Notes under the pieces: model-generated
The model's input: the letters and a program-made list of their open reading frames with translations, nothing else
Databases searched by the model: none
What the model was told of the DNA's origin: nothing
Shown here: in pieces, positions 1-64,000 of the stretch
Position numbering within the stretch: the stretch's first letter is position 1
Layout of the letters: each line of letters starts with the position of its first letter
Translations under genes and position numbers: made by a program
Assembly (NCBI GenBank): GCA_905182525.1
Contig: CAJJBV010000001.1
Coordinates: 186,001 to 250,000, forward strand
DNA: 64,000 nucleotides
Direction of reading: 5' to 3'
Origin: Cryomorphaceae bacterium
GTDB taxonomy: Bacteria > Bacteroidota > Bacteroidia > Flavobacteriales_D > Parvicellaceae

Positions 1-1042
1 CGCGTTTATCAAATTTGTTTAAAGCAACAACATCTGCAAAGTCTAACATGTCAATTTTTTCTAACTGAGTTGCAGCTCCAAATTCAGGAGTCATAACATA
101 AAGTGAAACATCACTGTGATCTAAAATTTCGGTGTCAGACTGGCCAATTCCAGATGTTTCTAAAATTATTAAATCAAAATTTGAATACTTTAAAATATCA
201 ACAGCTTGAGAAACATGTTTTGAAAGAGCTAAATTACTTTGCCTTGTAGCTAAAGAACGCATATAAACCCTATTGTTATTTATAGCATTCATTCTAATCC
301 TGTCACCCAATAAAGCTCCACCTGTTTTTCTTTTTGAAGGATCTACGGAAATAATTGCTAATGTTTTGTCACTAAAATCATTTAAAAACCTTCTTACTAA
401 TTCATCAACTAAAGACGATTTTCCAGCTCCACCTGTCCCTGTAATTCCAAGAACTGGAATATTACAGTTTTTAACTTTTTGTTTTATATCATTTAATAAT
501 TCTAAATTACTAGGTCCAAAATTTTCAGCAGATGAAATGAGTTTACCTATCTGAAGATGATTATTTGATAGTATTTTATTTAAACTTTTTATTTTCTTTT
601 CTCCAGTTGGAAAATCACATCTTTTTACTAAATCGTTTATCATTCCCTGAAGTCCCATTTTTCTTCCATCATCAGGATGGTAAATTTTAGATATTCCGTA
701 ATCTTCAAGAACTTTTATTTCTTTAGGAAGAATAGTACCACCACCTCCGCCAAAAACTTTAATATGACTTGCTTGCTTTTTAGATAACAAATCATACATA
801 AATTTAAAGTATTCGTTATGCCCACCCTGATAAGAAGTTATTGCAATTGCCTGAACATCCTCTTGAATTGCACAGTTAACAACCTCTTCAACACTTCTAT
901 CATGACCAAGATGAATAACTTCACAACCTGTAGACTGGATAATTCGTCTCATTATATTAATAGCAGCATCGTGGCCATCAAAGAGAGAAGCTGCAGTGAC
1001 TATTCTAATTTTATTTTTGGGTTGATAAGGGATTAAATCCAT
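1..1042 (-). CDS. icmF: Fused isobutyryl-CoA mutase (methylmalonyl-CoA mutase family), N-terminal part, cut by window edge
   Basis: The gene starts at ATG 1042 and runs off the left edge, so about 347 N-terminal residues are visible. The first ~130 residues form a cobalamin-binding Rossmann domain: DGHDAA near residue 21, then a YQGGHNEYF segment and a GGGGG loop. A MeaB/ArgK-type G-protein follows, with P-loop GTGGAGKSS near residue 200 and an [17 protein letters not shown] segment. This order (B12 domain, then GTPase, then the mutase barrel expected beyond the edge) is the diagnostic layout of IcmF. The family interconverts isobutyryl-CoA and n-butyryl-CoA, with the G domain acting as a chaperone for the cofactor. 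Substrate specificity cannot be judged because the mutase barrel is missing. The frame is intact throughout. Confidence 0.9.
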
Positions 1043-1120
1043 TTACTTTAATTAGTCTAGTTAAATTGTAATGTTATTTTAATTTACTTATTTTCAGCAA
1101 AATTAATCATTATTAGCGAA

Positions 1121-1873
1121 GTGTTTTTCTTATTTTCTAAAATATTATCATTTTTAATAGATCCGCTATTTTGGGTTGTTATTTTATTTTTTCTTTCTAT
1201 AATTTTAAGAACAAAACTGATTAAAAAGAGATTTTTTATTTTAGGATTTATCATTTTATTAATTTTTAGCAACACATTTATTTACAACTTAGTAAATGAC
1301 TTATGGCTGGTTAAGTTTGAAAAAACCAAAAAAAATCATGACTATGGAATTATTTTAGGTGGGATGATTGATTTAGAGTCTGAGCATGACAATATTATCT
1401 TTTTAAATAATAATGACAGGCTACTAAATGCAATAGAACTGTTTTCTAAAGGGTTTATCAAAAAAATATTGATTACAGGTGCTTCTGGCAGTTTAACATC
1501 CAAGATGAAAGAAGCGGAAATTTTAAAAAATTATTTAATCGAAACCGGGATTCCAGACTCTTGTATTTTGACAGAAAACAAATCAAACAACACTTATGAA
1601 AATGCTATGTTCTGTGAAGGGACATTAAATAACATTCACCCAAATTCTAAACTATCATGCTTAATAATTACCTCGGATTTTCATATGAGAAGGACTATGG
1701 CTTGCTTTAAGAAAACCAAACTTAATGTTTATCCTTTTACTAAAAAATCAAAATTTAAACACTTTGACTTAGAAAAAATCATAATTCCTCAGTCAAAAAT
1801 ACTATTTAGATGGAAAATTTTATTTCACGAAATAATTGGCTACATGAGCTATAAAATATTTGGCTATTTATAG
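1121..1873 (+). CDS. YdcF/ElyC-type DUF218 membrane protein
   Basis: A protein of 250 aa starting with GTG. Two hydrophobic segments (about residues 8-30 and 38-55) anchor it in the inner membrane. The DUF218 domain follows, with YGIILGG at 75-81, an ILITGASG strand, a TENKSNNTYENA segment and a SDFHMRR motif. All are typical of the YdcF/SanA/ElyC family, implicated in envelope and peptidoglycan precursor homeostasis; the biochemical activity is not settled. It lies divergent to icmF (79-bp gap) and its 3' end overlaps the convergent DUF72 gene by 10 bases. The GTG is chosen because no in-frame ATG precedes the first membrane segment. Confidence 0.8.
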   Translation: MFFLFSKILSFLIDPLFWVVILFFLSIILRTKLIKKRFFILGFIILLIFSNTFIYNLVNDLWLVKFEKTKKNHDYGIILGGMIDLESEHDNIIFLNNNDRLLNAIELFSKGFIKKILITGASGSLTSKMKEAEILKNYLIETGIPDSCILTENKSNNTYENAMFCEGTLNNIHPNSKLSCLIITSDFHMRRTMACFKKTKLNVYPFTKKSKFKHFDLEKIIIPQSKILFRWKILFHEIIGYMSYKIFGYL

Positions 1874-2769
1874 TCTACCCTGTAGTCTTTTAGTAATGGA
1901 ATATCCATATTTAAAATTTTGTTAATTCTGGGAATTAAATTATTGTAGAAATGTAAAATCCTGTCTCTATTTTCTCCAGGTTGATGAACATAAAACCAAA
2001 TATTATCAATTCCTAAAAGAGCTAATTCAGAAATTTTATTTACCCATTTATTTATTCTAAGAAGGTCACTGGGATGATCAAAATCTCCAACATATCTCAA
2101 AAAAAGATGATTATTAGATAAATTAAAGTGCAAAACATCTCTTCTTCCCGGAGTATCTGTAACAACAGGTATTATATTTTTTTTGATGAATAAATCTTGC
2201 CATTCTGCTCTTACACTACTTTCGAACCAAGAAGGATTCCTGAACTCTACAGCTAAAGGAGCATCAGATGGCCAAAAATTTACAAATTTCTCCAACTCTT
2301 CAAATTGAGATGCCTTGAAATATTTAGCCATTACTGCAAAACTTATTCCTGACTTTTCTTTTAGTTGGTGAATAGAGGATAAAAACTCCTCAGTTTTAAT
2401 TTTAGATTTGTGATCATTAATGTCTTTTCTATGAGTAACGAACTGTGGAACTTTCATAGAAAATTTAAAATCATTTCCAACGCTATCATACCATTTATCT
2501 AGTGTGTGTAATTTTGGAATTCCGTAACGTGTAGAATTCACTTCAATACTATTAAACTGTTTGGAATAGGCGTTTAAAAAATTCTTACTTGAAGTGCTAT
2601 TTGGATATATAATTCCTTTAAATTTCACATCCGACCAACCAGGAGCTCCAAAATAAAAATTAAAATTGTTTTCTTTTCTTATACTTGATAAATTTCTTTT
2701 AGTAATTTTATCAATAGATGGTAAAGAAAAGTCTACAAGATTTAAATCATCAACCTGTCCGAATTTCAT
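1864..2769 (-). CDS. DUF72 (YecE-like) family protein
   Basis: A protein of 301 aa. It shows the DUF72 TIM-barrel signatures: YFGAPGWSDVKFKGIIYP at the start of the barrel, FNSIEVNSTRYGIP, FKFSMKVPQFVTH, AVEFRNPSWF in the middle and FYVHQPGENRD near the end. DUF72 proteins are cytoplasmic, widespread and without an established reaction. The length is usual, the frame is intact and there is no signal peptide. It is convergent with the YdcF gene and divergent from the methyltransferase at 2829, and a Bacteroidota-type -7 element lies just upstream of its ATG. Confidence 0.85.
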   Translation of the reverse strand: MKFGQVDDLNLVDFSLPSIDKITKRNLSSIRKENNFNFYFGAPGWSDVKFKGIIYPNSTSSKNFLNAYSKQFNSIEVNSTRYGIPKLHTLDKWYDSVGNDFKFSMKVPQFVTHRKDINDHKSKIKTEEFLSSIHQLKEKSGISFAVMAKYFKASQFEELEKFVNFWPSDAPLAVEFRNPSWFESSVRAEWQDLFIKKNIIPVVTDTPGRRDVLHFNLSNNHLFLRYVGDFDHPSDLLRINKWVNKISELALLGIDNIWFYVHQPGENRDRILHFYNNLIPRINKILNMDIPLLKDYRVDYK

Positions 2770-2790
2770 TAATAAATATTTAATTTATTT

Positions 2791-2798
2791 CAAATTTA
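2791..2798 (-). promoter_or_regulatory. Candidate Bacteroidota -7 element (TAAATTTG) for the DUF72 gene
   Basis: On the minus strand this reads TAAATTTG, matching the known Bacteroidota consensus TAnnTTTG, and ends 22 bases before the ATG at 2769. A convincing -33 TTG was not found, so this is a pattern match only. Confidence 0.35.
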
Positions 2799-2828
2799 GT
2801 AATCGACTTTTATAAAACATAAGTACTT

Positions 2829-4009
2829 ATGAAAAAAGTAATATTAAAGCCATCAAAAGAAAAGTCATTACTAAGAAAACATCCTTGGATATTTTCTGGT
2901 GCTATCAAAAAAATTGATGATGGAATTAAAGATGGTGATATTGTTGAAGTTTTTACCAATAAAGAAAACTACATAGCCACTGGACATTACAACGAAGGAA
3001 ATATTAGTGTAAGAATATTTGACTTTAATCAAACTAAAATAGATGAAAAATACTGGAAATTAAAGATCGAAAAAGCTTATAATCAAAGATTAAAAACAGT
3101 TAAAATAGACTCCGAAAATAATGTTTTTAGACTTATTCATGCAGAGGGAGATCATATGCCAGGGTTCATTTGTGACATTTATAATAAGGTCGCTGTATTT
3201 CAATTTCACTCTATTGGCATGTGGAAACATCGAGAAATTTTCACTAAAATTATTCTTGAGCTATTACCACTAGATACTATTTACGATAAAAGTGAAAAAA
3301 CTTTACCCAAAATTCATATTCAAGAACATGAAATACAAAACGGATATCTTTTTCAAAAAACAAATGAAACATCTACTAACGTAATTGAAAATGGCAACGA
3401 ATTTATAATTGACTGGGAAAATGGTCAAAAAACTGGTTTTTTTATTGACCAAAGAGAAAATCGAGATTATTTAGGAGAATTAGCTAAAAACAAAACTATT
3501 TTAAATACATTTTGCTATTCTGGAGGGTTTTCTATTTATGCGCTAAATAATGGCGCTAAAGAAGTTCATTCTTTAGACAGCTCCCAAAAAGCTATTGATT
3601 TATTAGAAGACAACTTGAAATTGATTAAAAATTATAAAAATAACCATAAGTCAATTGTTGATGATGCAAAAGAGCACATGAAAAATCTTGAAGAGCAGTA
3701 TGATATTATTATATTAGACCCCCTGCTTTTGCTAAACATATGAAAGTAAAGCATAAGGCACTACAAGGTTACAAAAGACTCAATACCAGAGCAATTGAGC
3801 AAATAAAACCAAATGGAATTTTATTTACATTTTCTTGTTCTCAAGTTATTGACAGCAACTTATTTAGACACATGGTATTGTCTTCTGCTATTACCGCTGG
3901 AAGGAATGTTAGTATTTTAAAACAAATGCATCAACCACCAGACCATCCTATTAATATTTTCCACCCCGAGAGTGAATATTTAAAAGGATTAGTACTAAAA
4001 ATTGAGTGA
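2829..4009 (+). CDS. Class I SAM-dependent rRNA methyltransferase, RlmI-like (frameshifted)
   Basis: The gene is in two frames, 2829-3743 and 3740-4009, ~393 aa in total when joined. Residues 1-70 form a PUA RNA-binding domain (LLRKHPWIFSGAI). The methyltransferase fold follows with the SAM-binding segment NTFCYSGGFSIYAL, then the catalytic DPP loop, and FSCSQV carrying the likely catalytic cysteine. The family methylates C5 of a cytosine in 23S rRNA (RlmI type). The break falls in the catalytic loop: five C after the Asp codon (3719-3723), where six would restore DPPAFAKH. One missing base in a homopolymer points to a sequencing error rather than a dead gene. It is followed by fmt one base later, so the two are probably cotranscribed. 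Confidence 0.8.
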
Positions 4010-4010
4010 T

Positions 4011-4944
4011 ATGAAAATAGTTTTCATGGGAACACCACAGTTTGCTGTAACATCTTTAGACACTATCTTTAGAAGTAAGCATGAATTACTTGGAGTAGTC
4101 ACTTCAACTGATAAGCCTGCTGGAAGAGGAAATAAAATTCAGCAATCTGCAGTAAAAAAATATGCTTTAGAAAATAATATTACTATTTACCAACCCGAAA
4201 AATTAAAAGACGAGAAGTTTTATTAAAAATTTAGAAGAATTAAATGCAGATTTATTTGTTGTAGTTGCCTTTAGAATGTTACCAGAAATAATTTGGAAAA
4301 TACCTAAAAAAGGAACTATTAATTTGCATGCCTCAATTTTACCTAACTATAGAGGGGCAGCACCTATAAATTGGGCAATTATTAATGGTGAAAAAGAATC
4401 TGGAGTTACTACTTTCTTTATAAATGAAAAAATAGATACTGGAGATGTTTTGCAAAACGAGAAAATTAGTATTGTTGATGGACAAACAGCTGGAGAACTT
4501 CATGATAAACTAATGCTTGTTGGATCAAAACTTTTAATAAAAACTATTAATACTCTTGAAAAAGGAAATTATAAAACCAGAAAACAAAAGAAAACAGAAA
4601 ATCAAAGTGTTGCCCCTAAACTAAAAAGAGATAATACTAAAATAGATTGGTCAAAAAGTGCTTTTTCGATTAGACAATTAATTTTAGGCTTAAACCCCTA
4701 TCCTGGTGCATGGACAATAATAAATAAGGAAGAAAAGCCGTATAATTTTAAAATATTTAATGCTAAATTGAGCGATCAAAAAGTCTCTGAGAAAAATATT
4801 TTAATAGATGATAATAAACTTTTTGTTGGAACTAAAACCAATGCATTAGAATTAATTGAGGTTCAGATAGAGGGCAAAAAAAGAATGATGGTAAATGAAT
4901 TTTTAAAAGGAAATAAGAACATTAAAAATTATATTTTATTATGA
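4011..4944 (+). CDS. fmt: Methionyl-tRNA formyltransferase (frameshifted)
   Basis: The enzyme transfers the formyl group of 10-formyl-THF to initiator Met-tRNA. The ATG at 4011 gives MKIVFMGTPQFAV, the usual N-terminus; an in-frame TTG at 4002 would overlap the upstream gene. The signature NLHASILPNYRGAAPINWAI and the DTGD motif supply the catalytic Asn-His-Asp set. The C-terminal RNA-binding domain follows (~residue 205 on), and the total of ~310 aa is normal. A frameshift separates 4011-4226 from the rest: a run of four T at 4218-4221, where three would restore DEKFIKNLEELNADLFVVVAF. A single surplus base in an essential gene is strong evidence for sequence error. The gene overlaps the downstream cupin gene by ATGA. 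Confidence 0.93.
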
Positions 4945-5339
4945 AATCATATTTTTTTATAGCTTTTTTAATGTTTTCTTCTATTTATCATGGTCAAGAA
5001 AACGTTATGAAGATTAATCAAATTAAACCTAGTATAGAATTTGAAAATATTAATGTTAAAAAAATATCTTCTAATCCATCATCTTCAACTTTTGCTATCT
5101 GGATTAAAAAAAAAGTTAAGGTTCATAAGCATATTAACCACACTGAAAATATTTTAATACAAAGTGGATATGGACAATTTCAACTAAATGACTCTATACA
5201 TAATGTTTCAACTGGTGATTTAATTGTTGTTCCTAAAAATACTTGGCATGGTGTTATTATAGATTCAAAAGAACCAATGATGGTAATTTCTATTCAATCA
5301 CCAGAGTTTTTTGGAAACGATAGAGTTTATAAAAATTAA
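4941..5339 (+). CDS. Exported single-domain cupin protein
   Basis: A 132-aa protein with a short signal peptide (residues ~1-18, ending YHGQ). A cupin barrel follows, with conserved motif 1 (KVHKHINHTENILIQSGYG, His residues for metal) and motif 2 (GDLIVVPKNTWHGVI). Cupins of this type bind a divalent metal; the ligand or reaction cannot be read from sequence. The ATGA overlap with fmt implies translational coupling, although the functions look unrelated. Confidence 0.75.
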   Translation: MKSYFFIAFLMFSSIYHGQENVMKINQIKPSIEFENINVKKISSNPSSSTFAIWIKKKVKVHKHINHTENILIQSGYGQFQLNDSIHNVSTGDLIVVPKNTWHGVIIDSKEPMMVISIQSPEFFGNDRVYKN

Positions 5340-5357
5340 TAACTTGTATATTTAAAA

Positions 5358-6062
5358 ATGGTTAAGAATAATTTTAGTTACTCTGTTTCTGTAGACTGTG
5401 TAATTTTCGGATATGATGAAGATTTACTAAAGGTCTTACTTATTAAAAGAGGAGTTGACCCCTACGTCGATTATTGGGCTTTACCAGGTGATTTAATCCA
5501 CCCTAACGAAAACACAGAAGAAGCTGTTAACAGAGTACTTAGGGATTTAACTGGTTTAAATGATGTATTTACAGAACAGGTCAAGACATTTGGTGATATT
5601 GGAAGACATCCATTGGGAAGAGTTTTTACAATTGCACATTATAGTTTATTAAAAATTAAAGATTATAAACTTTCACCAACTAATAAAGAAAATAGTCCAT
5701 CTTCTTATGCTTTAGAGGCTAAATGGCATAATGTTAATAGAATTGGGGAGTTAGCTTTTGATCATAATAAAATATTTGCAGCATGTAAAGAAAAACTAAT
5801 AAATAATGTAAAATCTAAGCCTGTAGGTTTTGAATTATTGCCAGATAAATTTACACTTTCTGAGCTACAGAATTTATACGAATCTATTTTAGAAAAAAAG
5901 TTTGATAAAAGAAATTTTAGAAAAAAAATAAACTCTATGAAATTATTAATAGACTCTGGGGAAAATCAAAAAAGTGTATCACACAGGCCAGCAAAACTAT
6001 TTAGTTTCAATAAAGAAAAGTATAAAGTACTAAAGAAAACTGGATTTAATTTTGAGATTTAA
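5358..6062 (+). CDS. NrtR-like Nudix-domain transcriptional regulator
   Basis: A 234-aa protein. Residues ~8-135 form a Nudix fold (CVIFGYDEDLLKVLLIKRG, WALPGDLI). The Nudix box is degenerate: the expected REUxEExGU part reads RVLRDLTGL, so the acidic metal ligands are lost and hydrolysis is unlikely. Residues ~155-234 match the winged-helix part of the NrtR family (DKFTLSELQNLYESIL, DKRNFRKKI, HRPAKLF). Known members are repressors or activators that sense ADP-ribose or sugars, and in Bacteroidota include sugar catabolism regulators such as AraR. It is the only obvious sequence-specific regulator in the window, though 20 kb or more from the polysaccharide locus. Effector and targets are unknown. 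Confidence 0.8.
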   Translation: MVKNNFSYSVSVDCVIFGYDEDLLKVLLIKRGVDPYVDYWALPGDLIHPNENTEEAVNRVLRDLTGLNDVFTEQVKTFGDIGRHPLGRVFTIAHYSLLKIKDYKLSPTNKENSPSSYALEAKWHNVNRIGELAFDHNKIFAACKEKLINNVKSKPVGFELLPDKFTLSELQNLYESILEKKFDKRNFRKKINSMKLLIDSGENQKSVSHRPAKLFSFNKEKYKVLKKTGFNFEI

Positions 6063-6962
6063 TTAATACATTTCTTGTGCCGCAAAAACAGCCATTTTTT
6101 GTTGTTCGTGACCAACATTTTCCAATTCTTTTTTAACCCAACTGGAAGAAAAGTTTAAAGATTGTGATATAGAATCGCTCTGATTAACAAAATATCTTCC
6201 TCTTGAAAGTCTATGTGAACCTTGTAAATTTGCTTCAGGAGTTTTTCTAAGGGCAGGATCGTTTGGGTCATTATCATTCTGTCCTAGATGAATTTCTAAA
6301 TTTTTTAGATACGAATTTTGTAAATCTTCATTACTTATTCCTGCATTTTTTAAACCATAAGGAAAATCAACGCTAGTATCGGGCACAGTATACCAACCAG
6401 CATTTGCAGAAACAGCATAATTAAGTCGGGAATTTGGTTTAAATTGAACAAATCGGTGAACAAATTGTCCTCCAGCAGAGTGACCAAACATATTATATGA
6501 ATTTGTATTATTAACTAAGTTAGTTTTGATGAAATCAAATACAGGTTCAATAACGGAAAACGTCCAAACATCTTCATTATTTAAATTACCATTTTCATCT
6601 AAAATAAATCCCGTTTGATAATTAGTACTCATAGGATAGTAATCTACACTAAACTCAAATGCAAAAACCATTACTCCCTTTTGATCTGCAAGAGTTATCC
6701 AAGTTTCTAAGTAATCGTCTGCATTTCTATCAGTTCCAGGAAATATAAATAAAATTGGAGCTGTTGTTTGATTTATAGTTGAAGGAATATAATAATGAAT
6801 GTTAAAAGGTTTATTAGAAAGTGGTTCATAATTGGTATATTCTATAACACCAATCATATTTTCAAAAAGATTGGAATTTGAAGAATTATTATTAATGGTG
6901 CTTTTTCTACAGGCTGAAATAATAATTAAAAATAGAATTGCATGAATAAATAAATGCTTCAT
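6063..6962 (-). CDS. Alpha/beta-hydrolase esterase lipoprotein
   Basis: The ATG at 6962 gives MKHLFIHAILFLIIISACRK: a lipoprotein signal peptide with lipobox ISAC (an ATG six codons upstream is less likely). About 299 aa. The alpha/beta-hydrolase fold is indicated by the nucleophile elbow GHSAGGQF, preceded by an oxyanion segment (FIFPGTDRNADDY). The layout resembles PHB-depolymerase or feruloyl-esterase-like secreted hydrolases (LPXXXX). The frame is intact. It is divergent from the lamin-tail gene at 7005 with a 42-bp gap. The substrate is unknown; cell-surface or periplasmic de-esterification is inferred from the lipobox. Confidence 0.7.
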   Translation of the reverse strand: MKHLFIHAILFLIIISACRKSTINNNSSNSNLFENMIGVIEYTNYEPLSNKPFNIHYYIPSTINQTTAPILFIFPGTDRNADDYLETWITLADQKGVMVFAFEFSVDYYPMSTNYQTGFILDENGNLNNEDVWTFSVIEPVFDFIKTNLVNNTNSYNMFGHSAGGQFVHRFVQFKPNSRLNYAVSANAGWYTVPDTSVDFPYGLKNAGISNEDLQNSYLKNLEIHLGQNDNDPNDPALRKTPEANLQGSHRLSRGRYFVNQSDSISQSLNFSSSWVKKELENVGHEQQKMAVFAAQEMY

Positions 6963-6980
6963 ATTCGTAAAATTAATCAT

Positions 6981-6988
6981 TATATTTG
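6981..6988 (+). promoter_or_regulatory. Candidate -7 element (TATATTTG) for the gene at 7005
   Basis: A TAnnTTTG match in the 42-bp divergent gap, ending 16 bases before ATG 7005. No clear -33 TTG is visible. Pattern match only. Confidence 0.35.
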
Positions 6989-7004
6989 AAAAAAGCTCAG
7001 TATA

Positions 7005-7667
7005 ATGAAGTCTAATATTTCAAAAAATTACTTATTATTTACATCCATAATAAGTTTAATATTTATATTAAATATAAAATGTTCTAAAACTCAGGATGTT
7101 GTGCCAATTGAAGATACTACTACTCCAATAGACTCTACCAATAATGTATATTATGGTTTTGTTTTAAACGAAGTACTATACGATCCACCAAGTGGAAATG
7201 CTGGAGACGCAAATGGTGACGGGAACAGAGATGCAAATCAAGATGAGTTTGTAGAATTTGTAAATAGTTCTGAATACAGCTTAGATATAAGTGGATACAA
7301 GCTTTTTGATGCAGATAGATTAGTAACTAATACTCCTAATCATGAATTCCCTACTAATACTGTTTTATCACCAGGACAAGCAGTTGTAGTTTTTGGAGGT
7401 GGAACACCAAACGGTAATTTTGGTGGCTCTTTGGTTTTTGCAGCTTCTAGTCAAGTTTTAAATTTAACTAATGATGAAGATATTCTTACTGTTAAAAACA
7501 GTAACGATAGTACTCTATTTAGTTTTGATGTGACTGTGTTATCCAATAATCCAAACGAGTCCTACACAAGGTTTCCAGATCTTCATGGTGAATATGTACA
7601 GCATAATAGTGCAAATACTGGAATTTTATTCTCACCCGGAACAAAAACAGATGGAAGTTCCTTTTAG
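7005..7667 (+). CDS. Lamin-tail domain lipoprotein
   Basis: A 220-aa protein. The N-terminus is a signal peptide, with a possible lipobox ending at Cys in FILNIKCSK. After a Thr/Pro-rich linker, residues ~48-200 form a lamin-tail (LTD) domain: LNEVLYDPPSG, an Asp/Asn-rich calcium-binding-like stretch (AGDANGDGNRDANQDEF), VEFVNSSEYSLDISGYKLFD, VLSPGQAVVVFGGG. Bacterial LTDs are extracellular beta-sandwiches often attached to nucleases, phosphatases or surface proteins; here the domain stands alone. The 3' end overlaps the next gene by 17 bases, so the two are likely cotranscribed and may act together on the surface. Confidence 0.75.
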   Translation: MKSNISKNYLLFTSIISLIFILNIKCSKTQDVVPIEDTTTPIDSTNNVYYGFVLNEVLYDPPSGNAGDANGDGNRDANQDEFVEFVNSSEYSLDISGYKLFDADRLVTNTPNHEFPTNTVLSPGQAVVVFGGGTPNGNFGGSLVFAASSQVLNLTNDEDILTVKNSNDSTLFSFDVTVLSNNPNESYTRFPDLHGEYVQHNSANTGILFSPGTKTDGSSF

Positions 7668-8446
7668 AATATTAATCACCAAATTATTACTATTAACAAC
7701 AACAGTTGGTTTTTCTTCATTTAATAATGTAATTAAATACAACCAAAATGTAATTGACAGTTCCAAAACTCTAAAGGTTTTAATGATTGGAAATAGTTTT
7801 ACATTTTATTGGAACTTACCTCAAGTAATAGAATGTATGTTAAATGCTCAAAATACAAGTTTTGAAGTAGATCAAAAAACAATAGGCGGAAGCAACTTAG
7901 GTAAACACTGGTGGCTTAACAGTGAAAAAGATTACTCTATAAATAGCTATGATTATTTAGTTTTAAACGACCATAGTACAAATCCATTAGAAAAAATAGA
8001 TTCTTGTGCTAAATATATTAAGCTATTTACAGAATTAGCCAAAAAAAGTAATACAACGCCATTAGTATATGGTACTTGGGAATATCCATATTTAAAAGAT
8101 ATTTCTAAAAACAGAAAATCAAATACCATGTTTATTTTGGATTCACTTGCCAAAATTAATAACGCTGTTTATATCCCAGTTGGCAATGCATTTAATTATA
8201 TAGAAAATAACTTTCCAGAATATTAATTTATATGGGGACGATAATAAACATCCTTCCCCAAATGCTACTTATTTAGCATCCTGTGTCTTTTACTCGATGA
8301 TTACTGGAAAAAGCTCTATTGGTATGCCAAGAAGGTTTGAAGCCAAGAACAGTGATGGAAAAAAAATATACTACATCATTACAGAAAAAAACACAGCGCC
8401 AATTATTCAAAAGGTTGCAGATATAATCACTAAAGATTTTAGATGA
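7651..8446 (+). CDS. Exported SGNH/GDSL-type hydrolase, DUF4886-like (frameshifted)
   Basis: The ATG at 7651 gives a signal peptide (MEVPFRILITKLLLLTTTVGFSS). The frame is open to 8226 and resumes one base later to the stop at 8446, ~264 aa in total. Block I is LKVLMIGNSFTFYW (Ser nucleophile), then a TIGGSNLGKHWW oxyanion region, and block V GDDNKHPSPNATYLA after the frameshift, carrying the catalytic Asp and His. The order GNSFT...DxxHPS fits DUF4886/SGNH esterases, which in Bacteroidota often deacetylate polysaccharides. The frameshift at ~8215-8226 precedes the catalytic dyad, so it matters whether it is real. The gene start lies inside the end of the lamin-tail gene. Confidence 0.75.
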
Positions 8447-8447
8447 A

Positions 8448-9729
8448 TTAGAATTTTATCTGAAAAAGACACTCAATATTTAAAAAGTTGTTTTGGCTAA
8501 TTTCTGGAAAATTCACATATGATGCTAACAATTGTGCTTTAACAGCTCTGTTAGAAAAGTATTTTGTAATACCTGCCCCCATTGAATCATAATTTTGAAG
8601 TATAGAATTCACTTTTTCGAATTCATAGTAAGATCTTCCATATTTTAGATCTAATGACCAATCACTTTTAAATAAATAACCTGCTTGTAAATTAAAGGCA
8701 TTGCCTAAAACTAAATATTGGCTAATTTGAGTAGGTTCTAATAATAATGAACCTGCAGAGTTTAAAGAAGTTCCTTGTAAATTAGAAGCTGCAGTATTAA
8801 CATATTCAAATAGAAAATTAAACCCATTATACTTATATAGAATATCTATATAATTCTTAAGATAATTAGGCAGTTTAAATACTCCAGAATTATCAAAAAA
8901 CATAAAAGTTCCATCTGTTGGAGCGTCTTCATAATAATGCCCCTCACCTACTTTATGACTCGTTCCTTGGTTCAAACTTGAAGCAATACCTATCATTAAT
9001 TTAGAAGACTTTTCTCTATAAGTATCGTGGCCAATAAATTCATTATCACCTTTAAAAAAACCAAAAGGATAAATATTAAGTCTACCTCCATATTTTACCC
9101 CCCCCTGATCGGTATCACTAGATGATAATCCAAATGAATTTTTACCATCTCCACTTGTTATTGCAACAGTAGGTTTAAATCCAATATTGCCTAAAGAAAA
9201 TTTACTTTCTACAAATATTCCAAACTCTCTACCACTTTCAGTAAAATTTTGGCTTAAATTATTTCTTGAGGCAAATTGTAAATTATATTCCATTATTTGC
9301 ATTGATAAATTATTAAAAGGAGACATTCTTTGACCAAAAAAAATACTAATATTTTTATTAGGATGATAACCTGCCCAAGCATCTAATAATGGATAAGAAT
9401 CTGAGAAATTAGTTTGAACTAAAAATGAAAAAAGACCATTATTTAAAGACCCGCTAAAATTAAAATAAGCTCTTTTTGCTCCAAAATAGTTTTTAGAATC
9501 TTGTGCACTATCACCTATTGTAGTATTTAAAAAACGAGGTTGAACCATACCACCAATATTAAAAATATGTGTGCTGTCATCAAAATTTAAAGAAACTCCT
9601 GAACCTAGACCATAATTAGCTCTTATTTACTTTTTCAAATGAAGTATTGGTCATTTCTTGAGATTCTTGACAAACAAATGAGCTGAATGTAAATAGCAGA
9701 GTTAAAATGATAAAAATAATCTTTTTCAT
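8448..9729 (-). CDS. Outer-membrane porin, OprP/OprO-like (N-terminal frameshift)
   Basis: The main frame is 8448-9548 (366 aa). Upstream DNA encodes a signal peptide from ATG 9729 (MKKIIFIILTLLFTFSSFVCQ) that joins it after a frameshift at ~9620-9640, giving ~425 aa. Amphipathic beta-strand repeats, the FGQRMSPFNNLSMQ segment, GGVKYGGRLNIYPFG and a C-terminal Phe (LFQIKF) fit phosphate-selective porin-type barrels. It is clearly paralogous to the porin at 11249-12571, which shares the 'IFFGQ..(S/T)P.(N/D)NLS.Q' and 'LNLQAGYLFK' type segments. It is translationally coupled (ATGA) to the upstream M14 peptidase gene. The permeating substrate is unknown. Confidence 0.75.
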
Positions 9730-11249
9730 AATTGTTTATTTTGAAGATAACGATGAATTTTATTAATACTTTCTGGCTTTATAACATTAAATCTCAAAAA
9801 GCCAGACAACATTTCTGGTTCCAATGTTTCTACAGCTAGATTAGATCGTTTTTGATTCATGGGAACTATAAAAGTGCCTTTTTTAAATAATTTATTTTCT
9901 AGAATAATTTCAGATTTAATAATATTCTCATGAAAGCCTTGAAATAAAACAGGTGACTTTTTAGAAGATATGATTTTATAAGATTCAACTTCTAACACTT
10001 CATCATAGTTTAAAGTGTCAATATCTAAACCAAGAATAGCTAACTTGTCTGTAACAATACTTAGTTCAGACTCTATTATATAATAATTTGGGCGTTTTCT
10101 TTTGATTACTGGACTACATTCAAGTCCATTATGTAATGTAACATTTATGGGGATTAATTTATTTTCATAAACATCAATCATATTAAGAGTGTAACCAGAT
10201 TTTTGTTTTTTGTATTTGATTATAATGTCTTCTGGAAATTGATTTGCTTGTTTTATTGCCAACTTTAACTCATTATAATTCTTTAATGCTGTATTTAAAT
10301 ACGAATTAGCTAATAAGTAGGTGGTGAAAACTCTTCTATTAAAAGATGTTCTTTTTAAACCAACTCCCCTTATTTCCATAAGAATAGAAACACAATTAGA
10401 TAATGCATAGGAAGTTGCACTTGATCTAGAAGAAACAGAACCTAAATTAAAGTAAATTGAATTATTTTTATGTTTAGAAGAAATGTAATTATGGTGCTTT
10501 AAATCATAATAATCTAACTTGGGTTTAACCTGAGTTATAAAGTAATCTTCAGTAACTTTTCTTATACTTTTTGAAACATTTAAATTACCTGAATACAAAA
10601 ACATGGCGTCATATTGCTGGGTAACTCCAAACTCACCAAAATTCACAAAATCAACTCTATATGGTTTATACTCATGGAAATCTACCATCAAATCAGGCGA
10701 GAATTCATTTACAGCTCTTTTTATGTAAATAGATTCTGGATTAGAAAATTTAGTTTGATCCCTATTTAAATCTTGTCCATTCGCTGCATATCTATCTTGT
10801 TTTTCATATCCATCAATATTAGCCATAGGAATTATAGCAATACTTAAATTTTCTTTTAAATGACGTAAACTGTCTTCTTTAAGTAAGTTATGAATCAAAA
10901 ACAACATACCTTCAGAGCTGGCTGGCTCGTTGCCATGAAGCCCACCCATATAACAAACCTTAGCTAAGTAATTAGTTTGATTTCCTATATAAACCATAGG
11001 AATTTTTTTACCTTTTTGACTACTTCCTATAAAACGATAACTTATATCATTTGGATAGTCTTTTACTAGGCTATCTAAAAAAGACATCATTTCTTTATAA
11101 TTGGTAAATCCTTTATTTTTTTTAAATGCTGGCGAAGGAATTTCTATATCAAAATCTGGGAAAAAAGATTTCGTTATTTTTTTAGAATCTTGAGAAATGT
11201 AACTAGTTGTGAAAAATAGAAATAGTATGAGAATTAAAACACTTCTCAT
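9726..11249 (-). CDS. Secreted M14-family zinc carboxypeptidase
   Basis: A 507-aa protein with an intact frame and a signal peptide at residues 1-20 (ending SYISQ). The M14 catalytic domain has zinc ligands H105 and E108 in GGLHGNEPAS and H192 in VDFHEYKP, a substrate-binding NRD at 162-164, and the general base E292 in LMEIRG. Beyond residue ~330 comes a beta-rich C-terminal region of unknown role. The family removes C-terminal residues from peptides, and some members act on peptidoglycan stems. The start overlaps the upstream porin stop (TAATG) and the stop overlaps the next porin start (ATGA), so the three proteins should be made together. Coupling of periplasmic peptide trimming with uptake is an inference. 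Confidence 0.85.
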   Translation of the reverse strand: MRSVLILILFLFFTTSYISQDSKKITKSFFPDFDIEIPSPAFKKNKGFTNYKEMMSFLDSLVKDYPNDISYRFIGSSQKGKKIPMVYIGNQTNYLAKVCYMGGLHGNEPASSEGMLFLIHNLLKEDSLRHLKENLSIAIIPMANIDGYEKQDRYAANGQDLNRDQTKFSNPESIYIKRAVNEFSPDLMVDFHEYKPYRVDFVNFGEFGVTQQYDAMFLYSGNLNVSKSIRKVTEDYFITQVKPKLDYYDLKHHNYISSKHKNNSIYFNLGSVSSRSSATSYALSNCVSILMEIRGVGLKRTSFNRRVFTTYLLANSYLNTALKNYNELKLAIKQANQFPEDIIIKYKKQKSGYTLNMIDVYENKLIPINVTLHNGLECSPVIKRKRPNYYIIESELSIVTDKLAILGLDIDTLNYDEVLEVESYKIISSKKSPVLFQGFHENIIKSEIILENKLFKKGTFIVPMNQKRSNLAVETLEPEMLSGFLRFNVIKPESINKIHRYLQNKQL

Positions 11250-12571
11250 TAAAAGGCAATTTGAACCATTAAGCGTAATATATTTTCACTACCACTATAG
11301 TCAACAGATGACAAATCTCTAATAGCAGCATCATCTACTAATGTATAAGAAGCCTGTATTTTATATGAGTAGTTTTTTGAGAAATATTTACTAATTCCAA
11401 TCGTGTAATATTTATTTCGATTATAAAATGAAGTATTGTTCATAAATGAATACTCATCGGGGTTTAATGAAGTAAATCTTCCATCAATAGAAAATAAATT
11501 TTTAAATAAGTAACCTGCTTGAAGGTTTAATCCACTACCCATCATTAATTGAGTTCTAGCATATTCTTCAGCGCTATATCCTCTAAAATTAGTAGTTAAA
11601 TCTTCGGGGTTTCCATATCTGTCATTTCTAGTTGTTATATCATCGGAAATAAAAGCCTTTGTCATAATAAATTCAGCAATTAATGAAAATCCTCTGTATT
11701 TAAATAATAGGTCTGCTCCTGTTTTTAAATAATTAGGTAACCTAAGGTTTGTATCCGAATTGGTAATATTATAAAACAAAAAATCACCATTTTCTCTTCC
11801 TCTTCTACTACTCATACCAACATTATAACTCCCGTTTATACCAAGCATTAATTTTGGTGATAGTTCTCTTACCATATCTACTTGTCTAAACTGTCCAAAG
11901 TTTCTAAAAGTACCAAAAGGTAAAAAGTTAATTCTTGCTCCATACTTTAAACCACCAAAATCATTTGAAAGTGTATTAGACCCGTCACCATTAGTTATAC
12001 ATAGCATCGATTTAAGAACCGATTTTTTTCCAGTTTTAAATTTCCCTTCCATAAATAAACCAACCTCTCTAATGCTAGCAAAAGCTGAAGTAAGTCTACT
12101 TCTTTCAGGTAGCTGCAAAGAATTCGATGCCATTTGAACAGATAAATTATCAGTTGGCGTTGCCTTTTGACCAAATATTATTTTTAATTTCTTTGTAATA
12201 TTATAGCCCACCCAAGCGTCTAGTAACAATCCTGATAGCTCTCCATCACCCTCTACAGACTGTGCTAAATCTACCTGGAGTCTATAACTAAAACCAGGGA
12301 ATAATTGATTACCAGACAGTCTTAATCTAACTCTTCTAGCTCTAAACCTATTGTATACATTATTGTCTAAAATATTAGAAGAATCAAAAGATCTAGTTTT
12401 AGATTCAAATAAAGATTGAGAATACCCTCTTAGAACTACCTTGTAATTTTGATCAGTACTAGAAAAAACTAATCCATTTCCTGGTATATAATCTCCAAGG
12501 ATGATATCTTGGGAGTAATTAAAATTTATAATAAATGAATAAATAAATACTAAAAATAGATATCTAATCAT
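11249..12571 (-). CDS. Outer-membrane porin, OprP/OprO-like
   Basis: A 440-aa protein with an intact frame and a signal peptide ending NFNYSQ. The sequence is a run of amphipathic strands with the porin hallmarks VVLRGYSQSLFESKTR, RARRVRLRLSGNQLFPGFSYRLQVDLAQ and IFGQKATPTDNLSVQ, and a terminal Phe (LMVQIAF) for BAM recognition. This is the fuller of two paralogous porins flanking the M14 peptidase gene. It begins 7 bases after the upstream T9SS cupredoxin/lamin-tail gene ends, so transcription may continue from that gene. Specificity is unknown; the family name 'phosphate-selective' need not apply. Confidence 0.8.
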   Translation of the reverse strand: MIRYLFLVFIYSFIINFNYSQDIILGDYIPGNGLVFSSTDQNYKVVLRGYSQSLFESKTRSFDSSNILDNNVYNRFRARRVRLRLSGNQLFPGFSYRLQVDLAQSVEGDGELSGLLLDAWVGYNITKKLKIIFGQKATPTDNLSVQMASNSLQLPERSRLTSAFASIREVGLFMEGKFKTGKKSVLKSMLCITNGDGSNTLSNDFGGLKYGARINFLPFGTFRNFGQFRQVDMVRELSPKLMLGINGSYNVGMSSRRGRENGDFLFYNITNSDTNLRLPNYLKTGADLLFKYRGFSLIAEFIMTKAFISDDITTRNDRYGNPEDLTTNFRGYSAEEYARTQLMMGSGLNLQAGYLFKNLFSIDGRFTSLNPDEYSFMNNTSFYNRNKYYTIGISKYFSKNYSYKIQASYTLVDDAAIRDLSSVDYSGSENILRLMVQIAF

Positions 12572-12578
12572 TAATTAT

Positions 12579-14333
12579 TTATTTGAGAACTATAATTTTT
12601 TTAGTTACTAATGAATTATTTGTTGTAAAATTTAAAAAATACGTTCCATTCTCAAGATTTGTTAGCTCTAAAGTGATTTCTTTTAAGTTTACCAATTTTC
12701 TAAGTAACAATTGTCCTGAAATATTAAATATTGAATATTGTTCAATTTCAGTATTTGATTTCAAATTTAATATCCCTGAGGATGGATTTGGGTAAATTAA
12801 AATGTCATTTGATAAATTATTATCAACAGATGTTAGTGGTAGACCAACACAAAGTGGAAAAGGGCAAGCAGAAGTTTGTGTTGTTGTAGAAGAGTCAGAA
12901 CAATTATCAACGTTATAAACCCAGTTACCTACATTCGGTGCAGCTGTATCTTTCCAAGCCCAGGATCCTCTGTAAGCCCATGGTAAATCTGTAAATCCAC
13001 CAGTGCCATATGAGTGTACAATATCTCCAAAAGTTTCAATTACATTTCCATTAAAAAATAATTCGTAAGCATCGTTTCCATTTCCTGTGGGCTCAATAGT
13101 ATCTTCAATAATTAGGTTGGGGTATAAAGAACCAGGAAATTGTTCTAAACAACCATTAAAGTAGGTTGATAAAGCTAAACTGTCTCTACAAACTATAACA
13201 TGTTGACCTGCATTAATACTAATACTTGGAAAGGTATATTCTTCTCCATCAGAACCACCACCATTACCTGCACTTCCAAATCCATAAGTACTTAAATCAG
13301 AAATATTTTGATTTGCTGTTAACATTACTGCTTTACCACCTGAGTTACCTCCAATTGGAGTTGTTAAATCCATTATAGCTGTAAAGGTTAAATTACCAGG
13401 AGATGGCGGTGGTGGTGGTGCAACTCCACATACAGGGTAAGGGCAACCAGAAGAATCTACAGTATATGTCCCATCATTATCGCAATCTTTACCACCAAAT
13501 TGCCAAACTCCGTTTGAATCTTTGTGAGCCCATGAATCATCATATGGATCTCCAGCAAATGGACCTGATATAATTGGATTTCCTAAGTATGTTAATGAAT
13601 CTATTATTTGATTATTGTAAAATAATGCTACTGGATCATCTCCATTTCCACCAGGGAAATTAGTTCCAGATGGTATAAGAACTTCAAAGTTTGAATAACA
13701 TGTTCCAAAGTAATCACTAAAAAAAGTTGCAGAGTTACTGTCCCGTTCCTACTCTATAAACTAAAATATCATCGCCAGCATTTGCTGAACCAGAGAGCAC
13801 ATATTCACTAGGATTTAATGAACCTGCACCATTTGAAATCACATCTAAGGAATAAACACTTAAATCTGTAATATTATTCATTGCTTTTAGATGTATAGCT
13901 TTACCATCTGTCCCACTATATCCATTTGAAGTCCGAGTAACCTCCCTTTAAGAGCTAAGCTCGGATTAGATGTACTTGGAGGATTAACAATTACAGTTCC
14001 AACCATTCCAGCTGATGCATGTGAACCTACTGAACAATCGTAATTATACGTTCCTGGGACTGAAAATTTATATGCAAAAATAACTGCACCTACGGTACTA
14101 GTTGCTGGAGAATCAAAAGTTACTGGATTATTAAATGGCTGTCCAGTTATAGAATTAATATTTCCATTAACATCGTGATATCCGCCATCATTAATCCAAA
14201 TTACAGAATCACCAATATTAATAGTTAACGTATCTGGTGTATAATAATAACTACCAGAATTAATTGTATATGTAGTTTGTGCATTTAATGTGAAGCAAAC
14301 AAGTAGGGTAATAAAAGTTTTGAATATTTTCAT
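12579..14333 (-). CDS. T9SS-secreted cupredoxin + double lamin-tail protein (frameshifted)
   Basis: ATG 14333 starts a signal peptide (MKIFKTFITLLVCFTLNAQ). Domain 1 (to ~13970) is a plastocyanin-like cupredoxin: ligands His in GGYHDVNG, then Cys, His and Met in YDCSVGSHASAGMVG. Domain 2 (~13950-13400) is a lamin-tail domain (LSGSANAGDDILVYRVG, FPGGNGDDPVALF). Domain 3 (~13380-12890) is a second lamin-tail domain (SAGNGGGSDGEEYTFPSISI). The C-terminus carries a T9SS type A sorting domain (ILIYPNPSSGILNLKSN, KKIIVLK end). Visible frames are 13887-14333 and 12579-13373; breaks occur at ~13740 and ~13890-13940. Total ~585 aa. Domains 1-3 are repeated almost base for base at 17.6-19.08 kb. A copper-binding surface protein is inferred; no redox partner is evident. 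Confidence 0.75.
12890..14333. repeat. Long direct repeat, copy 1 (cupredoxin + two lamin-tail domains)
   Basis: This stretch and 17620-19079 read almost identically in the same orientation for ~1.45 kb, covering the 5' halves of two adjacent genes (offset ~4.7 kb). Partial further copies are at 15650-16210 (lamin-tail only) and 25900-26801 (cupredoxin plus one lamin-tail). Such similarity suggests recent duplication or gene conversion and is a hazard for assembly. Confidence 0.8.
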
Positions 14334-14401
14334 GTTTTTTAATTATTTAAAAAAATAAGCAATATTATTTCTATAATAAAATTACAAAATTTTATTAATC
14401 C

Positions 14402-17400
14402 TTAGTGACTAATAACAATCTTTTTGACTATTAATTTATCGTTAATTAAGCAACTTACAGTATAAATATTATTGCTAAAGCTAGAGGTACTTACAGAATT
14501 ATTTGTAGAATTTATTTTAGAATCGAAATAAATTACCCTTCCTAAAAGATCTTTAATTTCTAATGATTTTATATTATCAGTTGAAGATATATTTAATATA
14601 TCTTTTGCAGGATTTGGATATAAACTTACTGTACTAATTGAATTATGCAAAATACCTGTAGAAGTAATATATGTAACATTAAATGAAGCTGTAGCTACAC
14701 ATCCATTTATATCAGTCACTGCTACAGAATAAACACCATTAGTATCTGGTGTAATAGTTGAATTAGTAGCACCAGTATTCCATAGGTAAGTTAACCCTCC
14801 GCTAGCAACTAAATCACCACCTAATGAATCAAGTGTAACTGAAGAACTATACAAAGTTAAATCAACCGTGACAACACTATCGCAACCAGCAGATGAAACA
14901 AGGGTATCAATATATAATCCAGCTAATGTTTGGTATAAACTCCCTATCAATAAACTATCTCCAGGACATATACTCACTGTTAAATTAGTAAATAAAGGAA
15001 TAACAGTTAAACTAGTAATTGTAACACTATCACAACCTCCAAGGCTTACCGTAGTATCATAAAAAGTACCAGTTGCTAATTCATAGTTTCCATTAACTAA
15101 TGTACTGTCACCTTCACAAATAGTTAACGAAAGATTAACTGTAATTTGTGATGAAATAGTTAAATCCGTTTCAATTACACTATCACAACCTGTAGATGTC
15201 AAGAGTGAATCATAAAATATTCCGCTAGATAACTGATACCCTCCACCAATAAACATACTATCACCAGTACATAAACCAATAGTTGAAATAATATAATGTT
15301 TAGAATTTACTGAGACACTTAGTGGGTCTGTATTAGAACATCCATTAGTATCTGTTCCAGTAACTGTATAAATTGTTGTTGCAGTTGGAGTAAAAGCAGC
15401 TCCATTAGTAACTCCATTATCCCAAGAATATGTTGTTGCTCCAGAAGCTGTAAGAGTTACAGATTCTCCTTCACAAATAGATTGATCGACTCCTGCATTA
15501 ACTATTGGCAATTGGTTTACAGTAACTGTAATTTGATCAGTTGCTGAACATCCATTACCATCTGTTGCAGTAACAGTATAAGTCAGTTGTTGAGCTGGAG
15601 TAAAAGCAGCCAGTATCCTTTGTCTATTGCACCATTAGTCCGAAGAATGTATTGGCACTTCACTACATATAGGATAAGGACAACCTGAAGAATCTACACA
15701 TAAGGTTCCATCAACATCACAATCTTTTCCACCAAATTGCCAAATCCTATCTGGAATCCTATATGCCCACGAATCATCGTAAGGATCTCCTGAAAATGCA
15801 CCTGATAAGAATTGGATTTCCTAAATATGTTAAGGAATCTATCTATTTGATTATTTAAAAATAATGCTACTGGATCATCTCCATTTCCACCTGGAAAACT
15901 AGAGCCAGAGGGAATTAAAACTTTCAAAGTTAGAATAACATGACCCAAAATAGTCACTAAAGAAAGTTGCAGAGCTATCACCATTTCCTACTCTATAAAC
16001 TAATATATCGTCGCCAGCATTTGCTGAACCAGAGCACATATCACTAGAAGATGGGTCTAATAGACCACTGCACCATTTGAAATAACATCTAATGAATAAA
16101 TACTTAAATCTGAGATATATGCACTTGCCTTCTAAATGTACGGCTTTACCATCCAGCGATCCACTATAAACTGGATGTACCACCATGTAAATCCATAACT
16201 CCCTTTAAGAATTAAAGCATTATTAAATTGTGCTGCAATTTCTTCAAGTAACTTGATCGCCTTCACATATAATTTGATCTGGCCCTGCATTCACAGAGGG
16301 CAAAGCGTTTAAAGTAATGTCAATTGAATCTGTATTAGTACAACCATTGACGTCGGTTCCAATAACTAAATATGTTGTTGTTACTGTTGGTAAAAAAGCC
16401 AATCCATTTATAACTCCATTATTCCAAATATATGTATTTGCTCCAGAGCCTAGAAGGGTTAGTGAATCTCCATTACAAAGACTTTGATTAACTCCGGCAA
16501 TCACTGTTGGTAAATTATTTACGTTCAATGTTGTAGTTAAAATACTATCACATCCATTAGAATGATATAGTGTATCTACATAATCACCAGCTACATGTTT
16601 GATATAATCCAGCCAAAAACATGCTGTCTCCTTGACATATAGTTTCTGATACATTATTAATAACTTCAGAATTAACTATTAAGTTAGTTGTTAAAATACT
16701 ATCACATCCATTAGATGAAAGTGTATCAACATAATTTCCAGCTATTGTTTGATAAGCCCCATCTAAAAACAAACTATCACCTTGACAAATGATAGTTGTT
16801 TCACTATTTGAAATTAATGATTCTACTATAAAATTGGTAATAGTTACACTATCACAACCAGACACGCTCTGAGTAGTGTCATAAAAAGTTCCACTTGCTA
16901 GTTCATAATTTCCATTAATCAAAGCACTATCTCCATAACATACACTTAATGAGAGGTTAACTGTAATCTGTGAAGAAATAGTTAAAATAGTTTCAATTAC
17001 ACTATCACAACCAGCAATTGAAGGTAAAGGAATCATAGAAAGTTCCACTTGCTAATTGGTAAGCGCCACTCAGCAAAAACACTATCCCCATTGCATAAGC
17101 TAATATTTACAATGTTGTAGTAATTAGCATTAACAGTAACAACTACTGAATCTGTACTATTACAACCGTTAGCATCTGTTCCAGTAACTGTATAAGTCCC
17201 ACTAGTAGTTGGGCTAAAAGAAACTCCGTCAGCAATACCATTGTCCCAAACATAAGTTGTTGCTCCGATACCGCTTAGTGTTAAATTGGAACCTCAACAA
17301 ACAGTTTGATCTCCTCCAGCTGAAACTGTAGGAAGTGAATACACTGTGATAAAACTAGCTTTTGTTATAGTATCTGTAATTCCACCAGAAGAAGCTACAA

Positions 17401-19079
17401 GAGAAATATCGTAGGTTCCTGGAGTATTGTAGGTATGATTTGGGCTTTGTAAATTAGATGTAGTTGAATCCCCAAAGTCCCAAAAGTAATTTATTGCTCC
17501 TGAGCTAAGATTAATAAAATTAACAGTAGTTCCATTACAAAATGTAGAATCACTTGCAGAAAAATCTGCTGCAATAGTTGGTGCAGCACCACAAAGCGGG
17601 AAAGGACAACTTGAAGTTTGAGTTGTAGTAGAACCATCAGAACAATTATCACCGCCATAAACCCAGTTACCTACATTTGATGCAGCTGTATCTTTCCAAG
17701 CCCAGAGATCCTCTGTAAGCCCATGGTAAATCTGTAAATCCACCCGTGCCATATGAGTGTACAATATCACCAAAAGTTTCAATTACATTTCCATTAAAAA
17801 ATAATTCGTAGGCGTCGTTTCCATTTCCAGTAGGCTCAGTAGAACTTTCAATAATAAGATTGGGATATAATGAAGCTGGAAATTGTTCTAAACAACCATT
17901 AAAGTAATTTGATAAAGCTGTACTGTCTCTACAAACTATAACATGTTGACCTGCATTAATACTAATACTTGGAAATGTATATTCTTCTCCATCTGAACCT
18001 CCACCATTTTGTGCACTTCCAAATCCATAAGTGCTTAAATCAGAAATATTTTGATTTGCTGTGAACATTAAAGCTCTGCCACTAGTAGAACTTCCAGTTG
18101 GAGTTGTTAAATCCATTATAGCTGTAAAGGTTAAATTTCCAGGTGTTGGCGGTGTTGTTGGTGAAACAATGCAAAAAGGATACGGACAATTAGAAGAATC
18201 TACAGTATATGTACCATCATTATCGCAATCTTTTCCACCAAATTGCCAAACTCCGTTTGAATCCTTGTGAGCCCACGAATCATCATATGGATCGCCTGGA
18301 AATGCACCAGATAGAATGGGATTTCCTAAATATGTTAAGGAATCTATTATTTGATTATTTAAAAATAATGCTACTGGATCATCTCCATTTCCACCAGGAA
18401 AACTAGAGCCAGAGGGAATTAAAACTTCAAAGTTTGAATAACATGTTCCAAAATAGTCACTAAAAAAAGTTGCAGAGCTACTTCCCGTACCTACTCTATA
18501 AACTAAAATATCATCGCCAGCATTTGCTGAACCAGAGAGCACATATTCACTAGGATTTAATGAACCTCCACCATTTGAAATAACATCTAAGGAATAAACA
18601 CTTAAATCTGTAATATTATTCATTGCTTTTAGATGTATAGCTTTACCATCTGTTCCACTATATACGTATTTGAGGATCCGTGTAAATCCATAACACCTTG
18701 AAGAGTTAAAGCTGGATTGCTTTGAGCGTTTACAATTACAGTTCCAACCATTCCAGCTGATGCATGAGAACCTACTGAACAATCGTAATTATACAGTTCC
18801 TGGAACTGTAAATTTATATGCAAAAATAACTGCACCTACTGTACTAGTTGCTGGAGAATCAAAAGTTACTGGATTATTAAATGGCTGATTAGTGATAGAA
18901 TTAATATTTCCATTAACATCGTGATATCCACCATCATTAATCCAAATTACTGAATCACCAACATCTAATAGTTAATGAACTTGGTGTATAATAATAACTT
19001 CCTGTATTAATTGTATCAGTGTTTGTGCATTTACTTAAACAAGATAAAGTAAAGTAGCTAAAGTTTTAAATATTTTCAT
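14402..19079 (-). CDS. Giant T9SS-secreted protein: cupredoxin, lamin-tail, PKD and Ig-like repeats (many frameshifts)
   Basis: ATG 19079 starts a signal peptide. In order: cupredoxin (~19050-18700, same YDCSVGSHASAGMVG ligand set), lamin-tail 1 (~18700-18140), lamin-tail 2 (~18130-17620), a PKD domain (~17560-17340, WDFGDSTTSN), then repeated Ig-like modules of two kinds: 'NAGxDQxxCxGxxxxL..GATTYxWDNG' and 'GDSxxxxGxYxxxxGxYxDTLxxxxGCDS'. A T9SS sorting domain closes it (VSLYPNPAKDILNISS, KKIVISH). Open pieces are 17667-18782, 17294-17782, 16584-17048, 16244-16654, 15694-16186 and 14402-15511, all joining in one order, ~1,550 aa in total. The CDSV modules resemble adhesin-like repeats common in marine Flavobacteriia. 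At ~15.63-16.24 kb a lamin-tail fragment interrupts an Ig-like unit. A large surface adhesin is inferred. Confidence 0.65.
15650..16210 (-). repeat. Lamin-tail fragment interrupting an Ig-like repeat
   Basis: The DNA matches the lamin-tail 1 copies at 13.44-13.97 and 18.18-18.70 kb (for example FPGGNGDDPVALFLNNQ), but with many small indels. It is flanked by the two halves of one Ig-like unit: ICEGDQVT on the upstream side (16244-16300) and LTYTVTATDGNGCSATDQ on the downstream side (~15520-15600). Confidence 0.6.
17620..19079. repeat. Long direct repeat, copy 2 (cupredoxin + two lamin-tail domains)
   Basis: Near-identical to 12890-14333 in the same orientation; see that entry. This copy carries small indels (for example around 18660, 18790 and 18970) absent from copy 1, while copy 1 has its own at ~13740 and ~13940. 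Confidence 0.8.
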
Positions 19080-19098
19080 AAGTATTTTTTAAATAAAA

Positions 19099-19122
19099 AA
19101 AGAGCAATATTACTTGCTCTTT
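19099..19122 (-). terminator. Hairpin between two minus-strand genes
   Basis: AAAGAGCAA and TTGCTCTTT form a 9-bp stem with a 6-base loop, in an AT-rich gap 23 bases upstream of the giant gene (ATG 19079) and 26 bases past the stop at 19148. Its placement fits termination of the 19148-22381 gene. A hairpin with the same stem occurs at 22405-22431. Confidence 0.6.
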
Positions 19123-19147
19123 AAAATTACAATAATTTAATTAATTT

Positions 19148-22100
19148 TTAATGACTAATAATAATCTTTTTAACTAACTAATTTATCATTTATTAAACAA
19201 CTTAACTAAATAAATATTATTACTAAAATTAGAAGTATTCAATGAAATACTTTTAGAATTTATATCTAAACTAGAATAAACTATTCTTCCTAAAAGATCT
19301 TTAATTTCTAATGATTTAATATTATCACTTGATAATATATTAAGTATGTCATTAACAGGATTTGGATATAAACTAATTGTACTAATTGAATTATCTAAAA
19401 TACCTGTAGAAGTAATATATGTTACATTAAATGTAGCTGTATCAGCACATCCGTTAGCATCTGTTGCTACAACAACATAAAGGCCATTAGTATCTGGTGT
19501 AATAGTTGAATTAGTGGCGCCAGTATTCCATAGGTAACTCAACCCTCCACTAGCAACCAAATCACCTCCTAGTGTATCAATAGTAGCTTGAATAAAATAA
19601 ATCAATAAATCTAAAGTTACCGTACTATCACAGCCATTAACATCCGTATAGTTATTGGTATAAAAGCCTGTTGAATCGTAAGTCGTTCCGTCCCATTCAA
19701 ATGAATTACATGCTGAAATTGAAACTGTTGATGTTGATCCATTATTAATTGTAAGGTCTAATGTTATTGAACTGTCGCAACCATCAACATTTTGATAAAC
19801 ATTAGTATAGGTTCCAGATGAATCATAAGTAATTCCCTCCCAATCAAATGAATTACAAGCAGTAATTGGTAAAGTTGACGAATATGAATTATTAATTACA
19901 AGATCTAACGTCACTAAACTATCACAACCTGCAGAGTTTTGCAATGTGAATGTAGCGGTATTGTTGGAAGATGTATATGAATTTCCATTAATCCATGTAA
20001 AACTATCACAACTTGTTTGGATATCTACACCAGTATTTGAGTTATTAATTACAAGATCTAATGTTACCATACTATCACAACCTGAAGAATTTTGTATGGT
20101 GAAAGAAGCTGTATTATTTGAAGATGTGTATGAATTTCCATCAATCCATGTAAAACTGTCACAAGCTGTTTGGTTATCAGTTCCAGTAGTTGGATTATTA
20201 ACAGTCAAAGAAGTAATGGTCAAACTATCACAACCACCTGAACTTACTGTATTGTTGTAGAAAGTATCACTTACTAATTCATAATTTCCATTAATTAATA
20301 AACTATCTCCACTACAGATATTTAAAGGAAGATTAACTATAATTAATGTGTCAATTGTTAATTCAGTTTCAATTATACTATCACATCCGGCTGAATTAGA
20401 AAGAGAATCATAGTACACTCCGTTAACTTTCTGGTATGCTCCACCGGCAAAGCTACTATCACCTACACATAAGCCAACGATTGAAATAATATAGTGTTTA
20501 GGATTTACTGTAATATCTACTGTAGATGTATTAACACATCCATTAACATCTGTTCCAGTAACTGTATAAGTTGTTGTAGAGTTAGGAATGAAAGTAATTC
20601 CATTAGCTACTGAGTTATCCCAAGAAAAAGTTGTTGCTCCACTAGCATTTAAAACAACTGAGCTACCTTCGCAAACTGTTTGACCAGGTCCGGCAACAAC
20701 CGTTGGTAATGCATTTACTGTAATATCTAGCGAATCTGTTGCTGTGCATCCGTTATTACCTGTTCCAATAACTGTGTATATAGCTGTTAAAGTTGGTATA
20801 AAGTCAACCCCATTTAAAACACCATTATCCCAAGAATAAGTTGTAGCTCCACTAGCATTTAAAATAACGGAACTACCTTGACAAACAGCTTGATCAGCTC
20901 CAGCTGACACTGTTGGTGAATTATTAACAGTAATATCAACTTGATCTGTTGCAGTACAATTATTAGCATCAGTTCCAGTAACTTCGTAAGTAGTAGTTGC
21001 ATTTGGGGTGAATGCAGTTCCGTCAGTTACACCATTATCCCAAGTGTAAGTGATATTAGTATTTGTTGTACTAGAACCAATTAGTGTAATAGAATCACCT
21101 GAACATACAGCTTGATTTATTCCACCAGAAACTATAGGGATTGTATTTATAGTAACAAAACTAGATTTGGTAATAGTATCAATTACTGTATTTCCAGAAA
21201 CAATAAGAGAAACATCGTATGTTCCTGGTGAATTATAAATATGAGTAGGGTTTCTTGATGTATCTGTAGTTCCGTCGCCAAAGTCCCAGAGCCAAGAAGT
21301 AGGGCTTCCAGCTGATGAATCTGTAAAACTAACTGAATCTCCTAAACAAAATATAGAATCGCTAGCTAGAAAAATCAGCTAGCAAAATTTTATTAAATAA
21401 TTCTAATTTTTGCCAATAACAGGTATCTCCAGTTCTACCATTTTGGTTAATACCCCATGGGGCTCTAAAACCTAATCTTGCAATATCTCCGCTATAAGTA
21501 CCAGCTGTTGGCGTAGAAGATAAATCAATTTCTACAGTTTGATAAGTTGATGTATTTGATGGGTCTCTTGGGAAATTGAAAGTAGCAAATGGCGCATTAC
21601 CACCAGCCAGAGAATGAAAAAACAACTTTCCATTACCAGCTTGATGAGAGGGATATGGCGTTTTAAAGGTTATTCTGGCTGTGTTATAATAAGACGTGCT
21701 TAAATCTAAATTAGCAGTAGAATCATTAGTACCAGACCTTGCAACAGCAACTACAGGTCCTGTTGCCTTCATTATGAATCCATCATTTCCGATAAAAAGA
21801 TTACATCCACCACCGTTTATCCAACCTTCTTTAGAATCATTAAAGTCGAAAACTAAGTTTTTATCGGAACAAGAAGTACATATGACTTTAATTTTGTCAA
21901 TATTTGCACGATATCCTGCAGTCTTAACAAACATTAAAGTTGCAATTTCATCTTGAGAAGGTGTATATGTACACGTAAGTTCTTCCCAAACACCGTTAAC
22001 AGATGTACAGTCAGATATTGCAACATCAAGTCCACCAACATTAATTCTTAAAGTAACAAATACTCTACTTTGAATAGTTTTAACAAATGCCTTATATTCA

Positions 22101-22381
22101 TATGTATTACCCCCATATAATTGTATATCTAATGATGCTGAACTAGCACCGGAAGAATCTAACTGACCAAAGCATTTGGAACCAGAAGCACCCTGAGTAT
22201 TAACTATTTTATGAATAAAATCACCAGTACCGGTGTGTGAATAAATACTTGAATTAGCAGAAATACTTTCATTAGTATCTAAAAAACCGAAATTTTCTGT
22301 AAAAATTGTTTTTGTTCCTGGGTTTTGAGCATTAATAGTTGCTGTTATAATTAAAGCAAAAAGAGTTGTGTAGATTTTCAT
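19148..22381 (-). CDS. T9SS-secreted protein: carbohydrate-binding-like domains, PKD, Ig-like and DSFTW repeats (frameshifted)
   Basis: ATG 22381 gives the signal peptide MKIYTTLFALIITATINAQ. Residues ~20-190 and ~190-335 look like two jelly-roll domains (NTYEYKAFVKTIQSRVFVTLRINV; FDFNDSKEGWINGGG). Then comes a PKD domain (WLWDFGDGTTDTS, ~21290), several Ig-like 'CxGxSVxLxASGATTYSWDNG' units, two DSFTWIxGNSYTSSNNTA units and two ACNSFxWxGxTYDSxGxYTN units (20.2-19.6 kb), and a T9SS sorting domain (ISLYPNPVNDILNILS). Frames are 21362-22414 and 19186-20910, with the stretch between reading through in shifted frames. One break at ~21365 is a single surplus base before ASDSIFCLGD. Near the end two more shifts restore KKIIISH and the stop at 19148. 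Role: surface adhesion or glycan binding, inferred. Confidence 0.7.
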
Positions 22382-22404
22382 AAAATTATTTTTATTGTAT
22401 AAAA

Positions 22405-22431
22405 AAAAGAGCAATTCTATATTGCTCTTTT
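22405..22431 (-). terminator. Hairpin terminator after the 22459-26801 gene
   Basis: AAAAGAGCAAT and ATTGCTCTTTT form a perfect 11-bp stem with a 5-base loop, 28 bases beyond the stop at 22459 and upstream of the next gene's ATG at 22381. A-runs and T-runs on both sides allow intrinsic termination. Confidence 0.7.
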
Positions 22432-22458
22432 ATAAAAATAATAAAATAAAACCAATTA

Positions 22459-25400
22459 TTAACGACTAACTATAATTTTTTTAATAATTAATTGATCGTT
22501 CACTATACAACTTACCAAATAAATGTTGTTACTAAATGAGGATGTATTTAAAGAAATATTGTTAGAGTTTATTTCAGAACTTGAATAAATTACTCTTCCT
22601 AAAAGATCTTTAACATCGTATGATTTAATAATATTAGATGATGATATATTAAGAATGTCATTTACTGGATTTGGATATAAAACAACTGAACTTTCGATGT
22701 TATTCGAAATATCTGTTACACATGGATCACAACTTCCATACACTAAACCATTTAGAACAAGTGTATCAGTCATTAACCATTGTCTATTAGCATAAGAAAA
22801 ATAATCTGTTACTGGTGTACATGACCAATTTACACTAGCTGTTCCAGATGCTACCATATCTTCCTGTACTCCGATCCAAAACAAATAAATACTCCATATC
22901 TGCAGAAGGTGCGGGTGAAAATGTAAATGTAAATGTTCCATCTCCATTAGCTGAACCTACTGGACCTCCTAATGGATCAAATCCCCAAAATGGACCGGTT
23001 AACCTTACTACTGTATTACTATCAGTAGGACCACATACTTCAGTTGTTATTACAAGATCTGTTGATGCTGGAGGTGGTGAATTACTATTAGTTTTTATAT
23101 ATATAAATCTCCACCAGCCTAAGCCATTTACACCTCCAGCATTTGGAAAACTAATATCTAAAGTAGCAATTTCATTATTTTGTCCAGAAAATGCAACTTG
23201 ATAAACAATTGAATCACCTACTAGGCATACCATCTTCACCTCCGTTATGAACTTTCGACAGACCAACATGAGCTCCGCTTCCATAAACTGTTAACGAATC
23301 GTTTGAATAGGAATATGTATTAAGTCCTCCACCATGAGGAGCAATTGGTGAACACGCACATCCTTCGAGCTGGTGAACCTGCTTGCCAAGTTTCTAACCA
23401 AGTAAGACTATCCATAAAGTGATCGTATGTTCCATTAGCGTAAAATGTTAAAGAATCGTCAAATTGACAAGGTCTAGCACTTGATCCTCCACCAAGAGTA
23501 TTAATTGACCACCATGCAGTACTTCCTTGATTAGGACCAAGAGCTAAAGAATTTAATTGAGAGCTAAGTTTCCAAGTACCTAAAATAGTTGATGCTGGTG
23601 GCGGTGGTGGCGGTGAGCACGGATCACAACTTCCATAAACTAAACCACTTAATACAAGTGGATCTGTCATTAACCATTGTCTATTGGCATAAGAAAAATA
23701 ATCTGTAACTGGTGTACATGACCAATTCTATCTAGCTGTTCCAGATGCTACCATATCTTCCTGTACTCCATCCAATACAAATAAATACTCCATATCTGCT
23801 GTAGGTGCAGGTGATAAAGTAAATGTGAAAGTTCCATCTCCATTATTTACTCGCTGCTGGACCTCCTGTTGGATCCCAACCCCAAAATGGACCGGTCAAC
23901 CTTAATACTGTATTACTATCTGTAGGTCCACATACCTCTGTGTAATCACAAGATCAGTTGAGGCGCTGGACATGGACACAACTTCCATAATACCAGTAAA
24001 AGGTCTCTCCATTTCTGTTCCAAATAAAAATAGATCTGTTTTAAGATTGCTACTTCAATGCACTTTCCGAAGCTCATTACTAAAATACACCAAGTCTCCA
24101 GGCATTTGTTGCAGTAGTAGTTGTCTCAGTTTCACAGGTAATAGTATTGTCCGTATCAAGCTCTACTTTTAACCTTACTGGTATACCAGATCCTGTTGAC
24201 CATACTCTTACACTCATACTCGTAGCTAATGGTGTAAATGGTATTGGATTTAAAAATCCTATATCAGAATTAGCTCCACCATTTGGCTCCGCTAAACTTG
24301 TACCTGCCCATGGTTGAGAACCAGACGACTTTACTGTTTGTACAACTGTATTTGTCGAATCAGTAGGATCAACAACTATTGTAGAAGCTGCTGAACCAAA
24401 ATCAATTAAAGAATAGTTAACCGTAGCATCATCAAATGTTACTGGTAAATCCATCTGAGTTAGTGCAGGTGGCCCTGGACATGGACTCACAACTTCCATA
24501 AACTAAATCCATTTAGAACAAGTGGATCTGTCGTTAACCATTGTCTATTGGCATAAGAAAAATAATCTGTTACTGGTGTACATGACCAATTTACTAGCTG
24601 TTCCAGATGCTACCATATCTTCCTGTACTCCATCCAATACTAATAAATACTCCATATCTGCTGTAGGTGCTGGTGAAAAGTAAATGTAAAAGTTCCATCT
24701 CCATTATTTGTTCCTACTGGACCTCCTGCTGGATCCCAATTCCAAAATGGACCGGTCAACCTTAACTACTGTATCTACTAGTTGTAGTTCCACATACTTC
24801 TGCTGTTATTACAAGATCAGTTGAGGCGCTGGACATGGATCACAACTTCCATAAACTAAACCAGTTAACTGAAGTGGATCTGTCTGTTAACCATTTTCTA
24901 TTCGCATAAGTAAAATAATCTGTTACTGGTGTACATGACCAGTTTGAACTAGCTGTTCCAGATGCTACCATATCTTCCTGTACTCCATCCAATACTAGTA
25001 AATACTCCATATCTGCTGTAGGTGCAGGTGATAAAGTAAATGTAAAAGTTCCATCTCCATTATTTGTTCCTACTGGACCTCCTGCTGGATCCCAATCCCA
25101 AAATGGACCGGTCAATCCTTAATACTGTACTTACTATCTGTAGGTCCACATACTTCTGCTGTTATCACAAGATCAGTTGAGGCGCTGGACATGGATCACA
25201 ACTTCCATAAACTAAACCAGTTAATGCAAGTGGATCTGTCGTTAACCATTTTCTATTCGCATAAGTAAAATAATCTGTTACTGGCGTACATGACCAGTTT
25301 GAACTAGCTGTTCCAGATGCTACCATATCTTCCTGTACTCCATCCAATACTAGTAAATACTCCATATCTGCTGTAGGTGCAGGTGATAAAGTAAATGTAA

Positions 25401-26801
25401 AAGTTCCATCTCCATTATTTATCCTACTGGACCTCCTGCTGGATCCCAATCCCAAAATGGACCGGTTCAATCTTACTCTGTATCTACTAGTTGTATTCCA
25501 CATACCTCTGCTGTTATCACAAGATCAGTTGAAGGCGCTGGACATGGATCACAACTTCCATAAACTAAACCAGTTAATGTAAGTGGATCTGTTGTTAACC
25601 ATTGTCTATTGCATAAGTAAAATAATCTGTTACTGGCGTACATGCCCAGTTTGAACTAGCTGTTCCAGATGCTACCATATCTTCCTGTACTCCATCCAAT
25701 ACTAATAAATACTCCATATCTGCTGTTGGTGCTGGTGATAAAGTAAATGTGAAAGTTCCATCTCCATTATTGTATCGCTACTGGACCTCCTGCTGGATCC
25801 CAATTCCAAAATGGACCGGTCAACCTTAACTACTGTATACTAGTTGTATTTCCACATACCTCTGCTGTTATCACAAGATCAGTTGAAGGCGCTGGACATA
25901 AAGGATATGGACAACCAGAAGAATCTGTTGTATAGTCGCATCAAATCCAATCTTCACCGCCTAAATGCCATTACCACTTTGAACTTTCTGTAGCCCATGA
26001 ATCTCATAATGGATCTCCAGTAAATGCGACGCGATATAATGATCTCCTAATATGTCAACAATCATTACTTTCCATTATAAAAATAATGTACTGGATCATC
26101 TCCATTTCCAGTGGTAAAACTGAGCCTAGATGGTCATTAAAGATTGTTCAAATCTGAAAAACATGTTCCAAAATACACTAAAAAAAGTTGGGATCTTCCG
26201 TACCTACTCTATAAACTAAAATGTTATCGCCTGCAGTTGCCGAATTCCAATTGAGGAACTCCATTCTACACCATCAGAGCCTCCACCATTATGGCAATAC
26301 TCTAAGTCCATAAACGACTTAAATCAGTAATATTATGCATTTGCTACGAAATGAATTGCCTTACCATCATTTGAATATAAGATTTAGGATGCGTGTTAAA
26401 TCCATATGCACCTTGAATACTTAAAGCTGGATTACTTTGAGCATTTACAATTACACTTCCAACCATTCCAGCTGATGCATGAGAACCTACAGAACAATCG
26501 TAGTTATAAGTTCCAGCAACAGTAAATTTATAATGCAAAAATAACTGCACCTACGTGTTAGTTGCTGGAGAATCAAAAGTTACTGGATTATTAAATGGCT
26601 GATTAGTTATAGAATTAATATCTCCATTAACATCATGATTTCCACCATCATTAATCCAAATTACTGAATCACCAACATCTAATAGTTAATGTACTTGGTG
26701 TATAATAAAAGCTACCAGTATTAATTGTGTCTGTAGTTTGTGCATTAAAAACAAATAATGCTAAAAATGTTGATAGGATTAAAGGAGTAAAATTTCTTCA
26801 T
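22459..26801 (-). CDS. Giant T9SS-secreted protein: cupredoxin, lamin-tail and six ~118-aa beta repeats (heavily frameshifted)
   Basis: ATG 26801 starts a signal peptide (MKKF then, after one surplus T, TPLILSTFLALFVFNAQ). In order: cupredoxin (to ~26430, YDCSVGSHASAGMVGSV), a damaged lamin-tail domain (~26400-25910), four tandem ~118-aa units (25900-24480; key residues VCGP...RLTGPFW.WDP.GGPVG...DGTFTFT.SPAP.ADMEYLLVLDGVQEDMV), a jelly-roll domain starting DLPVTFDD (~24450-24000), a fifth unit, a GTWKLSSQLNSLALGPNQG domain (~23580-23080, resembling a lipocalin-like domain seen next to GH16-type enzymes), a sixth unit, and a T9SS sorting domain (VVLYPNPVNDILNISS, KKIIVSR). At least a dozen indels break the frame, mostly inside repeats, so this is either poorly resolved consensus or a decaying gene. 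Function beyond surface display is unknown. Confidence 0.6.
24480..25900 (-). repeat. Four tandem ~354-bp direct repeats
   Basis: The landmark CATGGATCACAACTTCC recurs at about 24480, 24834, 25190 and 25543, and its truncated form at 25898, giving periods of 354, 356, 353 and 355 bp. A 354-bp period is 118 codons, so the units are protein repeats; the deviations are the indels that break the frame. Two diverged copies of the same unit lie at ~23617-23962 and ~22724-23060. Confidence 0.85.
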
Positions 26802-26872
26802 GATTTAAAAATATTGAGTTTGAATTTGAACTTTATATAAGAAATAAAATTAGTACAATTATGTATCTAAAC

Positions 26873-26890
26873 AATTAACATATGTTAATT
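26873..26890. promoter_or_regulatory. Perfect 18-bp palindrome in the divergent gap
   Basis: AATTAACAT followed by its exact reverse complement ATGTTAATT, located between the divergent genes starting at 26801 (minus) and 27034 (plus), and overlapping by two bases the 21-bp inverted repeat at 26889. It may be an operator for a dimeric regulator; no regulator is assigned. Confidence 0.45.
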
Positions 26891-26909
26891 AGTGTTATTT
26901 ATACATTAA
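26889..26909. promoter_or_regulatory. Candidate locus-wide operator, copy 1
   Basis: An imperfect inverted repeat with left arm TTAGTGT and right arm ACATTAA around TATTTAT. It matches the copy at 38021-38041 at 19 of 21 positions. It lies 124 bp upstream of the glycosidase gene at 27034. The remainder of this 232-bp gap is AT-rich with no further feature recognised. Confidence 0.5.
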
Positions 26910-27033
26910 ATAAATTTAACAAAAAAAAAATGCAAAACAATTTATATTTAATCTTTTTTTAAATATCATTAAACAAGAATTCATGATTTTTTATTTTAAT
27001 TTTATATTCCAAATTAATTCTCCTCTTTAATAC

Positions 27034-28750
27034 ATGACAATTAAAAAGATTTCTCATACAATTGCTATAACAGTATTTTTATTATTCTCTTCAAATATTA
27101 AAAGCCAGATAAATAATTCTTTTAAAAAGAATATTGAGTTTTTTAAAAATAAACCACCCATGCAAGGTGATCCTGGTTTTTTTCTTGATGATTGGAAGGA
27201 AAAGAAAAATCCTAGAATTAGTTTATCCAAAAAAGTAATAACTGTTAATCAAGAATCCAACTACGTATACTATCACTGACTTTTCGAAACCACTAACAAA
27301 AATTTCAAAATATATTTTTGGAAATAATTTAGGTCACTGGACCAATAGAAAGTTTTTAGAACAAGATGAATTTATTTTTAATTTGAAAGATATTGGAATT
27401 CAAGTTGTACGATTTCCCGGTGGTAATGCTGCTAACGATTACTTTTGGGATGCTAGTGAATTAAATCAATGTCCAGATGGTACTCCAGAAATAATTTATA
27501 AAAGTAATTTTAAAAAAACAACCTCTCCAAAACTTGGAACACAAGGGAATTACAGAACAAGACCTGAAGACTATTACGAACTATTATTGAGAACAAAATC
27601 TACAGGATCTATTTGTGTGAATTATAGCTTTTGTCTTTATTCTAACGAAGAGGATGAGCTCGAAAGAGTAAATAATGCTGCCAATTACGCTGCAGAATGG
27701 GTAAAAGAAGTAAATATAAAAAGAGGATTAGGAATAAAGTTTTGGGAAATTGGAAATGAAAACTGGGGTAAATGGCAAGCTGGATATAACGTTAAAGAAA
27801 GAGGAATAATAGACCCTAAAAAATACGGGGAACACTGCAGGATTTTTATTGAAAAAATGAAAGCTGTAGACCCTAGTATAAAAATTGGAGTTGTAGGATT
27901 TCAAAAGCCTAAAACAAATGACCCAGTTCAAAAAAAATGGAACGAACTCGTTATTCCAGAAATTATTGACCATGCTGATTTTTATATTTTACATGATTAC
28001 TATGCCAAGTTTGGGGCAAAATTAAGTCCATCAGAAATGTTGGCTGCTGTTGACACTACCTATTCACACATAAAAGTTGTAAACCAAGCAATTGAAAAGT
28101 ATACCGATAAGAAAGCGAAATACTTGCCAATTGCACTTACAGAATTTAACACAAGAAGCAATGCTACAATTTCTAAAAATGACGGAGCAACCAACGTTTC
28201 TCATTCTGCTGGGATATTTTTTGCTCATTGTATAGGTGAAATAATAAGACAAGGTTATGGTATGGCCATGATATGGGATATAGAAAACGGATACCACGAT
28301 GGAAAAGATCATGGAATGTTTTCCTCTAAAAAAGAAAATGAATTAGATTGGTTGACTCCTCATCCCTCCTATTTTCATTATTATTTTTACAACCAATGTT
28401 TTGGTGACACTTATTACGAAACTAACTCTACAAAAAATTCTATAAGAATTCATGCATCTAGTTTTAGTTCAGGTGAAATTGGACTAGTTGTTGTTAATAC
28501 TTCTAACAAAGAGGAAATTGTAGAAATTGAACTTAAAAATACTTCACTTAAAAAATATGCAGGTGTTTATGAAATTTATAATGAGAATCCTTTATCGAGG
28601 AAAACAGGAATCAATGAAGTGTTTTCTAATAAAAATGCTGGAGGACCAGAAAATTTCAAAAAAATTAAAGCAAATACGTTAGATTTAACAAATAATAAAA
28701 TTAAAATCTTATCCAAACCTTTTAGCGCAAACTATATTTTAACACAATAA
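27034..28750 (+). CDS. Clan GH-A glycoside hydrolase, arabinofuranosidase-like (frameshifted)
   Basis: Frames 27034-27279 and 27383-28750 (open from ~27280) join into ~571 aa; one surplus base at ~27260-27278 hides TITDFSKPLTKISKYIFGNNLGHW. A signal peptide ends SNIKSQ. The TIM barrel shows VVRFPGGNAANDYFWD, FWEIGNENWGKWQAGY (acid/base Glu, near residue 238) and ALTEFNTRSN (nucleophile Glu, near residue 370), the clan A pattern closest to GH51/GH39-type enzymes. A C-terminal beta domain follows. It is a paralogue of the enzyme at 41968-43800 (shared GGN..(N/S)..FWD and GNEN(W/Y)G.WQAGY). The sulfatase gene starts 2 bases later, so the pair is an operon acting on a sulfated glycan. The exact family and bond are not determined. 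Confidence 0.75.
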
Positions 28751-28752
28751 AA

Positions 28753-30168
28753 ATGAAAACAAAAATATTTTTTTTATTCTCCATTATATTAGGAGTTATT
28801 ATTCTAACTAGTTTAAATAATAATTCTGATGTACAAAAAAAACCTAATATTATATTCATTGCAGTAGATGATTTAAGACCACAATTAAATTGTTATGGTA
28901 AAAGTCAAATAATATCTCCAAATATTGATTATTTAGCTTCTAATTCATATACATACGAAAATGCTGTTTGTAACTTTCCTGTTTGTGGCGCTTCTAGAGC
29001 ATCGTTACTAACAGGATTAAGACCAAATAAAAATAGATTTAAATCATTTAGAACTAGAATGGATGAAGATGCTGACGATGTCTTAACTATTGGAGAGTGG
29101 TTTAAATCTAATGATTATTTCACTTTAAGTTTAGGTAAAATTTCACATCACACTAATGATTCTCCAGAAAGCTGGTCTATACCTGCATGGAGGGGAGAAA
29201 AGAATTGGAGAGATTATCAAACTAATGAAAATATTTTTGCTGCAAAAACCAATGATAATAATGGTGCTGCAAAAGCATTTGAAATTGGAGAAAATTTAAA
29301 TGATGATTATGGTGATACCAAAATGGTAAATAAAGCCATTGAAAAATTAGATGAATTAACTTTGAAAGAACAACCTTTTTTCATGGCACTGGGGTTCTTA
29401 AAACCTCATTTGCCATTTAATGCTCCAAAAAAGTATTGGGACTTATATAATGAAAAAGATATTGAGCTAGCGTCTAACAGATATCAACCTGAAAATTCTC
29501 CTGATATATCTATGCACAAATATGGAGAACTTAGAAAGTATACCAATATTCCATCTGATTTTAATCTTGATGTCCCAGATTCAACACAAAAGAAATTAAT
29601 ACATGGCTATTATGCCTGTGTTAGTTATATTGATGATGAAATTGGAAAACTTATAAAACATTTAAAAAAATTAGAAATTTATGACAATTCTATTATTGTA
29701 CTTTGGGGAGACCACGGATGGCAACTAGGTGAGCATAATCTATGGGCTAAACATTGTAATTACCAAACTTCATTAAAAGTCCCTCTTCTTATTAAATACC
29801 CTAAACAAAAAACACAAAAAAGAATACGTTCAGTAGTAGAGCTTTTAGACATTTATCCAACGCTATGTGAATTGTCAAATATTGACAAACCTAACCATCT
29901 GCAAGGGAAAAGTCTATTAACTATTAATAAACTAGATCCTGAAAATTTAAATGGATATACAAAATATCATAAGGGTGAAACAATAACCACCATAGAAAAA
30001 TCATATACAGAATGGAGAAATAAAGACAATAATTACTTAAAAGCAAATATGATGTATGACCTGGTTAAAGATCCGGATGAAAATACAAATATTTCAAAAA
30101 ATAAAGAAAATACTCCTTCAATATTAAAATTTCAGTACTTATTAGACTCTGTTAGATTGCTAGACTAA
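28753..30168 (+). CDS. S1 sulfatase, iduronate-2-sulfatase-like
   Basis: A 471-aa protein with an N-terminal signal/anchor (residues 5-20). The alkaline-phosphatase-superfamily fold starts with PNIIFIAVDDLRP (metal-binding Asp pair). The modification motif is VCGASRASLLTG, with C78 as the formylglycine precursor. Later signatures LWGDHGWQLGEHNLWAKH and ELLDIYPTLCELS are typical of iduronate-2-sulfatase-like S1 enzymes. Here the substrate is more likely a sulfated algal or animal polysaccharide. The cysteine type needs FGE, which is encoded at 51136. It follows the GH-A gene by 2 bases and overlaps the convergent CBM-type gene by 4 bases. Frame intact. Confidence 0.88.
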   Translation: MKTKIFFLFSIILGVIILTSLNNNSDVQKKPNIIFIAVDDLRPQLNCYGKSQIISPNIDYLASNSYTYENAVCNFPVCGASRASLLTGLRPNKNRFKSFRTRMDEDADDVLTIGEWFKSNDYFTLSLGKISHHTNDSPESWSIPAWRGEKNWRDYQTNENIFAAKTNDNNGAAKAFEIGENLNDDYGDTKMVNKAIEKLDELTLKEQPFFMALGFLKPHLPFNAPKKYWDLYNEKDIELASNRYQPENSPDISMHKYGELRKYTNIPSDFNLDVPDSTQKKLIHGYYACVSYIDDEIGKLIKHLKKLEIYDNSIIVLWGDHGWQLGEHNLWAKHCNYQTSLKVPLLIKYPKQKTQKRIRSVVELLDIYPTLCELSNIDKPNHLQGKSLLTINKLDPENLNGYTKYHKGETITTIEKSYTEWRNKDNNYLKANMMYDLVKDPDENTNISKNKENTPSILKFQYLLDSVRLLD

Positions 30169-31877
30169 TTTTTAATGAATTTTTGAGTGGTTATTACTCC
30201 TTTTTCATTAATAAAATGAATTAAATACATGCCATTATCTAATTGGTCAATATCTAAACTTAAATTTAATTGATTATTAATAGCTATTTCATTAATCATA
30301 GTCCCGCTAATATTATAAATGGATAGTTTATTAATGTCTTCATTTAGATTATTAATATTTAGAATACTTGAACTAGGGTTAGGGAAGATTTTTAGTTGGC
30401 TTAATTCAGAGTCATGTATCGATGTCGTTGTTACAGACGAACATATATAATTTGAACTATTTACTGTTACGTGATCTAGATAATAAGTACCTGAATCTAA
30501 AAACTGAATTTTTAAAAGTCTTACATTGCCAATAACAGTTGAATCATGAGAAAAAGAAAAACAATATTCTTTCCAATTAGATGTGGTAGAAAATGAATTT
30601 GATGAAAAGGCTGTAAATGGAGTAGATCCAAGTGATGAAATTGCATTAAAACCTAAATTACTAGAAGATCCTTTCATCCAAAAACTAACTGTATATATCG
30701 AATCTTTAACAATATCAGTCTTACAACTTGATAGCTGTATAGACCCAGGATTAGAGCCAATTGTATTGATGAAAATCATTGACGATTGCAAGCCGTTTTG
30801 AGCCTGAGAAGGAGTAATACTCATGGATGCAACTGCACCGTTATTTATTGTTTGAGTCCAATTTGAAAGATCAGTCTCAAAATCGCCATCACAAAAATAA
30901 GGCTGAATAGGTAACTCTTCTACCCACACATGATCTAAAAAATAAGTTCCATCGTTAAGAAATTTAAATTTTGCAATTCTTACATTTGCGTAAATGGTAG
31001 AATCACTTTCCGAAATAAAAGTGAATTCAGTCCAACTATTTGAGATGGTAAATGTTTCTGAACCAAAATTAGTAAATGGAGATGAACCTAATGAACTTGT
31101 AGCAGTTAATTGACTGCCATTAGAATCTGATTTTGCCCAAAAATGAACTTTATATTTAATATTCTTTTTTATATCTGTTTTACAACTTGAAAAAATTGGC
31201 TGCCCCAAAGAAGTATTTGATGCTTCTACTCTAGCAGAATTAAAATTAATAAGGCTTAAATAATTGGAAGTATCTGAAAAAACAGAAATATCCCCACCAT
31301 TATTAGAATTAGTCCAGTTTGAAATTCCAGTTTCAAAATCACCATTACAGATTTCAGTATTTGTTGGCAAAGAAGAAATTCGTTGAAAATTAAACTCATC
31401 AATATGATAAACTCCATTAGTTAAAGGCTTGGCTTTTATTTTAACGTTACTAACAGCGCTAGAATCTGATGTGTAAAGAGAATATTTTTTCCAATTAGAA
31501 GACAAAGTAAAATTCTTGGAAGCATAATTTGTGAATGGTGCAGAAGTGGGTTGTAAAACTACTAAAAGATCATTTATTGAATCTGATTTTGCCCAAAAGG
31601 AAATTTCATAAAAAAATCCTTGTTGTAAGTTTAATAGGCAACTTGATAATGCGCATGATGAAGATGGTGGTGCTATATTAGTTACGTCCATTTTTAATCC
31701 ATAAATACCACTATACGCAGAATTAGAATTAATAGTGAAATTTCCTGAAGAGGTTCCATTACAAAAGCTAGACCAATTATTTAAAGAGTCTTCAAAGGAA
31801 GGATTGCATAAAGAATCGGACTGAGAATGAACTAAACTGAAAGAAAGTAGTAAAAGAAATGAATAGACAAATCGCAT
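30165..31877 (-). CDS. T9SS-secreted protein with three carbohydrate-binding-like jelly rolls
   Basis: A 570-aa protein with an intact frame and signal peptide MRFVYSFLLLLSFSLVHSQ. Three homologous ~150-aa modules begin near residues 22, 176 and 329, each with a C(N/D)G(D/N)FETxxxNW opening (first copy: CNPSFEDSLNNW), an 'SSCKTDI..(K/D)..Y.V.FW.KS.S' strand, 'SPFT.F.S..F..(S/T).W' and a closing 'TYxLDHVxV' strand. These are CBM4/9/22-like beta-sandwiches. A T9SS type A domain ends it (LKIFPNPSSSILNINN, TTQKFIKN). There is no catalytic domain, so it probably anchors or presents glycan at the cell surface. It is the last gene of the minus-strand run from 38016, 35 bases after the sulfatase start codon. 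Confidence 0.75.
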   Translation of the reverse strand: MRFVYSFLLLLSFSLVHSQSDSLCNPSFEDSLNNWSSFCNGTSSGNFTINSNSAYSGIYGLKMDVTNIAPPSSSCALSSCLLNLQQGFFYEISFWAKSDSINDLLVVLQPTSAPFTNYASKNFTLSSNWKKYSLYTSDSSAVSNVKIKAKPLTNGVYHIDEFNFQRISSLPTNTEICNGDFETGISNWTNSNNGGDISVFSDTSNYLSLINFNSARVEASNTSLGQPIFSSCKTDIKKNIKYKVHFWAKSDSNGSQLTATSSLGSSPFTNFGSETFTISNSWTEFTFISESDSTIYANVRIAKFKFLNDGTYFLDHVWVEELPIQPYFCDGDFETDLSNWTQTINNGAVASMSITPSQAQNGLQSSMIFINTIGSNPGSIQLSSCKTDIVKDSIYTVSFWMKGSSSNLGFNAISSLGSTPFTAFSSNSFSTTSNWKEYCFSFSHDSTVIGNVRLLKIQFLDSGTYYLDHVTVNSSNYICSSVTTTSIHDSELSQLKIFPNPSSSILNINNLNEDINKLSIYNISGTMINEIAINNQLNLSLDIDQLDNGMYLIHFINEKGVITTQKFIKN

Positions 31878-31911
31878 ATTTTTTAATTAAAGGGTTAGTT
31901 TTAAATTGATA

Positions 31912-33520
31912 TTATAAATGTTTAGTTTTTAACTTATTTGGCTCGTTATAAACTCTTTGAATAACAGTATCAGTCATTACTTTCATCTCTTTAATAGAAA
32001 AGTCATCTTTGTATTCCTTTTTTAATGCGGATAGTCTCAACTTAAGACTGTCAATTAAATCTTTAGAGGCATTAGAATAAATATTATTCATTTCATTTGG
32101 ATCATTTTCTAAATCGTAAAGCTCCCAGTTATCCATAGAATAATAAAAATGAATAAGTTTATATCTAGAAGTTCTAACTCCATAATGTGGTTGTACTTTA
32201 TGCCATTTTGGAAATTCATAATAATGATAATAAACGGCATCTCTGCCAATATAATTATCATCTTCAAAAACAGGTTTAAAACTTTTACCTTGAATATTTT
32301 TAGGAACTTCAATTCCAGCAAAATCTAAAAGTGTAGCACCAAAATCAATATTCATTATTAATTCATTAGATTTAGTTCCTGGCTTAATTAATCTTGGATT
32401 CTTAACTAAGAATGGCATTTTAAAAGACTCTTCATACATCCATCTTTTATCAAACCAACCATGTTCACCTAAATAAAATCCTTGGTCTGAAGTATAAACA
32501 ACAACTGTATTCTCAGTTAAGCCGTTACTGTCTAAGTAATCTAACAACCTACCTACTGCTCTATCAACACCAGCAATACATCTTAAATAATCCTTGATAT
32601 ACTTCTGATATTTCCATTTTTTTAATTCTACTCCCTGAAGGGTGTCATTAGGTGTCCAAAATTGACCGTTATCACCATAAGATAGCCATCTCATGGAATC
32701 TCTTCTTGACATTCCAGATGGAGCAATTAGTTTTAAATCTCTTCTGTTTAAATGATTTTCAATTTCCATCATATTTTCACTTGCAGCTATTCTTCCTTCA
32801 TACTTGTCATTAAAAGTTGAAGGTTCAGGAAAATCAAAATCTGAAAATAAATCGTGATAAATAGAGTCTGGTCTCCAATCTCTGTGTGGAGCTTTAAATT
32901 GATACATTAACATAAAAGGTTTTGTGGTGTCTCTATTAGACAACCAATCGATACAATCGTCCTCAATTACTTTAGTAGAATGTCTATGCTTCTCTCTTAC
33001 TGTTTGTTTACCATTAATGCTAAACTGAGGGTGAAAATAAGTTCCCTGACCACCCCAATTCGTCAAAACTTTTGAGTAATCAAACCCTGTTGGTGTAGTT
33101 CCTAAATGCCACTTACCTATTACAGCAGTTTGATATCCATTTTCTTGGAAAATTTTAGGAAATGTTTGCTGATCACCATCAAAATCTCCTCCATTTACGT
33201 TTTTATAAAATCCATTTACATGTGATAAATTTCCTGTTAAAATAGATGCTCTACTAGGTCCACATATTGAGTTTGTACAAAAAACAGAATTCATAATGGC
33301 TCCGCCTTCTGCAATCCTATCAATATTTGGAGTTGGGGCAAGCTTACTTATTTCAGAACCATAAGCGCTTATAGCTTGATAAGCATGGTCGTCGGCCATA
33401 ATATATACAACATTCAAAGGTTTAGTCTCACTTTTTGGAATTTGGTTATTTATTTCTTGTGAGTTGTATGCAGCCAATGAATAAAAATAAAAAAACTGAT
33501 AAATTGATAATACTTTTCAT
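31912..33520 (-). CDS. S1 sulfatase lipoprotein (N-terminal frameshift)
   Basis: The body is open from 33477 to 31912 (521 aa). Upstream, ATG 33520 encodes MKSIINLSVFLFLFIGC, a lipoprotein signal, joined after a one-base shift at ~33470. Key sites: NVVYIMADDHAY (metal), SICGPSRASILTG with the formylglycine cysteine, GKWHLG, KAPHRDWRP and YTSDQGFYLGEHGWFDKRWMYEE. The last is typical of the N-acetylglucosamine-6-sulfatase-like S1 group. A long C-terminal subdomain contains ELYDLENDPNE. It starts 10 bases after the C-lipoprotein gene ends, in the operon A-B-C-sulfatase-CBM protein. The sulfated target is inferred to be extracellular. Confidence 0.85.
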
Positions 33521-33530
33521 ATGTTAGAAA

Positions 33531-34501
33531 TTATAAAGGTTGATTATAGGATATTAAAAAATAGTCTGCAATATAGCCGAACTGACCATTTGCAGTACCT
33601 GATTGAGAATTTGTTATGTCAATTCTAATAATGTTTTGAGGATTTAAAACTCCATCTATAAGTACATTGTTACCGCTTTGATCAATAACAAAACTACTAA
33701 ATGAAAGAGTTTATTTTTGCCATTGAGAATTTGTTGTTAAACCTACTTTTAAAGCATAAGCTTCATCAATTCCCGAATCGTATATACCGTTTGCATTTTC
33801 GTCTTCAAAAACTTTAATTACAAATGCACTACCCGAGTATTGACTATTAAAAAACCCATTAAAAAAAATATTGTTGGGATCGGTTTCAGTTATTGTATTA
33901 CTATTGAAAGAAAACCTGACAGCACCAAACCAAGCAGCACTTCCTATCCCTAGAGTATTTAATGAATTATCTCCTTCAATAGTTGAATTTGAATTATTAA
34001 CTTCAAATAAATCATTGTTGGAAGAAGTAACAATTGAATATTCACTAGGATCTTCAAAGCTTGTTAATAAAATTCCTAAATCGCTAAAATCTCTTTCACC
34101 AAGAATCAATATTGAATCATATATTAAAGTATCATTTCCAGTAAAAGATAAAGTTATGTCACACCATTCAGATTTTTTAAAAAAAACTACCATTCAGAGT
34201 TACCTAACCAATAAGAATCAGATAAATCTATATTTGAACCATTCATTGTAAATTTAGCACCAGAATTTCTCCCAATAAAATCTATTTGATAATCTGCTGT
34301 AATAGAAAATAAACATTCAAATTTTACAGTATCGTTAACAGAGAAATCTACCCCTACTGGTTTATTGTTACTAAAAGGTTCTAAAACATTTAATGTTCCG
34401 TATAAAGTTTCAATAGCAGGACCAACAAATACTTCTTTTTCACAAGATATAAAGGTTAGCGAAGCAAATAAAAAAACTATATTTCTAATAATTGAAAGCA
34501 T
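33531..34501 (-). CDS. C-type lipoprotein of the outer-membrane module, copy 1 (frameshift and in-frame stop)
   Basis: ATG 34501 starts a lipoprotein signal with lipobox ISCEKE, followed by GPAIETLYG. The frame runs to ~34190, shifts by one base into 33711-34193, meets TAA at 33711-33713, and then stays open in the same frame to the stop at 33531 (TLSFSSFVIDQSG onward), ~320 aa in total. The paralogue at 46344-47426 has matching features: (V/E)GP(A/S)I..LYG after the lipobox and a GWKLISIRYSDFV segment aligning with WQK-stop-TLSFSSFV. Surface glycan binding is a guess from position and lipidation; no known domain was recognised. It lies between the B-barrel gene (2-base gap) and the sulfatase. 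Confidence 0.6.
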
Positions 34502-34503
34502 AT

Positions 34504-36199
34504 TTAAAATCTTATTTGAACTAATATAAAAAATTGATCTATTTTAAAGTTTGAATCTAATAAATTATTACTGAATTTCATTTCTTGATAATTAAAAAGT
34601 AAACTTGATTTTTTATTAAAATTATATTTCAAACCAAAAGAACTAATTTTCTGATTAATATCAAGTTGTAGTTTATCGAAGGAGGATATAATAAAATCAT
34701 CATTTCTAACAGAAAGATAATCGATTCCTGAAGCATTTATACTTTTATACCCAAAGATTAAATAGAAATTTTTAATGGCCTCCATTTCAATTCCAATGTC
34801 TAATATTGAATTATTAAAATCTACATCATCAACAAAAATTTCTGGAGAATGTTTTCTTTTTGAATTAGAATAATAAAACCCAGATTTAAAGAGAATGGTT
34901 TTATTAAAATTTAAAATTTTATTTATGTAGACATCAGAAGCTACGGAAAAAGATAAATATTTTCTTTTTTGATCAACTCCTTCACCAATTAAATCACTTA
35001 AAACAGCACATTTTCCATATAAATAAATAGTTTTAGAGGTATCATTGAATTGAATTTTTGATGAAAACCCTCTTCTGTTGGGAGTAGCTAAACCATATGG
35101 TTCAGAAACGCCAAATATTGGATTAAATTTATCTAATGAGTAATCAATTGTTCTATTATAAAAAGATTGAGATCTTATAAAGTTAATATCAGTAATTATT
35201 TCATTTACGCTAACTTCTCTGTTGTTTAAAGAGTTAGAGACCTGAGGAAAAAGATTGGGCGACATCGAGTAATTAATTCTTTTGGTTTGGGCACCAGGCG
35301 AAGAAAAATCATCACTAACTGATCGGTAATTTAATGAAATAAATAAGTTTTTTGAAAAATTAGCCTTAAATCCTAAACTCACAAACTCCCCATCTATCCA
35401 TTTATTATTTAGAGTTGAACTAGAATTTGTTAATTTAGAAAGTCCTAATTCAGAAGAAAATTCTAGATTTTTAATTTTTAATGCAGACTTTGAAGAAACC
35501 ACATGATTGTGAAAGTTTGTGTCTAAAGAAATACCTTTATTATTTGAGAATAAATCAATGTAATTAATTCCTGAATAAAAGTTTTTAAAATCATAATTAA
35601 CATCACCACCAAAAATATAAATATCGGGATTAGAAATACCATTTGAGGCAAACTCCCTAGTTCCAAAAAATTTATATGATATAGTATCATTTTTAGAAAC
35701 TGATTTATTTCCAAATACAGTTACACCTTGTCTTCTCCAATTATTACCATTATTAAAATTTTCATATCTCTGAATGTCCCTGTAGTTACTAAAAATACTG
35801 TTTTCATTAACCTCACCTTCTTCATTTGAATTCCACAAAGTAAATGGAGTCATTTGTAAATCAATATCTCCTATTTCAAAAGAAATATAGTCGTTTAAAT
35901 CACCGAAAATCAAAAGCCTTCTTAAGTTTAAATAAGAAGATGAAGTATCAAAAACTTCAAGATTTGAACCAAGTCTTAATTCACTATATAAATTCACATG
36001 TTTATTTAATTCTCCTTTAATAGCTAAGTCAAATACAATATTAAAGTCTTGAGAAATATCGTTGTTGATAGTATCTTCTTTGTCTAAATGGGCAGAAGTA
36101 GATAACGACCTAGCTAAACCACCAATATGAAATTTAGGAAATTGAGCATAAGTTAAATATGTTGTAAAAATTGATAATCGTTAATAATAATAATCTCAT
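34504..36199 (-). CDS. B-type outer-membrane beta-barrel protein, copy 1 (N-terminal frameshift)
   Basis: The main frame is 34504-35997; upstream DNA from ATG 36199 encodes a signal peptide (MRLLLLTII, then after a one-base shift FTTYLTYAQ) and joins it, ~565 aa in total. The sequence is a series of alternating polar/hydrophobic strands ending in Phe (FILVQIRF), as in BAM-inserted barrels, with no TonB plug. Motifs shared with the paralogue at 47423-49147: SNYRDIQRYENF, SSPGAQTKRINY, NPIFGVSEPYGLATPNRRGF, GYKSINASGIDYLSVR. Its ATG overlaps the A gene stop (TAATG). Known family: none recognised. A role in export, uptake or surface organisation of the polysaccharide machinery is inferred. Confidence 0.65.
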
Positions 36200-38016
36200 T
36201 AAAAAAATGCTTTAAATTCTATAGTAGACTCATATCCACTATATAAATTGTTAGAAAAATTATTGTCTGCATAACTCACTTTTTTTAGCCTGAAATATAA
36301 ACAGGATTTAGGAGTAATGCTATAATCAAAACCAATTCCAATAACTTTCCCCTTACCTTCACGAGGATTATAATTATTATCCGCATCAAGAACATCTCCT
36401 AAACCTGAAGAAGAATTTCCATTTATAAATTCTCTACCAAAGTATCCAATCACAGAAAAAGTTTTACTAATTCCAAGATATAAATCAATTTCATGAAAAT
36501 GATTTTTTAATATGGCTTTATTTGAAAATACTGGAAGTGGAGATAAAAATGATTGTAGAGAATGAAATTCTCCTAAATAAAAAAAGAAAAAATCTTTATT
36601 GAATATTTTAGATTGGTATTTTAGATTTAAAAGAAGAACATTATAGGATTTTTTAATTTCATTATTTGTTGGTTCATCAATAAATACATTTTCATAATAA
36701 CCTCTAAAAAAAGTAGTTAAGTTATTTTGAGGACCAGCGTTAGATTTAAACCTTTCAATCCTAGATAAGTATAGACCATTAACTTTATGAAAAAAGGAAA
36801 CTAAATTAGTATCATTACTTATTTCTCTAGAAACTGCGTTACCAATGTTTACTTTAACTTTTCCAATATCAAACTCTGAATTAATTATTAATCCATATCT
36901 ATTATTGGATTTCACATGAATGGGAGTCATAACTCCTCCATATGGCCTTGCACCATCCGGAATTCCTTCCCCATTAAATGAAGTTGTTTGAGAGCTGAAC
37001 GAAGGTACGGAACCGTTTATAATAGAAGAATGAATATTTACAAATCCTGGTGAAATATAGTACCCTTCAATTTTAAGAGGGAATTTAATATATTTTGAAG
37101 ACGGCTGTATACTAATTTGTGAAGCCACACCATTTTGTGAGTTTTTATCAAACTCAAAATAGTAATTACTATATGCAATTTCACTATTTATTTTCCACTC
37201 ATTTATATTCCCACTATAAGTAGAATTAAAAATTTGATTATTGAACTTAAAACCGTTTGAAAGTGCGTCAATTCCATTAGATCTTAAGTAACCCAAACCA
37301 AAATTATTTAATCTGTAATTCTTATTGATTTTAAAGGCTAAAATATGATCTAACGGAGAAATATTAAAAGGAGTTTTCCCATAAAAAACATCAATGTTAA
37401 ATTGTTTGGGAAGATCACTAGCATTAAAATGAATGCCACTAGTTTGTCTTTTTCCAAAATCAGCAGCTCTAGTGTAGTCTGATTTCTGCATGTAGTTTCT
37501 AAATTGAGTATTAATTGGCCACACGTAAGTCCACGCATTTCTATCAAAAAGAGAGTTTCTAACCTGTTTTGCTGAACTTAAACTAAAGTCACTAAACCTA
37601 AGAAAATTAATTCCTCCTGAAACTATAGTAAACTTTCCAAAATCAGTTTTAGTACCAAGTTCAATAGAAACTCCTCTCCTATTAAGTTTTAGAAAGTTTT
37701 CATCTTTAGATATACCAGAGAAAGGTTCAAAAACATATAGCTGAGTTTTAATATATCCAGACTTTTTTGAGTTCAAAGTCATTTCAAGATTCATTGTAGG
37801 GGAATTAAATTCATCATCTAAACGAAAAACACTTGATCTATTTGTATCTCCAAATAAATTTGAAACAGATCTGTTATAGGCTAAAAAACGATAGTATCCT
37901 TTTACAGAAAAATCAATGTCTTTGGTTTTTATAAAATAGTTTACTGAATTAATACTTTGAGAAAAAAATGAGAAATTTATTACACAAAATATAAATGATA
38001 TGGTTAAATTTCTCAA
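36199..38016 (-). CDS. A-type outer-membrane beta-barrel protein, copy 1
   Basis: A 605-aa protein with an intact frame and an apparent TTG start at 38016, giving MRNLTISFIFCVINFSFFSQ as signal peptide. It consists of amphipathic strands throughout, with C-terminal IEFKAFF. Motifs shared with the paralogue at 49151-51070: YRFLAYNR, SGGINFLRFS, ISPGFVNIHSS, NNRYGLIINSEFDIGKVKVN, LSRIERFKSNAGPQNNL, INGNSSSGLGD and IGIGFDYSI. No SusC plug, carboxypeptidase-like domain or TonB box is visible. First gene of a five-gene minus-strand run; a 21-bp inverted repeat sits 5 bp before the start codon. The function is not recognised. Confidence 0.65.
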   Translation of the reverse strand: MRNLTISFIFCVINFSFFSQSINSVNYFIKTKDIDFSVKGYYRFLAYNRSVSNLFGDTNRSSVFRLDDEFNSPTMNLEMTLNSKKSGYIKTQLYVFEPFSGISKDENFLKLNRRGVSIELGTKTDFGKFTIVSGGINFLRFSDFSLSSAKQVRNSLFDRNAWTYVWPINTQFRNYMQKSDYTRAADFGKRQTSGIHFNASDLPKQFNIDVFYGKTPFNISPLDHILAFKINKNYRLNNFGLGYLRSNGIDALSNGFKFNNQIFNSTYSGNINEWKINSEIAYSNYYFEFDKNSQNGVASQISIQPSSKYIKFPLKIEGYYISPGFVNIHSSIINGSVPSFSSQTTSFNGEGIPDGARPYGGVMTPIHVKSNNRYGLIINSEFDIGKVKVNIGNAVSREISNDTNLVSFFHKVNGLYLSRIERFKSNAGPQNNLTTFFRGYYENVFIDEPTNNEIKKSYNVLLLNLKYQSKIFNKDFFFFYLGEFHSLQSFLSPLPVFSNKAILKNHFHEIDLYLGISKTFSVIGYFGREFINGNSSSGLGDVLDADNNYNPREGKGKVIGIGFDYSITPKSCLYFRLKKVSYADNNFSNNLYSGYESTIEFKAFF

Positions 38017-38020
38017 AAAA

Positions 38021-38041
38021 TTAGTGTTAATTATACACTAA
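38021..38041. promoter_or_regulatory. Candidate locus-wide operator, copy 2
   Basis: Arms TTAGTGT and ACACTAA are perfect 7-bp inverted repeats around TAATTAT. The site lies in the divergent gap between the A barrel gene (start 38016) and the sulfatase gene (start 38075). It matches 26889-26909 at 19 of 21 positions and 51073-51093 at 16 of 21. Confidence 0.55.
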
Positions 38042-38074
38042 TATAAAACTATAAATATAATTTTAAAGGAATTA

Positions 38075-39655
38075 ATGGTAAGAAAATTAAAATTTATTAT
38101 TGTATGTTGTTTTTTAATAGTTCATTATGAATCTGAATCTCAAGAAAAACCAAATATATTATGGATTGTTTGTGAGGACCAATCCCTGTTTTTCTCTAGC
38201 TATGGAGATAGCATAGCCAAAACACCAAATATTGATGAATTGGCATTAGAAGGAACGGTATATGAAAACTTTTATGCAGTCTCACCTGTTTGCGCCCCTA
38301 GTAGAAGCAGTATAATAACAGGAATGTATCCAACAACAATTGGAACTCATAATATGCGTGCATTTAAAAACAGTAGTGATAGTATAAATCATCATACAAA
38401 TCTTCCTATTTATAGTGCAGTTGCAAAAAGAAAAGTTCAATTTTTTACAGAAATTCTTCGAGCCAACGGATACTATTGTAGCAATAATTCAAAGCAGGAT
38501 TACAATATGGAGATGTCACCTTTAGCATGGGATGAAAGTAATAAAGATGCTCATTGGAGAAATAGAAAAGAAAATCAACCATTTTTTTCTGTATTTAATT
38601 TTAATATCTGCCATGAGTCTAAAATCTGGAAGAATCATAAACAACATCCTTCAGAAGAAATTAATAAAATTATTCTTCCTCCTTTTTTTCCTAAAAATGA
38701 TATTATTAAAAATGATTTCGTTACCAATTATAAAAATATTGAAAAACTTGATTTTCAAATAGGAAAATTAATTAATCAACTAAAAAATGATGGTCTTTAC
38801 GATAAAACAATAATTTTCTTCTACTCTGATCATGGCGGACCATTTCCAAGATATAAAAGATCAATTTACGATACGGGTTTAAAATGTCCGTTAATTATAA
38901 AATGGGATGAAAAAACAAATGGCAAAAGAAATAATCAAATGATTAGTTTTATTGATTTAGCTCCAACTATTATAGAATTGTCAGGTGGAAAAGCACCTAA
39001 AAATATGGAAGGAGTTTCATTTTATAATTCAGAAAATAGAGATTATATTTTTGCAGCAACTGACAGGTTTGATGAATTTACTGACAGAAGAAGATGTATA
39101 CGAAGCAAAAATTTTAAACTCATATTTAATTATGATACCACCTCATCTATTATGCAACCCGTCTCTTATAGAAAAAATATGAAAACTATGAATGTCTTGG
39201 ATTCATTAAATAATATAAATGGTCTTAGTGATAATTTAAACAATTGGTATAAAAAATCAAAAAGAAAATATGAGTTATATGATCTGAAAAATGACCCATA
39301 TGAACTTAATAATCTATATGGTAATATGGATTACAAAAATATATTTGATGAACTTAATAAAAAACTTTCTAAATGGATAAATAGTTCCGATTATGGAAAC
39401 ATGAGTGAAGTTAAAATGTTGAAAGAAATGTGGCCAAAAGGTGTAAAACCCATATTAAATGAACCATCAATAAGTAAATTAAATAATGGAACTAAAATAA
39501 ATTCTAATAACTTAAATTCTTCAGTTGGATGGAGAAATAATAAAAGTGGTGAATGGGAAATTTATCAAGAAAACGATATAATTAATCCAACTAATAATTT
39601 CGATATTATAGTTTTTAAACCAGGTTATGGCTCTATAATTAAATCCTTTAATTAA
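38075..39655 (+). CDS. S1 sulfatase, heparan N-sulfatase (SGSH)-like
   Basis: A 526-aa protein with an intact frame and a signal peptide (~residues 1-22, ending ESQ). Metal site in NILWIVCEDQS; formylglycine motif VCAPSRSSIITG with C73; TTIGTHNMR; IFFYSDHGGPFPRYKRSIYDTG; FIDLAPTIIELSG; ELYDLKNDPYELNNLYG. This combination resembles the SGSH-like S1 subgroup common in marine Bacteroidota. The last ~60 residues are a beta-rich tail with no T9SS YPNP motif. It stands alone on the plus strand, divergent from the A-B-C module and convergent with GH3. Desulfation of extracellular oligosaccharides in the periplasm is the likely role. Confidence 0.88.
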   Translation: MVRKLKFIIVCCFLIVHYESESQEKPNILWIVCEDQSLFFSSYGDSIAKTPNIDELALEGTVYENFYAVSPVCAPSRSSIITGMYPTTIGTHNMRAFKNSSDSINHHTNLPIYSAVAKRKVQFFTEILRANGYYCSNNSKQDYNMEMSPLAWDESNKDAHWRNRKENQPFFSVFNFNICHESKIWKNHKQHPSEEINKIILPPFFPKNDIIKNDFVTNYKNIEKLDFQIGKLINQLKNDGLYDKTIIFFYSDHGGPFPRYKRSIYDTGLKCPLIIKWDEKTNGKRNNQMISFIDLAPTIIELSGGKAPKNMEGVSFYNSENRDYIFAATDRFDEFTDRRRCIRSKNFKLIFNYDTTSSIMQPVSYRKNMKTMNVLDSLNNINGLSDNLNNWYKKSKRKYELYDLKNDPYELNNLYGNMDYKNIFDELNKKLSKWINSSDYGNMSEVKMLKEMWPKGVKPILNEPSISKLNNGTKINSNNLNSSVGWRNNKSGEWEIYQENDIINPTNNFDIIVFKPGYGSIIKSFN

Positions 39656-39658
39656 TAT

Positions 39659-41968
39659 TTAGAAATTATATCTATCTACCAATTCTAATGAACCTTTAAT
39701 TAAAGATTTATTTTTTGAAGATCCACCTACCATAAATTCAAAATTTCCTTTTTCAACACATAAATCCATATTTAAATCATAAAAAGCAAGATCTTCAATT
39801 GGAATGGAGAAGTTTATTCTTTTCGACTCTTTAGCCTTTAAACCAACTCTTTTATATTTCAATAGTTCTTTTACTGGCCTTGTTACAGAACTGTAACTAT
39901 CACGGAAATATAATTGAACAATCTCCTCACCATAAAACTCACTATTATTTGTTAGAAGAAATGAAACGTTAATTAAAGACTTTTCACTATTGGACATTTT
40001 AACATCTAATTCTGAATAATTGAAGTCTGAATAGCTTAACCCATGTCCAAATGGATATAAAGGAGTGATTTTTTCTTCGGCATAATCATGAAAGTATTGA
40101 GAGGGTTTGTGATTGTATATCATCTGAAGCTGACCCACACTTCTAGGAAATGTTAGGGGAAGTTTCCCACTAGGATTAACATCTCCAAAAACTATTTCCC
40201 CAACTGCTTGTCCACCCAAACTGCCAGGCTCCCATGCTTCGATAATGGAGTTTACATTTTCGGCAATCCAAGGCTCTGCAATAGGTTTTCCATTTACATA
40301 AATTACAATTAACTCGTTATTTAATTTATTTAAGCTCTTAACTAAGTTTAATTGATTTCCAGCTAAATTGATATCAGCGCGTGCCATATTTTCACCTGCA
40401 GTTTTTTTCTTTTTAAGGTGTCTTAAAGAATTATCTCCTACAACTACAAAGACATAATCATAATCTTGAGCGACTTCTACAGTTGATGAAATATCTAAAG
40501 CTGTAATATTTAGAATATCACTGTTAGAATCGTGAAAATCTACTTGAAAACCTTTCTTAGAAGCAATCGATTTAATTCCCTCAAAAACAGTAATTACATT
40601 TTCTTTTGGTTGTGGCTTTGTCCAATCACCAAGAATTGAATGATTGTTGGCATTAGGTCCAGTTACCAATATTCTTGTTTTTTTTAATTTTTTAAGAGGT
40701 AAAATTCCTTGATTATTTTGAAGTAAAACAATTGATTTACGAGCAATTTCTAATGAAGTATTTTGGTGCTCTTTAGTAAATATATTTTCATCAACTTCTG
40801 CTAAATCAATAAAAGGGTCTTCAAACAGCCCTAATTTAAATTTGGCTAATAATATTTTTCTTGCAGACTCATCAATTCGTTCTTCAGAAATTCTATTTTC
40901 ATTTACTAGCTCAACTATATATTCTAAAAAATAAGGCCCATGCATATGCATATCCATACCAGCATCCACAGAAAGAAAGGATGCCTCTTTAATATTCTCT
41001 GCGGTTTTATGAAGTGTATGAATACGCTCAATATCCATCCAATCACTTACAATAAAACCTTTAAATTCAAATTCGTCTCTTAAAATATCTTTCATTAAGT
41101 GTTTATTCATGTGGCAAGGAACTCCATTTAATTCGTTATGTGCAGTCATAATGGAGTAAACCCCAGCTTCTACAGCTTTTTTAAATGGCTTAAGATAAAT
41201 TTCTCTCAAATTTCGTTCTGAAATATCCATTGGTGAAGAGTTTAAGCCGTTTATAGGCTCCGAACCAGCAATAAAGTGCTTAGCGCAGGCAATTACTTTG
41301 TTGGTTTCCTGTAGGCCCTTTATCATACTTACACCCATATTGGATACTAAAAGTGGATCTTCGCCAAATGTTTCACCTACTCTACCCCATCTCGGATCTC
41401 TAAGAACATCAATATTTGGTGTGAAAGCCCAATGAGAACCAGCGGCTCTAACTTCTTTTGCTGTTTGTATTCCAACTTTATAAGACAAAGTATCTGTAAA
41501 TGAAGCAGAAATCGATATTGGAGAAGGATAAACCGTAGTCCCTTTAACCATTCCATTTCCGTGAATAGCATCAATTCCAATTATTAAAGGAATTTTTAAA
41601 CGAGATTTTAAAGCTAGTGTTTGTAAAAGATTAGATTCTTTAGCTTGTAAAACATGTAAAAAAGAACCAATTTTCCCATCTACAACCATTTGAGCAATAT
41701 CTTTTTTTAAAAAACCTTTGTAAGAGGCCTTTGAATCACTATTTAAAATCTCTTGGGTCAATGAGGATTCATTTTCAGATTTCAAATAATTGAGTCCAAC
41801 ATATTGACACATTTGAGCTACCTTTTCTTCAATAGTCATTCTAGACAACAAGTCCTCCACTCTTTCGGTGTCACTAAAACTACTATCCAAATAAATGGGT
41901 TTAGATTCCTTATTAAAACTTAGTGTAAAAAAAATTATAATGGAAAAAATTAAAATTTTAAACTTCAT
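39659..41968 (-). CDS. Glycoside hydrolase family 3 enzyme
   Basis: A 769-aa protein with an intact frame and an N-terminal signal (MKFKILIFSIIIFFTLSF). The GH3 N-domain carries RVEDLLSRMTIEEKVAQM, GIDAIHG, FTPNIDVLRDPRWGRVGETFGEDP and KHFIAGSEP, with nucleophile D309 in GFIVSDWMD. The alpha/beta C-domain follows (ILVTGPNANN, WEPGSLGGQAVGEIVFGDVNPSGKLPLTFPRS), then a fibronectin-III-like tail. The layout is that of the beta-glucosidase/xylosidase group, which removes single sugars from non-reducing ends. It is the last gene of the seven-gene operon beginning at 51070; its start overlaps the upstream GH-A stop by one base. It probably finishes oligosaccharides released by the other enzymes. 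Confidence 0.92.
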   Translation of the reverse strand: MKFKILIFSIIIFFTLSFNKESKPIYLDSSFSDTERVEDLLSRMTIEEKVAQMCQYVGLNYLKSENESSLTQEILNSDSKASYKGFLKKDIAQMVVDGKIGSFLHVLQAKESNLLQTLALKSRLKIPLIIGIDAIHGNGMVKGTTVYPSPISISASFTDTLSYKVGIQTAKEVRAAGSHWAFTPNIDVLRDPRWGRVGETFGEDPLLVSNMGVSMIKGLQETNKVIACAKHFIAGSEPINGLNSSPMDISERNLREIYLKPFKKAVEAGVYSIMTAHNELNGVPCHMNKHLMKDILRDEFEFKGFIVSDWMDIERIHTLHKTAENIKEASFLSVDAGMDMHMHGPYFLEYIVELVNENRISEERIDESARKILLAKFKLGLFEDPFIDLAEVDENIFTKEHQNTSLEIARKSIVLLQNNQGILPLKKLKKTRILVTGPNANNHSILGDWTKPQPKENVITVFEGIKSIASKKGFQVDFHDSNSDILNITALDISSTVEVAQDYDYVFVVVGDNSLRHLKKKKTAGENMARADINLAGNQLNLVKSLNKLNNELIVIYVNGKPIAEPWIAENVNSIIEAWEPGSLGGQAVGEIVFGDVNPSGKLPLTFPRSVGQLQMIYNHKPSQYFHDYAEEKITPLYPFGHGLSYSDFNYSELDVKMSNSEKSLINVSFLLTNNSEFYGEEIVQLYFRDSYSSVTRPVKELLKYKRVGLKAKESKRINFSIPIEDLAFYDLNMDLCVEKGNFEFMVGGSSKNKSLIKGSLELVDRYNF

Positions 41969-43800
41969 TATTTTTTGACTTTTATGATTTTGAATTGTGA
42001 CGAAGACTGCGAATTAAATAATTTTAAAATGTAAATACCATCTTTTAAAAATTTTGTATCTATAGATTCTTTAGAGGATTGTAAAACCAATTTACCATTA
42101 ATATCAAATATTTTTAAATAGTCATATTTATACTCTTGAGTAATATTTAGAATTTCATCAAAAGGGTTTGGATATAATAATAGATCTATTTCACTTTCTT
42201 TAATATTGTTATTCAATAAATAATCTGAATTAGCAATAAAGTTTACTGAATAAGGTTTTAATTCAAATTTATTATTTCCATTGACAGGTCTATAATATGA
42301 TGGGATTGAAGAGTAGTTTTCTGGCCCTCCTTCTACGAAATTACTTGTCTGACCATTTACAAATATCTTTTTGTCAGTTTCGTTATTTGCATAAACTTCG
42401 TACCAATAATAATTATATCTCATGGTATCAATTCCGAAATCTAAATCAACAGTTTTAAAATTGGAAGAATTATTCACAAGAACAACTCCCCTAGCACCAG
42501 AATTGAAAGTAGAAGCATAAGACTTTACAGACAAATCACTAGAATATGACCAGACCATACGATCACCCATAAACTGCTGTAAAAAATGATAAATATAAAA
42601 TACTGGTCTTGGTGAGTGATCAGCTAAGACAGGGCTGTTTCTAGCAGTCATACCATGATCTCCTCCATAACTATCTAAACCGTTTTGGAAACTCCATAAA
42701 ATAGAAGCTGCAAATCCATTTTTTATTTGCTCAGCTAAAGCTTGGGCAATAAAAATTGCATTGGCCATAGATATTTCTCTTTCGCCAGTTTTTGAATTAA
42801 ATTCAGTCATTGCTATTGGATAATATCCAGATGGCTTATTTGTATAATTTAAAACCATATCATTAACGTTATTCTTGTCTTGCTGAACTTCATTAAGAGA
42901 GTTTAACATTTCCTGATAAGTAACATTATTAGGATTATTTTTTCTTCTAAAATAATCGTGAACAATTAAAAAATCTGCTTTATTTTCAACTTTTTGAAGT
43001 ACTTGTTTTGACCAATTATTATAAACTCCGTCATTAGGAAATAATACTGCTCCAATTTTTATAGTAGGATCAGCAGCTTTCATAGAATCTGCAAAAACAT
43101 TAAAAACATCACCGTATTTAGTTCCATCAATAGTATCTCCGTTTACTATATATCCTGCTTGCCACGAACCATAATTTTCATTACCTACTTCCCAATATTT
43201 AATATTTGCACCCAAAGTTTGATTCATATGTCTTACAAAATTTGCCGCATATGATGCTGCAGTCTGAAGTGGATTTACTGATGATCCATATCTAGCATAC
43301 GAAGCATTGACAGCAATGATACCCGTTCCGTTAGTAGAATCTAAAATCTGAAGAAAATCATCAGGACTAATTCTCCATCCAGAACCGTCAATAAGATCAT
43401 TTACAGTAATTTCAGAATCGTTTAAAATTGAAGATGGAATATTTCCATCCCAGAAAAATTGATTTGAACCATTACCACCTGGATATCTTAAGATAGATTT
43501 TCCTAAATTTTTAATATTACTCATAAAATCATTATCGTTGATAACAGACTCTCCTAAAAAATGAGTCAAGTTTGTTCCAAAATGTGATGGTAAAACATCG
43601 GCTATAACATTAGATGTATTAATATTAATAGTAACAGTCGGAGAAGAAGATATTGCTGGTTTTAAATCAGTATTTGAAGACGGATTAAAAGTTCTTGGCT
43701 CCCAATCTTCAAAAAATGTATTTAACTGTGAATTAAAAGCAAGAAAAAAAGTATTAAAAAAAAATAAAAAAATTAATTTTTTACTATAGTTATTTGACAT
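41968..43800 (-). CDS. T9SS-secreted clan GH-A glycoside hydrolase, arabinofuranosidase-like
   Basis: ATG 43800 is preferred because MSNNYSKKLIFLFFFNTFFLAFNSQ is a good signal peptide; an ATG at 43827 would overlap the GH2-like gene. ~610 aa, frame intact. The barrel motifs are HFGTNLTHFL, SILRYPGGNGSNQFFWDG, KYWEVGNENYGSWQAGY (acid/base Glu) and PIAMTEFNSKTGE (nucleophile Glu). After a C-terminal beta domain a T9SS type A domain follows (LLLYPNPFDEILNITQ, KIIKVKK), so the enzyme is exported to the surface or medium. It is paralogous to the enzyme at 27034. GH51/GH39-type relationship is inferred from motifs; family and substrate are not settled. Confidence 0.8.
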   Translation of the reverse strand: MSNNYSKKLIFLFFFNTFFLAFNSQLNTFFEDWEPRTFNPSSNTDLKPAISSSPTVTININTSNVIADVLPSHFGTNLTHFLGESVINDNDFMSNIKNLGKSILRYPGGNGSNQFFWDGNIPSSILNDSEITVNDLIDGSGWRISPDDFLQILDSTNGTGIIAVNASYARYGSSVNPLQTAASYAANFVRHMNQTLGANIKYWEVGNENYGSWQAGYIVNGDTIDGTKYGDVFNVFADSMKAADPTIKIGAVLFPNDGVYNNWSKQVLQKVENKADFLIVHDYFRRKNNPNNVTYQEMLNSLNEVQQDKNNVNDMVLNYTNKPSGYYPIAMTEFNSKTGEREISMANAIFIAQALAEQIKNGFAASILWSFQNGLDSYGGDHGMTARNSPVLADHSPRPVFYIYHFLQQFMGDRMVWSYSSDLSVKSYASTFNSGARGVVLVNNSSNFKTVDLDFGIDTMRYNYYWYEVYANNETDKKIFVNGQTSNFVEGGPENYSSIPSYYRPVNGNNKFELKPYSVNFIANSDYLLNNNIKESEIDLLLYPNPFDEILNITQEYKYDYLKIFDINGKLVLQSSKESIDTKFLKDGIYILKLFNSQSSSQFKIIKVKK

Positions 43801-43813
43801 ATCGAAAATAAAT

Positions 43814-45091
43814 TTATTGACCTTCAACTCTAAAAGGAATATTTGCTACGGAAGATTGATTAATTTCATTTTTAATAAAAACAAACATTCTGTAAAACCC
43901 TTTTTTATTTGGCACATTAAAAGTTAAACTACTTTCTAACTGTTTAACTTTGATAAATTCTAATTTATCTGGTGATTTCTGATAATCACCTCCACCTTTT
44001 GTAGAAAATGTTTCAGGGTATAATTGAAAATCAAAATACAAGCTGTCATTATTATTTTTGTTAAAAATAAATTCTAGATTGACCTCCTCATTTTTAATGA
44101 AAACATGGTTTTTTTGCCAATTACCCCCATTTAACTTGATTTTCATAATGCTAGGTGCTCTTTTTTCTGGCCATTGACCTTTCCAACAATATTCCATTAC
44201 ATCAACAGCCTCCGTAGGATTACCGTTACTTAAATACATACCATGCCAAGTCGCTGTAGATTCTTGTTTTTGGCCCCATAGAAAACAATAAGAACCTAAA
44301 CATTTTTCTCTATCACCTTCAATAAAATTTTTATATCTTTTTAATCTTTGATTAGCTTTAATTCCGTTAGTTGGCTCAATTTTAGCACCCCAAGAATTAA
44401 CTTTGGCTTCAAATGGTCCATTAACTCCCCACTCTGTGACTATATAAGGTTTTTCCCAACCATATCTTCTTATGTTTAGGTTTGCATTTACAATAGATCC
44501 GTAGACATTAATACCAAGTATATCAATACTTGGACAGTATTTTTTAATCATAAAAACCTTTGATGGATCTAATCCAGCAATAACAGTCATAGTTGGATGA
44601 TTAGGATCAACTTTTTTTATGAACTTAGCAATTTCTTCAATTGTTTCCCAAACTTTAAAATTGGAATATTTTAAATCAACCTCATTACCAATCCCCCAAA
44701 CTAGCAAAGATGGATGATCTTTTAATTTCAAAATTTTCATCTTGAGTAATTCAATTTGGGCTTTTACTTTATACTCATCATTATAATTGAATCCACTTCT
44801 TTCTTGTCCAACCCAAAGACCTAAACAAACTGACAAATCGTATTTTAATGCAGAATCTAGAAGTTTACTTTTATTACTACTCCAAATTCTTATAGAGTTA
44901 CCACCAGATTCTTTTACCTTTTTAAAATTATTTTTAGCACCAGCTCCCTTAATATAGTAAGGCTTGTTGTCTCTTAATAATTCAAATCCAGAATCGGTTT
45001 CAGAAATAGTAACTTTTGAGGTTTGAGAGAAAACAGATGAATAAAGAAACACCTGAAAAACGATCAATATATTAATAAAAAATTTCATCAT
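43814..45091 (-). CDS. GH2-type TIM-barrel glycoside hydrolase without the usual sandwich domains
   Basis: A 425-aa protein with an intact frame and signal peptide ending SSVFSQ. A barrel begins with LRDNKPYYIKGAGAKNNF and NSIRIW. LLVWGIGNEVDL carries the likely acid/base E137, and PYIVTEWGVNGPFE the nucleophile E220. Typical GH2 enzymes are 600-1,000 aa with two N-terminal beta-sandwich domains; here the barrel starts almost directly after the signal, and a ~110-aa beta domain follows at the C-terminus. The gene shares one base with the upstream lipoprotein gene and precedes the GH-A gene by 13 bases. Endo or exo activity cannot be told from sequence. Confidence 0.75.
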   Translation of the reverse strand: MMKFFINILIVFQVFLYSSVFSQTSKVTISETDSGFELLRDNKPYYIKGAGAKNNFKKVKESGGNSIRIWSSNKSKLLDSALKYDLSVCLGLWVGQERSGFNYNDEYKVKAQIELLKMKILKLKDHPSLLVWGIGNEVDLKYSNFKVWETIEEIAKFIKKVDPNHPTMTVIAGLDPSKVFMIKKYCPSIDILGINVYGSIVNANLNIRRYGWEKPYIVTEWGVNGPFEAKVNSWGAKIEPTNGIKANQRLKRYKNFIEGDREKCLGSYCFLWGQKQESTATWHGMYLSNGNPTEAVDVMEYCWKGQWPEKRAPSIMKIKLNGGNWQKNHVFIKNEEVNLEFIFNKNNNDSLYFDFQLYPETFSTKGGGDYQKSPDKLEFIKVKQLESSLTFNVPNKKGFYRMFVFIKNEINQSSVANIPFRVEGQ

Positions 45092-46335
45092 TATTTAAAC
45101 CATTTTGTAGGGTTATCTGGATCTCCTCTAAACTCTATTAATTTAAAGTCAACAATTTCAAAATTAGAAGTTTCTAAAATTCTAAACCTTAACTCTTTAA
45201 TTTTGGTCCAATTAACAGAATTAAAATTTTTAAAAGACTTAATAGGAACGAAAATTTCGAATGTAGTTTCATCTAATTGAACAATATTATTTTCATTTAT
45301 AAGTATGGAAATGTTCCTAGGCTTACCTAAATAAGAGACAAGATTAATTTTAATTTTAGGTACTTTTTTTCCAATAATTTTAAAATTCAAGGCTGATGTT
45401 AAATATACTTCAGATAAATCAGCAGATTCCCATTTATTAAAAGGGAAACCAAATGAATTCCATTTTTTATCTTTATTTTCCGAATCGTAATTTACAGAAA
45501 GTGATAATGAAACATTCAACTCTGGTATAAAATTATCGTCATTTAAAGTAGTATTTGATTTTATAGAATTTGATTTTGTTTTGAACTTAAAATTACTTGA
45601 ATAGTTTTCATTTACACCCCACCAATATTTTTTTTCACTACCAAGATTAATAGGTAAGGTATTGAATTTTTTAGTGAAAGTTTCAGTGCTTATTTTGTAA
45701 GGATGGTTGTAGGGAACTAGTTTAATATCATCAATATGAAAATTTCCTTTTTTCATTAGTTGAACCCTTAGCTCTTTGATATTGGAAATTTTAACTCCTT
45801 TTTTATTATGATTAAATGTAGACAATGGCAATGATACCTTTCTCCATTTTTGGTCAACAACTCCATCTTCCATTCCTAAAATATTCACTTTTGAGAAACA
45901 TTGTTTGCCAGAATAATCTGATAAACCAAAAAGCATTGGAATATTATAAAACTCTCCTGAATTAGATCTAATCATGAATTGAATTGCACTATTTTCAAAT
46001 AAAGGGGTTAAATTTTTAGATTTGAAGTTTCCCCACTTAAAACCTAAACCAAGCCATTTGCAGTTTTTTGTTTTTTCCCATTTTAAATGAAGGTGGTCTT
46101 TACCAGAAAAATTATTTATAGTATCGAAAGTAATTTCTTTACAAGGGTGTGTTTTCATTCCAAAAACACCAGTTTTATCACTATCAGTAAAAATATCTTT
46201 AAATGGGAAACTTAAAAAAGGATCTTCTATATCTTTCTCTACAACTGTATCGTAAAGGCTAACAGTTTTCATAGAATTACATGAAAAAAACAGCAATAAA
46301 GACCAAACTAAAATATATTTATTTAATTTATTCAT
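45091..46335 (-). CDS. Two-domain candidate glycan-binding lipoprotein
   Basis: A 414-aa protein with an intact frame and a lipoprotein signal with lipobox FFSCNS. Two jelly-roll-like modules: residues ~45-210 (HLHLKWEKTKNCKWLGLGFKWGNF, a KWRKVSLPLSTF strand and GNFHIDDIKLVPY) and ~250-405 (KWNSFGFPFNKW, IKELRFRILETSNFEIVDFKLIEF). The pattern 'IKELR.....(G/S)NF.I.D.KL' occurs in both, so they arose by duplication. They resemble CBM11/CIA30-like galactose-binding folds. Located in the operon between the C-type lipoprotein and the GH2-like enzyme, it is a good candidate for the surface glycan-binding role that SusD-like proteins play elsewhere. No binding data can be read from sequence. Confidence 0.65.
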   Translation of the reverse strand: MNKLNKYILVWSLLLFFSCNSMKTVSLYDTVVEKDIEDPFLSFPFKDIFTDSDKTGVFGMKTHPCKEITFDTINNFSGKDHLHLKWEKTKNCKWLGLGFKWGNFKSKNLTPLFENSAIQFMIRSNSGEFYNIPMLFGLSDYSGKQCFSKVNILGMEDGVVDQKWRKVSLPLSTFNHNKKGVKISNIKELRVQLMKKGNFHIDDIKLVPYNHPYKISTETFTKKFNTLPINLGSEKKYWWGVNENYSSNFKFKTKSNSIKSNTTLNDDNFIPELNVSLSLSVNYDSENKDKKWNSFGFPFNKWESADLSEVYLTSALNFKIIGKKVPKIKINLVSYLGKPRNISILINENNIVQLDETTFEIFVPIKSFKNFNSVNWTKIKELRFRILETSNFEIVDFKLIEFRGDPDNPTKWFK

Positions 46336-46343
46336 TAACCATT

Positions 46344-47426
46344 TTAGTTTTTATTCCATGTATCACCAACAAAGCCCGTTATTACATCAAAAAATGCTCT
46401 GTTTTCAGTAAATATTATATGATCAAAATCAGTTCTAACCATCCTGTCAAAATTTTCCTCGCACTGGGCACTTGCTCCACTAGAGGGACAAGCTTGACAA
46501 GCAATTCTCATCCCTTTAATATCTTTGGGGTTTTTTGCAAATGTTACACCAGGTGATGAATTAGTTGCTACAAAATCTGAGTAACGAATAGAAATTAATT
46601 TCCATCCATCCCAATCTATATATATTTTAAGCTTATATACCTCTTCATTATTATCAAAAATAGTAGCTACATCTGCAGCTCCTCCCGAATTAAATGCCGA
46701 ATCTGATTCTGAAATTAAAATATTCATAAATTGACCTGTATGTAGGCCTACTGTATCGGAAAGAATTCCTAGATTTAAATAAAAATCCTCGGCAGATGCT
46801 GAAATTGGAGAAGATGAATAATCTAATTTTAAATCTATTTTTCCAAGTGCCCAATCAAAATTTATTTTACCTCCCATTTGGAAATAGTAATCACCTAATA
46901 AAGGTTGATCATCTGCAATTACAAATGTTTGATCGGGATTAATTTGTGGTTTTATATAACCATCAACAGGAAACCCATTTTCAAAATCAGCAACAATATA
47001 ACCATCATCATATAACTGAGTACCGGTGATTAAAACTGTATCTCTAAGCGTGTCTGGTTGATATAAAAAAGTTAATTCTAAAGCACAATTTTCTTCTATG
47101 AAAAAAGGGAATTCAGAAGCACTACCATCCCAAAAATTAATATTTGAATCTAGAATATTTGAGTTGCCAGTTATAATTTTTTTAGCATTAGAAACAAGCC
47201 CTGTTATAGAAATTTTCCAATCAACTATTTTACCAAATTCACAACTAAACTTAGTTACTTCATTATTAGAAAAATTAGGGTTTTTATTGCTAACTAACAA
47301 GCTAGCAGTCCCATCAAAATCACCATATAATTCATTAATTGATGGACCTTCTGATTTCTCTTTAGTACAACTAAATATAGTGAATATTGAAATTATTGTT
47401 AGTATATATATGTGTCTTGTCTTCAT
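46344..47426 (-). CDS. C-type lipoprotein of the outer-membrane module, copy 2
   Basis: A 360-aa protein with an intact frame. Lipoprotein signal with lipobox FSCTKE, then EGPSINELYGDFDG, the same opening as the C copy at 34501. The remainder is beta-rich: residues ~20-120 form an Ig-like segment, and ~130-350 a jelly-roll-like part (ADFENGFPVDGYIKP, YYFQMGGKINFDWALGKIDL, KIYIDWDGWKLISIRYSDF). This layout recalls surface carbohydrate-binding lipoproteins. It overlaps the B gene by 4 bases and precedes the next lipoprotein gene by 8. Four Cys near the end (IACQACPSS, QCEEN) could form disulfides. Confidence 0.65.
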   Translation of the reverse strand: MKTRHIYILTIISIFTIFSCTKEKSEGPSINELYGDFDGTASLLVSNKNPNFSNNEVTKFSCEFGKIVDWKISITGLVSNAKKIITGNSNILDSNINFWDGSASEFPFFIEENCALELTFLYQPDTLRDTVLITGTQLYDDGYIVADFENGFPVDGYIKPQINPDQTFVIADDQPLLGDYYFQMGGKINFDWALGKIDLKLDYSSSPISASAEDFYLNLGILSDTVGLHTGQFMNILISESDSAFNSGGAADVATIFDNNEEVYKLKIYIDWDGWKLISIRYSDFVATNSSPGVTFAKNPKDIKGMRIACQACPSSGASAQCEENFDRMVRTDFDHIIFTENRAFFDVITGFVGDTWNKN

Positions 47427-49147
47427 AACTTTACAGAAAAAATAAATAATAATCGTTGATATTTAAAATCGGAGATATTTGAATCATTAAAATTCGTTCC
47501 CCAAAGATTGTATTGTAAATTTAAATAAACATTGGGTCTAAATTTATATTTTAAACCTGCAATGTACATATTATCATTTTGGTTGTAATTAATGGGTGTA
47601 AATCCTTGTATCATCCCATAAGCCGATCTTGTAGTTAAATACTCATTACCCTTAGAATTAAAGCTTTTATAGCCTAATTGAATAAACAAATCATCTAAAG
47701 TTTCTATAGATGAGGAGAAATTTAATTGACTTGAACTTAAGTTCACATTTTCAGCATTGGATGAAGATCTTTTAGTTGTCTCATCTACCATAGAAACTGA
47801 AACACTAAGTTTTTTATTTAGTCCCAAAATTTCGTGTAAATTAAACTTTGTATTTCCAGAAAACAGAACAAAATTTCTTTTTAAAAGTGAGCCCTGTCCA
47901 ATAACTTCTTCAAAATATGAACTATTAAAATTCAGTTCTAAAAATTTATTTTTACTAATTAAATTTAACTTAGCAAAAACTCCTAATCTGTTTGGTGTAG
48001 CATCTCCAAAGGGTAGTGAATTTGAATAAATTGGGTTAAAACCCATAAGGTTGGTTGATAAATCCTGATTATATATCGTAGGATCAGAAATAATATCAAA
48101 AATTGAAATTGGTCTTTGTGATTCATCATTAGAATATGTAGAATAAATTGATGGAGTGTTATCATTAAAATTAATTCTTCTAGTTTGTGAACCAGAACTT
48201 CTGAAATTTGGATCTACATATCTTCCGCCAAAAGAAAAACTTAATGAAGAATCTTTTTTACTATAAGAAGAAGAGAATTCACTAAACATACCGACAGTGT
48301 AATTTGTCAAAGAATCAAACTGCAACCAACTCCTTTCAGAAAAACCACCCTGAATATTATGTTCTAATTTTGCTTTAGGAGTATTATAGTGATAGTTTAG
48401 ACCACCTTGAATTACTGGATTTCTAACAGAAATATTAATGTTTCCTGTTGAGGGAATCTCAAATAAATTAATGTAATTAGACTCGAATGTTAGATTTGAA
48501 TTTATTTTAGAAATTAAAGATCCCCCTGAAAGTAGCATATCACTTATTCTATTTAGGTTTGTAATATATTGATTTCCTCTAGGCCTAGTAATAAAAAAAT
48601 CAAATTCAAGTGATTTTATAAACCGGTCAAATTCATAAGAAAAGTTTGTTTGAATTCCTTGAAGTCTCCATCTGTTGTCCATAAAAAAATTCTCATAATG
48701 AACAATATCACGGTAACTAGAAACAAAATCACTATTAAAAAAAGGCAACTCTTCGTCGTAGTTATGTAAAGTGAATTTATTTTGTTTTAAATACATATCA
48801 CCAATAGTAAATTTAATTCTGTTCCCCAAAACGCCTTTTGCTGTTAGTTGTCTTACTATAATATTAGTACCTGAACCAAAAAAACTTCCAAATTGATTGC
48901 TAATTCTTAACTGAGCAAAAACCTCTATTTCTTTTATGGGATTTATGTGAGTATTTAAGTCGATTAAATTATATCCTGATGAAAAGTTTTTGGTGGAAGT
49001 TGTATCTAAATCAATTTTATTTACATCTCTTGAAAAAAAAGATCTTGTTAATCCACTAAATCTTATTTTTTCATCTTGCTGAGCTACTGTAAAGATTTGT
49101 ATTCCTATGAATATAACAGTAAATAGTATGGAATTTATTTTCATCAT
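47423..49147 (-). CDS. B-type outer-membrane beta-barrel protein, copy 2
   Basis: A 574-aa protein with an intact frame and signal peptide ending FTVAQ. Amphipathic strands run to the C-terminal FIFSVKL. Motifs shared with the copy at 34504-36199: SSYRDIVHYENF, WRLQGI, RSSGSQTRRINF, GFNPIYSNSLPFGDATPNRLG, IGQGSLLKRN and GYKSFNSKGNEYLTTR. It starts 3 bases after the A gene ends and overlaps the C gene by 4 bases. No TonB-dependent receptor plug is present, and no known family was recognised. Because this copy is undamaged, it supports the frameshift in the other copy being an error or recent. Confidence 0.65.
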   Translation of the reverse strand: MMKINSILFTVIFIGIQIFTVAQQDEKIRFSGLTRSFFSRDVNKIDLDTTSTKNFSSGYNLIDLNTHINPIKEIEVFAQLRISNQFGSFFGSGTNIIVRQLTAKGVLGNRIKFTIGDMYLKQNKFTLHNYDEELPFFNSDFVSSYRDIVHYENFFMDNRWRLQGIQTNFSYEFDRFIKSLEFDFFITRPRGNQYITNLNRISDMLLSGGSLISKINSNLTFESNYINLFEIPSTGNINISVRNPVIQGGLNYHYNTPKAKLEHNIQGGFSERSWLQFDSLTNYTVGMFSEFSSSYSKKDSSLSFSFGGRYVDPNFRSSGSQTRRINFNDNTPSIYSTYSNDESQRPISIFDIISDPTIYNQDLSTNLMGFNPIYSNSLPFGDATPNRLGVFAKLNLISKNKFLELNFNSSYFEEVIGQGSLLKRNFVLFSGNTKFNLHEILGLNKKLSVSVSMVDETTKRSSSNAENVNLSSSQLNFSSSIETLDDLFIQLGYKSFNSKGNEYLTTRSAYGMIQGFTPINYNQNDNMYIAGLKYKFRPNVYLNLQYNLWGTNFNDSNISDFKYQRLLFIFSVKL

Positions 49148-49150
49148 TTT

Positions 49151-51070
49151 TTAAAAAAGTATTTTTAACTCTAACATTGTTTCCGATCCTTCAATATTAT
49201 TAAGAATGAAATTTGGATCGTAATATTTATAAAGATTATGTCTTAAAAACAACATAGCTCTTTTTCCTATTTTGTAATCTACTCCAAAGCCAATTAATCT
49301 ATTTCTTTGATTTCTAGAAAAATTATTTGGATTAAACTTTTTAATTCCTAAGGTTTCAAATAACACATTAATAGGACTTCCACCCAAAGTGCGGTCTTGA
49401 TCTCCCAAGCCAGTAGAACTGTTTCCAATAACTCTTTCAATTCCATAGGTGAAAATTAAGCTGGTATTAGTATTTAATTGAAAATTGAAATCAAATTCCT
49501 GAGAAAAAATGCTGATAAAAGCATCTAAATTATACTGAGGTAAAACATTTATTTTTTTCTGACATGAATTAAATCGTGACAAAGAGAAAATATAAAATTT
49601 ATGTCCTTTTATCATGTTTTTATACTTAACTTGAAATTCAACAGTATTAAAAAACTTTTTAAAGTTTGACTTACCTAATGCATTAGTGTCAGAAATTTCA
49701 ACTTCTTCAAAAATATTTCTAAAGGTTGTATTTAAAGAATTGTAAGGGCCCCAATTTTGTCTAAATAATTGTAGTCTAGATAGTGTTTCAGTATTAATGT
49801 TATATCTATATGAAAGTGCTGCATCCGAAGTATCAATTTCAGTAAAAAAACCAATTCCACCATTAATATTAAATTTCCCAAATGAATGTTCTGCATTAAT
49901 CGATATTCCTTGTCTATTATTTGTATAAGTTCCTAAACCAATAATTGGACTTTGAAATGGAGTTCTAACTGTAGTACCAATACCAGAAATATTTGGAAAT
50001 ACTTCTGAAACTGTAGTATTTAAAAAGTTGCCAGTAAGATTAACAAACTGGGGAGAAATTCTGTAAATTTGTAAATCTAATGGAGTTTTATAAGATTTTG
50101 AAGTTTTAAAATTAAATATAATGGCCTCTCCATATTTCAAATCATACTCCGGAGAAGAATAATTTCCTAATGCAGTCTCTAATTTTAAAGAAAATTTCTT
50201 CCATTTTTTAGAGAATTCCGTAGTGTGAATTATGTATTGTTTTAATTCGTTTGTTTTGGGATTAATAGATGCATAGGATTTCAAAAAGTTATATGCAATG
50301 TTAAGCTTCTTATTGAATTTTTTGTTAACCCTGAGACATCCTGTGAAGTTGTCAGAATTTGTAAGACTGGACCTATTAAGAGAACTTTTACCTACAACTC
50401 CTTTAAACGATAATTTATAAGGTAAATTTTGTCCACTGAAAAAAAATCCTTGAAAAGCTCTACTTCCATAACGAATACCTTGGTCAATTAATCCATTTTT
50501 ATAATAGTTTTCATACCTAGCAATTGGAGTTCTGTTTAATGCTGTTGATGGTCTTCTATGAAAAATACTTGTTCTGTTAAATGATCTATTGCCCCAAACA
50601 GTTAATCTACTTTGCCTATACCAATTAACTCCACCTGAGCTAAATTTAAATTTCCCAAACTTGGTATTAAAGGATGTTCTTAAATTTAAGCCTAACTGTA
50701 ATGTTAAATCACTATTGCTTGCAATTGAGGGGCCTTTATAATTACTGTTAATCATTAAATCTGCACCAAAAGAAATATTATCTTTTGTTAAACCTTTAAG
50801 TCTAAGAAGTAACATTGGTTGTCGATAAAAATCTCCGGAAACGATGTCTAAAGTTTTACCAGAATTTCCAGGAAAAGTGTTTTTTTGATTTCTAACATAA
50901 CCTAAAAACCTATAAGAACCAGAAAATGAAATAGGAACTGGAGACTTTCTTAAATTTTTAACATTACTTGAAAATACTTCACTGTAATTATCCTGTGAAA
51001 ATGTATGTTCAAAAAAGAAAATTAAAATTAATGCTATGAAAAATTTAGATAAACTATATAACTTACTCAT
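49151..51070 (-). CDS. A-type outer-membrane beta-barrel protein, copy 2
   Basis: ATG 51070 is preferred (MSKLYSLSKFFIALILIFFFEHTFSQ as signal peptide); a GTG at 51088 is also in frame. ~639 aa, frame intact. Amphipathic strands, C-terminal LELKILF. Conserved with the copy at 36199-38016: YRFLGYVRN, SGGVNWYRQS, ISPQFVNLTG, NNRQGISINAEHSFGKFNIN, LSRLQLFRQNWGPYNSL, IGNSSTGLGD and LIGFGVDYKIG. First gene of the seven-gene operon A-B-C-binding lipoprotein-GH2-GH-A-GH3. The candidate operator at 51073-51093 lies immediately before the ATG, as it does for the other copy. A family name is not available. Confidence 0.65.
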   Translation of the reverse strand: MSKLYSLSKFFIALILIFFFEHTFSQDNYSEVFSSNVKNLRKSPVPISFSGSYRFLGYVRNQKNTFPGNSGKTLDIVSGDFYRQPMLLLRLKGLTKDNISFGADLMINSNYKGPSIASNSDLTLQLGLNLRTSFNTKFGKFKFSSGGVNWYRQSRLTVWGNRSFNRTSIFHRRPSTALNRTPIARYENYYKNGLIDQGIRYGSRAFQGFFFSGQNLPYKLSFKGVVGKSSLNRSSLTNSDNFTGCLRVNKKFNKKLNIAYNFLKSYASINPKTNELKQYIIHTTEFSKKWKKFSLKLETALGNYSSPEYDLKYGEAIIFNFKTSKSYKTPLDLQIYRISPQFVNLTGNFLNTTVSEVFPNISGIGTTVRTPFQSPIIGLGTYTNNRQGISINAEHSFGKFNINGGIGFFTEIDTSDAALSYRYNINTETLSRLQLFRQNWGPYNSLNTTFRNIFEEVEISDTNALGKSNFKKFFNTVEFQVKYKNMIKGHKFYIFSLSRFNSCQKKINVLPQYNLDAFISIFSQEFDFNFQLNTNTSLIFTYGIERVIGNSSTGLGDQDRTLGGSPINVLFETLGIKKFNPNNFSRNQRNRLIGFGVDYKIGKRAMLFLRHNLYKYYDPNFILNNIEGSETMLELKILF

Positions 51071-51072
51071 AG

Positions 51073-51093
51073 ATAGTGTTAAATTCACACCAA
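51073..51093. promoter_or_regulatory. Candidate locus-wide operator, copy 3
   Basis: Contains TAGTGTTAA and CACAC, matching the 38021 copy at 16 of 21 positions in the same orientation and at the same place, just upstream of the A-type barrel ATG and within the divergent gap to the FGE gene. The inverted repeat is weaker here (ATAGTGT against ACACCAA). Confidence 0.4.
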
Positions 51094-51135
51094 ATATAAA
51101 TGAAAATTTGACTTATTTTAAAAATTAATTAACAA

Positions 51136-52335
51136 ATGGTAATAAATCATCGAAGAAAACAAATATTTTATTTAGTAAATAATGTGAATATTTATTTCTT
51201 TTTTTCAGTAATTTTTATGATTTCATGTACGCAAGCAAAAATTGAGGATTCTAATAAAAAAACAGTAAATAATAATGAAACTAATAAAATTTGCTGTGAA
51301 GATATTAGTAACAGAATGAATATTATTAACTCCCAAATAAAAAAAGAAGTTTTATTTACTGATTCTTTAAAAATTCAAGATTATTCAACCGGAAATTTAG
51401 ACTCTATGGCAATTATAAAAGCTGGAGTTTTTTTTATGGGGGCAAGTAATAAAAACGAGGCTTTACCTAGAGAATTTCCAGTACATAAAGTAAAAGTTAA
51501 TTCTTTTTTAATGGATATTCACGAAGTTACCAATACCCAATTTAACGAATTTGTAGAATCTACTGGATATTTAACCACAGCAGAAAAAAAAATTAATTGG
51601 GAGTTACTTAAAACACAGCTACCACCAAATACACCCAAACCAAATGATGAAATTTTAGAAGCTGGATCATTGGTTTTTCACAAACCAAATAAAATTGATA
51701 ATTTATTTGACTTTTCACAATGGTGGAGGTGGATTAAAGGTGCTAACTGGAAACAACCCAATGGTCCAGGAAGTACAATTATTGGAATTGAAAATCATCC
51801 GGTTGTTCATGTTTCCTATGAGGATGCTTTAGAATATGCTAAATGGTGCAACAAAAGATTACCTACTGAAGCAGAATGGGAATGGGCTGCAAGGGGAGGA
51901 TTAAATAACAATATTTATCCATGGGGCAATGAAAATGTAAATAAAGGAGACGCTAAATGCAACTTTTGGAGTGGAACTTTCCCATTAGAAAACACAAAAA
52001 CAGATGGTTATGTTCTAACTTCACCTGTAATGAAATATCCTCCTAATAAATATGGTCTATACGACATGGCAGGTAATGTATGGGAAATTTGTTCCGATTG
52101 GTACGATGTTAATTACTACAACTTTTTAAGTGAAAAGGATATTTCTTTAAATCCTCAAGGACCAACTACATGGAACTACCCAAGAGAACCCTTTGATCCT
52201 AAAAAAGTGATGCGTGGGGGTTCATTTTTATGTAATGATTCTTATTGTTCTAGTTACAGAGTTTCTGCAAGAATGCCATATTCAAAAGATACGGGGATGA
52301 GCCATACTGGGTTTAGATGTGTTAAAGACATTTAA
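51136..52335 (+). CDS. Formylglycine-generating enzyme (FGE/SUMF1 family), exported
   Basis: A 399-aa protein with an intact frame. A hydrophobic segment (~18-30) ends MISCTQ, so it is probably a lipoprotein. The FGE-sulfatase domain spans ~95-397: HPVVHVSYEDALEYAKWCNKRLPTEAEWEWAARGG, YPWGNE, NKYGLYDMAGNVWEICSDWY, VMRGGSFLCNDSYCSSYRVSAR and HTGFRC. C366 and C371 correspond to the two active-site copper-binding cysteines of true FGEs, so this is an oxygen-dependent maturase, not merely a SUMF1-like protein. It oxidises the Cys of CxPxR/CxAxR motifs to formylglycine; all three sulfatases in the locus carry such a Cys. It lies divergent to the A-B-C operon. Export suggests sulfatase maturation after secretion, which is an inference. 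Confidence 0.9.
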   Translation: MVINHRRKQIFYLVNNVNIYFFFSVIFMISCTQAKIEDSNKKTVNNNETNKICCEDISNRMNIINSQIKKEVLFTDSLKIQDYSTGNLDSMAIIKAGVFFMGASNKNEALPREFPVHKVKVNSFLMDIHEVTNTQFNEFVESTGYLTTAEKKINWELLKTQLPPNTPKPNDEILEAGSLVFHKPNKIDNLFDFSQWWRWIKGANWKQPNGPGSTIIGIENHPVVHVSYEDALEYAKWCNKRLPTEAEWEWAARGGLNNNIYPWGNENVNKGDAKCNFWSGTFPLENTKTDGYVLTSPVMKYPPNKYGLYDMAGNVWEICSDWYDVNYYNFLSEKDISLNPQGPTTWNYPREPFDPKKVMRGGSFLCNDSYCSSYRVSARMPYSKDTGMSHTGFRCVKDI

Positions 52336-52372
52336 ATCAAATTTTAATACTTAATTTTACATAAAAGATACT

Positions 52373-53017
52373 ATGAATAAAAAAGTAAAAATTTTTGGAT
52401 TTATATTAATCATATTTCTCTTTGGTTTGCTAATACTAAAATCATGGGGAGAACCAGTTAGTGAATTGGAGAAATCCAATATTGAAACTCTCGATCAAAA
52501 TGATTTTAGTTTAATCCTTAGTTCTTCATGGAAAAATAAAAAAGATGGCAAAAGTTCTGAAATCAGTTTTTATATTGATGGATTAAAGGATACGAAAGGT
52601 TTTTTCAAAGATTTTGATATTATTTTTAATGTCACCGAATCACCATTAAATTCCAATTTGAAAGTTTCAATAAATGTGAATTCTATATATACCGAAAATG
52701 AATATAGAGACGAAGCGCTGATGGGAGAAGAATTTTTTAATTCTGAAATTTATCCTGTTATTGAATTTTACTCTAATAATATCTCAAAATCTAAATCAAA
52801 CCATAACACAACTGGGGAGTTGAATATGATGGGAAAAGGTAAAGAGCTTTCTTTTCCTTTTGAATTCAAAGGAATGACAATAGATAAGGACAGTAATAAA
52901 ATTGCTATTTTTGAAGGAGCATTTGAAATAGATAGAACTGATTTTGGAATGGAGACTGTAACCAGTGTTGGAGATGAAGTTTCCATCAAATTTTATTGTG
53001 AATTATATAAATTTTAA
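52373..53017 (+). CDS. YceI-family protein with N-terminal membrane anchor
   Basis: A 214-aa protein. One hydrophobic segment (residues 7-24) is followed by a YceI-like lipocalin-type barrel: ISFYIDGLKDTKGFFKDFDI, EFFNSEIYPVIEFYSN, GELNMMGKGKELSFPFEF and FEIDRTDFGMET. The family binds isoprenoid chains in some members; the cargo here is unknown. It begins 37 bases after the FGE gene on the same strand and could be cotranscribed. Frame intact. Confidence 0.8.
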   Translation: MNKKVKIFGFILIIFLFGLLILKSWGEPVSELEKSNIETLDQNDFSLILSSSWKNKKDGKSSEISFYIDGLKDTKGFFKDFDIIFNVTESPLNSNLKVSINVNSIYTENEYRDEALMGEEFFNSEIYPVIEFYSNNISKSKSNHNTTGELNMMGKGKELSFPFEFKGMTIDKDSNKIAIFEGAFEIDRTDFGMETVTSVGDEVSIKFYCELYKF

Positions 53018-53093
53018 TTACAGATAACTATATATCATTTATATAATAATTTGAAATAATTAAATAAAATCAAAGTCTTATTTCAAGAAGTCT

Positions 53094-53993
53094 ATGCTTA
53101 AAATTTCATTTGATCCAGTATATATTTTAAAACTTCCAGAAAATCATAGATTTCCTATTTTAAAATATGAACTTATTCCAGAGCAACTTTTACATGAGGG
53201 TTTAGTTGAAAAAGATAATTTTTTTAATCCTGTTCCTGCAAATGATATTTGGATAGAAAAAGCTCATGATAAGGAATATATCAAAAAATTAAATAATCTA
53301 GATCTTTCTAAAAGCGAAATCAGAAAGACAGGATTCCCACTTTCTAAAGAGCTTATTTACAGAGAATATATTATAACTCAAGGAACTATTGACTGTGTAG
53401 ATTTTGCAATTAAATATGGAATGTCAGCAAATATTGCTGGTGGTACCCATCATGCTTTTAGAGATCGTGGTGAAGGTTTTTGCCTGTTTAATGACGTAGC
53501 AGTCGCATCATTTTATGCTTTAGAAAAACATCATATAAAATCTATTTTAATAATTGATTTAGATGTTCATCAAGGAAACGGGACTGCATCAATTATGAAA
53601 AATATTAAAGAGGTTTTTACTTTTAGTATGCATGGTGAAAAAAATTATCCGTTTCACAAGGAGCACTCTGATTTAGACATTCCACTTAAAGATGGAATAA
53701 ATGGAAAAGATTATTTAAAAAAATTGGAAGAAAATCTAATATTATTAGGTGATAAATTGTCTCCAGAACTTATATTTTATGTTTCCGGAGTTGATATACT
53801 AAATACAGATAAATTAGGTAGATTAGGTGTTAATAGAGAAGATTGTAAAACACGAGATGAAATGGTCTTTGAATTTGCTAAAAAATGTAAATCTCCAATT
53901 GTTACTGTTATGGGTGGAGGTTATTCAGAAAAAATTTATGATATTATTGAGGCTCATTGTAATACTTTTAAAAGCATGCTAAAAATCATTTAA
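53094..53993 (+). CDS. Histone-deacetylase-superfamily deacetylase
   Basis: A 299-aa protein with an intact frame and no signal peptide. Arginase/HDAC fold: GGTHHAF (H119, H120 charge-relay pair), RGEGFCLFND, zinc ligands D157 and H159 in IIDLDVHQGNGT, and third ligand D234 in YVSGVDIL, followed by VTVMGGGYS. All catalytic elements are present. Bacterial members deacetylate acetyl-lysine, acetylpolyamines or small molecules; the substrate cannot be assigned. It lies 45 bases upstream of a photolyase-like gene in a same-strand group with flavin reductase and DUF2256, a grouping that suggests a light or oxidative response. Confidence 0.88.
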   Translation: MLKISFDPVYILKLPENHRFPILKYELIPEQLLHEGLVEKDNFFNPVPANDIWIEKAHDKEYIKKLNNLDLSKSEIRKTGFPLSKELIYREYIITQGTIDCVDFAIKYGMSANIAGGTHHAFRDRGEGFCLFNDVAVASFYALEKHHIKSILIIDLDVHQGNGTASIMKNIKEVFTFSMHGEKNYPFHKEHSDLDIPLKDGINGKDYLKKLEENLILLGDKLSPELIFYVSGVDILNTDKLGRLGVNREDCKTRDEMVFEFAKKCKSPIVTVMGGGYSEKIYDIIEAHCNTFKSMLKII

Positions 53994-54038
53994 TTAAACA
54001 AAGATATTTACAGTTGTTGTAATCAGTTAATTTGAAGT

Positions 54039-55131
54039 GTGAATAATATATATAATAAAATTATTGAAAGGGTTAACGGTTTAGATCCTGTAAGATATGC
54101 CTCAAATAGGAATTTCATAAATGGTAATGTAAGTAAATTATCACCCTACATTTCAAGAGGTGTCATAAGTACTAAAACAATATTTAACCAACTTATTAAA
54201 TCTGGATATGAAATAAGTCAAATTCAAAAATTTCTGCAAGAATTATCTTGGAGAGATTACTGGCAAAAAAAATGGCAAACTTTAGTAAATATTGATCATG
54301 ATTTAAAAAACAAACAATCTCCAGTTTTATCTAATAACTTTCCTCAAGAAATTTTAAATTATAATAGTTCAATATCTGCAATTGACATTGGGAGTTAAAG
54401 AGCTTTACGAAACTGGATATATGCATAATCATTTAAGGATGTATACAGCTGCAATATGTTGTAATATTGGACAATATAATTGGCTTAACCCTGCAAAATG
54501 GATGTATTATCATCTTTTAGATGGTGATTGGGGAAGTAATGCACTTAGCTGGCAATGGGTAGCTGGAACAAATAGTCATAAAAAGTATATAGCAAATCAA
54601 GAAAATATCAATAAATACTGTTTTACAAAAGATGAATCTACATTTTTAGATAAATCATATGAGGAGTTGTCAAAATATGATACTGTGCCTAATGAGCTTT
54701 CTAAAGAAATTAATTTAGAAATAAAATGTGATTTTCCCAAAGCTGAAAAAATTGAAATTAATGAAGATATTCCTACCATAATTTATACAAGTTATAATTT
54801 GGATTCAAACTGGAAAAAAAACATGAGTGCGAATAGAATTCTTTTAATTGAGCCCTCCCACTTTGATAAATATCCAGTTTCAAAAAAAGTAATGGATTTT
54901 ATTGTATTAATATCTAATGAAATAAATAACATTCAAATAGCTGTTATGGAATTTAGCGACCTTTACAAAATTATAAATAATAAGGAAGAAATATATTACA
55001 AAGAGCACCCATTTTCCAATCATTTTATGGGTATAAAAGAACAAAGAGATTGGATGTTTCCAGAAATTGAAGCTTCTGGATCGTTTTTCACTTATTGGAA
55101 AAAAGGAATTAAAAGTTATCATCAAAAATGA
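54039..55131 (+). CDS. Photolyase/cryptochrome-like FAD-binding protein with the alpha/beta part at the C-terminus (frameshifted)
   Basis: Frames 54039-54398 (GTG start) and 54382-55131 join by one shift at ~54385-54390 into ~363 aa. The N-terminal ~230 residues are the helical FAD-binding domain of photolyases: YISRGVIS, LQELSWRDYWQKKWQ, HNHLRMYTAAI and DGDWGSNALSWQWVAGTNSHKKYIAN. The usual N-terminal antenna domain is absent. Instead, residues ~245-363 contain Rossmann-like strands (TIIYTSYNLDS, ANRILLIEPSHFDKYPVSKKVMDFIVLI, IQIAVMEFSDLY) after the helical part. This resembles a permuted photolyase order. It overlaps the flavin reductase gene by 4 bases. DNA repair or photosensing activity is possible but not shown. 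Confidence 0.75.
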
Positions 55132-55763
55132 AACATTACACGAAAAAAAATATCATTGAATTAGAAAAAGTAAAGCGTTTAAATATTATAAACAGCATTA
55201 CAGGAATAAAACCAGGAAATCTAATTGGTTCTATGGATAATGATAAGACTACAAATCTAGCTATTTTCAGTAGTGTAGTTCACTTAGGAAGTAAACCTGC
55301 TTTATTAGGTTTTATACTAAGACCACAAGTAAATGTTGTAAGAGATACTTATAATAATATTATGAGCAATAAACTTTACACGATTAATCATTTACCAGAA
55401 AATCACACTTTAAATGGCCACTATACGTCTGCTAAATTTAATTCAGATGAATCAGAGTTTGAATTTTGTAAATTTACCGAATGGTTTCACGATGACTTTG
55501 ATGCACCTTTCGTAAAAGAAAGTTCTTTAAAAATTGGATTAAAATTTCAAGAAAGCATCCCTATAAAAATAAACAATACTATAATGATTGTCGGAAGTGT
55601 AGAACATATATTTGTAAATAGTGAAGCTTTGAGTGAAGAAGGGTATATTGATTTAGAAAAACTTCACAGTACTGGTATCGGTGGACTAAATAGCTATTAT
55701 AAACTCAAAAAAATTAGTTCTTATCCTTATGCGAGAAGAAATGAGTTGCCAGATTTTAAATAA
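55128..55763 (+). CDS. Flavin reductase family protein (FMN-binding split barrel)
   Basis: A 211-aa protein with an intact frame. Split-barrel signatures: NSITGIKPGNLIGSMDNDKTTNLAIFSSVVHLGSKPALLGF, NIMSNKLYTINHLP, GSVEHIF and the YYKLKKISSYPYAR ending. The family binds FMN and often supplies reduced flavin. It overlaps the photolyase-like gene (ATGA) and the DUF2256 gene (TAATG), so the three are translationally coupled. Supplying or handling flavin for the photolyase-like protein is a plausible inference. Confidence 0.8.
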   Translation: MKHYTKKNIIELEKVKRLNIINSITGIKPGNLIGSMDNDKTTNLAIFSSVVHLGSKPALLGFILRPQVNVVRDTYNNIMSNKLYTINHLPENHTLNGHYTSAKFNSDESEFEFCKFTEWFHDDFDAPFVKESSLKIGLKFQESIPIKINNTIMIVGSVEHIFVNSEALSEEGYIDLEKLHSTGIGGLNSYYKLKKISSYPYARRNELPDFK

Positions 55764-55891
55764 TGAAAGGTCACAAAGAAAAACTAGACTATAAAATTTG
55801 TAAAAAATGTAATAGAGCTTTTTCTTGGCGAAAAAAATGGGAAAAAAATTGGGATCATGTTGTTTATTGTAGCAAAAAATGTAAAAGTTAA
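55763..55891 (+). CDS. DUF2256 small zinc-ribbon-like protein, 42 aa
   Basis: A 42-residue protein from ATG 55763 to TAA 55889-55891. It has two CxxC-type pairs, KICKKCNRAFSWRKKWEKNW and VVYCSKKCKS, matching the DUF2256 pattern (CxxCxxxFxWRKKWxxxWxxVxYCSxxC). The four Cys probably bind zinc. Its start overlaps the flavin reductase stop (TAATG). DUF2256 genes are often found beside cryptochrome/photolyase-type genes, as here. The molecular role is unknown. Confidence 0.85.
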   Translation: MKGHKEKLDYKICKKCNRAFSWRKKWEKNWDHVVYCSKKCKS

Positions 55892-55900
55892 ATTTATACT

Positions 55901-56797
55901 GTGAAAGATAAAATATTAGATATAAGTAATCTTTGTAAAAACTTTGGTGACTTTACTGCAGTAAATGATATAAGTCTACATGTAAACAAAGGTGATATAT
56001 ACGGATTTTTAGGCCCTAATGGTGCTGGAAAAAGCACAACATTAAGAATGGTTCTAGGATTAATTAAACCAAGCAATGGCGTGATTCTAATTAATGGCGA
56101 AAATATTTCAGGTAGCAAAAGAAAATATTTGAACTCAATAGGTGCACTTATTGAAAAACCAGACTTTTATAAAAACCTTTCGGCTTTTGACAATCTGAAA
56201 ATTTTGTATAAAATGTCACGTTTAAAAAATATTAATAAAATTAAAGATGTTTTAAACGAAGTAGATCTTTGGGATAAAAGAAATCAAAAAGTTGGTGGTT
56301 TTTCACAAGGAATGAAGCAAAGACTTGGAATTGCACAAACACTTATTCACGATCCATCTCTAATCATATTAGACGAACCTTCAAATGGACTTGATCCTCA
56401 AGGTCAGGCCGACATGAGATCTTTAATATTGAAAATTAATAAAGAAATGGGAATTACTGTGATTATTTCTAGTCACATACTTAGTGAAATAGAGAAAATT
56501 TCAAACAGAATGGTTGTTATAAATAATGGTCAAAAAATAGTAGAAGGAAATGTTGAAGAATTAATGCAAAATGAATTATTAAAAGTTAGTTTTAAATCTA
56601 GCGATCTTAAATTAATTGGTAGTTTTCTAACTAATAAAAAAATTCAATATGAAAATAAAAATGACTGTATAATTGCTCAAATAAATCAGGAAAATATTCC
56701 TCAAATTTTAAAACAAATGGTTGAATCTAATATCTCTATATCGGAAGCAAAACAAATGAGAACTTTAGAAGAACTATTTCTTGGACTTATAAAATGA
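55901..56797 (+). CDS. ABC transporter ATP-binding protein
   Basis: A 298-aa protein with a GTG start. Walker A GPNGAGKST at 38-46, signature FSQGMKQRLGIAQ near 130, Walker B LIILDEPSNGLDPQG near 155, and H-switch SSHILSE. It is a single ATPase of the ABC-2 exporter type (DrrA/GldA-like), with an ~80-aa C-terminal extension. It overlaps the permease gene by 4 bases and forms a three-gene operon with it and the LolA-like gene. The transported substrate is unknown; no gliding gene cluster context is present to call it GldA. Confidence 0.9.
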   Translation: MKDKILDISNLCKNFGDFTAVNDISLHVNKGDIYGFLGPNGAGKSTTLRMVLGLIKPSNGVILINGENISGSKRKYLNSIGALIEKPDFYKNLSAFDNLKILYKMSRLKNINKIKDVLNEVDLWDKRNQKVGGFSQGMKQRLGIAQTLIHDPSLIILDEPSNGLDPQGQADMRSLILKINKEMGITVIISSHILSEIEKISNRMVVINNGQKIVEGNVEELMQNELLKVSFKSSDLKLIGSFLTNKKIQYENKNDCIIAQINQENIPQILKQMVESNISISEAKQMRTLEELFLGLIK

Positions 56798-57630
56798 TAC
56801 AACTTACACTCATAGAACTTTTCAAAATTATTAAAAGACCGAGGACTTACATTGGTTTTTTGGCTATTTTTCTTACTGTTGGAGCTATGCAACTTGCCAT
56901 GTTCTATGAAGGTGAAGAATTAATTTCAATTGCTATTCAAAACCTTGAAAACGACTTTAGATTAGAGGGTAAAATCATTAACACGAATTTAATGACTTAT
57001 ATCCTTTTAAATAGTTTAATAATTCATATTCCTATTCTAATTTGTCTAGTTACAGGTGATGCAATTGCTGGGGAGGCAAGCTCTGGAACACTTAGATTAA
57101 TATTACAAAGACCATATACAAGAAATCAAATTTATTTATCCAAAGCTTTAAGCGGTTATTTGTATACGATTTCACTGGTAGTGTTTCTAGCACTAATGAC
57201 TTATGTTCTTGGTTATTTCTTATTTGGATCTGGTGATTTAATTGTATTGCGAAGAGGAGTTACAGTTCTAAGCAGTAATGATGTAGGTTGGAGATTCTTC
57301 TTTGCATTTTGCTCAGGAACACTTTCTATGATAGTTGTTGCTTCACTTTCTATGATGATATCTTCATTTGTTAATAATGCTATTGGGCCTATAGTAGGAA
57401 CTATTTCCATTATCATTGGATTAAACATTATTTTCACTTTAGGCGCACCTCTATTTAAAGATATAATACCGTATGTATTTACAAGTCATTTTATTAAATG
57501 GCAATACTTTTTTGATTTTGAAATTGAAGTAGAAAAACTCAAGTTATCTTTTATGGTACAGCTTGGGTATATATTTGTTTTTAATGCAATAGGAATGTAC
57601 AATTTTAACAGAAAAGATATTTTATCATGA
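56794..57630 (+). CDS. ABC-2 type transporter permease
   Basis: A 278-aa inner-membrane protein with about six hydrophobic segments (first near residues 17-33, last near 255-272). It contains the ABC-2 segment VTGDAIAGEASSGTLRLILQRPYTRNQIYLSKALSGYLY, in which the EAxxGTLRLLLxxPxxR motif contacts the ATPase. It overlaps both neighbours by 4 bases, which argues for a fixed complex with the ATPase at 55901. Frame intact. Confidence 0.85.
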   Translation: MIQLTLIELFKIIKRPRTYIGFLAIFLTVGAMQLAMFYEGEELISIAIQNLENDFRLEGKIINTNLMTYILLNSLIIHIPILICLVTGDAIAGEASSGTLRLILQRPYTRNQIYLSKALSGYLYTISLVVFLALMTYVLGYFLFGSGDLIVLRRGVTVLSSNDVGWRFFFAFCSGTLSMIVVASLSMMISSFVNNAIGPIVGTISIIIGLNIIFTLGAPLFKDIIPYVFTSHFIKWQYFFDFEIEVEKLKLSFMVQLGYIFVFNAIGMYNFNRKDILS

Positions 57631-58262
57631 AAATATATTCAGTTTTATTTTTAACAGTTTTTTCATTAGCTATCTATGGTCAATCGATTGTGGCAAAAAA
57701 TAAGATTTTACTTGTTAAACAAAAATTAGAAAAAGTACCTCCGTACAACTGTGATATAAAAGTAAATATTGATGTTAGTTTTATAAATATTAAGGAAAGA
57801 ACTGGGAAAATGATTTTTAAAAATCCTGAAGATATTGACTATAAAATTAAGGGATTTGCATTTTTACCAAAGAATGAAATGGGCGCAACTACTAATGATT
57901 TATTTAATTCTGAGTTTATTGCTATATCTTTAGGAATAGAGCAAGGCAATGAAATTATTAAGGTCATACCAATGGATATTAATGCAGAAATTGTGACAGG
58001 CCAGTTTTGGATAGATAGCAATAATCTTATTAGTAAAATGATACTTATTACTAAGGACAAAGGAAGCTATAGTGCAGAATTAAATTATGGAAATACTAAA
58101 TATGATTTACCCTCTGATATAAAAATTGTTTTTGATGTAAAGAATCAAAAAATGCCAGCATTACTTACTGGCGATTTAGAAAGCTATAGTGAAGAAATTC
58201 AAGATGTAAATAAGGTTTCTAAAGGAAGTATAAAAATTAAATATTTTAATCATAAATTTTAA
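57627..58262 (+). CDS. LolA-like periplasmic protein
   Basis: A 211-aa protein with a signal peptide (MKIYSVLFLTVFSLAIYGQ). The beta-rich body resembles outer-membrane-lipoprotein-sorting-like proteins: KMIFKNPEDIDYKIKGFAFLP, GQFWIDSNNLISKMILITKDKGSYSAELNYG and YDLPSDIKIVFDV. The overlap with the ABC permease gene suggests it works with that transporter, perhaps as a periplasmic acceptor for a lipid-like cargo; this is inferred. Similarity to LolA is by fold pattern only. Confidence 0.6.
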   Translation: MKIYSVLFLTVFSLAIYGQSIVAKNKILLVKQKLEKVPPYNCDIKVNIDVSFINIKERTGKMIFKNPEDIDYKIKGFAFLPKNEMGATTNDLFNSEFIAISLGIEQGNEIIKVIPMDINAEIVTGQFWIDSNNLISKMILITKDKGSYSAELNYGNTKYDLPSDIKIVFDVKNQKMPALLTGDLESYSEEIQDVNKVSKGSIKIKYFNHKF

Positions 58263-58297
58263 TATTAAATGAATATTAAAGACAAAAAATATTTCTA

Positions 58298-58807
58298 ATG
58301 GAATCTCTTTATGATGATTTAATAAATAAACTTAATCTTCAAGCTCACCCAGAAGGTGGTTATTATAAAGAGACCTACAGAAGCAATGGAATTATTGAAA
58401 CTTCTAGTTTGTCTCAAGACATTGAAGGTGAAAGGAATTATTCTACAGCTATATATTTTCTACTTGCAAAAAATCAATTTTCAGCTTTTCACAAAATAAA
58501 ACAAGATGAAATTTGGCATTTCTATTCCGGCACTACTCTACTTCTACATACTATAAATAAAGAAGGAGAATATAAGTTAGTTAGAATTGGTCAAGATTTA
58601 AATAATGAGGAATATTTTCAATACGTAGTACCTGCAGGAACATTATTTGCTTCTGAAGTTGAAGACAAAAATAGTTTTTCATTTTGTGGTTGCACAGTAA
58701 GTCCTGGATTTGATTTTAAAGATTTCACAATGCCTTCTAGAGTAGAGTTAATTAAAACTTATCCAAAACATTCAGAAATAATATTGAAGTTAACTCATGG
58801 TAATTGA
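58298..58807 (+). CDS. DUF985 cupin protein
   Basis: A 169-aa protein with an intact frame, no signal and the DUF985 signatures: LNLQAHPEGGYYKETYRS, RNYSTAIYFLL, FSAFHKIKQDEIWHFYSG, VPAGTLFASEVE and FCGCTVSPGFDFKDF. It folds as a single cupin; the family (including yeast YML079w) has no firm reaction. The stop overlaps the start of the next gene by 11 bases. The gap from the LolA-like gene is 35 bases. Confidence 0.85.
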   Translation: MESLYDDLINKLNLQAHPEGGYYKETYRSNGIIETSSLSQDIEGERNYSTAIYFLLAKNQFSAFHKIKQDEIWHFYSGTTLLLHTINKEGEYKLVRIGQDLNNEEYFQYVVPAGTLFASEVEDKNSFSFCGCTVSPGFDFKDFTMPSRVELIKTYPKHSEIILKLTHGN

Positions 58808-59564
58808 TTTTAAAATTATATTGGACTTCAAGCTTAAAGCTAGTCTATTATTTATATTAATATTATACTTTTCAAATAGTTTTAGTCAATCTATTTCTAC
58901 TGATAGACCAAGTGCGCAAACAGATAACTCAACCACATTACACTATAAAGCTTTTCAAATAGAATCTGGGGTAATGTTACCCTTTACGGAGAATGAATTA
59001 AATTCAATAAGCGTTCCTAACCTACTTTTAAGATATGGTATATTAGAAAAAATAGAAGTTAGGTTTTCTACAGATTTAATGTTTAGTTCAAAAAATAAAG
59101 AAACTTTTATAAGTCCTATACAATTTGGAAGTAAAATTCAAATAATTAAAAATGAAGAGTTTCAATTAGCGTTTGTTTCAATGTTAACAATTCAATCTAA
59201 AAATTCAGATAGTTTAAAAAGTTTCTATGAAAATATAGTAACTAAAATAGTCGGTGGAAATAAAATTTCAGATAAAATTAGTTTAGGATACACATTTGGT
59301 CACGATATAATTTATAATGCAGAAAATGAATTTAATTACTCAATTTTAATTGGCAATAGCATTAGTGAAAAATTCAGTGGGTTTATAGAGTTTTACGGAA
59401 ACTGGCAATATATGCTTGATGATAAAGACAAAGCAATAAATTTTGATTTTGGAGGTTCCTATTTATTAAATAAAAAAATGCAAGTAGATGCATATTTTGG
59501 TAGAGGATTAAATAACAACTCTTACTTTGCATCTATTGGATTTAGCTATTTATTTATGAGATAA
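58797..59564 (+). CDS. Outer-membrane beta-barrel protein, MetA-pathway/transporter-like
   Basis: A 255-aa protein with signal peptide to SNSFSQ. It begins with the STDRPSAQTDNSTTLHYKAFQIESGV segment typical of the 'transporter / MetA-pathway of phenol degradation' barrel family. Alternating strands follow, ending FGRGLNNNSYFASIGFSYLFMR. The exact start is uncertain because of the overlap with the DUF985 gene. Substrate unknown. A bidirectional terminator lies 20 bases downstream. Confidence 0.65.
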   Translation: MVIDFKIILDFKLKASLLFILILYFSNSFSQSISTDRPSAQTDNSTTLHYKAFQIESGVMLPFTENELNSISVPNLLLRYGILEKIEVRFSTDLMFSSKNKETFISPIQFGSKIQIIKNEEFQLAFVSMLTIQSKNSDSLKSFYENIVTKIVGGNKISDKISLGYTFGHDIIYNAENEFNYSILIGNSISEKFSGFIEFYGNWQYMLDDKDKAINFDFGGSYLLNKKMQVDAYFGRGLNNNSYFASIGFSYLFMR

Positions 59565-59583
59565 TTCCAGATGAATTAAAAAA

Positions 59584-59613
59584 AAATGACGAAACTTTTT
59601 GGCTTCGTCATTT
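59584..59613. terminator. Bidirectional intrinsic terminator
   Basis: AAATGACGAA and TTCGTCATTT form a 10-bp stem around a 10-base loop, between the convergent genes ending at 59564 (plus) and 59629 (minus). A-run before and T-rich stretch after fit use on both strands. Confidence 0.8.
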
Positions 59614-59628
59614 ATAATTAACTTTTTA

Positions 59629-60057
59629 TTATCCTATTTTAATTGACTTCACAGGCAAGGGAATAGCATCTTTCGTTTTAGGAATATTCAATTTTAAAAT
59701 TCCATTTTCATAAGACGCATTAATTTTGTCTGTATTAGAATGCTTGGCTAACTTAAAAGATCTTTTAAAAGAAGTATAATTAAATTCTCTTTTTATAAAT
59801 TGAGCATCTTCATTCATTATATCTTCTTTTTCTACACTTACAGTAAGATTAAAATTATCTAATTCAATATTAAAGTCCTTTTTATCAAAGCCGGGAGCAG
59901 AAATTTCAATAGTGTAATCTTCTTTACCTTCAATTAAATTTACTTCTGGAAGAGTTCGTTCATAATTATTATGAATCGGCATTCCAACAAATTCATCATT
60001 TAACCAATTGTTTAGTAATCCATCAATGGGTGTTTCATATTTTCTTAATAGTTTCAT
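59629..60057 (-). CDS. Hsp20/alpha-crystallin small heat-shock protein
   Basis: ATG 60057 (MKLLRKYETPIDGLLNNWLN) is preferred over an ATG 11 codons upstream because it gives the usual N-terminus; 142 aa. The alpha-crystallin domain is complete: PEVNLIEGKEDYTIEISAPGFDKKDFNIELDNFNLTVSVEKE, the IKREFNYTSFKRSFKL strand pair, and INASYENGILKLNIPKTKD, with a C-terminal KSIKIG tail carrying the IxI-type motif. It is an ATP-independent holdase. Two TGACAAAATGTCA palindromes lie ~105-150 bp upstream and may control it. Confidence 0.92.
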   Translation of the reverse strand: MKLLRKYETPIDGLLNNWLNDEFVGMPIHNNYERTLPEVNLIEGKEDYTIEISAPGFDKKDFNIELDNFNLTVSVEKEDIMNEDAQFIKREFNYTSFKRSFKLAKHSNTDKINASYENGILKLNIPKTKDAIPLPVKSIKIG

Positions 60058-60160
60058 TTTATTTATTTTGTTTATTAATACACAATTCAATGAACAAATG
60101 GTATGCCCAACAAATAGTGACTGAAATAAAGTCCTATTTAAAATGAAGATTATTTAAATT

Positions 60161-60206
60161 AATGACAAAATGTCATTTTAAAAAATATAACTATGACAAA
60201 ATGTCA
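60161..60206. promoter_or_regulatory. Two palindromes TGACAAAATGTCA upstream of the hsp20 gene
   Basis: The first is AATGACAAAATGTCATT (60161-60177); the second, TGACAAAATGTCA, is at 60194-60206. Their centres are about 32 bp apart, close to three helical turns, so both would face the same side of the helix. The second touches the stop codon of the rhodanese-thioredoxin gene. They may be stress-regulator operators. Confidence 0.55.
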
Positions 60207-60932
60207 CTTTTTAATTGATTTAATCAAATTTTCTAAACCAATAAAACCCGTGAATGAAAAATATTTTACATTATTATTAAAAGCTAAAATAGTGGGTACA
60301 GACATAACAGAAAAAGCGTCTGCAATATTTTTATTATTATCCATATTAATTTTCAGAATCTCCCAGGATGGATATTTTGATGAGAAATTATCTAAAACAG
60401 TATCTAACTTTTTACAAGGTAGACACCACGGTGTTTTAAAAACAACAAGTACATTTTCGGATGACTCTAAAATTTCATTTACTGTTTCAAGTTTATAGAC
60501 CTTGTAATTAGAAGAACTTAACTCTACGCCTTTTACAATTGGAAGATCGTCACTTAACCATTTACTGTAACCACCAACTAAATTATACACTTCTTTAAAT
60601 CCTAAAGAAATTAACTTCATGGCTGCTTTAGAACTTCTTCCACCTGCGTGACAATAGACATAAATAGGCTGGCCTTTCTTAATCCAACTCGCTTTTTCTA
60701 AAAAATCATCATCATAAAAGTTAATGAAACTAGCATTCTCTATATACCCAGCTGAAACCTCTTCTGTAGTTCTTACATCCAAAATAACTCCTGGTTTTTC
60801 TTGTAAAAGCTTAATAAGTTGTGAATTCTCTACGTCTAAAACTTGAGCTGGAAGCGAATTAGTTTGTTTTTCAGAGGATTCAGAGCAAGAGAAAAATAAA
60901 AGTGAAAATAAAACTATTAATATTTTTCTCAT
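60204..60932 (-). CDS. Rhodanese-thioredoxin fusion lipoprotein
   Basis: A 242-aa protein with an intact frame and lipoprotein signal with lipobox FFSCSE (Cys16). Residues ~35-135 form a rhodanese domain with active-site loop C94 in YCHAGGRS. Residues ~145-240 form a thioredoxin domain with WCLPCK (C170, C173) and the cis-Pro segment SVPTI. Sulfur transfer plus thiol reduction in one envelope protein suggests handling of sulfane sulfur or repair of oxidised thiols. It follows the stand-alone rhodanese gene by one base, so the two form an operon. Confidence 0.88.
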   Translation of the reverse strand: MRKILIVLFSLLFFSCSESSEKQTNSLPAQVLDVENSQLIKLLQEKPGVILDVRTTEEVSAGYIENASFINFYDDDFLEKASWIKKGQPIYVYCHAGGRSSKAAMKLISLGFKEVYNLVGGYSKWLSDDLPIVKGVELSSSNYKVYKLETVNEILESSENVLVVFKTPWCLPCKKLDTVLDNFSSKYPSWEILKINMDNNKNIADAFSVMSVPTILAFNNNVKYFSFTGFIGLENLIKSIKK

Positions 60933-60933
60933 A

Positions 60934-61212
60934 TTAATTTTCTAACATATTTAAAACATCATTCCAAGATCCACCATTGTAAACTTCTCCAAATCCATTT
61001 GATTTTAAGAACTCAACCGCCTGCCCACTTCGAATTCCAGCAGCACAACACATTACAATTGGTTGCATTTTTTTTAGTTCTTTAATTTTTTCAGGTATAA
61101 CATTGAGAGGAATATTTATCGAAGACTCTACTCTATTTTCAGAAAACTCATGCGGTGTTCTTACATCCACAATTGTTGTCTTTTTGTTATTAATCAATTT
61201 AAATAAATCCAT
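60934..61212 (-). CDS. Single-domain rhodanese
   Basis: A 92-aa protein, cytoplasmic (no signal). TTIVDVRTPHEFSENRVESSINIPL and the active-site loop CAAGIRS (Cys56) define a PspE/GlpE-type rhodanese. First gene of a two-gene operon with the lipoprotein rhodanese-thioredoxin, giving a cytoplasmic/envelope pair. Frame intact. Confidence 0.9.
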   Translation of the reverse strand: MDLFKLINNKKTTIVDVRTPHEFSENRVESSINIPLNVIPEKIKELKKMQPIVMCCAAGIRSGQAVEFLKSNGFGEVYNGGSWNDVLNMLEN

Positions 61213-61254
61213 TAAAGTTTTAATTTAATATTTATTGTAAATTAAAGAATAAAT

Positions 61255-61262
61255 CAAATATA
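61255..61262 (-). promoter_or_regulatory. Candidate -7 element (TATATTTG) for the rhodanese operon
   Basis: Minus-strand TATATTTG matches TAnnTTTG and lies 43 bases before ATG 61212, inside the 53-bp divergent gap. Pattern match only. Confidence 0.3.
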
Positions 61263-61265
61263 AAT

Positions 61266-61726
61266 ATGAATTTTCAAGAGCTAAACAATAAAATTATTAT
61301 TAAAACTGGATTATTTGGTCTCTTTGTGGGGGTGGTTACATTATTTGGATGGAGTCAAATTACTTTACCACTTATATACGTAATAATGATAATTTTTACC
61401 ATATTTTATTTGAAAGAAAATTTGAAAGATAAAATTTTAGTCCATTGTGTTATAATTGGATTTACCTGGGGATTAGATTGGAGTATTATTCAGTTGTTGT
61501 TTTTCGACACTTTTTATTCAAATAACATAGAGTTTTTATCTATTAATAAACGAAATCTATTAATCTTAAATTTCTTTTGATTTTAACTGGAATTTTAACT
61601 GGATTAGGATCTACATTTTGTTTGTATGTACCTATATATTTAGTAAATAAATTCAGAAAAAAGTATATGAATTTCAATTGTCAATATACACGGCTAAATA
61701 AATTAGTAAGAAACTTAACTAGTTAA
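61266..61726 (+). CDS. Small multi-pass membrane protein, unknown function (frameshifted)
   Basis: The frame is open to 61580 and continues after one shift at ~61572 (a T-run) to the stop at 61726, ~153 aa. Four hydrophobic segments are predicted: FGLFVGVVTLFGW, LPLIYVIMIIFTIF, VIIGFTWGLDWSIIQLLFF and ILTGILTGLGSTFCLYVPIYLV. No family was recognised. It ends 3 bases into the convergent T9SS gene. Confidence 0.5.
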
Positions 61727-62427
61727 TTTTCTAAAATCAATTTATCACTTTTCAATAGTGTAGTACCATTAGAAATTTGATAAAAATATACTCCTGGTTT
61801 TAAATAGCTAAAATTAAGCTTATTGACCGATGATTTAAGTCCAGAAGAAAATACCTTTTTACCTGAAACATCGTAAACTGATATTAAGTTTTCAGCTGAA
61901 ATATTAAGTATTTCTATGTTTAGAATATTTGACACAGGATTAGGATAAGCTAAAATATTTTCATTGTTTAATACAGCTACGTCAACGGTATTTAAAATAT
62001 CTACATCAACGGAATCTATAGGGTTGTCGTTTACGTCTAAAACATAATATCTGACATGTACATTTCCACTATTTTTAAAATAAAAAGAAGCTTTCATCAA
62101 ACAAGAATCTCCAGGCTGTAATATATTTGGAGTTGGTGTTGTCCAGTCATTTCCAAAGCATGAATAACAAAGATTATTATCGCAAAATTGATCATTAAAA
62201 AGTGAGTCATTTGAAGTAAGAACAACCCTTTTAATCTTAACATCTTGAACTAAAGAACTAAGATTATAACAATGCATCTTAACGTCAAAACTAGCATAAT
62301 CTTTATTAATATTAATTGTTTGGCCATTATAAACTATACCAGGATCATCATCCCAAAGAATGTTTATTTGAGAAATTGCAAACAAATGAAATAAAACAAA
62401 TGTCAGTGTAAAGAAAATATGCTTCAT
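61723..62427 (-). CDS. Small T9SS-secreted protein
   Basis: A 234-aa protein with an intact frame and signal peptide to FAISQ. Residues ~20-140 form a beta-rich domain of unknown type, with Cys pairs (FCDNNLCYSCFGNDW) that could be disulfides. Residues ~155-234 form a T9SS type A sorting domain (ILAYPNPVSNILNIEI, KPGVYFYQISNG, KSDKLILEN). The domain resembles an Ig-like fold for extracellular display. Function unknown. Confidence 0.7.
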   Translation of the reverse strand: MKHIFFTLTFVLFHLFAISQINILWDDDPGIVYNGQTININKDYASFDVKMHCYNLSSLVQDVKIKRVVLTSNDSLFNDQFCDNNLCYSCFGNDWTTPTPNILQPGDSCLMKASFYFKNSGNVHVRYYVLDVNDNPIDSVDVDILNTVDVAVLNNENILAYPNPVSNILNIEILNISAENLISVYDVSGKKVFSSGLKSSVNKLNFSYLKPGVYFYQISNGTTLLKSDKLILEN

Positions 62428-62578
62428 AAATTTATATTTTAATAAATATATAGCTTATTGAATAATATCAACAATTATTAATTAAATTTTAATATAATTT
62501 ATCTAACTTTATGATCTAATAATCATCGATAACTTTACGTTGAATTTAACTTCTATAAAATTAAAATAATTTGAACTT

Positions 62579-64000
62579 ATGAAAAATAATTTACTAACCC
62601 TTTTTATTGCATTTAGCTTATTAAGTAACGCTCAGCCAATATATTTTGAAGATTTTAACTCAGGAATCCCTTCCGGAATGACTCTAACTGATGTGGACGG
62701 AATGACTCCTGCAAGCACTGTTATAACTACTACTGGTTCTTTTGCAGCTGCAACAATACTTAACGAAGATTGTGCAGGAAGTGTTTCTTGGTTTAATCCA
62801 TTAGGAACTGCAGACGACTGGATGGTAACTCCAGCAATATCATTACCTAACACTTCAAATGGAATTAATTTAGAGTTTGACGCAATTGTTTTTGAATCTG
62901 CTTATCCTGATGGTGTTGAAATTTATGTTTCTACTACTGGCACTAGTCCCTCTGACTTTACAGGAACAGCTTTATATAGTTCAACTCCAACAACTCCAGG
63001 CCCTATTACTACTCCTATTCCTGGCAATGGCGAAAATGATACTTGGACAACTCGTTCTATATCATTAACACCATACGTAGGTCAAACAATTTATATTGCA
63101 TTTAGAAATAATTCCAACGACATGCATGTTCTTGGAATTGATAATGTGACTGTAAGTGAATTATTAGATGATAATGCTGAATTAGTTTCTTCAGAAATTG
63201 ATGCTATAATTGCCGGAAACAGAACTGTTGATATTACAATAAAAAATATTGGAGCTACTAACATCACTTCTTTAAACATTGATTGGGACTTTAACGGAGG
63301 ACCAACAACTCCTGTTAGTGTTACTGGAATTAATTTAACAACAGGACAAACGCATATTGAAACAATAAGTTTAGGAACCCTTACGATTGGAGGTCCTTAT
63401 TCATTCAATTCTACAGTTACACTTGTTAATGGAAATACTGACCCTGATATGAATAATAATACAATTGCTACTAACTACAATATAGTTGAAATGATTCCAA
63501 ACTGGACAATGACTGATTCATACGGAAATTCTATCACATTACATGATGAATTAGTTACAAAGGAAAAGTAGTTTTACTAGATTTTTGGGCATCTTGGTGT
63601 GGCCCTTGCCGAAGAGAAAACCACTATGTATGTAAATCATACTACAAATGGGATGGATAATTTAAATGTATTTGCAATTACAATAGAACCAAGTGATAAT
63701 GCTTCTGTTGTAAACAGTTTAGGATGGGGAGGTACTTATCCTAAATTTCCATATACCAGTAATAATGATAATATATATGATCATTATGAAAACACACTTG
63801 GGCTGGGTAGTGGCGGAATTCCTTTTTTTATTATGATTTGCCCTAATAAAACTGATCCTGGAAACAGTACTATTGTCCAGTCTGATGTAGGGTTTAGTAA
63901 TGGATTATTTCCTGCAGATTATGAAACAAAATTTACAGCTTGCTTTTCTGGTGGAGCAAATAATATAGAGGAATTATCTTCTTTATTTAACACTTTTCCT
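62579..64000 (+). CDS. Secreted cleaved-adhesin-type and redoxin-domain protein (frameshifted, cut by window edge)
   Basis: A signal peptide ([19 protein letters not shown]) leads to a choice-of-anchor-J/cleaved-adhesin domain (residues ~20-195; [53 protein letters not shown]). A CARDB-like domain (~200-305) and a thioredoxin-fold redoxin domain follow. The redoxin begins [17 protein letters not shown], with the CxxC pair. Breaks: near 63560 (one missing G hides the start of the redoxin) and near 63620. Reading goes on to the window end ([29 protein letters not shown], then [12 protein letters not shown], probably near the start of a T9SS tail). An extracellular thiol-redox protein is inferred. 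Confidence 0.7.

Follow-up and report, generated by a model that had tools for sequence, protein, structure and literature searches.

We find that two minus-strand operons of the window open with the same gene trio A-B-C, i.e., two outer-membrane barrels followed by a lipoprotein. Each trio is likely an outer-membrane module for glycan acquisition that replaces SusC/SusD and belongs to a kind whose founding example is CHU_1276-1277-1278 in Cytophaga hutchinsonii. For A-B-C we see homology, a constant gene order, signals for lipoproteins, barrels in the structure predictions and association with cargo enzymes, from which we infer a TonB-free transport step and a complex of the three proteins. 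The wider proposal, for which we see about even chances, is that A-B-C forms a second general class of Bacteroidota outer-membrane glycan importers, i.e., one that is independent of TonB plug and SusD, falls into substrate-specific clades and replaces SusCD in whole lineages.

Locus organization

The window, i.e., the whole analysed stretch of 64,000 nt, corresponds to C1:186001-250000 of a 2.19-Mb genome (G000). Operon 2 has the order A2-B2-C2 (51088-46344), S, GH158, GH51-like, GH3 and ends at 39659. Operon 1 reads A1-B1-C1 (38016-33531), sulfatase, triple CBM4/9 protein and ends at 30165. Two further sulfatases, a formylglycine-generating enzyme (FGE) and a second GH51-like gene are found on the plus strand. 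The respective features are as follows.

27383..28750, plus strand: GH51-like glycosidase fragment, family of the 41968-43827 gene; upstream part out of frame
28753..30168, plus strand: sulfatase (PF00884 E 3.2e-42; motif CGASR)
30165..31877, minus strand: three CBM4/9 domains and a T9SS tail (PF02018 x3, PF18962)
31912..33477, minus strand: sulfatase of the A1 operon (PF00884 E 1.5e-51; motif CGPSR)
33531..34501, minus strand: C1, paralogue of lipoprotein C2 with a broken frame; intact counterparts in relatives
34504..36196, minus strand: B1, barrel paralogue of B2; open frame 34504-35997 plus an upstream frame
36199..38016, minus strand: A1, barrel paralogue of A2 (30% identity) and A-family member
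38075..39655, plus strand: sulfatase, divergent from A1 (PF00884 E 1.2e-32; motif CAPSR)
39659..41968, minus strand: GH3 glycosidase (PF00933/PF01915/PF14310)
41968..43827, minus strand: glycosidase of clan GH-A, GH51-like, with a T9SS sorting tail (structures of GH51 arabinofuranosidases E 2e-10; Por_Secre_tail E 1.4e-11)
43814..45091, minus strand: GH158 endo-beta-1,3-glucanase-like enzyme (9oro_A GH158 E 3.5e-88; 6pal E 1.5e-59)
45091..46335, minus strand: S, CBM30-like lipoprotein in the CHU_1279 slot (Pfam CBM30 E 1.1e-13; CBM30 structures by profile; lipobox FFSC)
46344..47426, minus strand: C2, lipoprotein of the CHU_1278 family (lipobox IFSC; C profile hhalign 99.7%, E 1.5e-26)
47423..49147, minus strand: B2, outer-membrane barrel of the CHU_1277 family, ~22 strands (AlphaFold2 pLDDT 87.6; BLASTP E 3e-68)
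49151..51088, minus strand: A2, outer-membrane barrel of the CHU_1276 family (AlphaFold2 barrel without plug; BLASTP to CHU_1276 E 3e-42)
51136..52335, plus strand: FGE, matures sulfatases (PF03781 E 8.6e-77)

The C-x-[PA]-S-R motif is kept in 3/3 sulfatases of the window, and FGE adjoins A2-type modules in relatives too. The CBM30-like lipoprotein S is probably a surface glycan-binding protein.

The original prediction had named six trio genes with their order and strand, all of which we confirm. As corrections to its coordinates, A2 can begin either at 51088 (GTG) or at 51070 (ATG), C1 is not a single frame and the B1 start is off-frame. The frame of C1 breaks near 34186, at the homopolymer TTTTTTTTAAAAAA, and the first ~65 codons of B1 lie in a different frame. 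Since same-genus genomes (L041, L043, L058) carry intact counterparts, with 323 aa in the case of C1, both breaks are probably assembly indels. It is unlikely that C1 is a pseudogene, given the break at a homopolymer and nearby genes that also look split, among them the SusC and GH3 genes next to the window.

The sequence blocks described for the paralogues are all present, i.e., SSGLGD/STGLGD in the A barrels, DFSSPGAQTKRIN/NFRSSGSQTRRIN in the B barrels and, past the lipobox, GP(A/S)I..LYG in the C proteins (GPAIETLYG/GPSINELYG). The barrel pairs, described as widely divergent, have identities of 30% (A1/A2) and 31% (B1/B2). A recent tandem duplication of A1/A2 is rejected because the two fall into different supported clades of the A+B tree. 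In a comparison of the A profile with the B profile, hhalign gives 98.4%. We do not claim common descent of A and B, since similarity of barrel strands can yield such a value.

Predicted structure of A, B and C

We compared the three proteins with Pfam, NCBIfam and the sequences of the PDB, which returned no function family and nothing informative. The best family match is the generic barrel model PF13505, which is reached by a few members of the A/B/C families; A2 has no Pfam or NCBIfam match of its own. The module is not wholly undescribed, as it is homologous to chu_1276-1278. AlphaFold2 models A2 (pLDDT 79.7) and B2 (pLDDT 87.6) as barrels of ~22 strands or more (our count from the DSSP lines of the models) without a plug domain, as had been expected of A and B; plug absence is judged from Pfam and from these models, which were built from 39-row alignments. 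When compared with the PDB using Foldseek, A2 and B2 match only generic barrels, among them AlgE, with TM <0.5, and we therefore assign no porin family. Lipoboxes are present in both C and S.

Homology to the atypical PUL of Cytophaga hutchinsonii

All three trio proteins are homologous to products of the chu_1276-1280 locus, which has been described as an 'atypical PUL' of C. hutchinsonii (PMC12016534) and has been reported in C. aurantiaca and Sporocytophaga myxococcoides too. A relates to CHU_1276 (A2 BLASTP E 3e-42; HMM E 4e-111), B to CHU_1277 (B2 BLASTP E 3e-68; HMM E 1.2e-150) and C to CHU_1278 (HMM E 1.9e-41; profile hhalign 99.7%, E 1.5e-26). For S and CHU_1279 homology is not detectable (hhalign 6.6%). 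The CBM30-like S takes the CHU_1279 slot, which in the A1 module is occupied by a sulfatase. As endoglucanase, the A2 operon has a GH158 family member in place of GH9, and the A1 operon lacks one.

In the C. hutchinsonii genome used here (G1344), the locus consists of A (747 aa), B (606), C (380), a 375-aa protein and a GH9. We equate it with CHU_1276-1280 because the 375-aa protein carries Y253, F256 and F343, i.e., the residues mutated in CHU_1279 (PMC12016534), because the GH9 follows, and because the genome holds exactly two SusD, in agreement with PMC12016534.

The genes chu_1276, 1277, 1279 and 1280 are needed in cellulose use by C. hutchinsonii (PMC12016534), the only organism for which a growth requirement of such an atypical PUL has been shown (PMC12016534). 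Loss of CHU_1277 lowers cell-bound beta-glucosidase activity (PMC5553014), and this may point to the presentation of enzymes instead of transport.

Gene order and distribution

In all fetched loci, A is directly followed by B (154/154 distinct A genes; median gap 1 nt), and B is followed by C for 144/147 B genes with room (median gap 3 nt). The co-occurrence of A, B and C exceeds chance by far. At the three loci where no C gene was called, gene calling or a frameshift appears to be at fault.

A is found in 48/120 related genomes and phylum-wide in 6/395, 4 of which lie outside the class. For B, two overlapping samples of the class gave 51/396 and 44/384 genomes, the order holding Cytophaga 13/146 and another order 4/401, one of the latter being a weak match with stops. 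The A1-based genome scan used a closer subset of sequences since the full alignment was too divergent. The A-B-C order is co-conserved beside glycoside hydrolases or sulfatases across several Bacteroidota classes, as the original prediction had anticipated.

Cargo enzymes and candidate substrates

The commonest arrangement is GH158-A-B-C-S-GH3, often together with GH16, an SSS symporter and an HTCS-like or NrtR-type regulator. Other modules carry GH9, GH18 or NagB with PIG-L, GH97 with GH13, GH5 or GH27, or sulfatases. GH158 is an endo-beta-1,3-glucanase family (PMC7157763). Going by enzyme families, the substrates would be beta-1,3-glucan (GH158/GH16/GH3), cellulose (GH9), chitin (GH18/NagB) and alpha-glucan (GH97/GH13).

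The module phylogeny tracks cargo: on the 109-row A+B tree, cargo changes 32 times compared to 63.8 changes when shuffled. The distances of A and B correlate with r 0.87. Deep splits of the tree are uncertain because it was computed by FastTree with long branches.

Within the window, the A2 operon combines GH158, GH51-like and GH3, and the A1 operon a sulfatase with CBM4/9 domains. We therefore take the probable targets to be algal glycans that carry sulfate, one or more of them with a beta-glucan-like backbone.

SusC/SusD and alternative readings

No TonB plug (PF07715) or SusD is found inside the window, as originally noted, and the A2 locus thus holds neither a TonB plug/barrel nor a SusD. 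The genome encodes 18 plug domains and one PF07980 SusD. The original prediction had counted against itself a SusC/SusD pair just outside the window and a lack of A-B-C co-conservation elsewhere. The latter proved false. The former is true, but the pair, accompanied by a GH3, forms a separate locus.

This locus raises the question of an ordinary SusCD PUL to which A-B-C would be accessory. In favour of it, the nearest SusD (C1:259436) and plug (C1:263390) lie 9-15 kb past the window end at C1:250000. Still, ~22 kb with mostly unrelated genes on the opposite strand separate the pair from A2. Judged by PF07980 only, 40 of the 68 tested carriers have a SusD match and 28 have none, and no match lies within ~15 kb of a module found here in any of the 68, the closest being ~19-22 kb off; this agrees with the predicted lack of SusCD in such loci elsewhere. 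In one small order, all 8/8 genomes carry modules (23 in total, 1-5 per genome) without a PF07980 match, and the same holds for a genome with eight B genes (G1356). We thus consider the accessory role highly improbable.

A and B may instead act as scaffolds by which surface enzymes and binding proteins are kept in the outer membrane, with sugars entering via other porins. The lower cell-bound beta-glucosidase activity after CHU_1277 loss (PMC5553014) fits this, as does the rescue of growth by CHU_1279 variants with damaged binding (PMC12016534). However, chu_1276 and chu_1279 mutants also grow poorly on low glucose (PMC12016534), where no surface enzyme is required, and two full-size barrels are kept together in every case. 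A pure scaffold is hence unlikely, although of the alternatives it is the one we take most seriously. An AlgE-like export of cell-made polysaccharide, with hydrolases editing the product, could be read from the AlgE match. But all Foldseek matches are weak, the cargo is catabolic (GH9, GH97/GH13, GH18, NagB, SSS symporter, HTCS-like regulator), the annotated neighbours include no family of glycosyltransferases or synthases, and the Cytophaga homologues are required for growth on cellulose. We regard export as very unlikely.

Proposed function

The preferred reading thus remains glycan acquisition by A-B-C. The lipoproteins C and S would hold the glycan at the cell surface, where surface and T9SS-secreted enzymes would cut it. 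Oligosaccharides would then cross the plugless barrel pair A and B by facilitated diffusion instead of TonB-driven uptake, and FGE-matured sulfatases and GH3 would finish the products in the periplasm. The idea of an alternative surface glycan-handling complex without SusC/SusD, with which the analysis started, is supported by the co-conservation with glycoside hydrolases and sulfatases and by the plugless barrels.

Glycan use of Bacteroidota is usually inferred from SusC/SusD pairs, on which PUL finders key. If a plugless alternative is widespread, a large number of loci have been overlooked in genomes from fresh water, the sea and soil. The founding member, described for cellulose in Cytophaga, is already known. 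What we add is the homology of the window genes to the Cytophaga module, the range of this module across the phylum, its clades linked to substrates and its occurrence in lineages that are negative for PF07980. The module broadly extends a kind of system that has barely been described, and it looks like a little-known alternative to SusC/SusD. The puzzling cellulose system of C. hutchinsonii turns into a single branch of a family for which several substrates are predicted, and the window contributes to this family a branch for sulfated glycans, with two modules next to each other. Carriers that have a single module and lack SusD offer a direct test of glycan uptake without a SusCD complex.

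Comparison with known systems

Like Gram-negative sugar porins and AlgE/Occ-type barrels, A and B are single-chain outer-membrane beta-barrels predicted to be plugless. With ~22 strands or more they exceed the matched porins in size, the TM-scores are low, and each barrel is obligately paired with a second one and a lipoprotein.

The beta-1,3-glucan locus of Bacteroides uniformis encodes SusC, SusD, SGBP-B, GH16, GH158 and GH3 (PMC7157763). It has the enzyme set GH158, GH16, GH3 and a surface glycan-binding lipoprotein in common with the module, which in place of SusC plug/barrel and SusD has two plugless barrels and lipoprotein C.

The closest known system is chu_1276-1280, with homologous A, B and C in the same order, no SusCD in the locus, and an SGBP-like protein and a glycanase after A-B-C in both. 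The window differs in having GH158/GH51-like/GH3 and sulfatases where Cytophaga has GH9, a CBM30-like S that is not detectably homologous to CHU_1279, and two diverged modules next to each other.

Genes in and next to the window

Besides the A-B-C modules, the following features are found in the window or, on locus L079, just outside it:

8448-12571, two similar-looking outer-membrane barrels either side of a gene at 9726-11249
12579-22414, repetitive fragments of T9SS-type secreted proteins
L079:10433-14701, a SusCD locus that includes GH3, close by but beyond the window

One of the two barrels shows a weak match to Porin_O_P, and the gene between them looks, as judged by eye, like an M14-type carboxypeptidase. 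The T9SS-type fragments appear frame-broken. The same holds for SusC and GH3 of the SusCD locus, which suggests assembly indels there.

Module-bearing genomes and loci

The single genome G1356 carries eight B genes (loci L295-L297) and has no match to the SusD family PF07980. Within GH158 cassettes, a conserved protein of about 276 aa directly follows GH3 (e.g., L054:16595-17425), for which neither Pfam nor NCBIfam provides a match. Chitin-type modules show a tandem pair of C-like lipoproteins (L196, L215, L231, L265-L269, L287, L290).
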